64,000 nucleotides of DNA from Ignavibacteria bacterium (GTDB lineage: Bacteria; Bacteroidota; Ignavibacteria; Ignavibacteriales; SURF-24). The stretch lies in assembly GCA_025612245.1 (NCBI GenBank), contig JAAXKQ010000021.1, positions 1-64,000 of the forward strand. Reading direction: 5' to 3'. The notes under the pieces are model-generated. The model did not search any database, was not told where the DNA came from, and saw only the letters and a list, made by a program, of their open reading frames with translations. A program made the translations under genes and the position numbers. This document shows, piece by piece, positions 1-64,000 of this stretch; the stretch's first letter is position 1, and every line of letters starts with the position of its first letter.

Positions 1-530
1 TAGCAGACCAGACGAACCTCTTAGCCTTAAATGCCGCAATTGAGGCTGCCCGTGCCGGTGAGCAGGGGCGTGGCTTTGCAGTAGTAGCAGACGAGGTAAG
101 AAAGCTTGCAGAACGGACCACCAAGGCGACAAAAGAGATTGCAGAGACGATAAAGGCCATTCAGCACGAGGCCACTGAAGCAGACACATCGATGAACGAG
201 GCCTCAAGGGCAGTAGAAGAAGGCATGAAGCTGACCGAGGCCGTTGCACAGTCACTTCTTCAGATATTAAAAGAAAACCAGAACGTCTCAGACATAGTAA
301 CCCAGGTTGCAGCAGCAAGCGAGGAGCAGTCGGGTGCAGCCGAGGAAATCTCAAAGAACATAGAAGGCATATCTTCCGTTACACAGCAGAGTGCAGCCGG
401 AACAGAGCAGATTGCAAGGGCGGCAGAGGACCTGAACCGACTTACTGTGAATCTGCAGGAGATGATCGGAAGATTTAAGTTAAGCGGTGAGCAGGCAGTC
501 ATGTCTAAAGACATGCAAAAGATAAAATAG
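1..530 (+). CDS. Methyl-accepting chemotaxis protein, C-terminal fragment (5' end outside window)
   Basis: The reading frame is open from the window edge (first full codon at base 3) to a TAG at 528-530. It encodes the cytoplasmic signalling domain of a chemoreceptor: the hairpin-tip signature [16 protein letters not shown] followed by [13 protein letters not shown], then a long heptad-rich coiled coil ([20 protein letters not shown]). This domain controls the CheA kinase through CheW. Sensor, membrane and HAMP parts are outside the window, so the ligand cannot be guessed. The extreme C-terminus lacks the pentapeptide used to tether CheR. An internal ATG at 192 is only a methionine of the same protein, not a separate gene. 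Confidence 0.95.
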
Positions 531-847
531 GACAAAAGGGCTTGGGCACCGGTTAAATGTGAATTTGTTCTCTTGACTGGTCCTTAGCTTCGGGTCTATG
601 GTACACACACACACATTTCAGGGCAGAAGTTGCACCCCATGTAAAAGCAAAGCATCTCCGGAATAACGCACATAGAAAATACCGGAGGCTAAGGTTGAGG
701 AAGAAAGGGAAGCAAAGGCCCATAAAGGCAGAGCTGAACTTAATGAAGAATTCCGCCTGTGTTTAACTTACAAAAAAGCCCCGGCTTCATTCGAAACCGG
801 GGCTTTGTTTTACCAATCCGGAAGGGGGTACTCCGGAAAAGTATAAT
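531..847. other. Intergenic region between convergent genes
   Basis: This 317-base gap separates the chemoreceptor from the end of the efflux operon. It holds a short (AC)n run at about 603-615 and a bidirectional terminator hairpin near 772-810. I see no credible ORF in it. Confidence 0.7.
772..810. terminator. Bidirectional Rho-independent terminator
   Basis: A 10-bp perfect stem AAAGCCCCGG / CCGGGGCTTT (775-784 with 797-806) has A-rich sequence on the left and T-rich sequence on the right. It can terminate transcripts from both sides. It lies between the chemoreceptor (+) and the RND pump gene (-), whose stop codon is about 37 bases away. Confidence 0.8.
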
Positions 848-3800
848 TTATACTTCTTCAAATGTGCTGGTTACAACAACATCCTCTTCAATCTTTTCAG
901 GTTCAGCTTTCTTGTGCGAAAACTTCTTCTGAAACTTTGCCTTTGCATTTTCCATCAGCATATAGACTGATGGTACAAGTATCAGTGTAAGGAGCAACGA
1001 ACTTGTAAGTCCTCCTATGATTACCCATGCAAGACCGTTTTTGCTTTCTGAGGAAGCGCCCGATGAAACTGCAAGAGGAATCATACCGATAACCATTGCA
1101 ATTGTCGTCATAAGAATAGGCCTTAGCCTTTCTTTTCCGGCTTCAACCAGTGCTTCAACTACAGAACGGCCGTCTTCTCTCAGCTTGTTTGTAAAGTCAA
1201 CAAGCAGAATGGCGTTCTTGGCCACAAGACCCATGAGCATTATTATACCTATAAGCACGAATATGGAAATATTCTGCCCCGCCAGAGCAAGAGCCAAAAG
1301 GGCTCCTATTATTGCTACAGGAAGCGAGAATAACACCACAAAAGGATATAGATAAGAGTTATACAGCACAACCATTACAAAGTAAACCAGAAGAATTGCG
1401 GCAACAAGCGCAAGAAGCAGGCTGGTGAAAGCCTCCGACTGGCGCTGAAGCTGACCAATATATTCAATAGTTACACTGTTCGAATGGATGTTAGCTGCAA
1501 TAATCTTCTTGATGTCGTCGCCCACGGTTCCTACAGGCCTTCCGAATACCTGGCTCCTTACGGTTAATGAAGACATCCTGCCGTAACGTTCCAGCTTGTT
1601 TGGACCTAACGACTGATATATGTTTGCAAACTGCCTGAGCTCTACCATCTCGCCTTTGGAATTTACAAAGGTAATTGAACCCAGGTCGTCAATTTTTGTC
1701 CTGTCGAACTTATCCAGCATTACGTTAATGTCGTAATCCGTTCCGCCTTCAGTATACTGCAGGTTTGTATTTCCGGCAAATGCAAGCTGAAGCGTGGTTC
1801 CGACGTCTGCAACAGAAAGCCCGAGCATAGACATCTTATCGCGGTCAAGAGAAACGTGAATCTCAGGCTTGCTCTTTTCTACCGAAAGGTTGATGTCGTT
1901 AACACCCGGAACGTTCTTGATCAGTTGTGTTACCTTGTCTGCCGTCTTGTAAAGTTCATTCATATCAGAACCGCGCAAGAGTATCTGTATTGGGGCATCG
2001 CTTGCTCCTCCGAACATGCTCGTGGCTGCCGCGGTTACTTTTAATCCCGGTATCTTTCTAAGTATTTCCTGCTTTATGTCTTGGGCATACTGGTCGACGG
2101 TGAATTTTCTTTTCGTCTTATCGATGATGCTTACCGTCAGTTCTGCTTTTTGCTGGTCGCTGCTGCCTCCCATGCCGGAGCTGGAGTAGCCGATGTTGGA
2201 AAATACTTTTGTCACTTCGGGTTTTGTATACAGCAGTTTTTCAACTTTTTCGGTCAGCATGTTTGTCTGCTGAAGGCTGTTCTGTGCCTCACCCTCAAGC
2301 TGTATCGTGAACTCCGAACGGTCACTTACAGGCATGAACTCACTTCCAATGAAACCGAAGATCAGCAGTGAAAATGATGAAATAAAAAGTACAAAGACTG
2401 TTACAAAAACGATTTTTCTGTGCTTTAAGCCCCAGCGCAGGGCTGTTTCATAAAAGACTACGAGCTTTTTGTACAAATCCTCAAAACCCAGGGCAATTTT
2501 ACCCATCAGCGTATCCCGTGTCAGCTTTTCAATTTTACTGAACCTGGAGGCCAGAAGGGGAGTAACCGTAAAGGAAACAAAAAGGCTCATCAGCGTGGAG
2601 AAAACCACAACCAGTGCAAACTCCCTTATGATGTTTCCGATCATTCCGGAAACCAAAGCCATAGGCACAAACACCACAACGTCAACCATCGTAATTGCCA
2701 CCGCGGTAAAGCCGATTTCATTTCTACCATCCAGCGCGGCTCTCTTTTTGCTCTTGCCCATTGCCAGGTGCCTGTAAATGTTTTCCAGAACCACAATAGA
2801 GTCATCTACCAGGATACCAATTACAAGCGAAAGCGCCATCAGCGTCATTATGTTCAGCGAGAAATTGAATATGTACATACCCGTGAATACCGAAATAATT
2901 GACGTAGGTATGGATACAAGAACGATAAATGAGTTCCTGATTGAATGCAGGAACAGAAACATGACTATTGCAACAAGTATAATTGCAAGGCCAAGATCTT
3001 CCATTACTGCATCAGCCGAAGCAAGCGTATAAACGGAGTTGTCCGATGCTATATCGAACCTGACTCCGGCAGAGGTGTATTGCTTCTCCAGTGACTTAAG
3101 TTCAGCCTTGACCAGCTCGGCAACCATTACAGAGTTGGCATCCGACTGCTTTTGAATCATGATACCAATTGAGTTCTCACCGTTTATTCTGTTAAGAGTC
3201 GTATATTCTGCCACACCATCTATTATCTCCGCCACATCGGAAAGCCTTATGTCGCTGCCGCTGGCCGTATGGGCAATAATGATGTTTCCAAGCTGTTCAA
3301 CGGATGCAATCTTGCCTGAAAGCCTAACCGTGTACTGACTTTTGGTTCCTTCAACCTTGCCGGTGGCAAACTGCATGTTTGAGTTGCTTACGGCGCCAAA
3401 GACCTGTGCTATTGAGATCTTGTATGCGGCTAGCTTATCCCTGTTTACGTTTATTCTGATTTCTCTTTCGTCACCGCCTAAAAGCGTTACCTGGCCTACA
3501 CCGCCAAGCTTGGAAAGCTGCGGCTTGATCTGGTCCTTGGTAAGCTGGTATAACTGCGTAGGGGGAATTTTCCCGTAAACACCCAGCTTAAGGACCGGGA
3601 TCTCATCGGTAGAGAATTTTAATAATGATGGCGTCTTTGCGTCTTCGGGAAGCTCATAAAGAACGCCGTTTACTTTTCTTTGTGCATCCTGAAGAGCAAG
3701 GTCAACATTTGTATTTGCCACAAGCTCCATTATGATAACGGACAATCCTTCCTGCGAGGAAGCACTCATACTCTTTACGTTCTCAAGCGCCGAGAGCGCA

Positions 3801-4006
3801 TCTTCCAGCTTTTTGGTCACTGAGTTCTCGACCTCGCCGGCTGATGCTCCCGGATATACAGTAGTTACTGCTACAATAGGTACGTCTACTTTTGGTATCA
3901 GGTCGTAATTAAGCTGCGAATAACACATGATGCCAAGTAAACTGAGAGCCGTAAAAACAATAACTACGAGTGTCGATCTTTTTATAGATAATTCGGTTAT
4001 AGTCAT
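848..4006 (-). CDS. RND efflux transporter, inner-membrane permease (AcrB/HAE1-like)
   Basis: At 1052 residues this is the normal length for an AcrB/MexB-type proton-driven pump. Visible features are a TM1 at about residues 12-30, two large periplasmic porter loops, the GGDEREIRI stretch in the porter domain, the acidic pair in TM4 (GILVDDSIVVLENI, about residues 399-400) and the TM10 lysine motif (VAKNAILLVDF, about residue 931). The acidic pair and lysine form the proton relay in this family. It is the last gene of a tetR-tolC-adaptor-pump operon and starts 7 bases after the adaptor's stop. Substrate is unknown; hydrophobic drugs or solvents are usual for HAE1 pumps. The charged tail (PEKIEEDVVV) follows the last membrane segment. 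Confidence 0.95.
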   Translation of the reverse strand: MTITELSIKRSTLVVIVFTALSLLGIMCYSQLNYDLIPKVDVPIVAVTTVYPGASAGEVENSVTKKLEDALSALENVKSMSASSQEGLSVIIMELVANTNVDLALQDAQRKVNGVLYELPEDAKTPSLLKFSTDEIPVLKLGVYGKIPPTQLYQLTKDQIKPQLSKLGGVGQVTLLGGDEREIRINVNRDKLAAYKISIAQVFGAVSNSNMQFATGKVEGTKSQYTVRLSGKIASVEQLGNIIIAHTASGSDIRLSDVAEIIDGVAEYTTLNRINGENSIGIMIQKQSDANSVMVAELVKAELKSLEKQYTSAGVRFDIASDNSVYTLASADAVMEDLGLAIILVAIVMFLFLHSIRNSFIVLVSIPTSIISVFTGMYIFNFSLNIMTLMALSLVIGILVDDSIVVLENIYRHLAMGKSKKRAALDGRNEIGFTAVAITMVDVVVFVPMALVSGMIGNIIREFALVVVFSTLMSLFVSFTVTPLLASRFSKIEKLTRDTLMGKIALGFEDLYKKLVVFYETALRWGLKHRKIVFVTVFVLFISSFSLLIFGFIGSEFMPVSDRSEFTIQLEGEAQNSLQQTNMLTEKVEKLLYTKPEVTKVFSNIGYSSSGMGGSSDQQKAELTVSIIDKTKRKFTVDQYAQDIKQEILRKIPGLKVTAAATSMFGGASDAPIQILLRGSDMNELYKTADKVTQLIKNVPGVNDINLSVEKSKPEIHVSLDRDKMSMLGLSVADVGTTLQLAFAGNTNLQYTEGGTDYDINVMLDKFDRTKIDDLGSITFVNSKGEMVELRQFANIYQSLGPNKLERYGRMSSLTVRSQVFGRPVGTVGDDIKKIIAANIHSNSVTIEYIGQLQRQSEAFTSLLLALVAAILLVYFVMVVLYNSYLYPFVVLFSLPVAIIGALLALALAGQNISIFVLIGIIMLMGLVAKNAILLVDFTNKLREDGRSVVEALVEAGKERLRPILMTTIAMVIGMIPLAVSSGASSESKNGLAWVIIGGLTSSLLLTLILVPSVYMLMENAKAKFQKKFSHKKAEPEKIEEDVVVTSTFEEV

Positions 4007-4013
4007 AGTTTTT

Positions 4014-5069
4014 TTAGTTATTATTGATAATTTTTATTGATTTATTGTCCGTAAGGTTCACCTGTCCGCTTACAACAACCTGCTCGCTTTCGCTCAAGCC
4101 CGAAACTACCTCCAGGTAATTGCTGTTCTGGCGTCCTATGGTAATACTTCTCAGTACGGCTTTACCGTTGGAAGCAACGTAAACCTTAGCGTCCTTAATG
4201 CTTCCCTGAAGTGCCTCACGCGGAATGAATAACCCTGTTCCTGAAGAACCTATGTTAACTTCAATGTTTACAAATGTTCCCGCCTTCAGGGGGTTCCTTG
4301 AGCTGTTTGTAACCTCAATTTCTACGGGGAAATTGTGAGCGTTATCGCCTTCAGGACTTACAAAGCTTATCCTTCCTTCAAAAGTTGCACCGGGATAAAT
4401 ATCCGTTGTGATCTTAACCCTGTCGCCTTTATGCAGGTAATAAGCGTTGGTTTCGGATACGTTTACCTTAACCTTCAGTTTCGAGATGTCCATTATTGTT
4501 GCAATCGGAGTCCCTGCGTTTACATAAGCTCCTTCCTCAATATTCCTTTTTGTAATCGTTCCGTTTATAGGCGCGGTGATCTTTGTATAGGAAAGCTGCC
4601 TTTCTGCCTCGTCCATCTTATTCTTTGATGTCTCATAAGCAATACGTGCATTATCGTACGCCTGTTCCGAGGATATGTCCTTCTTGTACAAATTCTCAAT
4701 GCGCATAAAATCCTTCTTCAGCCTGTCTGCATCGATCTTTGCAGATTCATAAGTCAGCTTTTTGATCTTGTCGTCAATTGTTGCAATGACGCTTCCTTTT
4801 TTGAAGGATTCTCCCAGCTCGAACTTGCGCGAGGTGATTTTACCCGAAGTCTCGGCTGGAATGTCAACTTCCTTATACGGATACAATGTACCCGTAAGGT
4901 TCAGCGTGAAAGATGATGATTTTCTCTCCACGTTGACAACGCTTACGGAAACAGCTTCAGTTGCAATGTTCTGTTTCTGGGAAACTATATTTTCACGGTT
5001 TGCATGTAATCTTACTGCAGCAAGACCGATTATAATCAAAGCTACTACGATAGATATTATTTTTTTCAT
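4014..5069 (-). CDS. RND efflux periplasmic adaptor (HlyD/AcrA family)
   Basis: This 351-residue membrane-fusion protein bridges the inner-membrane pump and the outer-membrane channel. It has a hydrophobic N-terminal segment (about residues 4-20, a signal or anchor), a split lipoyl-like domain (PAETSGKITSRKFELG near 70-85 and TAPINGTITKRNIEEG near 170-190) around a helical hairpin at about 100-160, then beta-barrel and membrane-proximal domains. It sits between the channel gene (6 bases upstream) and the pump gene (7 bases downstream), so the three are surely co-translated from one mRNA. No lipobox cysteine is obvious, unlike AcrA itself. Confidence 0.93.
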   Translation of the reverse strand: MKKIISIVVALIIIGLAAVRLHANRENIVSQKQNIATEAVSVSVVNVERKSSSFTLNLTGTLYPYKEVDIPAETSGKITSRKFELGESFKKGSVIATIDDKIKKLTYESAKIDADRLKKDFMRIENLYKKDISSEQAYDNARIAYETSKNKMDEAERQLSYTKITAPINGTITKRNIEEGAYVNAGTPIATIMDISKLKVKVNVSETNAYYLHKGDRVKITTDIYPGATFEGRISFVSPEGDNAHNFPVEIEVTNSSRNPLKAGTFVNIEVNIGSSGTGLFIPREALQGSIKDAKVYVASNGKAVLRSITIGRQNSNYLEVVSGLSESEQVVVSGQVNLTDNKSIKIINNN

Positions 5070-5075
5070 GTTGTA

Positions 5076-6419
5076 TCACTTAATATTGTTTAGAAAATTA
5101 ATGAGATTTCCTCTGGACTTTTCCAAATCCAGCTTGGCTATATAAAGGTTCAGAAGTTTGGAAAAATAATTATTCTGAGTTTCACGCAGCGTGCTTTCTG
5201 TCTGAATCAGATCCATTGAGGAGCTCACTCCCTGCGAAAATTCAGCCTGTGTGTTTTTATAAACGCTTTCTGCCAGTTCCAGGTTTTCCTTTTCATTCTT
5301 GATGTTGTCTATGGCATTGCGGTACTGTATGTAATAATTTGACAGCTCGACCATTATCGACTGTTCGGTCAGCTTCAGGTTTTCTTTTGCTTTTTCCAGG
5401 TTCAACTCAGATTCCTGCACCTTGGCATACCTCTGAAAGCCCGAGAAAACGGGAACAGAAAGCTGAACCCCGATTGATGAGTTCGTATACCAGTCCTTGC
5501 CTCCCTTGAGAAAATCAAATTCAGAACGCTGCGCTGCGTAATTATAGTTTGCATAAAAAGACAAACTTGGGTAATAAGCCGCAATGTTGTTCTGCCTGTC
5601 GGCTTCATAAAGAGAGATTGTCGACTGCTGCATCTGATATTCAATTCTGCTTTCAACAAAATCCTTGCTGTTGGAAGCCTCAGGCAAAGCCGAAAGCTCA
5701 TCCGGCAGGTCGTCAGTAAGCGCAATTGTGCTGTCAACCGGCATTCCGATGGTGAATTTGAGGTTGTTCAGGGCCTGCTTATAGGCCAGTTCAATCTGGT
5801 TTACCTGTGAATTTGTATTGTTGAAGGTGACTTTAATTTTGTCGACTTCTATCTTTTTTACCAGGCCGTTTTCATATTTCTGCTGTGTGGCATCCAGATT
5901 CTTCTGAGAAACTGACAGAATTACCTTAAGGTTATCTAACTGTTTTTTTACAACCAGCGCCCTGTAAAAAGCCGCACTGACGTTATAAAGCGTCTGTTCA
6001 TCAGTCTTTCTGACATTCTGCTCGGACAGTTCACGGCTGAGCTTCGCGGCCTTCAGTGCCACGCCAAGCGAAGGGTCGTAGATTTTCTGCGTCAGCGAAA
6101 TTCCGGCAGTTGCACTGTACTGCGTTCCAAACTTAACGGGCACAAAAGTCCCCGGGCGACCTGCAATTTCACCCGGCAGCATCTGAGTCGGAATCAGGAG
6201 CTTGTCGTCAATTGTCCCGCTGATGCTAATTTGCGGCAGGGCACGGCCTATCTGTTCATTAACAACTTCGTCGCTTACCTTTGAATCCAGGTAAGCCATT
6301 TTTATATTGCTATTGCTTTGTTTTGCATAATCAAGACAATGTTTTAGTGAATATTTCTGTCCGAATACTGATGCATAAAAAACAAACGATAGAAATACTA
6401 TGCTTTTGATTTTTTTCAT
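5076..6419 (-). CDS. TolC-family outer-membrane efflux channel
   Basis: This is an outer-membrane factor with an N-terminal signal peptide (MKKIKSIVFLSFVFYASVFG, cleavage probably before QKYSL) and two repeated helical regions typical of TolC/OprM (for example ALNNLKFTIGMPVD and ELSNYYIQYRNAIDN). It forms the exit duct of the RND pump encoded directly downstream. I prefer the ATG at 6419 because it starts the signal peptide exactly; the frame could also begin at a GTG three codons earlier (6428). A candidate TetR operator lies 35-47 bases upstream of this ATG, so the channel-adaptor-pump unit may have its own repressed promoter. Confidence 0.93.
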   Translation of the reverse strand: MKKIKSIVFLSFVFYASVFGQKYSLKHCLDYAKQSNSNIKMAYLDSKVSDEVVNEQIGRALPQISISGTIDDKLLIPTQMLPGEIAGRPGTFVPVKFGTQYSATAGISLTQKIYDPSLGVALKAAKLSRELSEQNVRKTDEQTLYNVSAAFYRALVVKKQLDNLKVILSVSQKNLDATQQKYENGLVKKIEVDKIKVTFNNTNSQVNQIELAYKQALNNLKFTIGMPVDSTIALTDDLPDELSALPEASNSKDFVESRIEYQMQQSTISLYEADRQNNIAAYYPSLSFYANYNYAAQRSEFDFLKGGKDWYTNSSIGVQLSVPVFSGFQRYAKVQESELNLEKAKENLKLTEQSIMVELSNYYIQYRNAIDNIKNEKENLELAESVYKNTQAEFSQGVSSSMDLIQTESTLRETQNNYFSKLLNLYIAKLDLEKSRGNLINFLNNIK

Positions 6420-6453
6420 AATTCTCACAGTTGGTTTTTATTAGTGATTTAAG

Positions 6454-6466
6454 CTAAAAGTGTTAG
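6454..6466. promoter_or_regulatory. Candidate TetR operator upstream of the efflux genes
   Basis: CTAAAAGTGTTAG lies between the tetR stop and the tolC-like start. It matches the perfect dyad upstream of tetR (CTAACAATGTTAG, 7098-7110) at 11 of 13 positions and keeps the CTAA/TTAG ends. Repressor binding here is inferred, not shown. Confidence 0.55.
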
Positions 6467-6496
6467 GTGTTCATCAAAAAATTTCATCAAAAATAA

Positions 6497-7078
6497 CTAG
6501 AGACTGTTAATATATCTTTCAACTACTCTTACGTACATGCTTCTGAAGCTCTCCGGCGTAAACTTTTTTGTATGCTGGCCCGTCTGCAGCATGAAGGATA
6601 TCGCACCATGGCACATGCACAGAAAACCGAAAATTATTTCCCTGACCCCTTCATCATCTGCATTTGAAATCAGCTTTACGGTTTCCTTCATCAGCTCCAT
6701 ATTGTTTCTCATGGCTTCATTTGGGGCCGGGCGCTCAAGACTGAACATCAGCTGAAAGAGCTCCTTGTATTTTATGGCAAAGTCCAGATGAATTAAGGCT
6801 AACTTCGACATTAGCTTCTTTGGGTCCGATTCCTTCTTTTTTTCATCCTCAAACTGACTGTGCAATATTTCGAAGCCCGCATAGGCAAGCTCCTGAAGGA
6901 GATTTTCCTTGTTTTCAAAATACTCATAGACAATTGGGGGCGTATATTCAACTCTGCTGGCGATTTTTCGTATAGTTACTGCCTGCCATCCTTCCTCGGA
7001 GGCAATTTCCCTTGCTGCATCAAGTATCCTTAACCTTATTTCTTCCTTTTCTCTTTGTCTTCTTTCAATGTGACTCAT
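6497..7078 (-). CDS. TetR/AcrR-family transcriptional repressor of the efflux operon
   Basis: This 193-residue protein has a TetR-type helix-turn-helix at about residues 14-58 (ILDAAREIASEEGW, then TIRKIASRVEYTPPIVYEYF) and an all-helical ligand-binding C-terminal domain. It is the first gene of the minus-strand efflux cluster, 68 bases upstream of the tolC-like start. By family rule it is a local repressor released by a pump substrate. Two similar dyads, one before its own start and one before the channel gene, are its likely operators. The C-terminal domain gives no hint of the ligand. Confidence 0.92.
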   Translation of the reverse strand: MSHIERRQREKEEIRLRILDAAREIASEEGWQAVTIRKIASRVEYTPPIVYEYFENKENLLQELAYAGFEILHSQFEDEKKKESDPKKLMSKLALIHLDFAIKYKELFQLMFSLERPAPNEAMRNNMELMKETVKLISNADDEGVREIIFGFLCMCHGAISFMLQTGQHTKKFTPESFRSMYVRVVERYINSL

Positions 7079-7097
7079 TATTTCACCGTTATTTTTT

Positions 7098-7110
7098 CTA
7101 ACAATGTTAG
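7098..7110. promoter_or_regulatory. Candidate TetR operator, perfect dyad
   Basis: CTAACAATGTTAG is a perfect inverted repeat around a central A, placed 20-32 bases upstream of the tetR ATG. A second, looser dyad (TGTT-N6-AACA) follows at 7129-7142. The position fits autorepression. Confidence 0.6.
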
Positions 7111-7276
7111 ACGCAACATACCAAAAAATGTTCTATGTAACAAAGATTTTTATGAAATTTTTTAAAATATGTCGGAATTAAGGCTGATTTACGGGGGTAT
7201 TCCCGAAAAAGAACCCATAAGCCCGGGGCTGAAAGCAATGAGACGGAAAAGTGAATAAAAATTGGGCTAATGCTGA

Positions 7277-8164
7277 ATGCAAAAATTGTTATATTTGAAT
7301 CCAGAATTTGAAAATTATCGGATTTGTACTTTGAAAGTAAATATCAGCTATTTCTTACTCTTGCTCATAATTCCGTTTTTGAATATAAAAGCTCAGGACG
7401 GATTGATAAAAGATTATTACGACAACGGACACCTTAAATCGGCCGTATATTATGCCAACGACATTTTGCACGGAACTGCCCGGTGGTTCCATGAAAACGG
7501 CGTACTGAAGGAAGAAAAAAACTACGAAATGGGGAAGCTCAACGGCTGGATCAGAACTTACTACGAAAACAGCGCCCCAAAGCTGGAACTCTTTATTAAA
7601 GACGGCAAACGCGACGGCATAGCAAAGGAATATTATGAAAACGGCGGCCTGAAGACTTATTTGGTCTATGTAGAAGGCATACTGAAGGAAAAAAAGGAAT
7701 ATGGCTACGACGTAACGCTACCGGCACCTGATCCCGCGGGAAAAACAAATGATATGCTTATGAAAGGCGGACCAAGAAAGAGTACAACGCTTTCTTCAAA
7801 TGAAAACTCAGCTGCGCCGGGAGCCGAAAACCTGGTTAAGACACAGAACTCAAAAGAAAATTCTGATGAATTCTTCCTGGCTGTTGAGGAATACCCTCAG
7901 CCCGTCGGAGGACTTGATGCCATTACTTCAAAACTCGTTTACCCATCTAATGCCCGTACGGCCGGTATTGAAGGGGAAGTAATCGTTAGGGCATTTATTG
8001 ACGAGGCAGGCGCAGTTTCAAAGACGGAAATTGTTAAGGGTATCGGCTTCGGCCTTAATGAAGCGGCACAGGAGGCTGTTAAACAAACCATGTTCCACCC
8101 CGGCAGACAGAACGGAAAGCCGGTTAAAGTCCAGATTGTAATCCCCGTAAAGTTCAAGCTGTAA
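7277..8164 (+). CDS. YwqK-type repeat protein fused to a TonB C-terminal domain
   Basis: The protein has three visible parts. A hydrophobic anchor or signal (about residues 23-40) is followed by at least four roughly 20-23-residue repeats of the YwqK/MORN-like type (DYYDNGHLKSAVYYANDILHG, then WFHENGVLKEEKNYEMGKLNG and so on to about 145), a Ser/Asn-rich linker, and a TonB C-terminal domain (about 205-295: YPQPVGG, ARTAGIEGEVIVRAFIDEAG, VIPVKFKL). TonB domains of this type contact the plug of outer-membrane receptors. No ExbBD genes are adjacent. The start is uncertain: a TTG at 7331 would place the signal peptide nearer the N-terminus. A perfect terminator follows. Confidence 0.85.
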   Translation: MQKLLYLNPEFENYRICTLKVNISYFLLLLIIPFLNIKAQDGLIKDYYDNGHLKSAVYYANDILHGTARWFHENGVLKEEKNYEMGKLNGWIRTYYENSAPKLELFIKDGKRDGIAKEYYENGGLKTYLVYVEGILKEKKEYGYDVTLPAPDPAGKTNDMLMKGGPRKSTTLSSNENSAAPGAENLVKTQNSKENSDEFFLAVEEYPQPVGGLDAITSKLVYPSNARTAGIEGEVIVRAFIDEAGAVSKTEIVKGIGFGLNEAAQEAVKQTMFHPGRQNGKPVKVQIVIPVKFKL

Positions 8165-8213
8165 AAGGAATCTTCCGAGAACCCCCGCTTTTGAAAATTT
8201 TGCCCGGCCGGAA

Positions 8214-8251
8214 GGAAACAGGAAATCGAAGGATTTCCTGTTTCCTTTTTT
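8214..8251 (+). terminator. Rho-independent terminator after the TonB fusion gene
   Basis: A perfect 14-bp stem (8214-8227 with 8232-8245), a GAAG tetraloop and a T6 tract make one of the clearest terminators in the window. It begins 49 bases after the stop codon. Confidence 0.9.
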
Positions 8252-8298
8252 CCTGCAAAACATTTCAAAGAAACGTTTTAATTCTCTGCATTTTTATT

Positions 8299-8306
8299 TA
8301 CTTTTG
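8299..8306 (+). promoter_or_regulatory. Possible Bacteroidota-type -7 promoter element
   Basis: TACTTTTG fits the Bacteroidota -7 consensus TAnnTTTG exactly and lies 100 bases upstream of the amidase start, just beyond the preceding terminator. No clear TTTG at -33 is present, so this is weak. Confidence 0.3.
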
Positions 8307-8405
8307 CCTTGCTTTAATACTTATAACTGTGGCGCGGAGCCGTTAAGAACAGCATACCCCGCCTTTTTGCTTTAGTTAAAGAGAAAAAAAATCCGGAGAA
8401 TTATA

Positions 8406-10199
8406 ATGAAGGCACTTCAGTTTTCTTCAGTAATGTTTTTTTTGGTCGTCTTTTTTGGCTTTGCGTGTCCCGTCCTCTCTCAAAATACGGGAAGTAAAGC
8501 CCCTGCAATTGTTGTCATGGACCCGGGCAGGGACACAACCGTGACATTTTCTGCGCGTTTTGCTATTTCTGCCAATACTGTTCCCGGCAGCAAGGTTACA
8601 ATCAACGGCACCCCTTATAAGGTTTATCCTTCGGGAGTTTTTGCCGGACTTTTAACGCTTCAGATGGGCGAAAACCCTTTTACCATTACGGCTCTTACTC
8701 CTTCGGGACAGACACTCACCAAGACTTTTCTTATCATCAGGAAAAAGTCCATGGAGACCACTACAAGGGATTCACTCGTAATTGAAGACGCCATGATGGA
8801 ACCTTCGCGCGAATTGTGGCTTAACACGGGCGATGTTCTTAGACTCAGCTTCAAGGGTACTCCGGGCTGCAATGCATACTTTGGAGGTGGCAAGGGAGCC
8901 TGGCTGCCGATGGTTGAAGTCCCCGACTCGGAAACAAACGGTATAAAGGGCATCTACCACGGCCTCTATAAAATAAAACCCATGGAAGTGGTGCCCCCGA
9001 CTCTTGTAACCTTTAAGCTCGAGGACTCCACGGGGAAAAGCATTACCAAGGTTTCAAAGGCAAAGTTTGCCGTAATGTCAAATGAATTCCCTTTAATTGC
9101 AGTTACAAAAGGGGACCGTCCCTATCTTAACTTCGGTTTGGGCGAAGACCGCCTGGGCGGTGCAAAAATGGGCTTCTTAAATCCCGGCATTAAACTTAAA
9201 ATTGACGGCAAGGCTGGCAACCAGTACAGGGTAGCACTCAGCAGCAGCCTTGAGGCCTGGATCCCGGAGGACCAGTTGGATTTCATGCCGCAGGGCACAT
9301 ACCCGCCTTATTCACTGACCGGCTCATGGAGCGTTTACGGCGATAATAAATATGACTACGTAACGGTAGGTCTCAGTGAAAAGCTCCCTTATACCTCAAC
9401 CCAGGATCCAATAAACCACAGGCTGATTATTGACGTATACGGTGCTGTTGCAAATTCCAACTGGGTTACTCAACAGCTCTCGACAAAAGAGATTAAAAAT
9501 GTTTACTATGAGCAGCCTGAAAAGGACGTCTTCAGGATCATCATTGAGCTCAGCCATAAGCAGAGCTGGGGATACGGCATTAAATACAACGGCAATAACC
9601 TTGTAATTAAAGTAAAAAGACAGCCTGAAAAGCTTGACATCGGAAAACTGACTTTCGTACTCGATGCCGGACACGGAGGCTCAAGCCTGGGTGCCGTCGG
9701 CGGAACTGGCTCTCTGGAAAAGGAGATTAACCTTTCGACAGTGCTTCACCTGAAAGAGCTCCTTGAAGAGGAAGGTGCAACCGTAATTCTTACGCGTAAA
9801 GACGACAGCAACGTTCCCAATAGCGAAAGGGTTAAGACAGTCGTTAACTCGGGAGCCGATATTTTAATTAGCATTCATGCCAATGCACCCGGTTCCTCAT
9901 CAGACCCGACACAGATTAAGGGCATCAGCACTTATTACAAATATATAGGCTTCAGGCCCCTTTCAACTTTTGTTTACAACCAGGTCCTTAAAACAGGACT
10001 TCAGGCAAACGGCAACGTCGGTAGCTTCAACTTTACTCTTAATTCACCTACAGAACTGCCTAACGTTCTGGTTGAACAGGCTTTCATGACTAACCCCGAA
10101 GACGAAATGAAGCTGATGGATGACGGCTTCCGTAAAGAGCTGGCAAAGAAGATTGTAAAAGGCGTTGAAGATTTTCTGGAATACTGCGAAGAAAATTAA
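8406..10199 (+). CDS. N-acetylmuramoyl-L-alanine amidase (Amidase_3), secreted
   Basis: A zinc amidase that cleaves the bond between muramic acid and L-alanine in peptidoglycan. The catalytic domain is at about residues 415-595 and shows all expected zinc or catalytic residues: LDAGHGG (His near 421), SLEKEINLS (Glu near 439), ISIHANA (His near 491) and LVEQAFMTN (Glu near 556). An N-terminal signal peptide ends around VLSQ (residue 27). The long middle region has beta-rich segments resembling cell-wall-binding AMIN modules (about 310-410, for example HRLIIDVYGAVANSN). A good ribosome site (CGGAGA) precedes the ATG. It probably acts in the periplasm in cell separation or wall turnover. Confidence 0.92.
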   Translation: MKALQFSSVMFFLVVFFGFACPVLSQNTGSKAPAIVVMDPGRDTTVTFSARFAISANTVPGSKVTINGTPYKVYPSGVFAGLLTLQMGENPFTITALTPSGQTLTKTFLIIRKKSMETTTRDSLVIEDAMMEPSRELWLNTGDVLRLSFKGTPGCNAYFGGGKGAWLPMVEVPDSETNGIKGIYHGLYKIKPMEVVPPTLVTFKLEDSTGKSITKVSKAKFAVMSNEFPLIAVTKGDRPYLNFGLGEDRLGGAKMGFLNPGIKLKIDGKAGNQYRVALSSSLEAWIPEDQLDFMPQGTYPPYSLTGSWSVYGDNKYDYVTVGLSEKLPYTSTQDPINHRLIIDVYGAVANSNWVTQQLSTKEIKNVYYEQPEKDVFRIIIELSHKQSWGYGIKYNGNNLVIKVKRQPEKLDIGKLTFVLDAGHGGSSLGAVGGTGSLEKEINLSTVLHLKELLEEEGATVILTRKDDSNVPNSERVKTVVNSGADILISIHANAPGSSSDPTQIKGISTYYKYIGFRPLSTFVYNQVLKTGLQANGNVGSFNFTLNSPTELPNVLVEQAFMTNPEDEMKLMDDGFRKELAKKIVKGVEDFLEYCEEN

Positions 10200-10267
10200 G
10201 GATTTAGAGGTAAATTTTCCGTTAACTTTAACGATAATAGTAGCATATTATTTAATTTGGAGGATAT

Positions 10268-11560
10268 TTGTCCTTAAGGATACTTATTGGAGACAGAGAT
10301 AAAGATACCAGGAATATAATAAAACAGATAATTGACGATTCTTTCAAATGCAAGTTTACGGAAGTTGAGGAAGTAAGGGAATTCATAACGGCAGCTATAA
10401 ATCAGGAGTTTGATCTGGCTATTTTGGACTTGGATATACAGCCTCAGAATTACGAAAAGATAGTCAGTGTTGTAAGGTCGGTTCATTCGAATGATAAGCT
10501 GCCGCTGGTAATTTTAGCAAGCGTTCTGGACAAGGAAAAAATAATTGGGCTTTTGAAGCTTGGTATATCGGACATTATTCTGAAGCCCATTTACCCGAAT
10601 TCCGCTTCGGATAAAATTAAAAGTCTGTTGAAAGAAATTTCTGCCAGGAAAACTGCGGGCAGGGAAGGTGCGGAGCCTGAGGAAGACGATACGACTCAGG
10701 ATTCATCGGGGAAGGGAAAATTCCTTCTTGTCGATCACGACAGGACCTTCCGTACGCAGTTTACACGGCTCTTTGGCGAGAATTATGAAATAACAATTGC
10801 CGAGAACGGGCAGGACGGGTTAAAGCTTTTTGAACAGCTTCAGCCGGAGTACGTTTTTGTCGGCGAGCAGATTAAAGTTATAAATGAAAGAGCCCTGGTG
10901 CAGAAGATTAGAAGCGTACCGGGCGGCACGCAGGCAAAAATATACTTTCTCTCAACCGTCTTAAAATCAACTGCCATGAAGTCGAACCTCTTCAACGGTG
11001 TAGTGGAAAAGTCGCCTTCTGTTGAAACCTTCAACAAGGAGTTCCGCAAAGTGGTCTTTGGCGAAGAGATGAACCTGTTCCAGAAAGCCGGCAAAGTCTT
11101 AAGGGCAGAGCTGGGTCCCCAGCTTGGCAAGCTGGCCGCAGGGGAATTCAAGCAGGCAATTGGGATGGAAGCTGAGCTGATTCCGCAGAACAGCACCGTT
11201 AAAATTGCCAATGAGACGCTGGCTACAGTTGAACTGCTCGATGAAAAGAAAGAGGTATCTGTAACCGTAGGCTTATTCGGAAGCGCAAACGACATGCTCT
11301 TAATTGCAGAGAAGGTGACCGGTGAACCGGTACCGTTCAACAGTGCGGCAATTGAAGCAATTGGGGGAGTAGTAGCCTCGATAAGTGAACGGGTGAATAA
11401 CGTTCTTGGCGCAAGCGGCTTAAAGCTGCTGCCTCAGCCCTTCAAGGTAACCTCGCGACTGGAGAACAAGCTCAATTACGACTGGGACGTGGAAGTAGGA
11501 GTAAAAGGGCCGTCAAACGAGCTCTATAAGGTTGCCGCCTATTGTTCGAAGTACGTTTAG
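10268..11560 (+). CDS. Double receiver-domain protein with CheX-like C-terminus
   Basis: The first receiver (residues 2-120) keeps the phosphoacceptor aspartate (LAILDLDIQ). The second (about 150-260) starts with FLLVDHDRTF but has VFVGEQI where the aspartate should be, so it is probably not phosphorylated. The C-terminal 150 residues look like the CheX/chemotaxis-phosphatase fold (AAIEAIGGVVASISERVNNVLG); this part is an inference from style. The start is a TTG with GGAGG four bases upstream, and no ATG fits better. It may link chemotaxis signalling to the receptor gene at the start of the window. No partner kinase is adjacent. Confidence 0.8.
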   Translation: MSLRILIGDRDKDTRNIIKQIIDDSFKCKFTEVEEVREFITAAINQEFDLAILDLDIQPQNYEKIVSVVRSVHSNDKLPLVILASVLDKEKIIGLLKLGISDIILKPIYPNSASDKIKSLLKEISARKTAGREGAEPEEDDTTQDSSGKGKFLLVDHDRTFRTQFTRLFGENYEITIAENGQDGLKLFEQLQPEYVFVGEQIKVINERALVQKIRSVPGGTQAKIYFLSTVLKSTAMKSNLFNGVVEKSPSVETFNKEFRKVVFGEEMNLFQKAGKVLRAELGPQLGKLAAGEFKQAIGMEAELIPQNSTVKIANETLATVELLDEKKEVSVTVGLFGSANDMLLIAEKVTGEPVPFNSAAIEAIGGVVASISERVNNVLGASGLKLLPQPFKVTSRLENKLNYDWDVEVGVKGPSNELYKVAAYCSKYV

Positions 11561-11593
11561 CATAAAAAACATTGCTTAAGAACAAAAAGCTGG

Positions 11594-11624
11594 TTGACAA
11601 AGGGGTTAAACTTCTTTAAATTTG
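11594..11624 (+). promoter_or_regulatory. Promoter of the tRNA-Ala gene
   Basis: TTGACA at 11594-11599 is followed after 17 bases by TAAATTTG (11617-11624). The second box fits the Bacteroidota TAnnTTTG -7 element exactly. The tRNA begins 35 bases downstream. Confidence 0.65.
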
Positions 11625-11658
11625 TGATATGATTTAGCATTAACTAAATCCAAGACCC

Positions 11659-11782
<124 letters not shown>

Positions 11783-12325
11783 ACCTCTGAAAAAAACTGG
11801 ATTAAATTTGGATTACTTTGCCAAACTTTGACTGGTGATGATCTTACTTAGACTTCTTTTAACCGAATTCAAAGAGATTTCTTCGACGGTATTAAATTAG
11901 TTAAACGTTCTTGTACTGAAAGTGTCTGAGATACCTCCGTCCATTCACGCTATTCTCATTGTCTGAAGCGACCATAATTAGTTAAATAAAACCTTCAGAA
12001 TTCTCATTAGAACTGATTCAGCCCAAATTCTTTTCTCTGGGCCATACCTCTAAAACGCAGAAATTCTTTAACTTAGAAAATATGTATTTACTTGCGAACT
12101 ATTATTTAAGATCCCTCGTTTTCCTTCCTTCCTGACCACAAAACCTGCCTTTTTACCTGTAACAATGAAATACTTATTCCACAGGTTTATTAAAAAACTT
12201 TACCCCGCGAAAACGCGGTATTCCAGAGCGTGAAATCCTCGTAATTTGCCAATGGAAACAAATTATATGCAGTAATGATTTGGCAGGTTTTTGAAGAATT
12301 CACCAATTTGCAAATGGAAAATAAA
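11783..12325. other. AT-rich gene-free stretch inside the tRNA-Ala accessory region
   Basis: No ORF with a ribosome site is visible. The only structure I see is a small perfect hairpin CCGCG-AAAA-CGCGG near 12204-12218 and the first two copies of a 13-base motif, TTGCCAATGGAAA (12246) and TTGCAAATGGAAA (12308). A third, TTGCAAATGAAAA, occurs at 12427 in the structured leader. Confidence 0.5.
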
Positions 12326-12470
12326 AACCCGAAAAGTCTCAACTCTTTCATAAAGTTTCAACTCTTCGGGTTATAATATTGAAAACCAACTGGCTTGCCG
12401 TGTTGGTCTCCCCTTTGGGTTTTTAGTTGCAAATGAAAACTACAAAAGGGGAGTTTTAGAAGCAAGCCGT
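12326..12470 (+). ncRNA. Candidate structured RNA leader upstream of a 56-aa ORF
   Basis: Three pairings are stacked in 145 bases. AACCCGAA near 12326 pairs with TTCGGGTT near 12365-12372. GGCTTGC (12392-12398) pairs with GCAAGCC (12462-12468). Inside the latter, CTCCCCTTT (12408-12416) pairs with AAAGGGGAG (12445-12453), with a further TAGTT/AACTA pairing near the tip. A competing ACCAAC/GTTGGT hairpin (12385-12407) could form instead. The structure ends about 30 bases before the ORF's start. It could be a regulatory leader, a processing signal or a recombination site; I do not recognise the family. Confidence 0.45.
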
Positions 12471-12499
12471 AAATATCTTAAAAATAATACGGAGAGAAA

Positions 12500-12670
12500 A
12501 TGGGCAGATTAAACCCCCGTCCTGGATTCCATCTCGAGTTCAGGGCATATGTCACCGATAAGAACGGGAAGAGGCACTATGCATCCTACTATGGCCATAA
12601 GGCCTTTCCCATATGGGTCCCTGACGAAGAGAAAGAGACCTCCGAAGAGGATGAATCTTCGGTAGAATAA
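12500..12670 (+). CDS. Small charged protein of unknown function (56 aa)
   Basis: The frame starts with ATG at 12500 after GGAGAG and ends with TAA. The product begins MGRLNPRPGFHLEFRAYV, has an aromatic middle (HYASYYGHKAFPIWVP) and a very acidic tail (DEEKETSEEDESSVE). I do not recognise a family. It is followed by a decayed DNA methylase and preceded by a structured leader, all between the two tRNA-Ala repeats, so it probably belonged to the integrated element. The good ribosome site and the biased composition argue that it is real. Confidence 0.6.
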   Translation: MGRLNPRPGFHLEFRAYVTDKNGKRHYASYYGHKAFPIWVPDEEKETSEEDESSVE

Positions 12671-12928
12671 CCTATGGAAGGCTGCCTCAACGGGCGGCCT
12701 TTTTTAACAAATAACAAAATTATGTGCGCCCAAAATGTGACAACTCTGCCTATATCGAACCTATTACTCGATGGAAATATTTTTGGATGCTAAAAACAAG
12801 CTGCAGCAGAAGGATCATTTGAACGAAACAGAATGTGCATTTGACTTTCCATACAGAACCCAGTCTTCCCGGGTACTGGAAACTCCTGTGGTTCCTAGAT
12901 CCGGGCGCACGCGGAAACCAGTGGGTAG
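12671..12928. other. Degraded sequence upstream of the methylase remnant
   Basis: No frame is convincingly coding. Short open frames on both strands across 12815-13113 have no family character. In the methylase frame a TAG at 12926 blocks the reading, so this stretch may be decayed 5' sequence of the same gene. Confidence 0.4.
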
Positions 12929-13300
12929 TGGTTCACATTCCTGAAGCGCATGGAGTTGATCAACACATGCCTCAAGCGCGTGTGCATCGAATGCCTGTAT
13001 TTTCAGATGAAAATCAGGAAGTACGATACTCCGGACACGCTCTTTTACTGCGACCCGCCTTATGTCTCTGCAGAGAAATATTACGACGTTCCTTTTATGA
13101 TGGAAGACCATGAGCGTTTGGCCGGTCTCCTGAAGGGAATAAAAGGGAAGTTTGTATTAAGTTACTATGATCACCCCTTCATCCGGGAGCAGTACTCAGG
13201 ATACAGGATTTTAACAAAAGAGGTCTCGAAACATAGCTACGGGATGACGGTAAATTCCAAGGCAAAGGAGCGTCCCAAAGGGCAAGAATTGCTTATATAG
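12929..13300 (+). pseudogene. DNA adenine methylase (D12 class), C-terminal remnant
   Basis: The frame carries the D12-class catalytic motif DPPY (FYCDPPYVSAEKYYD) preceded by RKYDTPDTL and followed by family-typical KGKFVLSYYDHPFIREQY and SKAKERPKGQELLI. Family resemblance continues upstream (WFTFLKRMELINTCLKRV) only to a TAG at 12926. The N-terminal AdoMet-binding motif (FxGxG type) and most of the recognition region are missing. The ATG at 12950 lies inside the domain. It is therefore a 5'-truncated relic of an orphan or phage-borne N6-adenine methylase, consistent with erosion of an integrated element. Confidence 0.8.
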
Positions 13301-13332
13301 AATTATTAATAAATAAAGGCCCAACTGGGCCA

Positions 13333-14343
13333 TTATTTTACAAGAAAACTAGAAAATATATTTAATAAGATTGGTAAAACAATCAATGTTGGGAACCCAT
13401 AAGTAACAAACTTTATCCATATATTCCAAGCTTTCAATCTTTGTTTTCCCCTGCCTATTTCGATGGCAGTTCTAGGATAATAAAGTATTATTTGTAAAAT
13501 TAATGCAAGAATAATCATATATAGATAACTATTACTATTCTTGGCTTTGTAATTCTGAGAGCATTCTTTATAAATATCTTTATATTGATAACCCGTATTT
13601 AATGCTAAAATGTACTCGATAGCTTTCGGTTCATTATCTTTTGTAATACCATTTTCAACTATTTTTATAATTCTATTTTTAAGAGCTCCTTTATAAGCTT
13701 CATTTATGGAATCATTATTATTCAATAAATTCATACCCCAAATAATCATAAAAGTAATTAATGGAAGTCCAAAAATAGGTAGAATACGGCCGATATTGCA
13801 CCAATACGTAATTAACTTATTTACTTTTACTTTCTCTATCCAATTTATTATTTCATACTGAAATTCCTGAAATAACGGTAAGGGAGTTCTAAAATTTTTA
13901 TCTATTTCAATTTTCCCACGGGAATGCCTGTCCAGTTTGATAGCTATGTCAATATCTCCATTCACAATATTGATAGATATTTCATCAGGAATTTCATCCT
14001 TTGTGGCTGGATCTGTCAGGATATCCCTAAAATTCTTCCCAATTAATGATTTCTTAGAATGGAAGCGTACACTTACCTCTACTTCGTTTTTTGATTTTAG
14101 GTCCTCCATTTGATAAATATATTTGTCAATACTAGAATCATTAGGGGACGGAATTGAACCCTTAAATTTATTCACATTTTCCTTAATGTATTTTTCCCGT
14201 AAGGCTACAATCTGTTTTTCGGTGTACTCATTAAAAATTACTACATATTTCGATATGATTTCATCAAGCTTTTCTAAATGTTCAATGGAAATGAAGAATG
14301 GTCCAGTAAATTCTTTTTCGATAGGGAATATCAATTCTGCCAT
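13333..14343 (-). CDS. AT-rich membrane protein of unknown function (336 aa)
   Basis: An N-terminal soluble part of about 170 residues (FPIEKEFTGPFFISIEHL; charged, with predicted strands such as EVEVSVRFHSKKSL) is followed by a membrane segment near 182-205 (FGLPLITFMIIWGMNLL) and two more near 275-295 (YLYMIILALILQIILYY) and 310-330. AAGGAG lies 5 bases before the ATG. Its codon use is clearly more AT-rich than the flanking chromosomal genes, and it lies between the two tRNA-Ala repeats. Both facts suggest recent acquisition. I do not recognise a family; a membrane effector or abortive-infection role would be pure speculation. Confidence 0.75.
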   Translation of the reverse strand: MAELIFPIEKEFTGPFFISIEHLEKLDEIISKYVVIFNEYTEKQIVALREKYIKENVNKFKGSIPSPNDSSIDKYIYQMEDLKSKNEVEVSVRFHSKKSLIGKNFRDILTDPATKDEIPDEISINIVNGDIDIAIKLDRHSRGKIEIDKNFRTPLPLFQEFQYEIINWIEKVKVNKLITYWCNIGRILPIFGLPLITFMIIWGMNLLNNNDSINEAYKGALKNRIIKIVENGITKDNEPKAIEYILALNTGYQYKDIYKECSQNYKAKNSNSYLYMIILALILQIILYYPRTAIEIGRGKQRLKAWNIWIKFVTYGFPTLIVLPILLNIFSSFLVK

Positions 14344-14655
14344 GTTGTCTCCTTAATGAGAGTGATGCGAAACTCATAAAATATATTGCAACTAAATTTA
14401 AGCAGTGAAAAATGAAATAATTTGGGAAGGGTCTCTTATTATCAAACACTATAAAACAACATGTAAATTATTTATCTACTTAACCAAATGCAATACATCA
14501 TAAAACATAATGAGACTATATCTTGTGGCCTAATTATTCAATGTCGGGAAATCACACTGGGACAGTTTTGGGACAGTTCGTGCAAAATATCACACAAAAG
14601 CACAGAATGATTCTTTGTTTTTGCACGATTATGGCCCTGTAGGAGGCGGAATGCA
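14344..14655. other. Gene-free AT-rich boundary of the accessory region
   Basis: Nothing is convincingly coding. A short direct repeat GGGACAGTT occurs twice at about 14559-14579. The minus-strand frame that crosses the tRNA copy here is an antisense-tRNA artefact. Confidence 0.5.
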
Positions 14656-14752
14656 TGAATGGCATTCAAGAGGTCAGGAGTTCGATTCTCCTTAGCTCCA
14701 CAAAAAAGCTCGATTTTAATGCAAAATCGAGCTTTTTCCGTTTTAAATTTGA
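14656..14752 (+). repeat. Direct repeat copy 2 (partial tRNA-Ala 3' end + terminator), candidate attachment site
   Basis: This is a second copy of the tRNA-Ala segment from the anticodon arm to the terminator and beyond. The T-arm reads GTTCGATTC instead of GTTCGATCC, and the hairpin gains one base. There is no 5' half of a tRNA upstream, so it is not a functional tRNA. Together with 11687-11782 it brackets about 2.9 kb. Confidence 0.85.
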
Positions 14753-14916
14753 GCCCCCGGAAAAGATGGATAAAATATGGATATTTCTGCAATTGATCTG
14801 TTTTTCCTGCTAGTATTCAGTTCCAGTCTTTCTTTGTGTTTTTTATCTTTTTCACGGTAACACAGGTATAAATATCCGTCACGTTCTCTTATATATGCGA
14901 GTCGTCTTTTGGCCAT
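14743..14916 (-). pseudogene. Tyrosine recombinase (integrase) N-terminal remnant
   Basis: A 57-residue frame begins MAKRRLAYIRERDGYLYLCY and continues REKDKKHKERLELNTS. This matches the arm-type DNA-binding N-terminus of phage or ICE tyrosine recombinases (basic start, a strand with YLYLCYRE, then GKRHxExL-like sequence). After about residue 36 the resemblance stops and the frame runs into the terminator part of the tRNA-Ala repeat. No catalytic R-H-R-Y domain exists nearby. It is best read as an integrase deleted down to its first domain at the attachment site. Confidence 0.6.
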
Positions 14917-14978
14917 AATAATTTACTTATTTTATATAAATTTAAGACTTATGTTTCTTCTCCTTAATAAAGGTAGTG

Positions 14979-15983
14979 TTATAAATACTCTCTTAATAAA
15001 TCTAAGCAGCTCAATTCCGCTAAGGTTACAGTACTTTCGATAATGCGAACAGGATTTCCATCTTTTGTCCTGGTTAGTAACTTGCCTTTTATTCTGCTCA
15101 TTTCCCCATTTTTCAGACCTATGGCAGTGGCGTAAACTCTGGCAGTACTATTTATTGTTTCCGGCATCCCGAGCACTTCCAGGTTTTCAGGCGCAAAACC
15201 AAATCCGAGAAAGAAAATCCTTCTGGCCTTTGCAATTATATCTTTTATATTGCTTAATCCCAGATCCTTCCTCTCTTCGTGAATAGTCCGAATATTTTTT
15301 GTGCCCTGCTCAACTATAGGTAAATTATAGTCACGGCTATATCCCAGATAATTGAAATCTAACTCCTTATATTCATCTTGCCCTTTATTTTCATATTGTA
15401 AATCCAGGTCACCAATTTGACCATATACATGGAGAATCGGAATTTTTTTATATACTTCCGTGAGTTTTCCCCAGTCATTTTGGAAGTCAAAAGAGTTTGC
15501 AAGAAAAAGGTAAAGGCTGTATTCAAGTGACCTGTCGTAATTGAATGTAATAAAATGCACGTTATTTTGTGTAATCTCTGTCCACGTTTTAGAATCTCTG
15601 ATCGTATCGCTCATCCGGCCAAATATATAAGAGTACCAGTTTTCATTTTTACTCTCAGCCTCATTAGCTCTGCTTTTCTTTTCAGCTTTCAGTATCTCCA
15701 TTACTATTGCCATTTTCCCGAAGTTTGCAAACTCACCCCTTCTTGAAAGAAACAAATCAATCGAGGCATTGCCTGATAATCGGAAAGCATTTGCAAATAC
15801 TGAGCCTTCTTGCCTTTTTTTATTAGTTACAATGTCAGAGATAGGGCCATCGTTATAGTATAGTCTCGCATAGTCATTAGCAAAGTTCTTACATATTAAT
15901 GTGCGCAGCTGAGCGCCTGTGGGGAATCCATAGGGGAAACTTGCCCCTGCTCCCAAAATAAATACTGTCGGTTCTTTAATCAT
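14979..15983 (-). CDS. SIR2-like domain protein (putative NAD-binding defence protein)
   Basis: This 334-residue protein has the SIR2-like Rossmann fingerprint at its N-terminus (FILGAGASFPYGFPTG, residues 8-23). It also has the HFITFNYDRSLEY motif near 143-155, equivalent to the (T)xNYD of SIR2-like proteins, and ILHVYGQIG near 181-189 with the expected catalytic histidine. A late Rossmann strand IFFLGFGFAPENLEVLG follows near 260-276. SIR2-like domains of this type commonly act as NAD+ hydrolases in anti-phage systems; that role is an inference here. The gene starts 18 bases after the stop of a small lipoprotein gene and appears to be the last of a minus-strand cassette beside a tRNA integration site. 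Confidence 0.8.
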   Translation of the reverse strand: MIKEPTVFILGAGASFPYGFPTGAQLRTLICKNFANDYARLYYNDGPISDIVTNKKRQEGSVFANAFRLSGNASIDLFLSRRGEFANFGKMAIVMEILKAEKKSRANEAESKNENWYSYIFGRMSDTIRDSKTWTEITQNNVHFITFNYDRSLEYSLYLFLANSFDFQNDWGKLTEVYKKIPILHVYGQIGDLDLQYENKGQDEYKELDFNYLGYSRDYNLPIVEQGTKNIRTIHEERKDLGLSNIKDIIAKARRIFFLGFGFAPENLEVLGMPETINSTARVYATAIGLKNGEMSRIKGKLLTRTKDGNPVRIIESTVTLAELSCLDLLREYL

Positions 15984-16001
15984 ATCAATAAATAGGCCCT
16001 A

Positions 16002-16493
16002 TTATTTCTTCTTCCGGACATATGTCTTTTTGCCTTTGGAGTTTATGTAGTACTGGCCACCTCTCGGGCCGGTGAAGATCTCTCGGGATCCTGAAGAGAT
16101 TTGTGTATTCTCGCCTCCGTTATACCCCTGGTGCTGCCAGCAGTAGTCGCTTCCTTCCTTGGCATTCCTGCTGCACTGAGTCCCTTTCTTCGTTATGGCC
16201 TTGCATTGCGTGGATCCAGTAATGCCAGTGGTACCGGACTTTACGGTTTTACTTTTATTATCAGAAGACTGCAGCAGATTGGCATTGGAATTCAAGTTGC
16301 TCTGGGAACCAAGTCTCGTCGAAAGATCCTCGAGAAGGCTCTTGTTAGCTTGGCTTTCCTCGGCCAGCTGATCTAGCTTGCCATTTAGCTCGGTTACCTG
16401 ACTCTTGAGGCGGGCCACCTGTTCGGTTGATGCACAGCCGAAATGAAACAAGGAGACTGCCAGTAAAAGTGAAAAAAATATAATCCTTTTCAT
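16002..16493 (-). CDS. Small lipoprotein with coiled coil, Cys/His motif and basic adaptor tail
   Basis: A lipoprotein signal (LFHFGCAS, Cys 20) is followed by a coiled coil at about 25-65 (VARLKSQVTELNGKLDQLAE). Next comes a compact Cys/His module CKAITKKGTQCSRNAKEGSD-YCWQH (DUF5763-like), and then a basic Gly-rich tail GPRGGQYYINSKGKKTYV of the type called PBCV-specific basic adaptor. Similar tails occur at the ends of viral and bacterial proteins and may bind carbohydrate or nucleic acid; the function is unproven. It starts 12 bases after the preceding small lipoprotein gene and ends 18 bases before the SIR2-like gene, so the three probably form an operon. Confidence 0.8.
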   Translation of the reverse strand: MKRIIFFSLLLAVSLFHFGCASTEQVARLKSQVTELNGKLDQLAEESQANKSLLEDLSTRLGSQSNLNSNANLLQSSDNKSKTVKSGTTGITGSTQCKAITKKGTQCSRNAKEGSDYCWQHQGYNGGENTQISSGSREIFTGPRGGQYYINSKGKKTYVRKKK

Positions 16494-16505
16494 TTTTCCC
16501 CACTT

Positions 16506-16718
16506 TTATTTATAGGTCCAGTATTTCACGCCGCCGTGATGAGAGCATGCTCCGGATCCGGTTGCAGAAGTAGTTGAGCCGTCATTACAAACGGCACCAA
16601 TTCTCGTTCCTGAGTTTCCGGATGAACTTTCGGACTGTACCGGATTACTATCAGATGAATCGAAACAATCTGTAGACAAAAAGCCAAACATAAGAATTAG
16701 TAAGAGCCACCGTTTCAA
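16506..16718 (-). CDS. Small lipoprotein-like protein with DUF3761-type motif (70 aa)
   Basis: The start is a TTG with AGGAGG four bases upstream. The N-terminus is a signal peptide with possible lipobox (MFGFLSTDC), followed by a Ser-rich linker and then GAVCNDGSTTSATGSGACSH and HGGVKYW, the DUF3761-type pattern (CxDG...S...GACSHHGGV). Such modules occur in exported proteins of phages and bacteria and have no known reaction. It is the first gene of the three-gene SIR2 cassette. Confidence 0.75.
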   Translation of the reverse strand: MKRWLLLILMFGFLSTDCFDSSDSNPVQSESSSGNSGTRIGAVCNDGSTTSATGSGACSHHGGVKYWTYK

Positions 16719-16813
16719 AGAACCTCCTATTTATTTTGGGGGAAGTAGTCAGATTTCTCCAATTAGAATTTCCAGAACTCATCTATTTAATAATTCATAG
16801 ACAATTGTTCTGA

Positions 16814-17173
16814 TTATTTTTCAGATTTAGTAAATTCCCATTCCTTTTCATGAAATAATACTGCAACATCCCCGTCATCGTTCCAAACACCTTCATTCAG
16901 ATTCCAATGAAATTGATAAATTGTGTTAGATCCATTCTCTTTTATAGAATTAGTTCCCTTTCCTGTTACTAAAAATACGGTATCGCCCTTTTTTACTTTC
17001 TGGTCAGGAAACCAATAAACATGCCTTAATTTGTTCGAAATCTGCCCGGGGTTTGTATAGGTGGAATCAGCAATTAAATATTCACCAAGCTCGCAATCAT
17101 TTTCCACGGAGAGACGGACGAATTCACTATTCTCTTTTCCTACTTTTTGCACCTTACTAATCTTTAAGTCCAT
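16814..17173 (-). CDS. Lamin-tail-like (LTD) small protein
   Basis: The 119-residue product reads as a single beta-sandwich of the lamin-tail type: EFVRLSVENDCELGEYLIAD (strand plus LxGYxL-like turn), WFPDQKVKKGDTVFLVTGKG (the pG-xxVxVxTG element) and WNDDGDVAVLFHEKEWEF (the WNNxGDxVxLxD element). There is no signal peptide. TAGGAG lies 6 bases before the ATG. It is about 95 bases upstream of the lipoprotein/SIR2 cassette, on the same strand, and could be its first gene or an independent one. The fold assignment is by pattern only. Confidence 0.65.
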   Translation of the reverse strand: MDLKISKVQKVGKENSEFVRLSVENDCELGEYLIADSTYTNPGQISNKLRHVYWFPDQKVKKGDTVFLVTGKGTNSIKENGSNTIYQFHWNLNEGVWNDDGDVAVLFHEKEWEFTKSEK

Positions 17174-17996
17174 AATGACTCCTAAGAATATTATTTTGAA
17201 ATATATTTAGTAATAAATTCCTTCAGGGATCTCTAGGAGACCGGAATTTCCGCATGTCGGTTTATAATCTATTAGTGACTTGATCTTCCAATTAGACTAT
17301 GCAAAGCACATAAATTGATACAATCCAAACAATTGCATAAATTAAATTGCCTGACGTAAAATATTATTTTCTTTTTTCGACATGCAAATGCCAGCTTTTC
17401 CCTCCAAAGGGGCAATTTCCCTAATGTATCAAGTTGCTACTTTTTGAAATTTGGGAAAAATGCTCGCCTATAACAGTTGTCGTTAGTCATTTATAACTCA
17501 AAAATTTCTTCTATATATTAATATGGTGACGAGACCCGTTTTCGGAAAATTTTCTGAATTTATTTTATTTATTTTTGAAAGAATATGAATAGTGGAGGCT
17601 CTGGCACTCTTTTTGAGGTTTAACTAAAGCGATTTCTGACTTTCATCTTTGCTAAAGTTGACACTCCTAAAGGCATGATAATTATTTTTACTGGTAATAC
17701 CTGAATCCGTAACAAGATCATAATTACTCCTATTTCCACCAGTTAATACAGCCTGAACACAAAAACACTTATAACTGGCATGCCCGGCAACCAAAATTGT
17801 GCTCTTTCCATTTAGGCCTGAAATTTTATTTTATTATTGGTTGCCTGCTGTATCCTTTTTCTTGCAGATGGCTTTTTTTTAGGGGAAATGATTTTTCTTC
17901 CTTTCGAACCGGACTTGCTCTTCAGATCTATTCCCATTCCCTTGTCCTCCGGATTTTTACCTCCCCTTCATTTCTTTAATAAAAGGAGGTGAGGCT
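17174..17996. other. Gene-free stretch between the accessory region and the propeller gene
   Basis: About 820 bases with no credible gene. A 60-codon frame at 17797-17979 has no ribosome site and a composition unlike a real protein. The composition is AT-rich with several short T and A runs. The right boundary of the accessory region may lie here, but I see no third tRNA-Ala copy. Confidence 0.5.
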
Positions 17997-20666
17997 ATGA
18001 GAATCTTTACTTCTATATTTCTATTTATCCTTCTTTTTTCATCCCTTTCTCCTCTCCGGCCTCAATGGTCACAGACACCCGGCCTCGTTGGCGACAGGAT
18101 TACTGCCTTCGGCATTATGGGAACGGAACTCTTTGCCGGCACTGAACGCGCTAAAATATTCCTGTCAACTGATATCGGCTTAACCTGGAGGAGCGCAAAT
18201 AACGGCTTTACCTGGGCACCCGTAAGCGCGTTTGCCGAAACGGGAGGCTATATTTTTGCCGCAGCCGATAGCGGCGGCGGAATGTTCCGCTCTTCTGACA
18301 ACGGTCTTAACTGGGAGGCCTCTAATGCCGGACTTACCAGCACCAGGGTCAGCTCACTTGTACTCAAAAATGGGAAACTTTTTGCCGGCACCAGGGGCGG
18401 GGGAGTCTTTCTTTCCACCGATAACGGCGCAAACTGGAACACTGTAAATAACGGACTTACCAGCCTTCAGGTGAGTACCCTTGCCGTACTTGGCGATAAA
18501 CTATTTGCCGGCACTTCAGACTCCGGTATGTTCATTTCTGCCGATGAGGGCTTAAACTGGAGCCAGATCAATAACGGACTTTCAGACAAAAGAATTTTGT
18601 CCCTCCTTTCCCGCGGAACCGACCTTTTTGCCGGAACTTTGCAGGGACTTTTCCTTTCTCCCGATAACGGCTCGGACTGGATAAAAAAAAATTCCGGACT
18701 TAAGGACACTTCTATTTCCACGCTGGCTTCAATCGGGGAAAACCTCTTCGCCGGAACTGCCAACAGCGGCGTTTACATTTCGTCCGATAACGCTGCAAAC
18801 TGGAGAAGCATTAACGCGGGTCTGCCCCAAAATACAAGCGTTACTGCCTTTGCCGTAATGGGCCCTCAACTTATTATGGCTTCCTATTCAGGAAAAATTT
18901 TCCTTACAACCGAATTAGGCTCCGTCTGGACGGAAATTACTTCGGGACTTACTACCAGATTTATTACCTCAATGGCTACACTTGGCTCCCGTACTTTTGC
19001 AGGAACCGATACGGCCGGTGTGTTCCTTTCTTTGAATAACGGCCGCAGCTGGAATAAAGTAAACGACGGACTTTCAAATAAAAAAATTACCTGCCTTGCA
19101 ACAGACGGAAAGGATATTTTTGCCGGAACAGATAGCAGCGGAGTTTTTCGTTCAAATAATAACGGGGAACTGTGGACCCAAGTCAATAGCGGCCTTACAA
19201 ATACCGTCATCACTGCTTTGTTCGTTAATTCTTCAAACATTTATGCCGGAACTTCCGGCAGCGGCGCTTTTATTTCAACTGATAACGGGAATAACTGGCG
19301 CCCTTCGAACAACGGTATCTCAAACCAGACCGTAAGGGCTTTTGCCGTGAACGGAAAATATCTCTTTGCCGGGGCTTTTGGCGTCTATCGCTCATCGGAT
19401 AACGGGGAGAACTGGACCGCGGTTAATAACGGCCTCGAATATAAACGCGTTACATCTCTGGCCGTCTTGGATTCAACCGTCTTTGCCGGCATTGATATGG
19501 GCGGTGGACTCTTCCGCTCACTGGATAACGGGGAAAACTGGACACAGCAGACAGGTGCCGGCGGCTTTGTCTATGCGATTGCAGTCATCGGGAAATATCT
19601 CTTTACCGGAATTGCATGGGATGGGGTGAGGCTTTCAGACGATAACGGCGCAACCTGGAAAAGTGTCACCGATGGCTTCCCGGCAAATCTGTCTGTTTAT
19701 TCACTTGCAATGAACTCAACCACGCTCTTTGCCGGATCATACCTGGACGGCGTGTGGATGAGACCTTTGTCTGAAATGATTACCCCTCTGCCTCTTGAAG
19801 CGCCGGATGTCCCCAGACTCCTTAATCCCCTTAATAACCAGGCTGACCTGAAAGAAGACGTTCAGTGCGTATGGAGTAAATCCGGGCGCTCTGAACTGTT
19901 TAGAATTTGCCTGGCCGAAGATAAAGACTTTAAGAACATTCTTTTCTGCGACTCAACCTTAAAGGATACCCTGAAAGAGATAAAGGAATTAAAACAGGGG
20001 ATGCGGTATTTCTGGAAGGTTATGGCAATGAACACTAACGGCAATAGCGGGTTTTCCGAAGTCTGGAATTTTACCGTATTTTTAAGCGCCCCGGAGGGGC
20101 TTAATGCAGAAGTGCTTTCAAATAGCAAGATCAGGCTCAGCTGGAAGCCGGGTGCAAATGAGAGCGCAAGATATATTATTGAAAGAAAACAGGCCCCGTA
20201 CGCCGGCTTTGATGCAATCGATACTACAAAGGAAGGCTTAACTTACTCATACACAGATTCAACAATTAAGGCTCCCGCTGAATACATATACAGGCTTAAA
20301 GCATTTACACCTTATGCAGTTTCGGGCTACAGTAATGAGATTCAGTTAACCGTGACTGAGGTAAGTTCGGTTAAGGCAGTTCCCAAAAGCTATTCTTTGC
20401 TGCAGAATTACCCTAATCCCTTTAACCCCGCAACAATGCTTAAATATGAAATTCCCGAGGAAAGCTTTGTTGGGATTTATATATATGACCTGCTTGGAAG
20501 GCTCGTTGACAAGCTGGTTCACTCCGTCCAGGCGGCAGGCTACTACACGGTTGAGTTTAATGCGCCCAATCTTCCTTCGGGAACGTACATCTATTTTATC
20601 GAGGCAAAACCCGTTAGTGGTTCCAAGGGCTTCTACGAAGCAAGAAAAATGATTCTGCTCAGGTAG
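17997..20666 (+). CDS. T9SS-exported beta-propeller (BNR/sortilin-like repeat) protein
   Basis: A signal peptide (MRIFTSIFLFILLFSSLSPL) is followed by about 14 tandem repeats of roughly 40 residues to about residue 600, each built like GLTxxxVxxLAxxGxxLFAGT, then GVFxSxDNGxxWxxVNNG. These resemble YCF48/BNR photosystem-assembly or sortilin-type propeller blades. A fibronectin-III-like segment lies at about 690-785, and the protein ends in a T9SS type A sorting domain from about residue 800 (LLQNYPNPFNPATMLKYEIP ... KMILLR). It should be exported to the cell surface. The ribosome site AAGGAGGTGAG is excellent and a strong terminator follows. The ligand is unknown. Confidence 0.9.
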   Translation: MRIFTSIFLFILLFSSLSPLRPQWSQTPGLVGDRITAFGIMGTELFAGTERAKIFLSTDIGLTWRSANNGFTWAPVSAFAETGGYIFAAADSGGGMFRSSDNGLNWEASNAGLTSTRVSSLVLKNGKLFAGTRGGGVFLSTDNGANWNTVNNGLTSLQVSTLAVLGDKLFAGTSDSGMFISADEGLNWSQINNGLSDKRILSLLSRGTDLFAGTLQGLFLSPDNGSDWIKKNSGLKDTSISTLASIGENLFAGTANSGVYISSDNAANWRSINAGLPQNTSVTAFAVMGPQLIMASYSGKIFLTTELGSVWTEITSGLTTRFITSMATLGSRTFAGTDTAGVFLSLNNGRSWNKVNDGLSNKKITCLATDGKDIFAGTDSSGVFRSNNNGELWTQVNSGLTNTVITALFVNSSNIYAGTSGSGAFISTDNGNNWRPSNNGISNQTVRAFAVNGKYLFAGAFGVYRSSDNGENWTAVNNGLEYKRVTSLAVLDSTVFAGIDMGGGLFRSLDNGENWTQQTGAGGFVYAIAVIGKYLFTGIAWDGVRLSDDNGATWKSVTDGFPANLSVYSLAMNSTTLFAGSYLDGVWMRPLSEMITPLPLEAPDVPRLLNPLNNQADLKEDVQCVWSKSGRSELFRICLAEDKDFKNILFCDSTLKDTLKEIKELKQGMRYFWKVMAMNTNGNSGFSEVWNFTVFLSAPEGLNAEVLSNSKIRLSWKPGANESARYIIERKQAPYAGFDAIDTTKEGLTYSYTDSTIKAPAEYIYRLKAFTPYAVSGYSNEIQLTVTEVSSVKAVPKSYSLLQNYPNPFNPATMLKYEIPEESFVGIYIYDLLGRLVDKLVHSVQAAGYYTVEFNAPNLPSGTYIYFIEAKPVSGSKGFYEARKMILLR

Positions 20667-20684
20667 GCTGATTTTCCTTTTGCT

Positions 20685-20739
20685 CAAGTCTGCTCTGAAT
20701 ATTCACATTTAGTGAAGAGGCTTTAGACTTGTTTTTTTT
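20685..20739 (+). terminator. Rho-independent terminator after the propeller gene
   Basis: The outer stem CAAGTCT/AGACTTG (20685-20691 with 20725-20731) encloses an inner TCAC/GTGA stem and is followed by T8. Confidence 0.8.
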
Positions 20740-20847
20740 CGGTGGCGAATTACATTGAAAACATTGAGCCGGTTAATTCAGCTTTGTCTGAAGAGTAAAG
20801 GCTGTCTCTATGAGTGTTTTTAAGAAATTTTAAGGAAAGGACTGAGT

Positions 20848-22602
20848 ATGAAAACAACGGGTGGCGATGTACTGGTTGAAACGCTGATTGCCTGGGGAGT
20901 TAATACTGTCTTCGGTCTTCCCGGCGACGGCATAAACGGAATTATGGAGGCCTTGAGAAAAAGGCAGGATAAAATCAGGTTTATTCACGTCCGCCATGAG
21001 GAATCGGCGGCCTTTATGGCGTGCGCATACGCCAAATTTACGGGCAAACTGGGCTGCTGCCTGGCTACTTCAGGCCCCGGAGGGATTCATCTGCTAAACG
21101 GACTTTATGACGCAAAAATGGACGGACAGCCCGTTATTGCAGTTACCGGCAGCCACTATAGCGACCTTTCAAACACTTTTGCACAGCAGGATGTTGAACT
21201 GGATAAACTATTCATGGACGTGGCAGGCTATAACGTGAGGGTAATGGGCCCTTCGCACATTGAAAATGCAACCTCGCTTGCATGCCGGTATGCATTAAGC
21301 CGTTCTTCTGTGGCACACGTTACCATTGCAACAGATTTCCAGTCCATTGAGGTCAGTGATGCTCACCGCTCTAAAAGAAACGTCCCTTCTCACGTCTCCA
21401 ATGTGTTTGCCAGAAAGGCTGGGCTTCCAGACGAGGAGGATCTTCTGAAGGCAGCCAGAGTCATCAACAGCGGAAAGAAAATTGCCATACTTGCCGGGCG
21501 CGGCGCACTTGACGCAACCGATGAACTGGAACGCCTGGCAGATAAACTCTCGGCGCCCATAATTAAAGCCCTCCTTGGTAAGGCTGCCGTCCCGGATGAG
21601 AGCCCTTTTACAACCGGCGCAATTGGAATTCTTGGTACGGCTCCGTCACAGAAGGCTCTGGAGGAGTGCGATACGCTTTTAATTATTGGAAGCTCGTTTC
21701 CTTACATGGAGTTTTATCCTCAACCGGGAAAAGTTAAAGCCGTGCAGATTGACGTCGATGCCGTAAGAATTGGCCTAAGATATCCCGTTGAAGTGGGCCT
21801 GGTAGGTGACAGTAAGAAGACTCTGCTCAAACTGCTCCCAATGTTGAATACAAACAGTCATACCGAATTCCTGGAAGAGATTCAGGATGAAATGAAGCAG
21901 TGGCGGAAGCTGATGCATGAAAGGGGAACAAGAAAAGACGTTCCAATGAAGCCCCAGGTGGTAGCGCATGAACTGGGTAGTGCGCTTCCTGCAAACGCAA
22001 TCGTAACGTGCGATACGGGAACGGTTACTTCATGGTTCGCCAGATACATTCCCGCCAAACGGGGACAAATGTTTTCACTTTCTGGAAACCTGGCTACAAT
22101 GGCAAACGGCCTTCCTTATGCAATTGCAGCCCAATTGGCTTACCCGGGCCGCCAGGTGGTCGCCTTCGTCGGCGACGGGGGCTTTTCAATGCTCATGGCT
22201 GAGCTTTCCACGTGCGTTAAATATAAGCTGCCTGTTAAAATTGTAATACTCAAGAACAATTCACTTGGCGAAATTAAATGGGAACAGATGGTGTATCTCG
22301 GTAACCCCGAATATGGCGTTGGCCTGGAGCCGATTGATTTTGCATTGTTTGCAAAAAGCTGCGGCGCGGCAGGCTTTTCAATCAAAGATCCCGGCGAGTG
22401 CGGAAACATAATGCAGAAAGCCCTGAAGACCCGGGGTCCCGTCGTAATCGAAGCCGAGGTCGATCCATTTGAGCCTCCAAGCCCGCCCAAGCTGACGCTA
22501 AAAGAGACTAAAAATTTTGCAAAGGCACTGGCAAAAGGGGAGCCGCACCGTGGAAAACTTGCTCTTACTCTTGCCTCGGACAAGGTAAGAGAAATGATCT
22601 GA
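20848..22602 (+). CDS. TPP-dependent pyruvate oxidase/dehydrogenase-like enzyme (PoxB family)
   Basis: The 584-residue protein has the full three-domain layout of TPP enzymes. The N-terminal Pyr domain has the activating glutamate (VRHEESAAFMA, near residue 50) and GLPGDGINGI. The middle nucleotide-like domain spans about 190-330 (KKIAILAGRGA). The PP domain has the metal-binding GDG...NN motif (VGDGGFSMLMAELSTC near 440 to LKNNS near 470). The order and TSGPGGIHLLNGLYDAKMDG match pyruvate oxidases and pyruvate:quinone oxidoreductases better than acetolactate synthase. Typical PoxB uses FAD and gives acetate and CO2. The membrane-binding C-terminal helix of E. coli PoxB is not evident, so the electron acceptor is uncertain. 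Confidence 0.82.
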   Translation: MKTTGGDVLVETLIAWGVNTVFGLPGDGINGIMEALRKRQDKIRFIHVRHEESAAFMACAYAKFTGKLGCCLATSGPGGIHLLNGLYDAKMDGQPVIAVTGSHYSDLSNTFAQQDVELDKLFMDVAGYNVRVMGPSHIENATSLACRYALSRSSVAHVTIATDFQSIEVSDAHRSKRNVPSHVSNVFARKAGLPDEEDLLKAARVINSGKKIAILAGRGALDATDELERLADKLSAPIIKALLGKAAVPDESPFTTGAIGILGTAPSQKALEECDTLLIIGSSFPYMEFYPQPGKVKAVQIDVDAVRIGLRYPVEVGLVGDSKKTLLKLLPMLNTNSHTEFLEEIQDEMKQWRKLMHERGTRKDVPMKPQVVAHELGSALPANAIVTCDTGTVTSWFARYIPAKRGQMFSLSGNLATMANGLPYAIAAQLAYPGRQVVAFVGDGGFSMLMAELSTCVKYKLPVKIVILKNNSLGEIKWEQMVYLGNPEYGVGLEPIDFALFAKSCGAAGFSIKDPGECGNIMQKALKTRGPVVIEAEVDPFEPPSPPKLTLKETKNFAKALAKGEPHRGKLALTLASDKVREMI

Positions 22603-22622
22603 CTAAAAGATAGTATAAGGCA

Positions 22623-22672
22623 AATGACATAAACCACCCCGGCTTTGCTTATGCGGGGTGGTTTATGTCATT
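22623..22672. terminator. Long perfect hairpin between convergent genes
   Basis: A perfect 19-bp stem (AATGACATAAACCACCCCG, 22623-22641, with 22654-22672) has a 12-base loop. It overlaps the stop codon of the minus-strand gene and lies 21 bases after the plus-strand stop. There is no T tract, so it may act as an mRNA 3' end stabiliser or a weak bidirectional terminator. Confidence 0.6.
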
Positions 22673-22946
22673 CAATTGTGGCCCTGCCGCTTTTCATTAC
22701 TTCAATCATCTCTTTTGTTATGCCGGGGATCTTTGCCACCTCATCCCACGACTTAAAAGGCCTCCGTGCAATGATGTCCTTTGCACGGTAGTCGCCAATC
22801 AAAGGTATGTCGGCAATTCTTTTCAGGTCGTCCGTATTCAGGTTAACCGGACTTATGCCGTGTTTACCGTGCTTGAAATTCTCCGGGGTGTTCTGCCCCA
22901 GGTAGCTGTGCGACATGAACTGGCTGCCCCTTCCTTTGTCTCCCAT
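22668..22946 (-). CDS. Helix-hairpin-helix (ComEA-like) small protein
   Basis: The 92-residue protein carries a HhH unit: VNLNTDDLKRIADIPLIGDY (first helix-hairpin with IPLIG), then RAKDIIARRPFKSWDEVAK and IPGITKEMIEVMKSGRA (second hairpin IPGI). ComEA-type HhH modules bind DNA non-specifically. There is no signal peptide, unlike true ComEA, so it is probably cytoplasmic. AAAGGAGGAATGCGC before the ATG is a strong ribosome site. Its neighbours (TPP enzyme, QueG-like protein) give no functional hint. Confidence 0.85.
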   Translation of the reverse strand: MGDKGRGSQFMSHSYLGQNTPENFKHGKHGISPVNLNTDDLKRIADIPLIGDYRAKDIIARRPFKSWDEVAKIPGITKEMIEVMKSGRATIE

Positions 22947-23112
22947 TGCGCATTCCTCCTTTCATTTCTTTTATAAACATATTAAGAACGAATCCACTCT
23001 ATAAAAGCCCATTTTTCTTTGCACGGAAACCGGTAATATTTTAACCTCTTTTGAATGGCTTTTGCAATAAGTTTTTATTTTATATATTACCTTACAACCT
23101 TCGGGAGGAGTT

Positions 23113-24036
23113 ATGGACTCTGAAGAATTCAAACGGGTATTTAATAATGCCCTTAAGAACCGGGGTTTTAAAGGGAGCATCATCTCGGCTGAACGCCTGA
23201 AGACGGTAGGGCAGGAGATTAACCGGCTTTACCAGGAAAAGGTACTCGACCCGGAATTTTCAGCTGAACGCCTGTCCTTTTTTAATTTTACCCCGTCATT
23301 TCCCGATGCAAAAATCATTATCCTTACAGCATCCCCTCAGCCGCAGAAACTGGTCTCTTTTTCTTTTAACGGCAGGCTCTATAACTTTACAGTCCCCCCT
23401 ACATACGCACACGAGACGGATATGACTGTTGAGGAGCTGCTGCACAGCATACTTGGCCCTGAAGGATACCATATTATCTGGGCTTCACTGCCTGTAAAAC
23501 TTTTAGCCGTTCATAGCGGCCTGGCTGAATACGGGAGAAACAATATAACCTATATTCCGGGTATGGGCAGCTTCTTTCGGCTCGTGGCTTACTTCTCAGA
23601 CTTCCCGGCCGAAGAGGATGGCTGGAGAGATTTGAAAATGATGAAAAGGTGCGAAACCTGCACGGCATGCGTGAACAAGTGCCCTTCCGGGGCAATCCCG
23701 GAGGACCGCTTCCTGCTGCACGCTGAAAAGTGCCTTACTTTTCATAATGAAAGAGAAAAGGATTTCCCTGAATGGCTGGACCTCTTCTGGCATAACTCTC
23801 TTATCGGTTGCATGCAGTGCCAGAGAATTTGCCCCGAAAATAAGGCCTTTGCCAACTGGACCTTGAAGTCGGAAAGCTTTTCCGAAGAGGAAACTTCCCT
23901 TATACTTGATGCTGCCAGCCCTTTGCAGCTCCCGGATGAAACGATCGAAAAGCTCGACAAGGCATCCCTGCTGGAAGATCTGCCCGTCGTCTCAAGAAAC
24001 CTTAAAACGCTCCTGGAACAGCAGTCGTTCTTCTGA
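23113..24036 (+). CDS. QueG-like double [4Fe-4S] cluster protein
   Basis: The C-terminal half has two ferredoxin-type cysteine clusters, CETCTACVNKCP (about residues 178-189) with SGAIPEDRFL after it, and CMQCQRICPENKAF (about 233). Further cysteines and LAEYGRNNITYIPGMGSFFR before them are typical of the epoxyqueuosine reductase/reductive dehalogenase family. QueG enzymes use cobalamin and two clusters for the last step of queuosine synthesis. This protein is shorter (307 aa) and the N-terminal DUF1730-type region is divergent, so a different corrinoid-linked reduction is possible. GGGAGGAG lies just before the ATG. It looks monocistronic. Confidence 0.75.
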   Translation: MDSEEFKRVFNNALKNRGFKGSIISAERLKTVGQEINRLYQEKVLDPEFSAERLSFFNFTPSFPDAKIIILTASPQPQKLVSFSFNGRLYNFTVPPTYAHETDMTVEELLHSILGPEGYHIIWASLPVKLLAVHSGLAEYGRNNITYIPGMGSFFRLVAYFSDFPAEEDGWRDLKMMKRCETCTACVNKCPSGAIPEDRFLLHAEKCLTFHNEREKDFPEWLDLFWHNSLIGCMQCQRICPENKAFANWTLKSESFSEEETSLILDAASPLQLPDETIEKLDKASLLEDLPVVSRNLKTLLEQQSFF

Positions 24037-24182
24037 GAAAAAAATGTGCATCTATAGTGCAAAGCAAGAAAACCTGCGGAAAGAAAATTTGCGGCGAATC
24101 AGGTTCCCAATGGGGCAGTAAATATGCCCTAAAGCTGGAAATTTGCACAAATTCCACGGATTTCAGGGCACTGTTTTTGGCC

Positions 24183-24211
24183 TTGTTCAGCCGAACCCGT
24201 TTTTTTATAAT
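24183..24211 (+). promoter_or_regulatory. Candidate promoter of a small RNA
   Basis: TTGTTC (24183-24188), 17 bases, then TATAAT (24206-24211). No ORF begins within the next 200 bases on this strand. Confidence 0.4.
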
Positions 24212-24217
24212 AGTAAC

Positions 24218-24461
24218 AGTTACTGAAAGCCGCATAAGCAAGTAAGTAACTAATAAGACTGGTAAAAGAGCACGTGGCGCAAAAGAAGACGCTAAAAGCT
24301 ATATAAATAGGAGCTACCAGAGTCAGGTACAAAATTACTAAATTAAATAAAAGGAACAGTTATTTAATTTATTGGTTTTCGCTCAATAGCTGCGGTAAAG
24401 AGTTTATATAGCTTAGGTACCATGAAGGTCCAAACCCTTCCATGCTCTTTACCGGTTTTTT
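24218..24461 (+). ncRNA. Candidate non-coding RNA with strong terminator
   Basis: A roughly 245-base unit runs from the promoter-like site to a long hairpin. CGGTAAAGAG (24393-24402) pairs with CTCTTTACCG (24445-24454), and CATGAAGG pairs with CCTTCCATG inside it, followed by a T6 tract. No protein frame fits the unit. It does not resemble tmRNA (no tag frame), RNase P RNA or SRP RNA by the motifs I can check. The terminator is solid; the RNA itself is inferred. Confidence 0.45.
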
Positions 24462-24704
24462 ATTTTTAAACATCCCTTTTACTTGTAAGACCATAAAGTA
24501 ACTTCCCTATGGTGGTGCAACGCAAATTGATACCGGTCCATTACCTGTAGCCGCAAATTCAGGAAAAAAAACCGGAACACCTTACATAACGCAATTACCA
24601 TGTCCCTTTTGAAGGGCCATATGTCTTTATCTCCGGGAAACGGATTTCCCACATTCCCCAGTCCCCAAAAAATCTCTGACCATCTGTAATTATGCACTAA
24701 CTAA

Positions 24705-25293
24705 GCCCGCAGCGCGGGCGTAACATCAGTAGCCCGGGGTGACCAAATCCCGAAAGGTATGCGGGACCCCCAGGAATCATGAAATCCACCCATCCATAAA
24801 ATCTAAACCAATATAATCACGCCTCCCCCAAGCTCCGGAAGGAGCGCTTTGTCTGTAGCAAAACTCCGGTATCCCCCCTGAATTCCAGAGCTCCGGATGG
24901 AGCGACTTTTATCTTACTTCCCATATGGATAAATATATCATTGAACCATGACCCCACACACATAAAAACCATCCAATCAAAACAATCGTGAATTATCTTA
25001 AATATCCATTACACAAAACGCACAATCAGGGAAATGAAAAAGAACATGCAACCGCTATGGGCGGTAGGGAAAACTTCTTTTGTAACCATTTCTACAAACA
25101 TGCTACCGCTAAAGCGGTAGAAATCCCAACACATTTACACCCGACCACATTGCTTCCATTCATAATTCCTCTGTGCCGCTCCTGACCGGAGCTTTGTGTA
25201 TTGTTGGTGGAATCCTTTTTCCCAGGGGTTCAGTCGCCCCCATCCGGGGGCTTCCTCACCCCGGGCTACAAATATCTCGCCCGCGCTGCGGGC
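24705..25293. repeat. Nested inverted-repeat cluster (REP/REPIN-like)
   Basis: The outer arms are exact inverse copies: GCCCGCAGCGCGGGC (24705-24719) and GCCCGCGCTGCGGGC (25279-25293). The next pair inward is AGCCCGGGGTGA (24731-24742) and TCACCCCGGGCT (25256-25267). Next are GCTCCGGAAGGAGCG (24832-24846), GCTCCGGATGGAGCG (24890-24904) and the inverse form GCTCCTGACCGGAGC (25178-25192). In the centre are ACCGCTATGGGCGGT (25051-25065) and CTACCGCTAAAGCGGTAG (25103-25120). Each unit is itself a short hairpin. Such elements resemble REP sequences mobilised by RAYT transposases; no such transposase is in the window. Confidence 0.7.
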
Positions 25294-25344
25294 TTATTCA
25301 TTGCACAATTCCAAACTCCCAGCCTTCATTGAGATTTCTTTCTT

Positions 25345-25461
25345 AACCTAGAACCTAGAACCTTGAACTTTGAACCTCTTTCCCTCGAACCTAGAACCTT
25401 GATCTTTGAACCTTCTTTCCCAACTCAAAACTTAAAACTTAAAACTTAAAACTTAAAACTC
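25345..25461 (+). repeat. Heptamer tandem tracts
   Basis: Two 7-base families lie side by side. The AACCTAG/AACCTTG/AACTTTG type is at 25345-25379 and again at 25388-25415, and AAAACTT is repeated four times with a final AAAACTC at 25427-25461. All have period 7. Confidence 0.85.
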
Positions 25462-25786
25462 AAAATCCCTTCCCCCCGGGGAAAAATCCTTTCGGCAATG
25501 TTCATGCCTCGTTGATAAATAAATTCTTTTATGCTAAGTTCAAAGTGCTTAATTTATATCAGACCCTGAAAACATTCTTCTCTTTGCGTATGTCAATTAC
25601 AGGGGAAACGTCCGGCACTGTGAACTTTTTTCCCTTTTCCTTCTTTTGTTTTAAGTATATCTTAGTTGAATAATTCCTTTTCCCGTTCTTTTGCTCGAGT
25701 TGTAAGATACTTTTTCGCTTGTAAGATACTTTTGCTGAAAAATAGGCTTTTTCCCTGGTTTAACCCTTAAATTAACAGGAGCATCT

Positions 25787-26971
25787 ATGAATAAAGTAGT
25801 AATTACACACGCTAAACGTACTCCTATTGGCTCTTTTAACGGAAGTCTTAGCAGCTTCTCCGCCCCACAGCTTGGTAGCCTGGCAATTAAAGCAATACTG
25901 GATGAGTCAGGAATTGACATAAATAGTGTCGATGAAGTTATAATGGGTAACGTACTGACGGCAGGACTCGGGCAGGCGCCGGCCAGGCAGGCGGCTATCT
26001 ATGCCGGGCTTCCCGAAAAAGTTGAATGCCTTACCATAAATAAGGTCTGCGGCAGCAGCCTTAAAGCCGTTATGCTCGCACATCAGGCAATTGCACTCGG
26101 CGACGCAGACGTCATAATTGCAGGCGGGCAGGAGAGCATGTCAAATGCCCCTTACGTGCTCCAACAGGCTAGAAACGGCTACCGACTGGGAAACGGAACC
26201 CTTTTTGATACGGTCGTTCTCGACGGGCTCTGGGATGTTTATAACAACATCCATATGGGCAGCTGCGCCGAATCCTGCGCCAGGGACTTTAATTTTTCGA
26301 GGGAACAGCTGGATGAATTTGCCGTTACATCTTACAAACGAGCCTTAAAGGCACAGCAGGAGGGCCGCTTTGATGATGAAATCCTGGAGCTGAAGGTAAA
26401 ATCAAAAACAGGGGAGACTGTTATATCAAAAGACGAAGAACCCGCAAAAGTCAGGTTCGACAAAATTCCTTCACTTAAGCCTGCCTTCGAAAATGGCGGC
26501 GTCGTAACGGCAGCCAATTCCTCCAGCCTGAACGACGGCGCATCAGCTTTACTCATAATGTCGGAGGATAAAGCCCTGGAATTTGGGCTTAAGCCCATGG
26601 CCGAAATCGTGGCTCAGAGCTCTGCCGCCAAGGCTCCTGTGGAATTTACAACTGCGCCTGCAGATGCCATCAGGAAAGTCCTTAATAAAGCCTGCCTTAA
26701 GGTTTCGGATATAGACCTGCTCGAGGTTAATGAGGCTTTTGCCGTGGTTTCGCTCGCTGTAGCTAAAATGCTTGAGCTCGATTCCGGAAAGGTAAATGTA
26801 AACGGCGGAGCCGTTGCACTCGGGCACCCCATTGGCGCCAGCGGCGCTCGCATTTTAACGACACTTCTTCATGAAATGAAAAAACGCAGCTCCACATACG
26901 GTCTGGCTTCACTTTGCATTGGGGGTGGTGAGGCATCGGCTGTAATTGTTAAAAGGTACGATATAGAATAA
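25787..26971 (+). CDS. Acetyl-CoA C-acetyltransferase (thiolase)
   Basis: At 394 residues this is a standard biosynthetic or degradative thiolase that joins or cleaves acetyl-CoA and acyl-CoA. The nucleophilic cysteine is in INKVCGSSLKAV (near 88), the histidine in ALGHPIGASGAR (near 346) and the second cysteine in SLCIGGGEASA (near 378). The NEAFAV motif lies near 320. The C-terminal GGGEASA differs from the usual GGGMGIA/GGGQGxA, a small departure near the active site. ACAGGAG lies 6 bases before the ATG. It stands alone, between repeats and a hairpin terminator, so fatty-acid oxidation or acetoacetyl-CoA formation are both possible. Confidence 0.93.
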   Translation: MNKVVITHAKRTPIGSFNGSLSSFSAPQLGSLAIKAILDESGIDINSVDEVIMGNVLTAGLGQAPARQAAIYAGLPEKVECLTINKVCGSSLKAVMLAHQAIALGDADVIIAGGQESMSNAPYVLQQARNGYRLGNGTLFDTVVLDGLWDVYNNIHMGSCAESCARDFNFSREQLDEFAVTSYKRALKAQQEGRFDDEILELKVKSKTGETVISKDEEPAKVRFDKIPSLKPAFENGGVVTAANSSSLNDGASALLIMSEDKALEFGLKPMAEIVAQSSAAKAPVEFTTAPADAIRKVLNKACLKVSDIDLLEVNEAFAVVSLAVAKMLELDSGKVNVNGGAVALGHPIGASGARILTTLLHEMKKRSSTYGLASLCIGGGEASAVIVKRYDIE

Positions 26972-26995
26972 ATATTGGTCCCTCCTGAAATAAAC

Positions 26996-27025
26996 GGGCC
27001 CCGGCATTTATCATAACCGGGGCCC
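26996..27025 (+). terminator. GC-rich hairpin after thiolase
   Basis: A perfect 9-bp stem GGGCCCCGG / CCGGGGCCC with a 12-base loop starts 24 bases after the thiolase stop. There is no T tract. Confidence 0.6.
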
Positions 27026-27160
27026 AAACTACTTCTGTTCCAAATCAGGCGCTCCTCAACTTTTTTTCTCATGAATCCAAGGAAATTGAAGCCCTGTACT
27101 CTAAAATTCAAAAAATGCTCCGATAATATCAATCAGTCGCAATTTCTTTTGGAGTTTCTG

Positions 27161-29191
27161 ATGAAGCAGGTGCGCTACAGAATCATATTCTTTATCGCTT
27201 TAATCTATATTGTATTTCTTGCCGGAATGGTAGTCATCCAGCACTCGGAACTCCGCAGGGTATCTTCATTGATTGAACAGACCAGGCAGGAACGGAATCT
27301 CCTGCTCGGTAAAGTAATCGGGCTGCAGGGTAAAGGGCTGGAATCCTATGTGTACGACTATTCCTACTGGGATGACATGCTGAAATTTGTAAACAGGGTG
27401 GACCCCAGGTGGGCTGTAATAAATATCGACAACGTAATGCCTACGTTTAATGTGCAGTGCATCTGGCTTTTTAACAAAAACCTGGACCTTGTCTACTCTG
27501 CCTCTGCTCTGCCGGGCAAAAAAATGCTACAATTCCCCCTGGCAAAAGACAATCTAAGAGAGATTTTGGGGAGAAAATGGTTCAACCGCTTTTTTATCAG
27601 GACTTCTTCCGGCATTTTTGAGGTCAGAACTGCGCCTCTTCAGTCGGGATCCGACGTTAAAAGGGAGTCTGCTCCCGGCGGATTCCTTATTGCGGCAAGG
27701 CAGTGGTCTAAAGACTATCTTGGGGACCTCTCTCAGCTTATGGCAGGAAAAGTTAATTTGATCGATCCCATGGATGAAAGCCTGGAGCTGAACCGCCAGG
27801 CGGAAAACCGATTTACCGTGGTTACAACAAAAAAACTTCCGGGCTGGGATAAAAAACCGGTTGCAGCACTAAAATACAGCTCGGAATCCGAAGTGCTGCG
27901 TAAGCTCCTGGAGGCTTCAAATACTCAGATTACGCTAAACATCATCTTCGGCCTGATAATTCTGGGCGCAACCACGTTCTTTCTCATAAATTTTATCGGG
28001 CTTCCGCTTAAGCTCATTTCCGGCAGCCTAAGGCATTCTGACCCGTCCTTGCTGAAAAACCTGAAGGAAAAGCAGAATGAGTTTGGTACACTGGCCTCAC
28101 TGGTTATAGACTCTTTTGAGCAGGGAAAAAAGCTTACTTTAGCCAAGGAAGCTGCCGAGAGCGCAAGCAGAGCCAAGAGCATGTTCCTGGCAAATATCAG
28201 CCATGAGTTCAGAACCCCATTGAACGTGATAATGGGATTTGCCGAACTCCTGAAGTCAGAGGTCCACGACAGGAAATCCAGGGAGTACCTGTCCGGAATT
28301 ACGGATAGCGGAAAAGGCCTCCTTAAGCTCATAAACGACATACTGGACCTCTCAAAAATTGAAGCCGAAAGAATTGAGATCAAGCGTGAGCCGGTTAACC
28401 CTTACTTGCTGCTTAACGAGATTTCAAGGATATTTTCTCAGACGCTCAGGCAGAAGTCCGTTGACTTCAAAATGGAAATTGATCCCGGTGTGCCCGGAAA
28501 ACTAATGCTCGATGAGGTCAGACTCCGGCAGATTCTTTTTAACCTTATCGGTAACGCCGTTAAGTTTACGAATTCCGGAAGGGTTACTCTGAGACTGAAA
28601 GCAAACATTAAAGAGCGGGAAAGCGGGAAAACTGACCTCTTCTTTGAGGTCAGCGATACAGGAATTGGAATACCGGAGGATCAGTTTGAGCTGATCTTCG
28701 AATCCTTCAGGCAGCGCGAGGGCCAGAGTACGAAAAAGTACGGCGGAACCGGCCTGGGCCTTACAATAACCAAAAGACTGATAGAAATGATGCAGGGAAG
28801 CATTTCCGTCGAAAGCAGACTGGGACAGGGGAGCACATTCAGGTTCAATCTGCCGGATGTGGAGATTATTTCAGGCTCTGAAGACCATGCTATTGAACTA
28901 TCCGAAGAAGAGTCAATTAAATCCCTTCCTGAGCCGGCAAAGGTAGATGAAAATGCAAGGGAACTTCTCTCGAACGGACTCCTGAACCAGTGGCAGTCGG
29001 TTAAGGAGGGAATGCTCATCGATGAAATAACGGCCTTTGCCGCTGAAGTTAAAAAGCTGGGGGAAAGTTGTTCATCGGAGGTCTTGGTGAACTTTGGAGT
29101 TGAACTCTCCGAGTCTGCCGATTCTTTCAAGGTCGAAGAGATAAATAAACTGCTTGAAGATTTTCCAAAGCTGGTGGAACAATTAACTTAA
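27161..29191 (+). CDS. CHASE4 sensor histidine kinase with HPt-like C-terminal module
   Basis: I place the start at the ATG 27161 (GGAG six bases upstream), not at the upstream ATG 27071, because MKQVRYRIIFFIALIYIVFL then forms the first membrane segment. A periplasmic CHASE4-like sensor follows (about residues 35-200, ESYVYDYSYWDDMLKFV), then TM2 (about 265-285). The HisKA box is FLANISHEFRTPLNVIMGF (His near 348), and the HATPase boxes include NLIGNAVKFTN and GTGLGLTITKRL. The last 85 residues (WQSVKEGMLIDEITAFAAEV) form a helical module that recurs in the response regulator downstream. The two genes are surely partners. Confidence 0.9.
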   Translation: MKQVRYRIIFFIALIYIVFLAGMVVIQHSELRRVSSLIEQTRQERNLLLGKVIGLQGKGLESYVYDYSYWDDMLKFVNRVDPRWAVINIDNVMPTFNVQCIWLFNKNLDLVYSASALPGKKMLQFPLAKDNLREILGRKWFNRFFIRTSSGIFEVRTAPLQSGSDVKRESAPGGFLIAARQWSKDYLGDLSQLMAGKVNLIDPMDESLELNRQAENRFTVVTTKKLPGWDKKPVAALKYSSESEVLRKLLEASNTQITLNIIFGLIILGATTFFLINFIGLPLKLISGSLRHSDPSLLKNLKEKQNEFGTLASLVIDSFEQGKKLTLAKEAAESASRAKSMFLANISHEFRTPLNVIMGFAELLKSEVHDRKSREYLSGITDSGKGLLKLINDILDLSKIEAERIEIKREPVNPYLLLNEISRIFSQTLRQKSVDFKMEIDPGVPGKLMLDEVRLRQILFNLIGNAVKFTNSGRVTLRLKANIKERESGKTDLFFEVSDTGIGIPEDQFELIFESFRQREGQSTKKYGGTGLGLTITKRLIEMMQGSISVESRLGQGSTFRFNLPDVEIISGSEDHAIELSEEESIKSLPEPAKVDENARELLSNGLLNQWQSVKEGMLIDEITAFAAEVKKLGESCSSEVLVNFGVELSESADSFKVEEINKLLEDFPKLVEQLT

Positions 29192-29273
29192 AAAATCATT
29201 ATAATTACCGTGCATTTTTCCGAAATAGATCGGTAGCGAAATAAACTATTTTAATCAGAGTTCATTGGAAATT

Positions 29274-29960
29274 ATGGATATTTCAGAAATAAAGCTTGCT
29301 CAAATAAAAAGAAAAAGAATTCTTATTGTAGATGACCTCCCGCAAAACCTCCAGGTTCTGGGTAATACACTCAGGCAGTACGGGTTTCAGATTGCCTTTG
29401 CCACCAGCGGCAAACAGGCTCTCAATATAGCCGCACTTAAGCTTCCGCACCTGATACTCCTGGATATGGCTATGCCTGAAATGGATGGACTTGCAGTCTG
29501 TAAAAAACTCAAGGAGGATATTAAAACTAAAAACATACCCGTCATTTTCCTGACTGCAAGAACAGAATCCGAAAGCATTGTAAAGGCTCTGAAGGCCGGC
29601 GGCAGCGACTATGTAGTTAAACCTTTTGATACAGATGACCTGATTGGAAGAATCCTTTTTCACCTGGGACTGGATAAATCCGACCAGATATTTAATGACG
29701 AGGGCAGCCTTACATCTTTAATTGATGCACTTACGGGAGACCAACTTGGGATTTGGGAAAACGTCAAATCGGGACTCTTTATTGATGACGTGATTGGCTT
29801 TGCAAAAGGACTTGAAGAACTGGCTAAGGAACATAATTCAAAAATGCTGCTCGATTACGGCGAAGAGCTTTTCTTAAATGCCGACAGGCTAAACATTGCA
29901 AAAATGACAGAACTGATAGATCAGTATCCTGTAATAATTAAAAAGCTTAACAGGCAGTAG
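29274..29960 (+). CDS. Response regulator with the same C-terminal helical module
   Basis: A CheY-like receiver (about residues 10-130; ILIVDDLPQNLQVLG, phosphoacceptor in LILLDMAMPEMDG, conserved lysine in VVKPFD) is followed by an 80-residue helical domain (WENVKSGLFIDDVIGFAKGL ... DRLNIAKMTELIDQYPVIIK). That domain aligns with the tail of the upstream CHASE4 kinase (WQSVKEGMLIDEITAFAAEV ... EEINKLLEDFPKLVEQL). There is no DNA-binding domain, so output is probably by protein contact. A TTG three codons upstream (29265) is an alternative start. The gap to the kinase is about 80 bases. Confidence 0.85.
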   Translation: MDISEIKLAQIKRKRILIVDDLPQNLQVLGNTLRQYGFQIAFATSGKQALNIAALKLPHLILLDMAMPEMDGLAVCKKLKEDIKTKNIPVIFLTARTESESIVKALKAGGSDYVVKPFDTDDLIGRILFHLGLDKSDQIFNDEGSLTSLIDALTGDQLGIWENVKSGLFIDDVIGFAKGLEELAKEHNSKMLLDYGEELFLNADRLNIAKMTELIDQYPVIIKKLNRQ

Positions 29961-29983
29961 TATACTGCCTCAGGCAAAATTAG

Positions 29984-30007
29984 GGGAAAAGAAACCATTC
30001 TTTTCCC
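29984..30007 (+). terminator. Hairpin after the response regulator
   Basis: A perfect 10-bp stem GGGAAAAGAA / TTCTTTTCCC with an ACCA loop lies just after the stop. Another 8-bp hairpin (29952-29970) overlaps the stop codon. There is no clear T tract on the plus strand. Confidence 0.45.
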
Positions 30008-30110
30008 TTAAAAAAAAGGTATGCCCCGGACATTCCTGCTTTCAATATGCCGGATTTGGGAAAAAATAGAACCAGGGGCTGGAGATAGCTGAAAAAAGGC
30101 ATTTTAGAAA

Positions 30111-31058
30111 TTACTTCTCAACCATCTTTTCTCCCATCTTTTGTACTTCCTCAATATTTCCCTTTCTTTTGCTTGCCCTTAAAGAAAGCACAATCGATGC
30201 GGTGAGTATGAGTGCAATTACGCCAAGTGATATGGCTATTGGTATGTGGAATATGTCGGACAAAAGCATCTTGAGCCCTACAAACATCAGTATTATTGCC
30301 AGACCGTAGGAAAGATAAATAAACTTTTCTATTATGCCGGCCAGGGCAAAGTAAAGTGACCTTAATCCTAATATGGCAAATACGTTCGAGGTAAATACTA
30401 TGAAAGGGTCGGATGAAATTGCAAGTACAGCCGGAATTGAATCCACGGCAAAGATGAGGTCCGTTGTTTCAATAAAAAGCAGTACTATAAAAAGAGGCGT
30501 CGCAAACCTGGTACGGTCTCTTGTAACAAAGAATTTGTCCTCTTCATAAGAAGGTGAAACCCTTATGTATTTTTGTGCAAGCTTTAGAACGGGATTCTTT
30601 TCCGGGTGTATATCCTTATCTTTCTGCGTGAGCATTTTTATTCCAGTGTAAATCAGAAACGCCCCGAAGATATAGATAATCCAGTGAAATCGTTCAATAA
30701 GGGCAACACCGGCAAAGATGAAAATTACGCGCATGATCAAAGCCCCGAAAATTCCCCAGAAAAGTACTTTATGCTGGTACAAAGAGGGCACTTTGAAATA
30801 CGAGAATACCAGTACAAAGATGAATATGTTATCCACGCTCAGCGATTTTTCAATTAAATACCCCGTAAAGAATTCCAGCGCCTTCTGATGCCCCTGCCAG
30901 TAGTAAATCCCCGCATTGAACAACAGCGCGAGTGCAATCCAGACGGCACTCCAGCTTAAAGCTTCCCTGAGCTTTACCACGTGAGAAGTTTTGTGAAATA
31001 CGCCCAAATCCAGAAAAAGCATTATTAAGACAAATACGATAAAAAGAATCCATTCCAT
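30111..31058 (-). CDS. TerC-family integral membrane protein
   Basis: The sequence has eight or nine hydrophobic segments and the TerC signatures SLSVDNIFIFVLVFSYFKVP (about residues 70-90) and LFIETTDLIFAVDSIPAVLA (about 200-220), with the acidic residues that define the family. TerC/Alx proteins export or tolerate metal ions such as Mn2+ and are linked to tellurite resistance and pH stress. I choose the ATG at 31058 because GGAG lies seven bases before it; an ATG four codons upstream (31070) is also possible. I looked for a yybP-ykoY riboswitch in the roughly 100-base leader and did not find one. Confidence 0.9.
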   Translation of the reverse strand: MEWILFIVFVLIMLFLDLGVFHKTSHVVKLREALSWSAVWIALALLFNAGIYYWQGHQKALEFFTGYLIEKSLSVDNIFIFVLVFSYFKVPSLYQHKVLFWGIFGALIMRVIFIFAGVALIERFHWIIYIFGAFLIYTGIKMLTQKDKDIHPEKNPVLKLAQKYIRVSPSYEEDKFFVTRDRTRFATPLFIVLLFIETTDLIFAVDSIPAVLAISSDPFIVFTSNVFAILGLRSLYFALAGIIEKFIYLSYGLAIILMFVGLKMLLSDIFHIPIAISLGVIALILTASIVLSLRASKRKGNIEEVQKMGEKMVEK

Positions 31059-31171
31059 TGAAATCTCCATTTATTCCCCTGTGAATTTAATTATACACTG
31101 CTCTCCTTGAAAGCTGGCCGTCATTGGAAAGCCGCCTTTTTTTTTGTCAATATCTGGCGGTCTTTGGGTTT

Positions 31172-31468
31172 TCAGGCCTCAGGTGGCCGGGGGATTACAT
31201 CAAAGGCTAAGCTGTATGCCGGAAAGCCAGGTGAATAAGTAAAGGCAAGGGTGGTAATATTGTGAAAAAGAGGAGGTAACAAAACAAAATCATTCTCATA
31301 TTCATTCATTTCCAAAACGGAATTCTCCCCGGAAGATGTGTTAGCTTTCTGGTCAGTCTGCACAAGGTTTGTTTCCCTAAAGGATTTCTCTTGTGCACTA
31401 CTCTTCCATTCCCCGCTAAATAGAGAAGGCGCTGCAAGAAAGAAAAATATCAGAATAAATTTTGTCAC
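31172..31468 (-). CDS. Hypothetical secreted small protein (98 aa)
   Basis: The frame starts with a GTG and gives a clear signal-peptide-like N-terminus (MTKFILIFFFLAAPSLFSGE). A polar, low-complexity stretch (SSAQEKSFRETNLVQTDQKA) follows, then a hydrophobic end (NITTLAFTYSPGFPAYSLAF). No family is recognisable. The ribosome site is poor (a GGAAT 18 bases upstream). It lies between TerC and the T9SS hydrolase on the same strand. Confidence 0.4.
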   Translation of the reverse strand: MTKFILIFFFLAAPSLFSGEWKSSAQEKSFRETNLVQTDQKANTSSGENSVLEMNEYENDFVLLPPLFHNITTLAFTYSPGFPAYSLAFDVIPRPPEA

Positions 31469-31547
31469 TTTAAAAATAAACGGATTCCTTTTTTGAAAAA
31501 TGTCCCATAGAAACTAACGCCTGGAGAACTCAATTTGTTCCCTTTAA

Positions 31548-32780
31548 TTACTTCAGCAGCACCATTTTTTTTATGCTGTAGAAGCTGCCTGCACTGATCC
31601 TGAAGAAATATACACCTGCCGTAAGGCTATGGGCCCCGGCGTTGAATCTGACCGTATGCTCGCCTGCAGGCATCTCCTCATTCAGCAAAACTGCTATTTC
31701 ATTGCCAAGTACATTTACAACCGAGAGCCTCACGTGCACTTCCGCCGGAATGCGGAAGGTAATGTTGGTAGCCGGATTAAAGGGATTTGGGTAATTCTGC
31801 CCGAGGCTGTATCCTCCTGCCAATTCGGGCGGCTTTTCTGCACGGTCCAGTATCTGGACCGGATAGGCCATGTATTCCCAAACCCTGGAAAAAACCGGGC
31901 TCCCATCCTGGTTTTTGGGCGTCGTAAGATCCATGGCTACGCTTCCGTGATAATCCGACTCCGGGGGATTCATACCGGTCGATAGCATATGTGTGCCCAG
32001 GTACGGGGGCAAAGTAGTATCCACGTTTATGAGAGGACCGAACTGATCCATTCCCAAAAGCTTCCATATCTCTTCATATCGTACTATTGCATCCTTTTTG
32101 TGCCCGAAGCCGAAGTAGTGACTTGAAGGCGTCAGGTGCGGCTTTCCGAGATAGAAAGCCGGCCTGTTAAAATAATCGCTGTAATCTGTCGGGGAAGCCA
32201 GCATGACAACCCTTAAAATATAGTATCTCTGTGCCATTATTGCAGCCATGCCGCCTCCGAGCGAATGGCCAATTACAATAATATTGGACCATTCGGGAGT
32301 TTTATCCGGCTTAAGAAAAAGATCCCACTGTCCTTCGGAATAGTTTTCCTTCATGTATATTAAGAGCTTGCTCAGTCGGTTTTCAAGAGAATTTGCACGG
32401 CTGACGCTTACGAGCTGCGTGCGGTCGGTCCCGTCCAGAACCTCAAGGCGTACTTTTTCATAACAGGATGAGTCGGTGCTTTTTGAGCAAAGTTCAGCTA
32501 AGGAAAACGTATTTGGGTATTTTAACCCAATTACGTTGTAACCCCTGTTTGCCGCCGACCTGAGGATTAAAAGGTAAGATGAGGGATTTAAGCCCGAGCC
32601 CGGAAGTAGAATAACCAGCTTACCCATCTGCGGCACGTTTTTATTTATGAATATGTAATTATCCTCTAGCCAGTCATCGATTGCGCTGTCGGTAGTCTTT
32701 GGCGATACTCTGAGTTCTGTTTGCGCCAAAAGCGTAACCGAAAAATACAGGAAAAACAAAAGATGGTAGACTTTTTTCAT
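31548..32780 (-). CDS. T9SS-exported alpha/beta-hydrolase
   Basis: I start at the ATG 32780, which begins a signal peptide (MKKVYHLLFFLYFSVTLLAQ) with GGGAG seven bases upstream. The longer frame to 32900 would bury it. The body is an alpha/beta-hydrolase: a core strand LVILLPGSGLNPSSYLLI with oxyanion-hole region, and the nucleophile elbow VIGHSLGGGMAAIMA (Ser near 173). The C-terminal 75 residues are a T9SS sorting domain (QNYPNPFNPATNITFRIPAE ... KMVLLK). The protein should be released or anchored at the cell surface. An esterase or lipase role is likely; the substrate is unknown. Confidence 0.85.
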   Translation of the reverse strand: MKKVYHLLFFLYFSVTLLAQTELRVSPKTTDSAIDDWLEDNYIFINKNVPQMGKLVILLPGSGLNPSSYLLILRSAANRGYNVIGLKYPNTFSLAELCSKSTDSSCYEKVRLEVLDGTDRTQLVSVSRANSLENRLSKLLIYMKENYSEGQWDLFLKPDKTPEWSNIIVIGHSLGGGMAAIMAQRYYILRVVMLASPTDYSDYFNRPAFYLGKPHLTPSSHYFGFGHKKDAIVRYEEIWKLLGMDQFGPLINVDTTLPPYLGTHMLSTGMNPPESDYHGSVAMDLTTPKNQDGSPVFSRVWEYMAYPVQILDRAEKPPELAGGYSLGQNYPNPFNPATNITFRIPAEVHVRLSVVNVLGNEIAVLLNEEMPAGEHTVRFNAGAHSLTAGVYFFRISAGSFYSIKKMVLLK

Positions 32781-32965
32781 GTAATCTCCCTGATTACTTT
32801 CAAAATAAAGCCCCATTAATAAGTTATGAATTCCGCGAAGGGAAACAAGGCAGGGGAAAAGGGAGTATTGACTCTTTCCCGGCCGGAGCGGCATTTCCAT
32901 CTGTCAATTGCCCCTGGTGCTATAGACCCATATTTGCTGTAAAATATGCTTGTCCCGGGGCGAAA

Positions 32966-33430
32966 TTATCCGGCTGCAACAAGCGACTGCGGGGCAGACT
33001 GCTTAATTCTTGTCTTAAGCCAGTTAACCTGACGCTCGGTTTCTTTGACCGAATCCCTGCAGAAATTTTCAAGCTCCTTGTCGCGCAAGGCCTGGCTTGC
33101 CTGAAGGATTACCATGTAGCTCAATTCAACTTCACTTGCAAGAAGATAGAGGTCGTGCAGATCCCTGAGAAGCCCGAGCCCGCCCTTTCTTGTCCCCTGA
33201 AAAAGCGAATGCTGGAGCTTATCGGGTTCTGATTCTTTATGCTCCTCATATTGTTTCAGGAATCGCTCCAGGTTCTGAATATGCACCTCCGACCAGCTGG
33301 CGAGCATCTTGCAGATGTATTCAATGTCCGGCTCATTTTTATGGTGCTCGGCAACCTTTTTGAGGGAATCCCTCAGGTGGATTTCGCTGCCATGAAGAAG
33401 CCCCAGGTAATTTGCAATAAACATATCCAT
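32966..33430 (-). CDS. Ferritin-like helical bundle protein (154 aa), partner of the molybdoenzyme?
   Basis: The protein is all-helical with the pattern of a four-helix bundle: YLGLLHGSEIHLRDSLKKVA, MLASWSEVHIQNLERFLKQY, DLHDLYLLASEVELSYMVIL and NFCRDSVKETERQVNWLKTR. His and Glu residues recur at ferritin-like spacing (HGSEIH, SEVHIQ, SEVEL, KETE). It resembles the YciE/DUF892 group loosely. It follows the molybdopterin oxidoreductase by about 55 bases on the same strand, so a protective or assembly role next to that enzyme is plausible but unproven. Confidence 0.7.
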   Translation of the reverse strand: MDMFIANYLGLLHGSEIHLRDSLKKVAEHHKNEPDIEYICKMLASWSEVHIQNLERFLKQYEEHKESEPDKLQHSLFQGTRKGGLGLLRDLHDLYLLASEVELSYMVILQASQALRDKELENFCRDSVKETERQVNWLKTRIKQSAPQSLVAAG

Positions 33431-33484
33431 CCCCTCCGGGGTAATATAAATTAAAAAGTAAGCGCAATTAATGCACGGGGAACT

Positions 33485-35890
33485 TCAGTGTTTCCCGCCG
33501 ATTAGAATTGCGCCTGAAATCGTGTCAATCAGTGATCCTATTGACTGGAATACTCCTCTATGTTTTTCCTTATCCGGGTCTTCCGAAAGCTGCTGCGGGC
33601 TAATCTTGCTTATATTTACTGCTGCATACTTAAAATGGGGCTGCTTGCTTACGGGGTCCCACTCTGTAATTGTCAGTTCGTTTGCCGCGCGTGGCCTGAA
33701 ATCCCCGTCCCAGTATCCGTAATGAAAAGGTATGAAAAGCTGTCCTGGCTCAATCCTGCCAATTTTCGCCTGAACCTGTACCATGCCTCTTCTGGAAGTA
33801 ACTTCCAGCCAGTCGCCTTCCTTTATTCCCAGCCTTGAGGCATCAGCTTCGGGAATCTGAACAAATGCGTCGGGAGCGGCGTCATAAAGCTGCCTGGAGC
33901 GCCCGGTTTTTGTACGCGTGTGGAAATGGTAAACAACTCTGCCGGTTGTAAGCCAGAATGGGTATTCCCCGTCCGGAACCTCATGCGGGGGATGGTAGTC
34001 GGCAGCCCTTAGCCATGCCTTGCCCTTGGGATCTATGGCCTTGTATTCCTGTGGGCTCGTAACGGCTCCCGTGTCCAGGTCGTGCCCGAAGGTCTCACAG
34101 TTTTCATAGCTGGTATTGAACACAAAGTCGGTATAAATATGGTTTGCCCCATCGGGGAATTTCTCGTTGCAGGGCCACTGTATGCCTGAACCCTGAGAGA
34201 GCTTCTCGTAAGTCATCCCGCTGTAGTCGCACATTTTTCCCTTTGTGCATTCTTTCCATGCCTCAAAGGCGCCCTCGGGGTCGCCCCATTTTATGAGCGG
34301 CTGGCCGTCTTTGTCCTTGAAATCCATCCTGCGCGCGTAATCGAGGAATATATCCAGGTCCGGTCTGGCTTCTCCGGGTGGATCGACGGCTTTGTGCGAA
34401 ATGTGAACCGTCCGGTCAACATTTGTAAAAGTCCCCGTCTTTTCTCCCCATATGGCTGCAGGCAGCAGTACGTCTGCCCTGTGAGAGGTCTCGGTCAAGA
34501 ATGCATCCTGCACAACCAGGAACAGGTCGTGCTTATCCAGTATTGCTCTCATTCTTGCCAGGTCGGGCATGGAAACCGCGGGGTTAGTTGCGCTTACCCA
34601 GAGCATTTTAATTGACCCCTGTTCGCAGTACCTGAAAATCTGCATCGCGTGCGTGGGAGGCGACCAGTGGGGAATGATGACAGGATCCACGTTCCAGATT
34701 CTGGCAAGCTCCTCTATGTGATCGGGGTTATCCCAGTTTCTGAAGGCGGGCAGCGCCCCGTCGCAGCCGGTTTCCCTTGTATTCTGCGCAGTCGGCTGCC
34801 CGTTCATCTGCAAAATTCCGCATCCCTCGCGCCCCAGCATGCCCCTTAAAAGATGTATGTTGTTTACCTGGCAGGCCGAAGCTGTGGCCTGCATGGACTG
34901 ATATACTCCCTGAAGGCAGGTTGAAACCATCGACTTTGCGCGTCCGATGAGTTCGGCCGCCCTTAAAAGATCGCCGGATGGAATGCCCGTTATCTTTTCC
35001 ACGGCGTCAGGCGTATAGCTGGAGAGCGCCTTTTTCAAGGCTTCAAAACCCGTTGTATGCTGCTCAATAAATTCCGTGTCGATATTCCCGGATTCAATAA
35101 GAAGGTGCTCAAGGCCGTTTAGGACGGCCACGTTTGTCCCCACCCTTGGTGCAAGGTGAACGCTTGCCTTATCGGCAGTCCACGTCTTCCTTGGGTCAAT
35201 TACAACTATTGCCGGGGGATTCGGACCTTCCAGGCGGTCGAGTATCCTTGCCCAGAGAACGGTCTGCGTATTTGACATGTTATGCCCTACAAGCATTATG
35301 AGTTCCGTGGTGTCGAGGTCAGTATACGATCCCGGCTGCCCGTCACTTCCGAAGGATTCCATGAGTGAAGCCGCAGCTGTTGCCGTGCAGAGCCTTGTGT
35401 TGCCGTCCATGTGTGGCGTCCCGAGCCCGGCTTTCCCGATGACACCGAGCGTGTAGTATTCCTCTATAAAAAGCTGTCCCGTGGTGTAAAACCCGATTGC
35501 ACTGGCAGTGTGACTTTTAACGATCTCTTTTGAACGTCTTACAATGAGGTCCATTGCCTCATTCCAGGTGGCCCTTTCCAGCTTCCCGTTTTTTCTGACC
35601 ATCGGAAACTTCAGGCGGTCCGGACTGTTGTTGGCCTCCCAGCCGTGCAGGCCTTTGGGACCCAGGCGCCCGCGATTTACCCTGTCTACTGCACGGCCCC
35701 TTACGCCAACAATTTTTCCGTCCTTTACGCCAATATCCATGGCGCAGTCATTTGAGCATAATACGCAGGCCGACTGTACCCAGCGTTCGGGCTCCTCAAG
35801 TGTCCTTTCATCCACCCGTTCCGGCCAGGATCCATAGTAAGGGGTCCTTTCTCCCCAGATATCCTTAATGCTGTCCCTTGTCTGCTGCAT
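33485..35890 (-). CDS. Molybdopterin oxidoreductase (nitrate reductase/formate dehydrogenase superfamily)
   Basis: This roughly 800-residue enzyme is of the bis-MGD type. The N-terminal cluster motif is CVLCSNDC (Cys near 42, 45, 49), but the fourth ligand is missing: the usual GxLCxKG reads GRLGPKG near 77. A cysteine suitable as Mo ligand lies in GNTRLCTATAA (near 168). Molydopterin-binding segments include LVGHNMSNTQTVLWARI, IVVIDPRKTWTA, NQ-type LQMNGQPTAQNTR and LTTGRVVYHFHTRTKTGRS. No Tat signal is present, which suggests a cytoplasmic enzyme as in NasA/FdhA-type proteins. The ATG at 35890 has AGGAGG five bases upstream. No electron-transfer subunit is adjacent. Confidence 0.88.
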   Translation of the reverse strand: MQQTRDSIKDIWGERTPYYGSWPERVDERTLEEPERWVQSACVLCSNDCAMDIGVKDGKIVGVRGRAVDRVNRGRLGPKGLHGWEANNSPDRLKFPMVRKNGKLERATWNEAMDLIVRRSKEIVKSHTASAIGFYTTGQLFIEEYYTLGVIGKAGLGTPHMDGNTRLCTATAAASLMESFGSDGQPGSYTDLDTTELIMLVGHNMSNTQTVLWARILDRLEGPNPPAIVVIDPRKTWTADKASVHLAPRVGTNVAVLNGLEHLLIESGNIDTEFIEQHTTGFEALKKALSSYTPDAVEKITGIPSGDLLRAAELIGRAKSMVSTCLQGVYQSMQATASACQVNNIHLLRGMLGREGCGILQMNGQPTAQNTRETGCDGALPAFRNWDNPDHIEELARIWNVDPVIIPHWSPPTHAMQIFRYCEQGSIKMLWVSATNPAVSMPDLARMRAILDKHDLFLVVQDAFLTETSHRADVLLPAAIWGEKTGTFTNVDRTVHISHKAVDPPGEARPDLDIFLDYARRMDFKDKDGQPLIKWGDPEGAFEAWKECTKGKMCDYSGMTYEKLSQGSGIQWPCNEKFPDGANHIYTDFVFNTSYENCETFGHDLDTGAVTSPQEYKAIDPKGKAWLRAADYHPPHEVPDGEYPFWLTTGRVVYHFHTRTKTGRSRQLYDAAPDAFVQIPEADASRLGIKEGDWLEVTSRRGMVQVQAKIGRIEPGQLFIPFHYGYWDGDFRPRAANELTITEWDPVSKQPHFKYAAVNISKISPQQLSEDPDKEKHRGVFQSIGSLIDTISGAILIGGKH

Positions 35891-36044
35891 CAATGCCTCC
35901 TAAGCTTTATAGTCAAAGAACAATGCCGTTTTTAGTCCCGCAATCTGTATAACCTCTCCGCTGCATGCAATAAGTATTACTTAATTCATACTTAAATCGA
36001 AGGCCAAAAACAAGGGCTATTTGGGCTGGCCATATGAGTGTGTT

Positions 36045-36058
36045 ATTACCTGAGTAAT
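36045..36058. promoter_or_regulatory. Candidate operator in the divergent molybdoenzyme/hemerythrin intergenic region
   Basis: The dyad ATTAC-CTGA-GTAAT lies midway between the divergent starts (35890 minus, 36157 plus). A TATAAT follows at 36065-36070. No known regulator consensus is matched. Confidence 0.35.
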
Positions 36059-36156
36059 GTGTCATATAATGCAAAATAATTACATTTCGGGTATAATTGG
36101 CTTTATATAGTTTATTATTGAAATCAAATTAAACTCTTTTTTAGGAGGTTAACTCT

Positions 36157-36654
36157 ATGGACGCTTTTGAATTGCTCATTAGGGACCACAGGGAAATTAT
36201 GGAAGTTTTCAGGGAAGTTGAAATCTCCTCCAGGAAAAAAGACGGAAAGCTGGATGAGAACTTCAACAGGCTCCTCCGGAACCTGGAGCTTCACATGAAT
36301 ATTGAAGAGACCATGTTTTACCCCAACCTTGTAAGTAAAAAAGAGACGGCGGACATTACGCTTGAGGGCATCGAGGAACACCACGTAATAAGAGAAATTT
36401 TGAAAGAGCTGAACCTGGACCCCGGGAATACAGCGGAATGGAGGGCTAAGCTGAAAGTCTGCCGCGAAAACCTGGAACACCACATAAATGAAGAGGAAAC
36501 TGAAATGTTCCCGGATGTGCCCAAAGTGCTCTCAAAAGAAAGACTGAGCCAGATTGCAAACCAGCTGGAAGAGAAAAAACGGGAGCTTCTGGAGCTAAAT
36601 ATTATTTCCTGCTCCTCAGGAAAAAAACAGCGGCGGCAAAGGCTGCCAGAATAA
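36157..36654 (+). CDS. Hemerythrin-like (HHE) domain protein
   Basis: The 165-residue protein shows the hemerythrin metal-ligand pattern: LLIRDHREIMEVF, LELHMNIEETMFYPNL, GIEEHHVIREIL and LEHHINEEETEMFPDV. These supply five or more His and acidic ligands for a di-iron site. Such bacterial proteins bind O2 or NO, or buffer iron, in the cytoplasm. TTAGGAGG lies just before the ATG. It is divergent from the molybdoenzyme. Its last 53 bases overlap a convergent small membrane-protein gene. The second di-iron protein, Ric, lies 4 kb away. Confidence 0.92.
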   Translation: MDAFELLIRDHREIMEVFREVEISSRKKDGKLDENFNRLLRNLELHMNIEETMFYPNLVSKKETADITLEGIEEHHVIREILKELNLDPGNTAEWRAKLKVCRENLEHHINEEETEMFPDVPKVLSKERLSQIANQLEEKKRELLELNIISCSSGKKQRRQRLPE

Positions 36655-36784
36655 TTGTAAGGTAGATGTAAAAGCTTGTGCCGCTGAAGATCTGTGCATC
36701 CCGCTTTATGAAGTAATAGTTGCTTAATAAAAGCAGTGTCGAAAAAAATGCAACTGCAGCAAGAAACAATTGTTCGGCATTCAT
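36602..36784 (-). CDS. Small two-helix membrane protein (60 aa)
   Basis: Two hydrophobic helices (EQLFLAAVAFFSTLLLLSNYYF and FYIYLTIILAAFAAAVFFLR in parts) are separated by a short polar loop, with a basic end (RSRK). AGGGA lies eight bases before the ATG, which favours a real gene. Its 3' end overlaps the convergent hemerythrin gene by 53 bases. No family is recognisable. Confidence 0.55.
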   Translation of the reverse strand: MNAEQLFLAAVAFFSTLLLLSNYYFIKRDAQIFSGTSFYIYLTIILAAFAAAVFFLRSRK

Positions 36785-36967
36785 TGTAATTTCCCTAAAC
36801 TAACTGAGTCCAAAGAGACTGCAGGATTGTGACGGAATTTCAATCAGTTACAAAGGAGAATGCATGCGCATCCGGGCATCCATTCGCATTCCCGAATTTA
36901 GAGAATTATCTCTTAAATTGCACTTTATTTCGGGGAAATTATCTTTGGGCTGCATAAAGTAACGCCT

Positions 36968-38740
36968 CTAGCTTTCAACGTTGCTTTTTATAATGCTGTC
37001 CCTGTACTTTGTAAAGATGCTGGACTTGGAGACAAAGCCTACATACTTGCCCATGTTAACAACAGGCAGGTTCCACGACCCTGTTTCGTCAAACTTTTTC
37101 ATTACCGAACTCATCTCTTCGGTCAGCTCCACTGTCGCCTCCGGCTGGCTCATCAGGTCAATTGCCGGAATTTCCTTGTAGTTCTCCAGCTCAAAGAGCA
37201 GCTCTCTTATGCTTTCAAGCGGAATTATTCCAATCAGGTTATTATTGTCGTCTACAACGGGAAAAAGGTTTCGTTTCGAATGCGCTATTATGTGTAAAAG
37301 CTCCATAATGCTTGCCTTTGCTCCTACCTTGGCAAAGTCCGTTTCAATCATTTCGGATGTATGCATCAGCGTAAGAATATTCCTGTCCCGGTTGTGCAGA
37401 AGCCCAAAGCGAGCCAGTTCACGCGTATCCATGGAGAAAGGCTCAAAGTGTTTTACAATGGCATAAGTAAGAGCCGAGACAATCATAAGAGGTATCATCA
37501 GCTCATAGCCGCCCGTTGCCTCGGCTATGAGGAATATACCCGTAAGCGGGGCATACATTACGCCGCTCATGATGCCTGCCATTCCGACAATTGTAAAGTT
37601 ACTCTCAGGCAGGTGCGTAAATCCCGTGAGGTTAACTACCCTTGAGAAGAAAGAGCCCAGAAAGGCTCCCACGAAAAGCGATGGAGCAAAGTTTCCGCCA
37701 TTACCCCCGCTTCCTAGCGTGAGACCCGTAGCCAGTACTTTTATTATGGCAATTGCACCGATGAATGCCGCTACAAACCATTCACTCTGCCTGAAAGGAA
37801 AGAAAAGGCTGCGTTCAAACAGCTGCGCCGTGTGGCCTTCGGCTAAAAGCAGAATGCTTGAATATCCTTCTCCAAGCAGCGGGGGAAAAAGAAATATCAG
37901 TACTGCCAGGGCCAGGCCCCCCAGAACCGCCTTAAGATAATTCCTGCTTTCAAGCGGGCGGAAAAGGCTTTCAATTTTGTAGAACGCCTTTGCATAATAA
38001 AGGGAAACTAGCCCTGCCAGAAGTCCCAGCACTACGTAATAGGGAATATTCGTATAGTCAAATGGCTGCCTCAGGCTGAAGGTAAAGAGTATCTTTTCCT
38101 GCAGTATAATTTTTGAACACAGTGCCCCCGTTGCGGCAGAGATGATAAGCGGAACGAACGAGGAAATTGTGATTTCAGGAATTAGGACTTCAAGTGCAAA
38201 CATCATCCCTGCAATTGGGGCATTAAAGACGGCAGCTATGCCTGCGGCTGCACCGCATCCAATGAGGAGTATCCTTTCCTTGTAATCCATCTGGTTGACG
38301 CGGCTGTAATTTGAACCTATTGCTGAACCGGTTACTACAATCGGGGCTTCAAGACCGGCCGAGCCTCCTAGACCAACTGTAAGCGCACTGGTAATCATGT
38401 GCGAAAACATCGTAACGCGCTCGACAAGCCCCGACTTGCGTGCAATGGAATTCAATATGTGAGCCGCACCCCGCCCGAACCTGCCTTTAAGAAATATATT
38501 TATATATGCTACCGTTAGTACAATGCCGAAAACAGGAAATATGAGGTAAAGGTATTCCTGCATCCTGAAGCCGTAATCGTAAGTCAGAATGTGATGGATA
38601 AAGTGAACTACCGTCTTCAGCAGCACGGAGAAAAGACCGGCAGTAACTCCAACCAGTACGCTTGAAAAGATTAAAAACTGCCTGGGGCTGAGGATCTTCT
38701 TTAACTTTAATATTATTTCTATATATAAATTCAACAGCAT
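36968..38740 (-). CDS. CLC-family chloride channel/transporter with C-terminal CBS pair
   Basis: This 590-residue CLC protein has about ten membrane helices. Selectivity-filter segments are GLGGSAGLEAPIVVTGSAIG (the gating glutamate is kept, but the usual REGP reads LEAP) and LGSGGNGGNFAPSLFVGAFL (GxFxP region). Two CBS domains lie at about 460-585 (LMHTSEMIETDFAKVGAKAS and LMSQPEATVELTEEMSSVMK) and usually bind adenine nucleotides for regulation. It probably moves chloride, alone or in exchange for protons, across the inner membrane. No good ribosome site is visible before the ATG, so the start is the least certain part. Confidence 0.9.
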   Translation of the reverse strand: MLLNLYIEIILKLKKILSPRQFLIFSSVLVGVTAGLFSVLLKTVVHFIHHILTYDYGFRMQEYLYLIFPVFGIVLTVAYINIFLKGRFGRGAAHILNSIARKSGLVERVTMFSHMITSALTVGLGGSAGLEAPIVVTGSAIGSNYSRVNQMDYKERILLIGCGAAAGIAAVFNAPIAGMMFALEVLIPEITISSFVPLIISAATGALCSKIILQEKILFTFSLRQPFDYTNIPYYVVLGLLAGLVSLYYAKAFYKIESLFRPLESRNYLKAVLGGLALAVLIFLFPPLLGEGYSSILLLAEGHTAQLFERSLFFPFRQSEWFVAAFIGAIAIIKVLATGLTLGSGGNGGNFAPSLFVGAFLGSFFSRVVNLTGFTHLPESNFTIVGMAGIMSGVMYAPLTGIFLIAEATGGYELMIPLMIVSALTYAIVKHFEPFSMDTRELARFGLLHNRDRNILTLMHTSEMIETDFAKVGAKASIMELLHIIAHSKRNLFPVVDDNNNLIGIIPLESIRELLFELENYKEIPAIDLMSQPEATVELTEEMSSVMKKFDETGSWNLPVVNMGKYVGFVSKSSIFTKYRDSIIKSNVES

Positions 38741-38911
38741 TGCACGTAAAAATATTTGTCATCAATAATTTCTAAGGTAAAAAACAAATGAGTAAAAGAC
38801 AAAATTCCCCCCGGAATTTTACCTTTTTTATGCTTAAGAAGGACTAACCACGCCGGAGCTGTGCTGGGGATGATTATTGAGTTATCCCTTGACGCAGTGA
38901 AAAATTGCTCG

Positions 38912-40504
38912 TTATTTTGCAATCGTGAAGTAGAACGCCGTTCCGCGCCCGGGGGCAGATTCCACGTACATGCGCCCTCCGTGGCGCTCAACTATTTTTT
39001 TGCAGATTGCTAGCCCGATTCCTGTTCCCGGGTAAGTGCCGCTGTCGTGCAGGCGTTGAAAAAGCATGAATATACGCTCAAAATACTGGGGATCAATGCC
39101 AATCCCGTTGTCTGAAATCTTAAAGAGCCATTCATTATCCCTGGATTCTGCTGTAATGCTTATCTCGGGAGCCTTTTCTGTGCGGAACTTGAGCGAATTG
39201 GATAAAAGGTTCTGCAGAAGCTGCCTGAACTGCGTCCTGTCGGCCAGTATTAAAGGTAGTCTCCCGTACTGAATGACGGCTTTACTTTCTTCTACGGCAA
39301 ACTTTAAGTCCAAAAGCACTTCTTTTAAGACCTCATTGCAGTCTGTCTCTTCAAACGGCCTGGCTTTTGTAGTCACTCTTGAATATGCAAGCAGATCCTT
39401 GATTAAGGACTGCATGCGAATTGCGCCATTGACCGCAAAACTAATGAACTCCTTTCCGGTTTCATCCAGCTTGTTCTGATAGCGCTTGGCGAGAAGCTGC
39501 GTGTAATTTGCCACCATTCTTAATGGTTCCTGCAGGTCGTGCGAGGCTACGTATGCAAACTGTTCAAGCTCGCGGTTGGATTCCTCCAGCTTATTGATCG
39601 TCCTGTTGAGCCTTTCTTCGGATAGCTTCCTCTGCGAAATGTCCCTGAAAATGCTGAGAAGCATGGGTGAGGAGTTTGAAACATTGAGCAGGTTGTTGGA
39701 GACTTCAAACCAGATGCTCTGACCGTTCCAAAGATCAAACTTTTCAACATAGCGGGGAACCGTAGTCCCTGTTGCTATCCTGTTGATGGCTTTCCTGAGG
39801 AGTTCTTCGTGTGAGCTTTTATATATCTTCGTAAAAGGTTTCCCTTCAAGTTCCTCTTTCTTCAGGCCCACCATTCTGCAGAATGCGTCGTTTACTTTTA
39901 CTATTATTCCGTTTTTATTTATGAGCCGCATGCCGTCAAAAGAGCTTTCCCAGACTTTGCGGAACAGCAGTTCGGATTGTGCGAGCTCGTTTTCCGCTTT
40001 CTTTCGTTCCGTAATCTCAAAGGAGTTGCTTAAAAGGCTGTAAAGCCGTCCGTTTTCGTCCAGCATCGGACTGAAACTTAAGATGAGCGTCCTTTTTGTC
40101 CTGAATTTAAGCGTGCATTCCACGCTTTGGGGCTTTAGCGTCTCTATTGCCTTCTTTAGAGTAGGCAGGTAGCAGTTTGTTATTTTGGGAGGGAATACGT
40201 CTTCATCCCTTTTCCCTATAAAATCATCCAGACTGAGTCCGCTGATCTTAATGGCGTAGCTGTTGACAAAAACAAACCTTCTTTGCTGGTCATAAAAGGC
40301 AATAATATGCGGGAAGTAATCGGCTGCAGTCTTGAAATGCTCCAGGCTCTGCATCTGGTTAAGGAGTGCGGAAAGCTCAGCTGAGAGCCTTTCCTTCTCC
40401 TGCTTCAGCGCCATTATTACGACGTCTTTTTCCGCGAGAAGAGCACGTTCCTTATCCCTGGAAATATCTTCCTGTCGCGATTCCCCGGTATTACCATTTC
40501 CCAT
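38912..40504 (-). CDS. PAS-PAS histidine kinase (soluble)
   Basis: A coiled N-terminus (residues 15-50) is followed by two PAS domains (about 55-165, and 175-292 ending DISQRKLSEERL). The HisKA domain has ELEQFAYVASHDLQEPLRM (His near 322), and the HATPase domain has LLQNLLSNSLKF, DNGIGIDPQYFERIF and GTGIGLAICKKIVERHGG. The 'FAYVASHDLQEPLR' type is common in bacteriophytochrome-like cytoplasmic kinases. There is no membrane segment and no receiver domain or response regulator next to it. It is closely related in its kinase half to the kinase at 42362-44992. Confidence 0.92.
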   Translation of the reverse strand: MGNGNTGESRQEDISRDKERALLAEKDVVIMALKQEKERLSAELSALLNQMQSLEHFKTAADYFPHIIAFYDQQRRFVFVNSYAIKISGLSLDDFIGKRDEDVFPPKITNCYLPTLKKAIETLKPQSVECTLKFRTKRTLILSFSPMLDENGRLYSLLSNSFEITERKKAENELAQSELLFRKVWESSFDGMRLINKNGIIVKVNDAFCRMVGLKKEELEGKPFTKIYKSSHEELLRKAINRIATGTTVPRYVEKFDLWNGQSIWFEVSNNLLNVSNSSPMLLSIFRDISQRKLSEERLNRTINKLEESNRELEQFAYVASHDLQEPLRMVANYTQLLAKRYQNKLDETGKEFISFAVNGAIRMQSLIKDLLAYSRVTTKARPFEETDCNEVLKEVLLDLKFAVEESKAVIQYGRLPLILADRTQFRQLLQNLLSNSLKFRTEKAPEISITAESRDNEWLFKISDNGIGIDPQYFERIFMLFQRLHDSGTYPGTGIGLAICKKIVERHGGRMYVESAPGRGTAFYFTIAK

Positions 40505-40689
40505 TGATGCTTCGCCGATTTATTTTAAAAAATAAAAGTAGAGCCGGAAACTCTTTTCTACATCAGGAATTCCTTTCAACAATATTTTACGCATAAAATA
40601 ATATAATCTTTTCCTAATAGCAAGAATTTAGGCCTCTTAAGTGGTTCTCTTTGGAAAATGACAGGAGGGAAGTAAACTTATTTAATAAC

Positions 40690-40720
40690 TTGACATAGCG
40701 TCCTATTTTGTGTAGATTTA
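40690..40720 (+). promoter_or_regulatory. Candidate promoter of ric
   Basis: TTGACA at 40690-40695, 17 bases, then TAGATTTA at 40713-40720, close to the Bacteroidota TAnnTTTG box. It lies about 65 bases upstream of the start codon. Confidence 0.5.
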
Positions 40721-40782
40721 ATTCGGAACTTTTAGTCTGAAATAAGCATTTGGATATATATAGCAAGTAAAGGAGAGATAAA

Positions 40783-41523
40783 ATGGAAGTTAACGGAAAT
40801 ATTAACCAGGATGAATTAAAAAATTTAATAGTAAAGGATATCGTGGCCTCTAATTTTAAGTCCGCAGAGGTCTTCGAAAAATACGGCATCGATTTCTGCT
40901 GTAAGGGTAACCGCCCGCTGGGGCAGGCGTGCCAGGAAAACGGGGTGAATATGGAGAGCCTGGCAGGGGAGTTAAAAAATATTTTTGAGAGCGGAAGTTC
41001 CGATACTAACCGGTATGATATGTGGCAGTTAAGTTACCTGGCCGACTATATCGTAAATAACCACCACTCTTATGTAAAAACCATGTCGCCCGTAATTTCG
41101 GCACGACTGGAAAAAGTCCTGAGGGCTCACGGCAGGAATCATCCGTTCCTACAGGACGTGGCCGACCTGTTCACGGCGGTAAGCCGCGACCTGGAGCTGC
41201 ACCTGGCAAAAGAAGAACAGGTGCTCTTTCCCATGATAAAGAAAATTGACGAAGTAAAGGCTTCGGGCAATGCAGAGGCTCTGGAAAAGCTTTCCACGGT
41301 TTCGGGCCCGATAAGAGTTATGATCTCTGAGCACGACAGGGCAGGAGACATTCTGGATAGAATAAGGAAAATAACCGATAACTACAGGCTTCCTGAAGAC
41401 GCATGTACAACCTTTGCCGTCGCATACAAGGAGCTGGATGAGTTTGAAAGAGACTTGCATAAGCACGTCTTTCTTGAAAACAATATTCTTTTCCCGAAGT
41501 CTCTTGCATCCGCAAGGGCCTGA
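40783..41523 (+). CDS. ric: Iron-sulfur cluster repair di-iron protein (RIC/ScdA/YtfE)
   Basis: The N-terminal DUF542 hallmark (VFEKYGIDFCCKGNRPLGQA, with paired Cys near 39-40) and a C-terminal hemerythrin-like domain with His/Glu ligands (NNHHSYVKTM, LELHLAKEEQVLFPMI, MISEHDRAGDIL, LHKHVFLENNILFP) identify RIC. It repairs clusters damaged by nitric oxide or oxidants and may release iron or process NO. At 246 residues it is slightly longer than E. coli YtfE (about 220). AAGGAGAG precedes the ATG. It looks monocistronic with its own promoter and terminator hairpin. Confidence 0.95.
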   Translation: MEVNGNINQDELKNLIVKDIVASNFKSAEVFEKYGIDFCCKGNRPLGQACQENGVNMESLAGELKNIFESGSSDTNRYDMWQLSYLADYIVNNHHSYVKTMSPVISARLEKVLRAHGRNHPFLQDVADLFTAVSRDLELHLAKEEQVLFPMIKKIDEVKASGNAEALEKLSTVSGPIRVMISEHDRAGDILDRIRKITDNYRLPEDACTTFAVAYKELDEFERDLHKHVFLENNILFPKSLASARA

Positions 41524-41542
41524 AAAATAAAGAATATTCAAG

Positions 41543-41589
41543 CCGGGAGCTCTGAAAATTATAGCCCCCCCCCCCCCGAGAGCTCCCGG
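41543..41589. terminator. Hairpin between ric and the convergent reductase gene, with C13 in the loop
   Basis: A perfect 11-bp stem CCGGGAGCTCT (41543-41553) / AGAGCTCCCGG (41579-41589) encloses a loop containing 13 consecutive C (41565-41577). There is no T tract. It separates ric (+) from the reductase (-). Confidence 0.65.
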
Positions 41590-41596
41590 TTACATG

Positions 41597-42241
41597 TTAT
41601 CTTTTTATGAGCTTAAAGGCGTGAGTCCTGCTCTTATTCATAACTGCATAGTGCACCCACATGGCAGCCAGGGCTTCAAGGTAAAAAGCCTCCGATATAT
41701 TTCCCATGTCAACTATGTTCTCCCAGCCCCAGCTTTCGGCATAGTGGGCAACGGATTTCTTGGCATCTATGTCGTTCCCGCATATAAAAAGGTCGGGTGC
41801 CCCGTCTTTGTGTTCCGGGTGGCACATTAAATTTGCGCCAATGCTGTTAAATGCCTTTACCACTCTGGACTCAGGCAGCCATCTTTGAATCTGCTCTCCC
41901 GCGGAATTGCCCGGCGTAACGGAAATCTCTGGCGGTGCTCCGCTCTGTGAAGCTTCAAGCGGGTTGGTTACATCAATTACAGTTTTGTTCGTGAAGTTTT
42001 CTTTCCCTGCCGTATTGATGGCGTTTTCAGTGCCGGTCCATTTTGTCGCAATTACTATTAGCTCGCCAAAGCGTGCCGCATCCTCAAAGCCGCCTGCATA
42101 TGCATTCTCACCCGCCGAGACAACCCAATCCTTGAGCTTCGAGGTGTCTCTTGTTCCCAGCATTACGGAATTTCCTAGGCTTAGAAATCCCTGCCCCAGC
42201 TGTTGGCCGACGCTTCCGGATCCTAGAATGCCGATATTCAT
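41597..42241 (-). CDS. NADPH-dependent F420-reductase-like dinucleotide-binding protein
   Basis: A 214-residue Rossmann protein begins with the NADP motif IGILGSGSVGQQLGQGF (residues 3-19) followed by GTRDTSKL, the usual NADP-phosphate-contacting region. Family-typical motifs are VIATKWTG, TVIDVTNPLE, VVKAFNSIGANLM and LFICGNDIDAKK. Close relatives are Fno-type F420:NADP reductases and YwnB-like oxidoreductases. F420 itself may not be made by this organism; many bacterial members act on unknown substrates. AGGAAGGAAGGAAC precedes the ATG. The product is cytoplasmic. Confidence 0.85.
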   Translation of the reverse strand: MNIGILGSGSVGQQLGQGFLSLGNSVMLGTRDTSKLKDWVVSAGENAYAGGFEDAARFGELIVIATKWTGTENAINTAGKENFTNKTVIDVTNPLEASQSGAPPEISVTPGNSAGEQIQRWLPESRVVKAFNSIGANLMCHPEHKDGAPDLFICGNDIDAKKSVAHYAESWGWENIVDMGNISEAFYLEALAAMWVHYAVMNKSRTHAFKLIKR

Positions 42242-42361
42242 ATTGTTCCTTCCTTCCTGTTTTTTAGGGGATTCATCATTGGTTTTATAGATAAAATAGA
42301 AAGTAAAAATGAAAGTGGAAAGGGAAATGAGTGAAATAAAAGAATTGCCGGGGATCGCGAT

Positions 42362-44992
42362 TTATTTCTTTATCCTTGGTATCGAGAAAAAGAATGTCGT
42401 TCCGCCCTGGGGCTCCGAGTCTACCCAGATTTTCCCGCCGTGGAGTTCCACAATTTTTTTGCAGAGGGCAAGCCCTATTCCTGTTCCCGGGTATTTTTCC
42501 CTTTCATGCAGGCGCTGGAATATGAGAAATATTCTTTCATGAAACTGCGGATCGATTCCAATCCCGTTGTCCCGGACGCTGAAGGTCCAGTCCTTCTGAT
42601 CGCATTTGGCTGAAATGTGTATCTGTGGAGTTTCAGAACTGCGGAATTTGATGGCATTACTCAGAAGATTTTGCAGGAGCTGCCTGACCTGCGTGATGTC
42701 TCCCATTATTTCCGGGAGCTCATCCGAGGTAACCTCAGCGCTGCTTTCACTTATAACCAGCTGCAGGTCCGATAATACGTCTTCCAGAATTTCGTTGCAG
42801 TTAATGACTTCAAAAGGCTTAAGCCTGGAGGTAACACGGGCATATTTCAAAAGATCCCGGATTAGTGTCTGCATGCGCCTTGCGCCTTCAAGAGCGAACT
42901 CAATGTACTCGTCGGCCTTGTTATCGAGCTTGCCCTGGTAGCGCGAGGCCAGGAGCTGCGTAAAACTTGCTATCATGCGCATCGGTTCCTGGAGGTCGTG
43001 TGAAGCAATGTATGCAAACTGCTCGAGCTCCTTGTTTGACCGTTCCAGTTCAAGGAGCGTCTGCTGCAGCTTTTCCTGGTAGTGCCTTATCTCGGATATG
43101 TCCACGTTCGTTACTATTGCTCCAAGCTCACCGTTTTCCTTTATCGGGACAGAAGAGAGCAGTATGGTTTTTGTGCTCCCGTCGAAACACTCTATTAATA
43201 CTTCCTCGTTAATTACAGTTTCACCCTTCAGAAGGGCTCTTGCCGTAGCCCATTCCTCATCCTTGATCCGTTCTCCCGAATGAGCCCACCAGCCCTTGTG
43301 CATTGTAAGGTCGCCCCTGTCGCTGTACCTCATTCCGCCCCATATTTCTCTTGCCATCTGGTTGCCGATGAGCTTTCGGCCTTTCTTGTCAAGGACCCAG
43401 ACTCCCACGGGCACAAATTCCAGGACATCCGTGAGAAGCGCCTGCTTTTCGGCAAGTGCCTGTTCGGCGAGTTTGCGTTCCTCAATCTCGCGCATCTTTT
43501 CACCATAGAGCTTTGCATTTGTAACCGCAAGGGCGGTCTTTGAAGCAATCTGCTGAAGAAAAAACTGGTCGTTGGCCGTATATTGCGGGTTCGATTTATT
43601 GTGGCGGAAAATTGTAATTACTCCGGCTACTTTTTTATCCATATATAGCGGCACAGACAGCATGCTGAATATTGGAAGCTTCTCCAGGTGCCCCTTGAGC
43701 TCACTGCTTATGGTATTCAGAATACCCGGGTAATCGACCTTTGGGACCAGTATTGGAACGCCATTCATGACTTCAGGATAAAGCTCCCTTATAGGGCACA
43801 AATCCAAATTTGAAAAAAGCTCGTGCAGAATGTTCCTGGTCCTGATCTCTGGGTTGTAATATGCAATGAGGTTCATCCATTTGTTGTCTGAAAGAAGCCG
43901 TATCACACACGAGTCGCCGATCAGTTCTGCAACACGGCGGGCTGTTTTCTCTAAAACCGCCAGATAATCGAAGCTTATTTCAGTCAGTTCCTGTGTCAGA
44001 ATGGAAAGCATCTTGGAGCGTTTCAGCTCCTGCCGAAGCCTCTTTGCCATCAGTATGCGCTCGGTTATATCGCGCCAGGTGACTACAACGCCGTCGTTGA
44101 GCCTGCTGATCTGAATGTCGAAGGCCATCTTTACCGGGCGTGAGCTTTGCTCCTCGTCATAAACCAAAGACTCCTTTGTAATTGCATCGCCTGAATAAAC
44201 CGTTCTGCAGAAATCCTCAAATATCCCGTTATCGCGCATGGAAGGGAATAAATAAAGAAACCTGCTTCCGAGCAGCTTTTCCTTTGAAGCCTTTAGTGCG
44301 CGGCAGCCGGCCTCGTTGATGTATTCATAAATGAAATCCGTTATCCTACCGTTCTTATCCCTTTTTGCCCTCAGTATTGCAAGGGCATCCATCATGCTTT
44401 CTATCGATGTCTTAATCAGTCCCGCCCGGCGGTTTATCTCTGTTTTCTTGTGTTCCGATATATCCATCACTGCCGCGCGGATTTCCAGGCAGCTGTTAAG
44501 TTCGTCATAAACAGGATGGCATTCCAGCAGTGCATGGAACTCAGGTGCGTTCTTTCTCTGGAATTTTAGCTCGCAGGAATTCCTCCCCGGCATTTTTAAG
44601 ACTTTCAGCCGGTAGGAATAAAATAAATTCAGGTAGCCTTTCGATATGAACTGCGCCAAGGGGCGCTTTACAAGAAGGTTTTCATTAAGTCCCAGCATCA
44701 TCTGTGCTGAACGGTTTACAGAGGTGATTATGAAATCGGAATTCATAATTATGTAGCCTGAAGGAGCCCCATCGAAGAGTTCCCTGTAGCGGTAGAACTC
44801 TTTTGGAATCCCGCCGGGTTGACTGTCCTTTTCCTCCTCCGTATTCAGATCGAGGTCACCAATTACACCCCTTAGTACGGAAGAATCGGTTCCCGGACGC
44901 TTAAGCTCAGTAGCCATTTCAGCCAATTCCTCAGGAGATCTGTTCCCGGCAAGCTTACTATCCTGATGCCCGCTTTCAAAATCACTACTCAT
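42362..44992 (-). CDS. Multi-PAS/GAF histidine kinase
   Basis: The 876-residue protein has an acidic N-terminus, a PAS domain (about 65-180, SGYIIMNSDFIITSVNRSAQ), a second PAS (about 190-310) and a GAF domain (about 335-495, LEKTARRVAELIGDSCVIRL). A third PAS lies at about 520-640 (FVPVGVWVLDKKGRKLIGNQ). The kinase core has ELEQFAYIASHDLQEPMRM (His near 663), LLQNLLSNAIKF and GTGIGLALCKKIVELHGG. It is soluble and has no receiver or adjacent regulator. Its kinase core is very similar to the one at 38912-40504, so the two look like paralogues with different sensory inputs. GAGGTGAAAA precedes the ATG. Confidence 0.92.
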   Translation of the reverse strand: MSSDFESGHQDSKLAGNRSPEELAEMATELKRPGTDSSVLRGVIGDLDLNTEEEKDSQPGGIPKEFYRYRELFDGAPSGYIIMNSDFIITSVNRSAQMMLGLNENLLVKRPLAQFISKGYLNLFYSYRLKVLKMPGRNSCELKFQRKNAPEFHALLECHPVYDELNSCLEIRAAVMDISEHKKTEINRRAGLIKTSIESMMDALAILRAKRDKNGRITDFIYEYINEAGCRALKASKEKLLGSRFLYLFPSMRDNGIFEDFCRTVYSGDAITKESLVYDEEQSSRPVKMAFDIQISRLNDGVVVTWRDITERILMAKRLRQELKRSKMLSILTQELTEISFDYLAVLEKTARRVAELIGDSCVIRLLSDNKWMNLIAYYNPEIRTRNILHELFSNLDLCPIRELYPEVMNGVPILVPKVDYPGILNTISSELKGHLEKLPIFSMLSVPLYMDKKVAGVITIFRHNKSNPQYTANDQFFLQQIASKTALAVTNAKLYGEKMREIEERKLAEQALAEKQALLTDVLEFVPVGVWVLDKKGRKLIGNQMAREIWGGMRYSDRGDLTMHKGWWAHSGERIKDEEWATARALLKGETVINEEVLIECFDGSTKTILLSSVPIKENGELGAIVTNVDISEIRHYQEKLQQTLLELERSNKELEQFAYIASHDLQEPMRMIASFTQLLASRYQGKLDNKADEYIEFALEGARRMQTLIRDLLKYARVTSRLKPFEVINCNEILEDVLSDLQLVISESSAEVTSDELPEIMGDITQVRQLLQNLLSNAIKFRSSETPQIHISAKCDQKDWTFSVRDNGIGIDPQFHERIFLIFQRLHEREKYPGTGIGLALCKKIVELHGGKIWVDSEPQGGTTFFFSIPRIKK

Positions 44993-45230
44993 TTTTCACC
45001 TCTGTTAATAAAAAAGGCAGGGGGTAAAATCAGGTATTGATTATAGCAAATGCAATATATATTCTTCGTTTGAAAAAAGCAAAGGTGGAAATATAAAGCT
45101 CAAAAGCGTCTGCTTGCTTGATTAAGAACACAACGGCATCCCGGTCCTAAAAAAAAGATTGCTTTTATTTTATTATTTCCATAAAAATTAGTGAGGATCA
45201 AAGAAACTATGGAATAATGAGGGGGAAAGC
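44993..45230. other. Divergent intergenic region
   Basis: About 240 AT-rich bases lie between the kinase (-) and the 95-aa gene (+). No operator-like dyad stands out. Confidence 0.4.
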
Positions 45231-45518
45231 ATGAGCAAGATTATTGTTACAGAGTTTTTATTGTGCAAACACGTGGGCGAAAACCTTTTTGAGGTGAAGA
45301 AACGCCCCGTGACTGAAATTGACTTTGAAGAAACTTATAACATCTATTATCATAAAGACTACGGGTGTTATCTGATCCTTGACTATGAGGGGCGCTATAT
45401 CAACCTGGACGTCATTAAGGCGGGCGCCTGGCAGAATGCGCGGGTCTGCGGAATGCACCTGCTCTGGAGAAAAGACTATAAAAGAACCGTAAGACACGAT
45501 GAAATGACCGTCTACTGA
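45231..45518 (+). CDS. Hypothetical protein (95 aa)
   Basis: A compact alpha/beta protein rich in aromatic and charged residues: EFLLCKHVGENLFEVKKRPV, YYHKDYGCYLILDYEGRYIN, MHLLWRKDYKRTVRHDEM. GAGGGGGAAAGC lies before the ATG and a strong terminator follows, which supports a real gene. No signal peptide, membrane segment or recognisable family. Confidence 0.65.
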   Translation: MSKIIVTEFLLCKHVGENLFEVKKRPVTEIDFEETYNIYYHKDYGCYLILDYEGRYINLDVIKAGAWQNARVCGMHLLWRKDYKRTVRHDEMTVY

Positions 45519-45532
45519 AAAATCATTCACTG

Positions 45533-45570
45533 AAAAGCCCCGGGAAAAATTTAATCCCCGGGGCTTTTTT
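45533..45570. terminator. Bidirectional terminator
   Basis: A 12-bp stem AAAAGCCCCGGG / CCCGGGGCTTTT with an A-rich left flank and T6 on the right. It lies between the 95-aa gene (+) and the dimethylformamidase-like gene (-). Confidence 0.85.
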
Positions 45571-45587
45571 GGTTCTTTAAAAAACCT

Positions 45588-47606
45588 TTACTTGAGTAAA
45601 ACCATTTTCCTTACCTGCATGAAGTTCCCTGAGCTTATCCTGTAAATATAGGTCCCGCTTGGATAACCTTGACCGTTAAACCTTACCTCATGGCTGCCGG
45701 CTTTCATCTGAGCATCAAGAAGGGTTGAGACTTTCTCTCCCAGTATGTTGAATAGTTCAACCCTAACTCTCCCGTCCTCGGCAAGTCCGTATTTGATCGT
45801 GGTCATTGGATTAAATGGGTTTGGATAATTCTGCTCCAGAAAGTACCTGCGCGGCTGAAGCATTCCTTTTTCAGCTATTGAAACCGGCCCGGTTACCTTC
45901 AGTGTCCATGAAATTGAAGAAGTATCCTTTGAGTTATAAACGTATGCGCTAACCCTGAAGGTTCCTCCTCCGGTTGCATGGAATGTGAAAGTCGAATCTG
46001 TACCCCTCTTTATTGAGTCGACATACCATATATACTTTACTTTTTCCCCGTAAGGGTCAGATGCTTTAAGTGAAAGCCTGACGGAATCCTGCGGATCAAG
46101 CGAAATCTCTCTTCTGTTGACTTCAAAAATTTCCCCGTGCGCCGTATCCTTTTCCAGTATGAATGGCTGCCAGCTTTCTATTTCAGGCGGGAAGCCCCCG
46201 CGCAGGAATTTCTTGAGTATGTTCATGAATATCTTCTGAACCGTGGTATCTCTCTCAAGGCCGAAAGTCCAGTTTATTGAAGCCGAATTAAATACGGCGC
46301 CGCCATTTTTGTTTACGTACATTCCCATCGAGACAGGGCGGCCCCTGGTGTAGCTTGCAGCCTCACACGGGGAGGTGCCGAGTATGCGGTAGTTAAGAGG
46401 TGCCTTGTCCTCACCAGTAACAACCGGCAGGCCGTTTTTGAATTCGAATAGTGTGCCGTCAACCTCGTAGCCTACAATTGCACCCGTAGAGTCATTCGGC
46501 AGTCGCCCGAAAGAGTCCCCGTCCTTAAGTCCTGTGCCTTTATAAATCCAGCTTTGTGAATTCCATACCGTGTAGTCGCCGTATCCGTGGCTGTAGTTCA
46601 TTAGGAAATGATGCATGTCGTTCACATATCCGCCGTTAAGGAAGGTGGCTCCGAGAAACTTGGTCTCGGGCCAGTTCAAAGGCGGCATGTACCAGTTTGT
46701 AGTAACGAGTGAATCAACTTTGCCGACCATGGGGTCACGCGTGTTGCTTTTGTAGCAGACCATCGTATTGTCGTTATCCTCCATGCGTACCTGCCACCAG
46801 CACGTGTTGCCGGAGAGGCTTATGTGCCTTCCGCCCCTCTTTATGAACCTTTCCATGTTCAGCCTTTCAGGCCTTGAGTAATATTCATCGTGCCCGTTTA
46901 CAATGAGCACGTCGTAGTTATCCAGTAGTGTGGGATCCTTATGCACTTCCATCGTTGAAGTTATTTCAAATGGGATATTGTTTTTCTCAAGCCATTTAAG
47001 AAGGAGTTTATTCCAGGCGTGAAATTCACCCATCCCCCTGTGCTGCGAAAAAGGACGGTTTAGGGAGACCCTGTCGGCTTTAATTCCGTAGGTTGAGCCG
47101 TCGTTATAGACGTTTTTCCCTCCCCAGAGGTTATAAGCAGTCCAGTCGAAGTCATTCATAAGCACTAATAGTTTTGAAAGTGAACCCGGCACTTTTTGCT
47201 TTAATGCAAAGACTGCCCCTTTGGTGGTTGTTCCGTCAGAACTCGGAAACTCAATTCCGTATGCCCCGCTCTTAAAATAGCCTGGAATTACGAGCTTATA
47301 GCTGACGGGCCAGTCGACCCCTTTTTCGTAAGCCAAAGTATCAATGGGGCGAAGGCCCTGGCTTTTGACGCCCGAGATGGTCAGCATCCTTTCATATTCA
47401 TTTAAGCCTATACGGTAGACACTTATGTCATAGACGGGTTTTGAAGTGTTTATATAAATATAAAGCGTGTCACTTGGCGCAACGGCAAGGGGTTTTACAT
47501 ATCCGTTATTGTCCGTGTATCTTTCAACCTGTGCATTTGTCGGAATGAAGGCAAGCAGGATAAATATTGCGGTAAGGGTGACGCAAAAGAACATTCCATT
47601 CTTCAT
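45588..47606 (-). CDS. T9SS-exported N,N-dimethylformamidase-like protein
   Basis: A signal peptide (FFCVTLTAIFILLAFIPTNA) is followed by a domain resembling the C-terminal part of the large subunit of N,N-dimethylformamidase: DFDWTAYNLWGGKNVYNDGS, ADRVSLNRPFSQHRG, LIVNGHDEYYSRPERLNMER and LSGNTCWWQVRMED. This domain also occurs in uncharacterised exported proteins. A PKD-like segment (LKASDPYGEKVKYIWYVDSI) lies at about 530-585. The T9SS sorting domain is at about 595-672 (QNYPNPFNPMTTIKYGL ... KMVLLK). The native substrate is unknown; in relatives the fold binds iron. TAGGAG precedes the ATG. Confidence 0.8.
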   Translation of the reverse strand: MKNGMFFCVTLTAIFILLAFIPTNAQVERYTDNNGYVKPLAVAPSDTLYIYINTSKPVYDISVYRIGLNEYERMLTISGVKSQGLRPIDTLAYEKGVDWPVSYKLVIPGYFKSGAYGIEFPSSDGTTTKGAVFALKQKVPGSLSKLLVLMNDFDWTAYNLWGGKNVYNDGSTYGIKADRVSLNRPFSQHRGMGEFHAWNKLLLKWLEKNNIPFEITSTMEVHKDPTLLDNYDVLIVNGHDEYYSRPERLNMERFIKRGGRHISLSGNTCWWQVRMEDNDNTMVCYKSNTRDPMVGKVDSLVTTNWYMPPLNWPETKFLGATFLNGGYVNDMHHFLMNYSHGYGDYTVWNSQSWIYKGTGLKDGDSFGRLPNDSTGAIVGYEVDGTLFEFKNGLPVVTGEDKAPLNYRILGTSPCEAASYTRGRPVSMGMYVNKNGGAVFNSASINWTFGLERDTTVQKIFMNILKKFLRGGFPPEIESWQPFILEKDTAHGEIFEVNRREISLDPQDSVRLSLKASDPYGEKVKYIWYVDSIKRGTDSTFTFHATGGGTFRVSAYVYNSKDTSSISWTLKVTGPVSIAEKGMLQPRRYFLEQNYPNPFNPMTTIKYGLAEDGRVRVELFNILGEKVSTLLDAQMKAGSHEVRFNGQGYPSGTYIYRISSGNFMQVRKMVLLK

Positions 47607-47805
47607 TTTATCTCCTATTTCTATTCATCGGTTCTTAGATAAAGCCATTGGATCCGGGTTTTCCCATTGTCACAAAGGATAAGACATGCTATAGTTATCC
47701 AAAATAGAATACTCTATTTGGGAGACAGTTGCAAGAAATTCCTGGCGAAGCTTTCTTTTTGTGCGTTGAGGCACAGAGAGGTGGAAAATATGAGACGGAA
47801 GAAGG
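47607..47805. other. Divergent intergenic region before the signalling cluster
   Basis: About 200 bases lie between the dimethylformamidase-like gene (-) and the first kinase of the signalling run (+). I see no clear operator. Confidence 0.4.
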
Positions 47806-50535
47806 ATGCAAAATTTTATGTTGAATTTGTTGACGCATGTTTCGATAATGTGCTTCGTTTTTGAATTAATTGGGAATGCCGGTTCTGTAATGTTAAATAT
47901 CTTAAATATTACCCGCTTTAGCGTAAAAACAGCTATTACTTCCTGCATAATAATATTATGCCTGGTGCTGTTATTCAATTTTAACAGGGCTCTTTCAATA
48001 CAGCTATTCCCGCTGATAATGCTGCCAATCGTTGCTTTGGGATGGCTTTGGGGCATTAAAAAGGGTAGGATTGCCGAAGAACGCAGAGAGCAGAGAGCAG
48101 AGAGCATGAGGAAGATGCAGGAGAAAAAATCAACTGAAGGGAAAGCTTCCTGGGATGAGCATTTGCTGAGAGTGATAACCAACTCCTCGCCCCTGGGTAT
48201 GCTTGCAATTAGTAACAATGAAGATGACATACTGTACTGTAACCACAGGTTTTGCGAAATATTTGACGTTGAGGATCATGAGGAAAAAATCCTCAGTGGT
48301 GATCTGACAAATACCGGACTGATTGCCTTATGCACAAAAATGGTACGGGATGAAAAGGCATACCATGAAATCTTCAGGTCTGCGTTCAATTTCAGCGCCG
48401 GAAAAACTACCTGGACCAATATACAGTTCAAGGACGGGCGTATTATAAAACATCTTACCTCTCAGATCAGGGATGAAAATAAAGAATGCCTTGGCCGTCT
48501 TTTTACTTTTGAGGATATTACCGAAAGCAGAACCTATGAAGACCTATTAAAAAAACGATATGCTTATGAACACCTCCTTTATGAAATATCAAATCAGTTC
48601 ATAAACGTTTCCCCGGAAGGCATTGACGCGGTCTTTACCTCATCGCTCAGGAGAATCTCTGAATTCCTGGATATGGATTCGGGATATTTCTACCAGGTCG
48701 ATCATGAAAAGGGAATTGCAAGCAATTTATTCGAGTGGCAAAGCAACAACTGCCTCTCGAAAATCAATAGCCTGGAGGTCGAATTCTGGCCTTCTTTTAA
48801 GGAAAGGCTCATTAACTTTGAGAAGGTGCTGATACCGGACGTTGAAGCCATGCCTGGTAATAGTTCACAGGAAAAGGAATTCCTAAGGAAACGCGGCGTC
48901 AGATCCATTATCATTTCCCCGGTTGTTTCCGGTAAGAGACTTTCCGGCTTTATTGGCTTTAGCTCTTCTATCTCAAAGGAACTTCCCGATGATGCCGATG
49001 CAATGCTGAATCTGACAGGTGACATCTTTGCAAACGCCCTGATGCTGAAACAGAAAAATGAGGCTCTGCTTGCAAGCGAGGAACGTTCCCGCCTCCTCCT
49101 GCAGCATTCAACCGATATGATCGGAATACTGGATATGGATGGATACGTAACTTATGTAAGCCCTGCATCCAAATCCATTACCGGAAAAGAACCCAATGAA
49201 TGGCTTGGAAAACTCCTCTACTCGAACATTCATCCCGAAGACGCGGTAAAAGTAAGGAATATTGTCCGTGAATTTATTGAAAACCCGACCCTTCCTCCGG
49301 TAAAACTTTCACTGAGGCTTCCTGTTAACGGGAATGAAATGATAGTCCTGGAAAGCATATTTAACGGACAGCTAAATAATCCTTCTATAAAGGGAATTGT
49401 ATGTAACTCCAGGGATATGTCGCAGCACGTCGCGCTCCAGGAGGCACTCAGAAATTCGCGCAACTTCCTGAATGCAATTATCGACAACGCCGGCGACCCG
49501 CTTTTTGTCAAGGACAGCAGCCACAGGTACACAATGGTTAACGAGGCTTTCTGCAGACTCTCCGGCCTCTGTAAGGAACAGATCCTTGGCAGGACGGACT
49601 TTGACCTTGCCCCGGAAGAGCTTGCCAGGGATTATTTTGCAAAGGATGAATACCTGCTCGTCAACGGCGGAATGGAAATTTTTGAACTCGAGTTCTTTGA
49701 CAGGCAGGGTAATAAGCATTTTCTCATAACAAATGAGACACTTTATATGGATGAAAAGGGGGAGAAATATATCATCGCCAGCATACGCGACGAAACTAAA
49801 AGAAAGGAGCTGGAGCAGGAGGTAAATAATGCGCTCATGAAGGAAAGGGAGCTGAACAGGCTCAAATCAAAATTTATCTCAATGGTCTCGCATGAGTACA
49901 GGACTCCCCTTACGGCAATTCTTTCTTCAGCCGAACTACTGGAGCTTTTCGGCAATGAAATGACTAAGCCTGAAAGGCTCGGGCACCTGGAGAAAATTAA
50001 AAGCTCGGTTGACTTCCTGATTTCTATGCTAAACGAGGTGCTGCTTCTAAACAAAGCCGAAAGTATGCGAATGGAGTACAACCCTTCTGCTTTCGATCTG
50101 ATTGCCTTCTCCAGGGAACTGATGAAAAACCTGGGCGGCAATTCATATTGCAATATTGAACTGGATGCGGATTTCAACTCGAGAAGAGTTGTGATGGATA
50201 AGAAGCTTCTTGGGCATATTCTTACAAACCTGCTCTCGAATGCCCTAAAGTATTCGCCCGAAGGAGGCAGTGTACTGTTTATTATCCGCTGCGGAAATGG
50301 ACTGGTCAGCTTTGAAATCAGGGACAACGGCCTTGGAATTCCTCAGGAGGAACAACCAAGGCTTTTCGAACCATTCTTCAGGGCAAATAATGTTTTGCAT
50401 ATTGCAGGCTCAGGCCTGGGGCTTTCTATTGTAAAACACTGCGTGGAGCTTCATAAGGGCGAAATTTTATTTGAAAGTAAGCCTGGAGAAGGCACTAAAT
50501 TCATGCTCCGCCTGCCTGATGAATCAGAAGCTTAA
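47806..50535 (+). CDS. Membrane-anchored PAS/GAF histidine kinase, first gene of the signalling cluster
   Basis: Two N-terminal membrane helices (about residues 40-60 and 62-82) are followed by a PAS domain (about 112-235), a GAF domain (about 245-400, with FTSSLRRISEFLDMDSGYFY) and two more PAS domains (about 405-530 and 540-655). The HisKA domain has FISMVSHEYRTPLTAILSSA (His near 691), and the HATPase has ILTNLLSNALKYSPEGG and GSGLGLSIVKHCVELHKG. The start ATG 47806 has GAAGAAGG just upstream; a second ATG four codons on is possible. It has no receiver, and the LytTR regulator about 230 bases downstream is the obvious partner. Confidence 0.9.
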   Translation: MQNFMLNLLTHVSIMCFVFELIGNAGSVMLNILNITRFSVKTAITSCIIILCLVLLFNFNRALSIQLFPLIMLPIVALGWLWGIKKGRIAEERREQRAESMRKMQEKKSTEGKASWDEHLLRVITNSSPLGMLAISNNEDDILYCNHRFCEIFDVEDHEEKILSGDLTNTGLIALCTKMVRDEKAYHEIFRSAFNFSAGKTTWTNIQFKDGRIIKHLTSQIRDENKECLGRLFTFEDITESRTYEDLLKKRYAYEHLLYEISNQFINVSPEGIDAVFTSSLRRISEFLDMDSGYFYQVDHEKGIASNLFEWQSNNCLSKINSLEVEFWPSFKERLINFEKVLIPDVEAMPGNSSQEKEFLRKRGVRSIIISPVVSGKRLSGFIGFSSSISKELPDDADAMLNLTGDIFANALMLKQKNEALLASEERSRLLLQHSTDMIGILDMDGYVTYVSPASKSITGKEPNEWLGKLLYSNIHPEDAVKVRNIVREFIENPTLPPVKLSLRLPVNGNEMIVLESIFNGQLNNPSIKGIVCNSRDMSQHVALQEALRNSRNFLNAIIDNAGDPLFVKDSSHRYTMVNEAFCRLSGLCKEQILGRTDFDLAPEELARDYFAKDEYLLVNGGMEIFELEFFDRQGNKHFLITNETLYMDEKGEKYIIASIRDETKRKELEQEVNNALMKERELNRLKSKFISMVSHEYRTPLTAILSSAELLELFGNEMTKPERLGHLEKIKSSVDFLISMLNEVLLLNKAESMRMEYNPSAFDLIAFSRELMKNLGGNSYCNIELDADFNSRRVVMDKKLLGHILTNLLSNALKYSPEGGSVLFIIRCGNGLVSFEIRDNGLGIPQEEQPRLFEPFFRANNVLHIAGSGLGLSIVKHCVELHKGEILFESKPGEGTKFMLRLPDESEA

Positions 50536-50616
50536 TGCCGAACAAGGAAAAGTCAAAGACTGCTAATGGGAAAATATTTGAGCTTCTAATTTTGATGCAT
50601 TTATTTATCTTTAGTA

Positions 50617-50654
50617 CCTGCTTTTTTAAGCCTTTTAGGGCCTGAAAAAGCAGG
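50617..50654 (+). terminator. Hairpin between the kinase and the LytTR regulator
   Basis: CCTGCTTTTT pairs with AAAAAGCAGG, with a GCC/GGC inner stem. A short T-rich stretch follows. It may separate the first kinase from the rest of the cluster. Confidence 0.5.
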
Positions 50655-50765
50655 GGCGTTTTAATTTATCCTCCTCATATAGCTAAAACAAGGAGCATTC
50701 ACTTAATCAATAATACTCCGTAATTTTTGCTATATAACTGGCTTATTGTAAAGGTTTTAATTTGT

Positions 50766-51524
50766 ATGGAAAAGATACTGGTAATTGAAGATAATTCACC
50801 TGTACGCGACAACATCAAACAGCTCCTGTATAAGGCAGGCTATGAGGTGCTGACGGCAGAGGACGGAAATGAGGGTGTGAAACTTGCAGCCCAAAATCTG
50901 CCCGACGTAATCATATGCGACATTATTATGCCCGGCATGGACGGCTATGACGTCCTTAAACAGTTGAGCTCCTCCAGGGTCACCTCCTCAATCCCTTTCA
51001 TTTTTCTGACTGCCATGGCTGAAATGACCGACCTGAGGCTCGGAATGGAACTCGGAGCGGATGACTACCTGGTGAAACCATTTAAGGCAGGCGACCTCTT
51101 AAAGGCAATTAAAACAAGACTCGGCAAAAGAGGATTGATCACTAAGTCTGAAAACGAGTCTTTCCAGGCACCCGGCAGGGAGACTGTACTGAAAACCAGC
51201 TCTGTAATCTTAGCCGGAAACCCTCCCGAAGTCCTCAGGGTTTCTTCCATCATATATATTACTTCCAGCCAGGGATATTCCAGCGTATTTTCGAAGGATG
51301 GAAAAAAATTGCTCGTAAGGAAACTCATGAGAGAATGGGAGGAAATCCTGCCCGAAGATAGTTTTATCAGGATCCATAATTCGACTATCGTTAACCTTGA
51401 ATACCTGGAAAGGGTTGAAAAATGGTTTAATAATACGCTCAGGATCTACCTTAATGGCGTAAATTACCCCCTTGAGGTTAGTAAAAGATATACTCCAAGA
51501 GTAAGGGCAAGGCTAAGGGTGTAA
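50766..51524 (+). CDS. LytTR-family response regulator
   Basis: I start at ATG 50766 (MEKILVIEDNSPVRDNI); the longer frame to 50727 adds residues that do not belong to the receiver fold. The receiver (residues 1-120) has ED at 8-9, the phosphoacceptor in VIICDIIMPGMDG and a lysine in VKPFKAGD. After a linker, a LytTR DNA-binding domain spans about 155-252 (INYI-like IIYITSSQGYSSVFSKDGKK, MREWEEILPEDSFIRIHNS, NLEYLERVEKW, LEVSKRYTPRVRARL). LytTR regulators bind direct repeats as dimers. It is the only DNA-binding regulator in the cluster and thus its likely transcriptional output. Confidence 0.92.
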   Translation: MEKILVIEDNSPVRDNIKQLLYKAGYEVLTAEDGNEGVKLAAQNLPDVIICDIIMPGMDGYDVLKQLSSSRVTSSIPFIFLTAMAEMTDLRLGMELGADDYLVKPFKAGDLLKAIKTRLGKRGLITKSENESFQAPGRETVLKTSSVILAGNPPEVLRVSSIIYITSSQGYSSVFSKDGKKLLVRKLMREWEEILPEDSFIRIHNSTIVNLEYLERVEKWFNNTLRIYLNGVNYPLEVSKRYTPRVRARLRV

Positions 51525-51713
51525 AAATTTCTCCTCCGGCCCTACTATTGCCCGGGTCATACTTCCCTTCGTTTTTCCCGTTTATTTTGAAAATTCCCCG
51601 CTTATTGCATAAAAAGGTCGTACATGACATTTATCGAGGCCAGCCCGACAAAAAGTGCTACTTTGAGGCCTCAAGTTGCATTCATTTGCCTAATGAGATT
51701 GGAGAACTTAAAA

Positions 51714-52778
51714 ATGGCTGATGTTCTTGTCGTAGAGGATGACTTTTTAACCCGTAACAATTTAACAGAGCTGCTGCAAAGAAGCGGCTATAAAGTGTTT
51801 TCTGCCGAAAGCGGGGAAGAAGCCCTCAAATTGCTGCAAAAACTGAACCCGGAAATCATCATCTCTGATATTATGATGCCAGGAATTGATGGCTATGAAC
51901 TCTTAAGACGCGTCAACGCCGAGGAAAACGAAAACCATATACCATTTATTTTCCTGACTGCCAGAACAGAATTATCGGATTTCAGGCAGGGAATGCTTGC
52001 CGGAGTCGATGATTTCATTACAAAACCCTTCAAGGCTCAGGACCTCCTTAAATCAGTTGAAACACGCCTGAAGAAAAAAGAAAAATCCGAAAGAAAAATT
52101 GTTCAATTTAAAAACTGCGTTGCCTGCAACATTAGCCACGAATTCAGAACCCCGTTGATACCCATAATTGGCTATTCACAGCTCCTGACGGATAATTATC
52201 TGCACCTGGAAGCCGATGAGGTCAGGGAAATCTCTCTTAAGATCAATTCTGCAGGAAACTGGATGCTAAGGCTCGTAGAGAAATTTCTGCTTCTCGTAGA
52301 ACTCGATGAAGCTGACAGTATAGTTGAGAATTCATACTGCAACACAACTGAAGTAATTCATGCCTGCGCTCGACGGGTTGCCTCTTCAAATGCAAGGCTT
52401 GAAGACCTGTTTATTTCTTTGAAACCCGCAGCAGCAGTCAGCCTCCCTCAGCAGGATCTGGAAAGAATTGTCACTGAACTGCTCGAGAATGCATTCAGGT
52501 TCTCTAAAAACGGTTCTCCAATTGAAATTTCCTCTCATTCCACTCAGGATTATTTTATCCTGACAATAAGAGATTCAGGTATCGGCATGAGCCACCTGCA
52601 GCTTAAAACCGTTTCCTCATTCCTACAGTTCAACAGGCAGGGAATGCACAAGGCAGGTCTCGGGCTTGGACTTGCAATTGTAAAAAAACTGGCCGAGAAA
52701 TACGGCCTCAGCATTAATATTGAAAGCCAACCGGGAGAGTTCACACAGGTAAGCCTAAGACTGCCTTTAATACTGTGA
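51714..52778 (+). CDS. Receiver-histidine kinase fusion
   Basis: The start at 51714 is chosen because MADVLVVEDDFLTRNNLTE begins the receiver and GGAG lies nine bases upstream; the frame to 51624 has no domain content. An N-terminal receiver (residues 1-118; Asp in IIISDIMMPGIDG) leads directly into a HisKA domain (NCVACNISHEFRTPLIPIIG, His near 143). A HATPase domain follows (VTELLENAFRFSKNG, GLGLGLAIVKKLAEKYG). Placing the receiver before the kinase makes it a phosphorelay intermediate or a kinase switched by phosphorylation. It has no sensor domain, so its input is probably another kinase of the cluster. Confidence 0.9.
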   Translation: MADVLVVEDDFLTRNNLTELLQRSGYKVFSAESGEEALKLLQKLNPEIIISDIMMPGIDGYELLRRVNAEENENHIPFIFLTARTELSDFRQGMLAGVDDFITKPFKAQDLLKSVETRLKKKEKSERKIVQFKNCVACNISHEFRTPLIPIIGYSQLLTDNYLHLEADEVREISLKINSAGNWMLRLVEKFLLLVELDEADSIVENSYCNTTEVIHACARRVASSNARLEDLFISLKPAAAVSLPQQDLERIVTELLENAFRFSKNGSPIEISSHSTQDYFILTIRDSGIGMSHLQLKTVSSFLQFNRQGMHKAGLGLGLAIVKKLAEKYGLSINIESQPGEFTQVSLRLPLIL

Positions 52779-52866
52779 GCTGTTGAATGAGTGATGAAAT
52801 GTCCCTGCTGCTTTTAATTTGAGATGAATGTTCAAACTCTGGAAAAATAGACGGAACTAATCGGAA

Positions 52867-55272
52867 ATGAGAATTAAAAAAAGAAATGATACTGAAATAA
52901 AAAAAATGAACCAGCATTCCGGAAGAATTGAAGATGTGGATTTGATACTGAATGCACTCTCCTCTGCAAGCGAGGGAATTGCAATAGTGGATGAAAATGA
53001 TAACCTGATCTATCTGAACCGGGCTTATGCAGATATCTTTGGCTTTGCCTTGGAAGAGCTCCTGGGAATAAACTGGAGAGACCGGGCTGGAAACGGGACT
53101 GTTGCCTCCGCCGGAGAGGAACTGCTTAGGGCAACTCTGGAGAAACGGTCCACCGGGGGACAAAGCCTTGAACATAACGGTTTTAGAAATGACGGATCTA
53201 TTATTACAGTTAAGTCCAGAACGGTTCTAAGACAGGATAAAACCGGCCTTTATAAGGGATTCATTTCTTATGTGAACGATATCACTGAGTTGAAGAAAAC
53301 TGAACGGGAGCTGTTACTCCTGAAAAGGGCAGTTGAAACCTCGGGCGAAGCCATTTTTATGACTGATGCCGCCGGCATATTTACATTTATTAATCCTGAA
53401 TTTACCTCTCTCTACGGCTATGAGGCGGAAGAAGTTATTGGAAAATCCACCCCGCTCGTCTTAAGAAGCAATTTAATCAGTCAGGAGGAAGCTGAAAGGG
53501 TAGAAATAAAACTGAAAAACCGCGAATCCTGTAGCGGCAGCTGGATAAACAAAACAAGGTTAGGACAGCTGGTGAACGTCGCTTTTACGATTAGTCCAAT
53601 AATGGATGAGAATGGCCAATTAAGTGGCTATCTTGCAATTCAAAGAGACGTGACTGAAAAGGTCAATGCCTTAGAGGCGCTGAAGAATTCAGAAAGGCTC
53701 CTTTCGGATATCATTAATTCTTTGCCCGAACCTACTTTTGTCATTAATAAGGAACACCAGGTCATAATCTGGAATAAGGCCGTCGAAGTCTTCACTGGCA
53801 TTAAAGCCGAAGACATCCTCCTGAAGGATGATTATATTTATTCCAGGGCAATTTTCGGAAAAAACAGGCCGATTGCAGCCGACCTGCTCCTTGATCCCGA
53901 TCCTGCATATGAAAACTTATACCTGAGTTTTCAAAGGTATGAAAACCTTGTCATTACGGAAATCAACACCAGGATACCCACGAAAACCGAAGATGTTTAC
54001 GTCTGGGCCATCGCTTCAAAACTTTTCGATGCCGGGGGTAACCTGATTGGCGCAATTCAAACGCTCAGGGATATAACGGGCCTGAAGAAAATTGAGCAGG
54101 AACTCAGGCTGACTAAGGAAATTGCAGAAGAGCACAACAGGCTCAAGTCTCATTTTATCGCCAGTATGAGCCATGAACTTAGAACGCCTCTGGTGGGAAT
54201 TCTTGGCTTTTCAGAGATCCTTCTGGGTGAGACTGAAGATGAGGAAATGCATGAAAAAGTAAGCATCATCTTCAACAGCGGAAGAAGACTCCTGCAGACT
54301 CTGAACAGCATTCTTGATTTCTCAAAGCTGGAATCCAACCACTTTGAGATCCATAAGGAAGAGGTGGACTTGCCCAATCTAATGCAAGGGATCATTAGAA
54401 TGTATGAACCTCACGCCAGACAGAAAAATCTCCACCTGTCCCTGGAAATCAATGACGAGTATATCGTTACAAGGCTTGATAAATCCATTCTCCTTCACGC
54501 ACTGAAAAATCTCCTCTCAAATGCAATTAAATTTACTTCAAAAGGGGAAATTAAGGCCTCTGTTTTCAAGGAGTTCGGCAATAACGGGGCAAACTGGGTA
54601 TCTATTTCCATAAAAGATACCGGCATCGGGATTTCACAGGAGAACCAGAAGTTTATCTTCGAACCTTTCAGGCAGGTTAGTGAGGGCTTTAACAGGAAAT
54701 ATGAGGGAACGGGACTGGGCCTTACACTTACAAAAAAGTATGTCGAACTGATGGATGGGAAAATTACCTTCTGGAGCAGAACCGGCGAAGGCACGACAGT
54801 TAAAATTAGCCTCCCCCTTAGCCCCGAGGAAAGCCTGGTTCAAAAAGAGGTGCCCGATTCTGAAAACGGAAATTCAACTGACAGCATTCAGTGTGAAAGA
54901 AAACGTGTTGCGCCGGTATTGTTTGTTGAAGATGATTCCGTAAGCCAGACCGTAATGAAGCTTTTCCTCAAAGGGCTATGTGAGCTTGAAACAGCTACGG
55001 ATGGGGAAACTGCCCTTAAAATGCTCACCAGTAAACAGTATTCGGCCATCCTCATGGATATAAACCTGGAAGGCGAACTTGACGGACTTGAAACTACCGC
55101 TGCTTTAAGGGAATTGCCTCAGTACAAATCTGTTCCTGTAATTGCCGTTACTGCTTATGCAACTCCGGGAGAAAAAGAATGGATCCTCAGCCAGGGATGT
55201 AATTACTATTTGACTAAGCCTTTCACCAGGCTGGACATTACGGGACTCATCAAACAGATACTGGAAATCTGA
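52867..55272 (+). CDS. PAS-rich hybrid histidine kinase with C-terminal receiver
   Basis: Three PAS domains (about residues 20-145, 150-275 and 280-405) are followed by HisKA (FIASMSHELRTPLVGILGFS, His near 437), HATPase (LKNLLSNAIKFTSKGE, GTGLGLTLTKKYVELMDG) and a C-terminal receiver (about 685-800; APVLFVEDDSVSQTVMKLF, Asp in AILMDINLEGELDG, lysine in YLTKPFTR). No membrane segments. Hybrid kinases usually need an HPt protein to pass phosphate on; none is obvious nearby. The following kinase gene starts 19 bases after this stop, so the two are almost surely co-transcribed. Confidence 0.92.
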   Translation: MRIKKRNDTEIKKMNQHSGRIEDVDLILNALSSASEGIAIVDENDNLIYLNRAYADIFGFALEELLGINWRDRAGNGTVASAGEELLRATLEKRSTGGQSLEHNGFRNDGSIITVKSRTVLRQDKTGLYKGFISYVNDITELKKTERELLLLKRAVETSGEAIFMTDAAGIFTFINPEFTSLYGYEAEEVIGKSTPLVLRSNLISQEEAERVEIKLKNRESCSGSWINKTRLGQLVNVAFTISPIMDENGQLSGYLAIQRDVTEKVNALEALKNSERLLSDIINSLPEPTFVINKEHQVIIWNKAVEVFTGIKAEDILLKDDYIYSRAIFGKNRPIAADLLLDPDPAYENLYLSFQRYENLVITEINTRIPTKTEDVYVWAIASKLFDAGGNLIGAIQTLRDITGLKKIEQELRLTKEIAEEHNRLKSHFIASMSHELRTPLVGILGFSEILLGETEDEEMHEKVSIIFNSGRRLLQTLNSILDFSKLESNHFEIHKEEVDLPNLMQGIIRMYEPHARQKNLHLSLEINDEYIVTRLDKSILLHALKNLLSNAIKFTSKGEIKASVFKEFGNNGANWVSISIKDTGIGISQENQKFIFEPFRQVSEGFNRKYEGTGLGLTLTKKYVELMDGKITFWSRTGEGTTVKISLPLSPEESLVQKEVPDSENGNSTDSIQCERKRVAPVLFVEDDSVSQTVMKLFLKGLCELETATDGETALKMLTSKQYSAILMDINLEGELDGLETTAALRELPQYKSVPVIAVTAYATPGEKEWILSQGCNYYLTKPFTRLDITGLIKQILEI

Positions 55273-55291
55273 GATTTATTAGGCATATCAT

Positions 55292-57043
55292 ATGAAGGAA
55301 GTCAGGAATACATTAGAAAGCCTTAAGAGCCTGCTCAATTCAAAGGGCAGGCCCAATCTGGTCTTTAAAGGACTTGCGGAAATACTTACTGAAATTGAGG
55401 AGGTAAATGACATGAAGCAGGTCAAAGTACTGCTCCTTAAATATGCCTTCGGCCTCGTCAGGTCCGAATCAGGTCTTTTTTCGGTCTGGGAAAATCTGTT
55501 CGACGGGATGAGAATTATTGATAGCCAGGGAGTCATTCTTTCGGTGAATTCCGCTTTCTGCAGGCTCGTATGTAAAAAAGAAAAAGAGCTCGTTGGAATG
55601 CACTATTTAACCGTGTATGACTTTTCAATGCGCGATGAGCTCCATGTCCTGGGCCGGGAAATGTTCAGGGAAAAAAATGCCAAAGTAAAACTGAAAATTA
55701 CGCTCTGGAATGGCAAGAAACTGGACCTCGAGATCTCAACTATCAAGCTTGAGTACGAAACCGGCAACCCGGCGTTTTTGACCATGTTCCATGACATCAC
55801 TGAAAACGAAGCGGTTAAGGAACAGCTCCAGGCTGAAAAAGAGGATTTGAGCATTACGCTGAAAAGTATCGGCGATGGAGTTATTACGACGGATTCTGAC
55901 GACAATATTTCAACTGTCAACAATGCCGCGGAGAAAATACTGGGCCTAAAGCAAAACCTGCTGAAAGGTAAGACCCTCTTCGAGATCTTTGAGCTTATAA
56001 GGATCAAATCTGCGTTAAATTCAGATCAGTATGAATTGCAGGCAATACAGGGAAGTTCTGCAGCAGCAAGACAACAGAATAACGAGGTCTTTATCATTTA
56101 TCCTCAAAGCGGCAACCAGAAAGTGGTCACTTTTTCGAGCTTTGAGAAGGTGAATCAGGAGGGCTGTGTAACCGGATTCGTTTATGTCTTAAGGGATGTG
56201 ACCGAACAGATAAAGCTTGAAAGGCAGCTTAACCTGGCTCAGAAAATGGAATCTCTTGGACAGCTGGTCTCCGGAATCGCGCATGAGATCAATACGCCTA
56301 TGCAGTATATCGGCGACAATAATGCCTTCCTCATGGAGTCCTTTCAATCCTTAAGCAAATTCATAACCGAGATCAATGAGGAAATCCTAAGAATGAAGGA
56401 TGGCTGCTCAATGAAAGAATTTCTTACTGAGAAGCGCTTTGCATTTGAAATAGGCTACCTGTTAAATGAAATACCGGCCGCGCTGGAGCAGTCACTCAAT
56501 GGAATTGAAAGGGTGAACGGTATAATCTCGGCGCTGAAGGATTTTGCTCATCCGGGAGGAAAGGCAAAAACTCTTTCCAACATTAACCGCGGCATTGAGG
56601 TAACGGCTTCCATATCGAAAAACGAATGGAAGTACGTAGCAGACATGGAAATGATACTTGACCCGGAATTGCCTTTGGTATACTGCTCTATTGATGAATT
56701 TAACCAGGTCATTCTTAACCTGATTGTTAATGCCGCACACGCTATACAGGAGAAAACTGGGAAACATCCCGCAGAGAAAGGCAAAATCACCATAAAAACA
56801 AAAATTGCCGGGGATAAAATCGAGGTGACTCTTGAGGATACCGGAACCGGGATAGCCCCTGAAAATATTTCCAGGATCTTCGACCCATTCTTTACTACAA
56901 AACCGGTCGGAGTCGGAACCGGACAGGGACTTTCCATTGCGCATAACATTATCGTTAAAAAGCATAAAGGTGAACTTTTTGCCGAATCCGAATTAGGAAA
57001 GGGTTCAAAATTTATAATAAGATTAAGACATGGGAATAATTAA
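55292..57043 (+). CDS. PAS histidine kinase (soluble)
   Basis: A helical N-terminus is followed by PAS domains at about 65-175 (LFDGMRIIDSQGVILSVNSA) and 185-310 (SIGDGVITTDSDDNISTVNN). The HisKA region is of the GQLVSGIAHEINTPMQYIGD type (His near 331) with a long insertion, and the HATPase has LNLIVNAAHAIQEK, DTGTGIAPENISRIFDPFFT and GTGQGLSIAHNIIVKKH. This kinase class often pairs with receivers that carry HD-type outputs, and the next gene is exactly such a protein. The start is 19 bases after the hybrid kinase; TTAGG lies nine bases upstream. Confidence 0.9.
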   Translation: MKEVRNTLESLKSLLNSKGRPNLVFKGLAEILTEIEEVNDMKQVKVLLLKYAFGLVRSESGLFSVWENLFDGMRIIDSQGVILSVNSAFCRLVCKKEKELVGMHYLTVYDFSMRDELHVLGREMFREKNAKVKLKITLWNGKKLDLEISTIKLEYETGNPAFLTMFHDITENEAVKEQLQAEKEDLSITLKSIGDGVITTDSDDNISTVNNAAEKILGLKQNLLKGKTLFEIFELIRIKSALNSDQYELQAIQGSSAAARQQNNEVFIIYPQSGNQKVVTFSSFEKVNQEGCVTGFVYVLRDVTEQIKLERQLNLAQKMESLGQLVSGIAHEINTPMQYIGDNNAFLMESFQSLSKFITEINEEILRMKDGCSMKEFLTEKRFAFEIGYLLNEIPAALEQSLNGIERVNGIISALKDFAHPGGKAKTLSNINRGIEVTASISKNEWKYVADMEMILDPELPLVYCSIDEFNQVILNLIVNAAHAIQEKTGKHPAEKGKITIKTKIAGDKIEVTLEDTGTGIAPENISRIFDPFFTTKPVGVGTGQGLSIAHNIIVKKHKGELFAESELGKGSKFIIRLRHGNN

Positions 57044-57197
57044 TTCCCGGTGAATTTTTATTCCACTGTGAATATTTATTTCCTGCTTGCAGATACTTTG
57101 TACAAGAACTAATTAACAATAATTTGCCGAATGCCAAATTTCTCGTAGATCAATTTCAGGCTGCTATTTTAATAAATCAATAGGAAACGTGAGTATA

Positions 57198-58361
57198 ATG
57201 AATTACAAAATACTTTTTGTAGACGATGAGAAAAACGTCCTTTCTGGATACGAACGGAATTTGCGACTGAGATTTGAAGTGGTCTGTTCTCAAAGTGCCC
57301 TTGAGGCTGTTGAAATTATAAGGAAAGCAGAAGAGAATAAGGACCCGTTTGCCGTAGTTATTTCGGATTACAGGATGCCCGAAATGGACGGCAACAAATT
57401 CCTCTCTCTCTCAAGGCAGATTGCTCCTAACTCGGTACGGGTTATGCTAACCGGGTATGCGGAAGTACACCTGGCTATTGAGGCCGTAAATGAAGGAAAC
57501 GTTTTCCGCTTTCTTACCAAACCCTGTTCAAATGAAAAACTTCTTCTTACACTTAAAGCTGCCGCTGAACAGTACAGGCTGATCGTTGCTGAAAAGGAAC
57601 TGCTCGACAAAACCCTCAAAGGAAGCATTAAAGTACTTGTGGACATCCTTTCGATTGCAAATCCCGTGGCATTCAGCAGGGCCGGCAATATTCTTAAAAT
57701 TGCAAAAAGACTTTCAGGCAACCTCGACCCCGATCTGAAGTGGCAGGTGGAAATTGCTGCGCTGCTTTCCCAGATCGGATGCATTGCCGTACCCGAGGAA
57801 ATACTGCATAAGAAAAGAGACGGACAGACACTCAGCCTGAAGGAAAAAGAGCTTTTTTTGTCTCACCCGCAGGTTGGAAAATCGCTCATTAAAAACATAC
57901 CCCGCCTTGAGGATATTGCTGAGTCAATCTCATTCCAGTTCAAGAAGTTTACCGCAATTGATTTCAAGGGCGATGGAAGACACGAAGAACGCGTGGCTAT
58001 TATCGCCCGCATTCTCAAACATGCAAACGACCTGAATACCCTTATCGAGGCAAACAGATCGGAAGCACAGGTCCTTGCAGAGTTCCAGACTAAATACGAT
58101 TCGGAGTTTGAAACCGACCTGGAAATCGAGAAGACTGATTTTGAAAAAAACTATGCCCCTAAGAATCTGCTGCTTAAGCAACTGCTCCCCGGAATGATAC
58201 TCAGGCACGATATAATTGACAAGAACGGACTGGCCCTTGTTGCTCAGGGGCAGGAGCTTTCAGAGGCAATGATACTCAAGCTGATGAGCTTTGCACAGCT
58301 GAACAGGATAATTGAACCTATTCCTGTTTATGTCCCGAGAAACGAGGAGAAAATGCCTTAG
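57198..58361 (+). CDS. Receiver protein with degenerate HD-GYP-like domain
   Basis: The receiver (residues 1-125) has DDEK at 9-12, the phosphoacceptor in VVISDYRMPEMDG, and KPC (FLTKPCSNEKL). The C-terminal region follows the HD-GYP layout of RpfG-type c-di-GMP phosphodiesterases, but the metal ligands are gone. The usual LLHDIGKIxxP reads LLSQIGCIAVPEEIL (near 190), and SHPQVGKSLIKNIP replaces the HPxxG...HHE run without the GYP loop. It is therefore probably a non-catalytic binding or adaptor domain. The ATG at 57198 is preferred over a GTG three codons earlier. It closes the signalling cluster, about 150 bases after the last kinase. Confidence 0.85.
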   Translation: MNYKILFVDDEKNVLSGYERNLRLRFEVVCSQSALEAVEIIRKAEENKDPFAVVISDYRMPEMDGNKFLSLSRQIAPNSVRVMLTGYAEVHLAIEAVNEGNVFRFLTKPCSNEKLLLTLKAAAEQYRLIVAEKELLDKTLKGSIKVLVDILSIANPVAFSRAGNILKIAKRLSGNLDPDLKWQVEIAALLSQIGCIAVPEEILHKKRDGQTLSLKEKELFLSHPQVGKSLIKNIPRLEDIAESISFQFKKFTAIDFKGDGRHEERVAIIARILKHANDLNTLIEANRSEAQVLAEFQTKYDSEFETDLEIEKTDFEKNYAPKNLLLKQLLPGMILRHDIIDKNGLALVAQGQELSEAMILKLMSFAQLNRIIEPIPVYVPRNEEKMP

Positions 58362-58591
58362 AATTGGCATGCTGCCCCCGGCTTCGGGACAATTATCCAC
58401 CCCATATATCCGTAGAATGAAGAAAAATTTCCCGGAAATTTGCCAAACTGAGCTTTTGTAGATATATTTTGGACTTTAATGTCTGGCTTATTATTCTTAT
58501 TTCTGCAGACAGTTTATTCTCTTTTAGTCTTTAACATTTTTTAAGTCCGCCTTTTCTTTCTAAAAAGGCTGGCAGATTACGAGGAAATTAA

Positions 58592-59632
58592 ATGATTTTG
58601 TTCTTAAAACTTGACGCTTCTGAAAAAGATGTTGAAAAGGTCAAGGAAAAGGTCGCTTCTCTTGGTTGCACACCGCACCTGATCTATGGTACTGAGAAAT
58701 TGGCAATTGCACTGACGGGTCCTACTACAAGCCTCGACGAGGAGGAATTCCTCCTTCTGGATTCTGTGCAGGAGGTGCTCAGAATTTCGAAAAAATATAA
58801 ACTCGTAAGCCGTGAGGCTAAAAACGAGGATTCAATTATTAAAATCGACGGCCTTGAAATCGGCGGGGATAACCTGACGGTCATCGCAGGCCCGTGCTCA
58901 ATTGAAAGCCGCCAACAGCTCTTTGATATTGCAGGATCCCTCAAGGAAATGGGAATCCGGCTCTTCCGCGCCGGTGCATATAAACCCCGCACCAGTCCTT
59001 ATGCCTTTCAGGGACTCAAGGAAAAGGGGCTTGAATACCTCGCCGACATTAAAAAGGAACTCGGTATGCTCATCGTTACCGAGGCTAAGGACACGGAAAC
59101 CCTTGGACTCGTAGCCGAGGTTTCGGATATAGTCCAGATCGGCGCAAGGAACATGCAGAATTTCAGCCTCCTGGAAAAAGCCGGCTGCATCGAAAAACCG
59201 GTCCTGCTTAAACGCGGCCTTTCAGCTTCAATCGAAGACCTCCTCATGAGCGCCGAATACATTCTGGCACAGGGTAACTTCGACGTAATTCTCTGCGAAA
59301 GGGGAATTAGAACATTTGAAACATATACGCGTAACACGCTCGACCTGAATGCAGTGCCCGTAATTAAAAAGCTCTCGCACCTGCCTGTATTTGTCGATCC
59401 TTCACACGGAATCGGCATCTGGGATAAGGTGCCCGCAATGTCCATGGGGGCAGTCGCCTGCGGGGCGGACGGCCTGATCATTGAAGTCCACAATAAACCG
59501 AATGAGGCGCTTTCAGACGGCTTCCAGTCCCTGACACCTAAAAACTTTGAGAAGGTTTTAAGCAAACTTTCACAGCTGGCCCCGATTGTGGATAAAAAAT
59601 TCGTGAGGGGTTTTGAGGTTAAATCCTGCTAG
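58592..59632 (+). CDS. aroF: 3-deoxy-7-phosphoheptulonate synthase (type I beta)
   Basis: This enzyme condenses phosphoenolpyruvate and erythrose 4-phosphate, the first step of the shikimate pathway. The N-terminal 68 residues form a ferredoxin-like regulatory domain (MILFLKLDASEKDVEKVKEK) found in DAHP synthases of the I-beta group, such as the Thermotoga enzyme. The barrel follows from about residue 95, with TVIAGPCSIES, GAYKPRTSPYAFQG, VQIGARNMQNF, LKRGLSASIEDLL, LCERGIRTFETYTRNTLDL and VFVDPSHGIGIW. The cysteine, histidine and acidic metal ligands are present. ACGAGGAAATTAA precedes the ATG. No other aromatic-pathway gene is adjacent, and a strong terminator follows. Confidence 0.95.
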   Translation: MILFLKLDASEKDVEKVKEKVASLGCTPHLIYGTEKLAIALTGPTTSLDEEEFLLLDSVQEVLRISKKYKLVSREAKNEDSIIKIDGLEIGGDNLTVIAGPCSIESRQQLFDIAGSLKEMGIRLFRAGAYKPRTSPYAFQGLKEKGLEYLADIKKELGMLIVTEAKDTETLGLVAEVSDIVQIGARNMQNFSLLEKAGCIEKPVLLKRGLSASIEDLLMSAEYILAQGNFDVILCERGIRTFETYTRNTLDLNAVPVIKKLSHLPVFVDPSHGIGIWDKVPAMSMGAVACGADGLIIEVHNKPNEALSDGFQSLTPKNFEKVLSKLSQLAPIVDKKFVRGFEVKSC

Positions 59633-59654
59633 AGAAATACACCCGGCGGAAATT

Positions 59655-59695
59655 AAAAAGGGACAGGCCCGATTAAAAAAGCCTGTCCCTTTTTT
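59655..59695. terminator. Bidirectional terminator after aroF
   Basis: A 14-bp stem AAAAAGGGACAGGC / GCCTGTCCCTTTTT has A-rich and T-rich flanks. It lies between aroF (+) and the outer-membrane protein gene (-). Confidence 0.85.
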
Positions 59696-59710
59696 ATATG
59701 GTTAATTCTT

Positions 59711-60784
59711 CTAGAATATGAAGCCAACGCCTGCACCGATGGTGCTGAATTTGGCTACGTTATAATCCACATTCAGGTTAAGGAATGCCAGCTTAAAAGC
59801 CACACCCACCGTGAGCTTTGTCGTGTTTTCGCCGTCGAGGTCAAAGGAAACTTTGCTCGAATGACTGCTTTCTCTGCCGCTTGCATCCCGTACAGTATAC
59901 TCATAGTCGTAGTTAACCGTCATTGTTGAATTCTGGAGTGAGAAGCCTGCATATGGGGTAACGTTTAAAGCCCCGGGTCCGAAGGTTTTGCTGGCATAAA
60001 GCCCGTATTCGGTGGCCGAGCTTTCAAGAATGTCGCCGACTTTAAGCTTTTGAGTAAAGAAACCAGCCGACAGGTTTACCGGCATCGGGACAGGAATCCA
60101 TTGCCCAATGTTGTGCTGAATGCCGAAGCCGAAGTACTTTGCTTTTCCCAGTTCCTCGCTGAAAGTAAGTGAGGGCAGATAGCGCAAAGCCACCTGCGTG
60201 CCGTAAACGGTTCCTATTGTTAGCTGCGGGGCGCCAAGCGGCAGCATCGTCATATCATCCAGAACGCCTCCTACGCCAAGGTCTATCTGCTGTGCAGGCA
60301 CATTAAATTCTTCTCCATTAATCGAATACTTTTTCCCCTCAAAACCAATCTTAATATGGTCGCTTTTCTTTCCTGCTATTGTTGCCCCGGAGAAACCTAC
60401 CTGAAAATTATCGCTGGTAAGCTTATTCATGATCTGGTTCCTGATCTGGGGATTTGTGATATTCTGCGTCATCTGCAGTGCCTGCTCTGCCGTAAAGGTA
60501 TAATCACCCGTAAAGCTGAACGTCTTGTTGTCGTTCTTGAACATTGCACCCATTGCAACAACGCCGAACTGTATGTCAACCCCAAAGAGTTTTGCCTGCG
60601 GTGCACGTGTTGTCCAGCCTGTATTGAGGTTGGCTCCAAATCCGCTGCTTGCCGGATCCAAATAAGCCCGGGCGGCATTATTCGACAGCCTGCTTAGTGT
60701 TTCCTCTAAGGACTGTGCCTTTGTTGTTGTAATAATAATTGAAGAGAACAGCAGGAAAGCTGTAAAACGTAAAGCGTACTTCAT
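59711..60784 (-). CDS. Outer-membrane beta-barrel-type protein (DUF6588-like)
   Basis: I place the start at ATG 60784, where MKYALRFTAFLLFSSIIITT begins a signal peptide (cut near TKAQ) and GGGGGG lies a few bases upstream; the frame to 60877 has no sense before it. The mature protein is rich in Gly, Phe and alternating strands (FGFGIQHNIGQWIPVPMPVN, TPYAGFSLQNSTMTVNYDYE) and ends in a beta-signal-like VGFIF, as outer-membrane barrels do. DUF6588 proteins of Bacteroidota look like this; the function is unknown. Confidence 0.75.
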   Translation of the reverse strand: MKYALRFTAFLLFSSIIITTTKAQSLEETLSRLSNNAARAYLDPASSGFGANLNTGWTTRAPQAKLFGVDIQFGVVAMGAMFKNDNKTFSFTGDYTFTAEQALQMTQNITNPQIRNQIMNKLTSDNFQVGFSGATIAGKKSDHIKIGFEGKKYSINGEEFNVPAQQIDLGVGGVLDDMTMLPLGAPQLTIGTVYGTQVALRYLPSLTFSEELGKAKYFGFGIQHNIGQWIPVPMPVNLSAGFFTQKLKVGDILESSATEYGLYASKTFGPGALNVTPYAGFSLQNSTMTVNYDYEYTVRDASGRESSHSSKVSFDLDGENTTKLTVGVAFKLAFLNLNVDYNVAKFSTIGAGVGFIF

Positions 60785-60991
60785 TATGACCCCCCTTTGT
60801 GAAATGATTTGAATAATTAAATCGATATTTGAATAATGAAGATGGCCCAGTGAGAATTCATGGCGTAAATTCTTCACGGGAAAGGAGAATTTGAAGTAAA
60901 ATATGGAGTTCGCAGGCAGTTGTCAAGTCCGGCAGTAATAATTTTTGTTTTTATTGAAAAATGACGTGAGTCCTTTCAAAATAGCCCGGGA

Positions 60992-61528
60992 CTAAACCGG
61001 GAATTCACCCTTTAAGAGCCGGGGTAAAAGAGAATGGAATATCCTGTATGAAGCTCCCCAGAGCTTATAAGGACCAACCTTGTAGAACTCAATCCTCCGG
61101 GGCTCTTTCCATTCTTCCAGCTGAAGCATTCCTTCACTGTGTGCCTCGGGACGTGAAAGCTCCTCGATCGAGACATCCAGCACCTCGGAAACCTCACTTT
61201 CCTGTATGACCCATTCCTTCTGTGGAATTATGTGAGCAAGGAAGGGCTTTATCCTGAATTTTGAAGCCATTACATCAACCTCGGGCAGGCCGGCAAGTAT
61301 CTTTACGTTCCGGCTTTTGAGCCCTATTTCCTCTTCGGCCTCTCTTAAGGCTGTGTACTCAAGCGAGGCATCCGTATCTTCAGCTTTGCCTCCCGGAAAA
61401 GCCAGCTGTCCGCTGTGTATTCCGTGAAGGCTCCTTCTGATTAAAATTAACCTTAATTCCTTGTTCCCGCCCCTGAAGACCGGTACCAGAACGGCCGATT
61501 CCTTTAGTTTTAACGTATTGTCCGGCAA
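60992..61528 (-). CDS. CoA pyrophosphatase-type Nudix hydrolase (NudL-like)
   Basis: The Nudix box is complete (GGKAEDTDASLEYTALREAE, continuing EEIGL, residues 47-70) and is preceded by SGQLAFPG, the signature of the CoA/NudL subgroup, which hydrolyses CoA and related dinucleotides to 3',5'-ADP and phosphopantetheine. At 178 residues the size is right. The start is a TTG; an in-frame TAG lies two codons upstream, and no ATG exists before the catalytic domain. The enzyme is cytoplasmic and looks monocistronic. Confidence 0.88.
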   Translation of the reverse strand: MPDNTLKLKESAVLVPVFRGGNKELRLILIRRSLHGIHSGQLAFPGGKAEDTDASLEYTALREAEEEIGLKSRNVKILAGLPEVDVMASKFRIKPFLAHIIPQKEWVIQESEVSEVLDVSIEELSRPEAHSEGMLQLEEWKEPRRIEFYKVGPYKLWGASYRIFHSLLPRLLKGEFPV

Positions 61529-61648
61529 TTTCTAATTCTTTCTTTTTTAAGTTAAACCTTAAAAATAATATACAAAAATAAACCTCTTCGTGCAGCAGCT
61601 TAAGCGAGTACGGCTGCAGCCCCTTTCTTCAGAGCAACTGCAAAGATA

Positions 61649-62602
61649 TTATACTTCCTCCAGCTCCCTGGTTTCTTCATCTGTTAATTCAATTTCGGGA
61701 GCGTTTATTGTGCCTTTTACCTGTTCTGAACTCCTGCCACCCACGATAGCGGCCGTAACAGCCGGGTTTTTCAGTACCCACGCAATTGCAATTTCACCCG
61801 CGCCTGCGCCGTCGTGCCTTTTGCCTATTTCTTTTAACTTTTCAACAACCGAGAGGTTGCGGCTAAGCCTGGGCTCCGTAAAGTCCCAGCTTTTTTTGCG
61901 CCAGTCGTCCTCAGGCATTCTCTTGATCCTTTCGCGTGTCATTGCGCCTGTTAAAAGTCCGGATGCCATAGGGGAGTAGACGATCACTCCCAGCCCTTCT
62001 TTCTGGCAGTAGGGAAGTATTTCACTTTCAACCTCGCGGTTTAAGAGGGAATACGGGGGCTGCAGCGAAGTAATTGGGGCAATGGCTTTTATCCTGTCCA
62101 GCTGTGCCGTGCTAAAGTTGGAAACGCCAATCCAGCGCACCTTGCCCTCTTTTTTCAGCTGAGCCATTGCATCCCAGGCCTCTTCATTTTCACTTTCCCC
62201 CTTGTCACTGGGCCAGTGAATCTGGTAGAGGTCAATTGTATCTGATTCAAGCCTCCTCAGGCTTGCCTCACATTCTTTTTTTATGGACTCCGCTTTGTGA
62301 CTCCTGTGCATCTTTCCCTGTTCATCTCCAATAAGGGCGCATTTTGTAAAAACGTACGGCCTTTCACCCTTCCAGCTCTTGAGCGCCCGGGCTACAATCT
62401 CCTCCGAATGCCCGAGGCCGTAGGCCGCTGCCGTATCGATCCAGTTAATGCCGAGTTCCAGGGCAGCGTGAATTGCTTCAATCGATTTCGAATCGTCCTG
62501 AGCTCCCCAAGCATATTCCCATCCCGAGCCTCCGATAGCCCAGGCGCCAAATCCCATGCGGGTAATTAGCATATCCGAATTGCCAAGTTTTTTCTTTAAC
62601 AT
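61649..62602 (-). CDS. Aldo/keto reductase
   Basis: The 317-residue protein is an NAD(P)H-dependent TIM-barrel reductase of the YajO/Tas-like group. The catalytic tetrad is in place: Asp56 and Tyr61 (WIDTAAAYGLGHSEE), Lys87 (YVFTKCAL) and His129 (DLYQIHWPS). The cofactor-contacting motifs are WIGVSNFS and the C-terminal AAIVGGRSSEQVKG. GGAAAAAGA lies before the ATG. The substrate cannot be read from sequence. It stands alone between the Nudix gene and the T9SS protein. Confidence 0.93.
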   Translation of the reverse strand: MLKKKLGNSDMLITRMGFGAWAIGGSGWEYAWGAQDDSKSIEAIHAALELGINWIDTAAAYGLGHSEEIVARALKSWKGERPYVFTKCALIGDEQGKMHRSHKAESIKKECEASLRRLESDTIDLYQIHWPSDKGESENEEAWDAMAQLKKEGKVRWIGVSNFSTAQLDRIKAIAPITSLQPPYSLLNREVESEILPYCQKEGLGVIVYSPMASGLLTGAMTRERIKRMPEDDWRKKSWDFTEPRLSRNLSVVEKLKEIGKRHDGAGAGEIAIAWVLKNPAVTAAIVGGRSSEQVKGTINAPEIELTDEETRELEEV

Positions 62603-62730
62603 ATTCTTTTTCCATATGTGTGTTGATATATAAATTAAAAATTAAAAACTAAAATGTGAAGCCGGTTGATCTGAAAAAACAAAATTATCTGCATTCCAGC
62701 GTTTCCCGGGGGCGTTTAGTGTCCGGCAGC

Positions 62731-64000
62731 TTATTTTACCAGCATCATTTTGATTGTCTTTTCAAAATGCCTGCGGCCCTGAGCACTGAGGTGGCAGAAG
62801 TAAATTCCGCTCGCGTAATTGTCCGCTTTCCATTGCAGTGTGTGTTCGCCTGCTTTCTGACTTTCATCAATAAGTGTGGCTACCTTCTGCCCGATAAGGT
62901 TAAATATCTCAATTTTAAGCCGCGACTCCTCCGGCAGGGAGTATCTGAGCGTGGTCGAGGGATTGAATGGATTTGGGTAGTTGTTGTTTAATGCGTAATC
63001 CCGGGGAAGAATTGTTGCCTGCGCTTTTTCACCGGTGCCTGACGTGCCTTTGAACTTCCCGACTGCAACGGCGGGTTCAAGCGTGTATTCAGTGCTGTTC
63101 AGGCTCCTGTCGTACAGTACTATCTTTAAGTCCAGTGCCGTGGAATCGTAATTTGTCATGGACGAAATATCTGCCGAATAGTAGCACCCGTTTGTCTGGT
63201 CTTCCATTATTTTGGCAATACTAAGCTCCTTCCAGATATTTTCACCGTGCTGCCTTATAAGAATCCTGGTGGAATCATCTGGTAGCGGCATAAGGTAAGG
63301 ATTATACTCGGCGTCCAGCAGGTAATCCCCGCAGGCAAGATATATACTGGCCTTTTCCCCCTTTTCAAGCCTGCTTTCAGGCACACCCTTGGAGTTTCTT
63401 ATCTGCAGTATCCGGATTTCTGGGGGATTGGCGTCAGAAAGCGAAAGATCATAGACACAGCTCATGAGGCCTTTAGCCTCAAATCCTTCTATGTAGTATC
63501 GAATATTGGATAACTCGGTTCTGTACTTCTTTTTCCCAGCATGAATAATATTAAAATACTTCAGCGTATCCTGTGCAATAATATTGTTCCCGTCAAATAT
63601 CCTGTAGACGGAGTTTTCAGTGCGCCTTAAATAGTACTCATTCATCTGTCCGAAAAGACCCGGGCAGAGGGAGATTGTAGACTCCGACCTGTAGTTATTG
63701 TTGTGGCGGGCGCTGGGGTAAATGAGCCAGTTTTTCAGTGATAGTGTGCCTCCCGTGTTCATAAGTATTACCTCAGGCGAAGGCACCTTCTGAAGGAAGA
63801 GTCCCATGGTGCCATTAAAGGCTGAAAAGGGGGGAAGATATACTGAAGACACATCGCTCCTCAGTCCGGAGGTGCCTTTGTCCGGGTCCTGGCTGGGAGA
63901 TTCTGCAATGGAAATTGCAACCGCCGGTTCAGAACTTGTGAGCCCGTTATTATGTGCCGGAATGTAAATCTTGCCTTTCCAGCTGCTCCTGCCCGCTGGC
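62731..64000 (-). CDS. T9SS-exported protein, 5' end outside window
   Basis: The frame stays open to the window edge; a GTG at 63852 is only a valine codon inside it (the upstream sequence reads WKGKIYIPAHNNGLTSSEPA). The visible 420 or so residues contain beta-rich segments (YYIEGFEAKGLMSCVYDLSL, EKGEKASIYLACGDYLLDAE) without catalytic motifs. They end in a T9SS sorting domain (about the last 80 residues: NNYPNPFNPSTTLRYSLPEE ... KMMLVK). The N-terminal part beyond 64000 probably holds the enzymatic domain, for example a peptidase, but nothing here decides that. Confidence 0.85.
   Translation of the reverse strand, partial: PAGRSSWKGKIYIPAHNNGLTSSEPAVAISIAESPSQDPDKGTSGLRSDVSSVYLPPFSAFNGTMGLFLQKVPSPEVILMNTGGTLSLKNWLIYPSARHNNNYRSESTISLCPGLFGQMNEYYLRRTENSVYRIFDGNNIIAQDTLKYFNIIHAGKKKYRTELSNIRYYIEGFEAKGLMSCVYDLSLSDANPPEIRILQIRNSKGVPESRLEKGEKASIYLACGDYLLDAEYNPYLMPLPDDSTRILIRQHGENIWKELSIAKIMEDQTNGCYYSADISSMTNYDSTALDLKIVLYDRSLNSTEYTLEPAVAVGKFKGTSGTGEKAQATILPRDYALNNNYPNPFNPSTTLRYSLPEESRLKIEIFNLIGQKVATLIDESQKAGEHTLQWKADNYASGIYFCHLSAQGRRHFEKTIKMMLVK

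What the first reader, a model, noticed from the sequence alone, without database searches (positions are those of the whole stretch)
14979..17173. Putative SIR2-centred cassette with two small lipoproteins and a lamin-tail-like protein next to an integration site
Four minus-strand genes lie beside a tRNA-Ala attachment repeat. The last three are tightly packed (gaps of 12 and 18 bases): a DUF3761-type small lipoprotein, a coiled-coil lipoprotein with a DUF5763-like Cys/His module and a PBCV-type basic tail, and a SIR2-like protein with GAGAS, NYD and His motifs. SIR2-like NADases are known effectors in anti-phage systems, where they pair with cytosolic sensors. Pairing with two exported small proteins is not a combination I know.
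Basis: partly seen in the sequence, partly recalled or inferred. Interest (0 to 1): 0.65.

Follow-up and report, generated by a model that had tools for sequence, protein, structure and literature searches.

The report
Leftover phage cargo beside a tRNA
A probable NAD-destroying anti-virus enzyme and two small exported proteins lie next to a worn-out viral integration site; bacterial viruses carry similar small proteins, and in one case a similar enzyme close by, so the cluster looks like leftover viral cargo rather than a new fixed three-gene system.

Summary
The four minus-strand genes are real, with the stated gaps, beside a duplicated tRNA-Ala 3' end. The 334-aa protein has a confident SIR2 fold (pLDDT 91.5), nearest solved structures being antiphage SIR2 proteins, with N148, D150 and H185 in 69 of 69 aligned sequences (the N/D motif was the search pattern). 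It is usually a lone gene: 0 of 87 SIR2 loci hold a relative of either small gene, and of 296 sampled genomes only the window's own has both close together. The small genes are phage cargo: the lipoprotein's full architecture recurs in 10 viral contigs, in two of them between an S24 repressor and an integrase. DUF3761 lies near DUF5763- or PBCV-type genes in four viral contigs and one other bacterium. One phage (L195) has lipoprotein and SIR2 in one cluster, but with a SIR2 of another lineage. Best reading: relic of a phage's repressor-integrase cargo slot holding a solo abortive-infection NADase plus exported proteins that act separately. Functional pairing is unproven.

The parts
11659..11732 (+). 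tRNA-Ala(GGC), the integration target
   Evidence: ARAGORN; same tRNA in congener G296 and family-mate G298
11684..11813 (.). first copy of the attachment-type direct repeat
   Evidence: the repeat finder D1
14653..14782 (.). second copy of the repeat (79% over 130 nt; 14653-14747 is 92% identical to the congener's tRNA-Ala region)
14800..14916 (-). 39-codon stretch that may be the N-terminus of a lost tyrosine integrase; weak
   Evidence: 44% over 25 aa to the integrase start of L243, E 0.014 against five chosen sequences, no hit at E<=1 in the larger ORF set; no relative in 20 other genomes
14979..15983 (-). SIR2_2-type protein, 334 aa, probable NADase (N148, D150, H185)
16002..16493 (-). 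exported coiled-coil lipoprotein with DUF5763 Cys/His module and PBCV basic tail, 163 aa
   Evidence: phage relatives of the same architecture
16506..16718 (-). small exported DUF3761 protein, 70 aa, TTG start
   Evidence: viral relatives
16814..17173 (-). lamin-tail-domain-like protein, 119 aa, 95 nt upstream of the DUF3761 gene; link to the rest unsupported
   Evidence: 3 of 296 genomes

Best explanation
The cluster is the surviving cargo part of a temperate-phage-like element that integrated into tRNA-Ala. In intact viral relatives the order is S24 repressor, exported DUF5763-type protein (once with DUF3761 before it), one or two variable genes, integrase. Here the SIR2 gene stands in the variable place; the repressor, nearly all of the integrase and the phage body are gone. 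The SIR2 protein most likely works alone: an NADase held inactive until another phage infects, which then destroys NAD and stops the cell (abortive infection). The two small proteins are exported, probably lipid-anchored, rich in Cys/His and (the larger) basic; most likely they act at the envelope or on incoming DNA as superinfection-exclusion or other lysogenic-conversion factors, separately from the SIR2. Shown: gene anatomy, SIR2 fold, residue conservation, phage residence of the families, recurring neighbours. Inferred: that this place was a phage, NADase activity, infection trigger, exclusion role, independence.
For: SIR2 fold: pLDDT 91.5; VIA Z 15.3 PsSIR2, 13.6 ThsA, 13.5 KomC; N148/D150/H185 in 69 of 69 rows. 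SIR2 genes keep changing company, often housekeeping genes; 25 viral loci; integrase among the near neighbours in 5 of 23 viral SIR2 loci. Lipoprotein: 10 viral contigs with the DUF5763 and PBCV parts; repressor-lipoprotein-membrane gene-integrase in L243 and L251, repressor-DUF3761-DUF5763-two genes-integrase in L165; the best relative is L251, 41% over 164 aa. tRNA-Ala repeat; in family-mate G298 a repressor 42% identical to that of L251 lies 2.4 kb beyond the same tRNA-Ala. Mixed base composition: GC at third positions 0.37, 0.57, 0.38 and 0.33 for the four genes against 0.50-0.53 for four flanking genes.
Against: No repressor or phage body gene was found in window 11000-23000 with the ORFs of 11 chosen loci; the integrase remnant is weak; no third copy of the repeat was seen between 14782 and 18000, so the right border is unknown. 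The closest SIR2 relatives are bacterial. SIR2 next to the lipoprotein in L195 and in the window could mean function rather than slot-sharing. No activity was measured.
Confidence: 0.6

Rival explanations
1. Dedicated SIR2-centred defence system: the exported proteins sense the phage or control the SIR2 effector, all in one operon.
For: Gaps of 12 and 18 nt on one strand; lipoprotein and SIR2 relatives 1 kb apart in phage L195; DUF3761 and DUF5763 genes recur together.
Against: 0 of 87 SIR2 loci with either small gene; 0 of 295 other sampled genomes with both close together; the lipoprotein stands without SIR2 in 9 of 10 viral contigs (flanks up to 6 kb, some cut); the SIR2 of L195 is of another lineage.
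Confidence: 0.12
2. Layered exclusion kit: exported DUF5763/PBCV and DUF3761 proteins intercept DNA outside the cytoplasm and the SIR2 is a second, cytoplasmic layer, kept together because both exclude rival phages.
For: SNase beside the lipoprotein in 6 of 10 viral contigs; in L195 exported protein, SNase and SIR2 between terminase and portal genes; basic tail and Cys/His module.
Against: No SNase among the window ORFs scanned; a single phage case; no functional data; the model of the lipoprotein is poor.
Confidence: 0.15
3. Unrelated genes gathered beside a tRNA by chance insertions, without a phage source for the cluster.
For: Unlike base composition of the genes; no phage body genes; large difference from the congener between 11777 and 22670.
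Against: The small-gene families recur together in phages and beside integrases; a phage-type repressor near the same tRNA in G298.
Confidence: 0.08
4. The SIR2 protein is not a defence NADase but a metabolic or protein-modifying sirtuin.
For: Relatives often lie singly among housekeeping genes; canonical sirtuins reach Z 13.0, only 2.3 under the best match.
Against: Only two cysteines, so no four-Cys zinc module (sequence); best solved matches are antiphage proteins; 25 viral loci; a TIR gene directly behind a relative in L219.
Confidence: 0.05

Closest known systems
SIR2_2 / 'SIRim' noncanonical sirtuins: ThsA, DSR1/2, FAM118 (PMC12700824, passages read), with SIR2-HerA and KomC by fold
   Same: SIR2 fold, Asn and His at the expected places, no four-Cys zinc module
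   Different: Stands alone: 334 aa, no SLOG, STAND, APAZ or long C-terminal sensor, no HerA, TIR or KomB partner among the scanned window ORFs
Phage and satellite defence hotspots next to the integrase (P4-like, P2-like; cI-to-integrase slot in Vibrionaceae phages; PMC9122126, passages read)
   Same: Variable cargo between repressor and integrase; SIR2 named among P4 hotspot cargo
   Different: Other phages (hosts of L165, L243, L251 not determined), exported DUF5763/DUF3761 proteins as the recurring part, and only a relic in the window
DUF3761 protein of Halomonas phage Phm3, signal sequence, between endolysin and holin genes (PMC11131426, one passage read)
   Same: Exported DUF3761 protein carried by a temperate phage
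   Different: In a lysis region; in the window beside an attachment repeat
Prophage superinfection-exclusion proteins in general (recalled; PMC10883804 and PMC11436027 seen only in the listing)
   Same: Small envelope proteins encoded by a prophage
   Different: No sequence relation was tested; exclusion activity here is unknown

Membership tests
SIR2_2 noncanonical sirtuins | SIR2 Rossmann-type fold | tested here: met
   pLDDT 91.5, pTM 0.91; VIA Z 15.3 over 247 residues, rmsd 4.3
SIR2_2 noncanonical sirtuins | Active-site Asn and His | tested here: met
   N148 and H185 in 69 of 69 rows; N148 lies in the search pattern; equivalence to N133/H171 of DSR2 is inferred from motif position
SIR2_2 noncanonical sirtuins | Pfam SIR2_2 curated cut-off | tested here: not met
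   14 bits, cut-off 24.5; the L195 relative 23.6. The filing rests on fold and residues, so this is a distant member at most
SIR2_2 noncanonical sirtuins | NADase activity | not testable with these tools
   needs enzyme assay
Thoeris (ThsA/ThsB) | C-terminal SLOG domain and TIR partner | tested here: not met
   334 aa, SIR2 alone; no SLOG or TIR family among the seven window ORFs scanned
SIR2-HerA (Nezha) | HerA ATPase partner | tested here: not met
   no HerA family among the seven window ORFs scanned
DSR1/DSR2 | Long C-terminal sensor, about 1000 aa in all | tested here: not met
   334 aa
Phage repressor-integrase cargo slot | Attachment repeat at a tRNA 3' end | tested here: met
Phage repressor-integrase cargo slot | Integrase gene at one end | tested here: inconclusive
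   39-codon remnant, 44% over 25 aa to the L243 integrase, E 0.014
Phage repressor-integrase cargo slot | Repressor gene at the other end | tested here: not met
   no match of the repressors of L165, L243, L251 anywhere in the 64-kb window; so only a relic of such a slot can be claimed
DUF5763/PBCV phage cargo protein | N-terminal export signal, C..C..YCWQH module and C-terminal GPRGGxYYIN | tested here: met
   alignment with six phage proteins

The most novel reading that the evidence does not exclude
Phages carry a two-layer exclusion kit: exported, Cys/His-rich, basic-tailed proteins (often with a secreted nuclease) that intercept incoming DNA outside the cytoplasm, plus an exchangeable cytoplasmic NAD-destroying effector kept beside them. 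The window would be a chromosomal relic of the SIR2 version, and phage L195 an independent assembly with a SIR2 of another lineage.
Probability: 0.15. Interest if true: 0.7.

Novelty: new variant of a known kind. Interest (0 to 1): 0.45.

Why it matters
It points to a wide group of lone SIR2_2-type proteins (197 relatives confirmed in the species-level genome set through one pattern) carried singly by chromosomes and phages, and to a phage gene pair, exported DUF5763/PBCV protein plus secreted SNase, for which the searches made here found no paper (on the two domain names only). If the pair excludes other phages it is a testable envelope-level defence; if the SIR2 needs no partner it is a minimal NADase defence whose trigger is open.

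Tried and rejected
Conserved SIR2-centred cassette: rejected as a general arrangement (0 of 87). Defence-island test: PADLOC at E<=1e-8 on 129 nearest and 129 distant ORFs of the SIR2 loci matched 93 and 21 families; since one methyltransferase can match many families and matches per protein are not shown, I draw nothing from it. Viral scan with the single window SIR2 found no relative; the profile found 25. Phage records: no SIR2, no DUF3761, one short lipoprotein match. Plasmids: 14 records with SIR2, all Rhizobium or Agrobacterium, 25-30%; one partial lipoprotein match. Solved structures by sequence: one meaningless hit at E 0.51; by profile KomC, E 2.5e-4. Model of the 163-aa lipoprotein: pLDDT 61.8, pTM 0.28, a coiled coil and a short C-terminal hairpin, so no fold search. 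FAM118B came up in Foldseek but not among the 50 VIA rows shown; no special kinship is claimed. Promoter scan at chance level. Motif hits in L169 and L174 next to DUF3761 were read and dropped as spurious. Papers: DUF5763 none, 'PBCV-specific basic adaptor' none, DUF3761 one.

Rows dropped before counts: from alignment A2, 10 of 80 loci without a clean full-length start and L086 and L107 (identical to L085 and L106); 9 of 80 loci from the neighbour test; L222 and L227 of 25 viral SIR2 loci as near-duplicates. One search took 109 neighbour ORFs that I chose out of the lists plus a few more. The protein-family outputs by alignment list only the first 25 families.

Full report
Observation. The four ORFs, their strand and the 12- and 18-nt gaps are as described. 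tRNA-Ala is at 11659-11732; its 3' part is repeated at 14653-14782, next to the cluster. In the congener G296 the same tRNA is present, and in the 20-kb stretch read there blastn finds no counterpart of window 11778-22669 apart from that repeat. Between repeat and SIR2 gene lies a 39-codon stretch that may be the start of a tyrosine integrase; the evidence is weak.

SIR2 protein. Pfam SIR2_2 is under its cut-off; a PADLOC SIR2 model matches at 4e-10. An alignment of 69 sequences gave a model with mean pLDDT 91.5 and pTM 0.91. Foldseek's matches at E<=0.001 are SIR2-HerA, FAM118B and KomC chains; VIA-align gives PsSIR2 Z 15.3, BcThsA 13.6, KomC 13.5, and sirtuins of the classical kind from 13.0 down. 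So the fold is SIR2, and the nearest solved ones are antiphage by a small margin. G11, A12, G13, D76, E101, W116, N148, D150 and H185 occur in 69 of 69 rows; N148 and D150 lie in the pattern by which the relatives were found, H185 does not. DSR2 is inactivated by N133A/H171A (PMC10973363, passages) and FAM118B has N163/H206 (PMC12700824, passages); equating these with N148/H185 is inference. The protein has two cysteines in all, so no four-Cys zinc module.

Is it a cassette? With single sequences, the SIR2 was found in 7 of 296 genomes of the phylum sample, own included, the lipoprotein or its module in 27 of 296, DUF3761 in 15 of 296 at E<=0.01, the LTD protein in 3 of 296 at E<=0.01. With profiles, SIR2 in 16 of 296 (7 of these with best E of 2e-50 or lower), lipoprotein in 21 of 296; only the window's own genome has the two close together. 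In the family, 1 of 5 genomes, the window's own, has the SIR2. A motif scan of the 80 gave one CSxHGG site, on the other strand 4 kb away in L063. The SIR2 genes sit in changing company, often housekeeping genes.

The small genes in viral contigs. Profile scans gave 34 DUF3761 loci, 24 DUF5763 loci and 25 SIR2 loci. Among these 83 loci (some of one contig), DUF3761 and a lipoprotein relative lie together in two contigs (L165/L205, L171/L202) and lipoprotein and SIR2 in one (L195). A second lipoprotein scan gave 20 loci, of which L243-L252 are 10 contigs with both the DUF5763 and the PBCV part; SNase lies beside the gene in 6 of 10 (L245-L249, L252), SIR2 in 1 of 10 (L245, the L195 contig), DUF3761 in 1 of 10 (L248, two genes between). 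L164 has a PBCV-type exported protein directly before DUF3761. In bacteria, G014 (L138) has DUF5763 before DUF3761, and no SIR2. In 1.17 Mb of SIR2 loci, the three motifs gave 0, 1 and 2 hits, so these pairings are not chance matches of the motifs.

The slot. In L243 and L251 an S24 repressor, the lipoprotein, a small membrane-type gene and a tyrosine integrase follow on one strand (in L243 another small exported gene comes before the lipoprotein); in L165 repressor, DUF3761, DUF5763, two more small genes, integrase. In G184 (L141) a DUF5763 gene comes just before an integrase-like gene; in G148 (L143) an integrase comes before it with one gene between. In the window, read along the minus strand: LTD, DUF3761, lipoprotein, SIR2, integrase-like remnant, repeat. 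No repressor was found in the window, but family-mate G298 has one, 42% identical over 209 aa to that of L251, 2.4 kb beyond the same tRNA-Ala. A hotspot between cI repressor and integrase is described for a P2-related phage of Vibrionaceae, and SIR2 among the cargo of P4-like satellites (PMC9122126, passages). SIR2 relatives have an integrase among their nearest neighbours in 5 of 23 viral loci: L225, L232, L237, L238, L240, the last two alike.

L195. Between a terminase (phrog_2) and a portal-like gene (phrog_11226) lie, on one strand, among other small ORFs, the DUF5763/PBCV protein 4971-5510, a secreted SNase 5507-5965, a small lipoprotein 6010-6249, a 66-aa ORF and the SIR2 gene 6552-7508. 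In a tree of 81 SIR2 rows the L195 protein is outside the 31-row set (support 99/87) that holds the window protein; its branch is long and its place unsure; the 10 viral rows are scattered (10 changes). If SIR2 and exported protein belong together they were put together at least twice; otherwise they share landing sites.

Mechanism. Most likely a lone NADase acting by abortive infection, plus exported proteins doing something separate at the envelope. Shown: anatomy, fold, conservation, phage residence of the families. Inferred: that this locus was a phage, activity, trigger, target. The layered-exclusion model is kept as the boldest reading.

Noticed in passing
L219:5001-6434: In a viral contig a SIR2 of this family is followed after 3 nt by a TIR protein (Pfam TIR_2 E 5e-16), a Thoeris-like pairing.
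   Followed up: no
L195, L196, L197, L198, L201, L248: Six viral contigs have an exported DUF5763/PBCV protein followed at once by a secreted SNase.
   Followed up: partly
L138:9172-11285 and L248:4339-7012: DUF3761 and DUF5763 genes with an ion-channel-like gene nearby in both, and in L138 an exported HNH-like protein (read by eye).
   Followed up: no
SIR2 loci L038-L117 (neighbour set): Neighbours include kdsB-type (4), arginyl-tRNA synthetase (3) and RsfS (2) genes: single SIR2 genes inside housekeeping runs.
   Followed up: partly
window 11733-14652: Between the two repeat copies: a Dam-type methyltransferase fragment (12950-13300, +) and a 336-aa DUF5834-like protein (13333-14343, -), a second remnant or element.
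   Followed up: no
L139:5362-8073: The best LTD relative (45%) stands 15 nt before a large gene with an N-terminal AAA-type motif (read by eye).
   Followed up: no
L001 (G000:C23:37131-37640): Elsewhere in the same genome lies another SIR2_2 protein, in a 457-aa open frame, over Pfam's cut-off.
   Followed up: no
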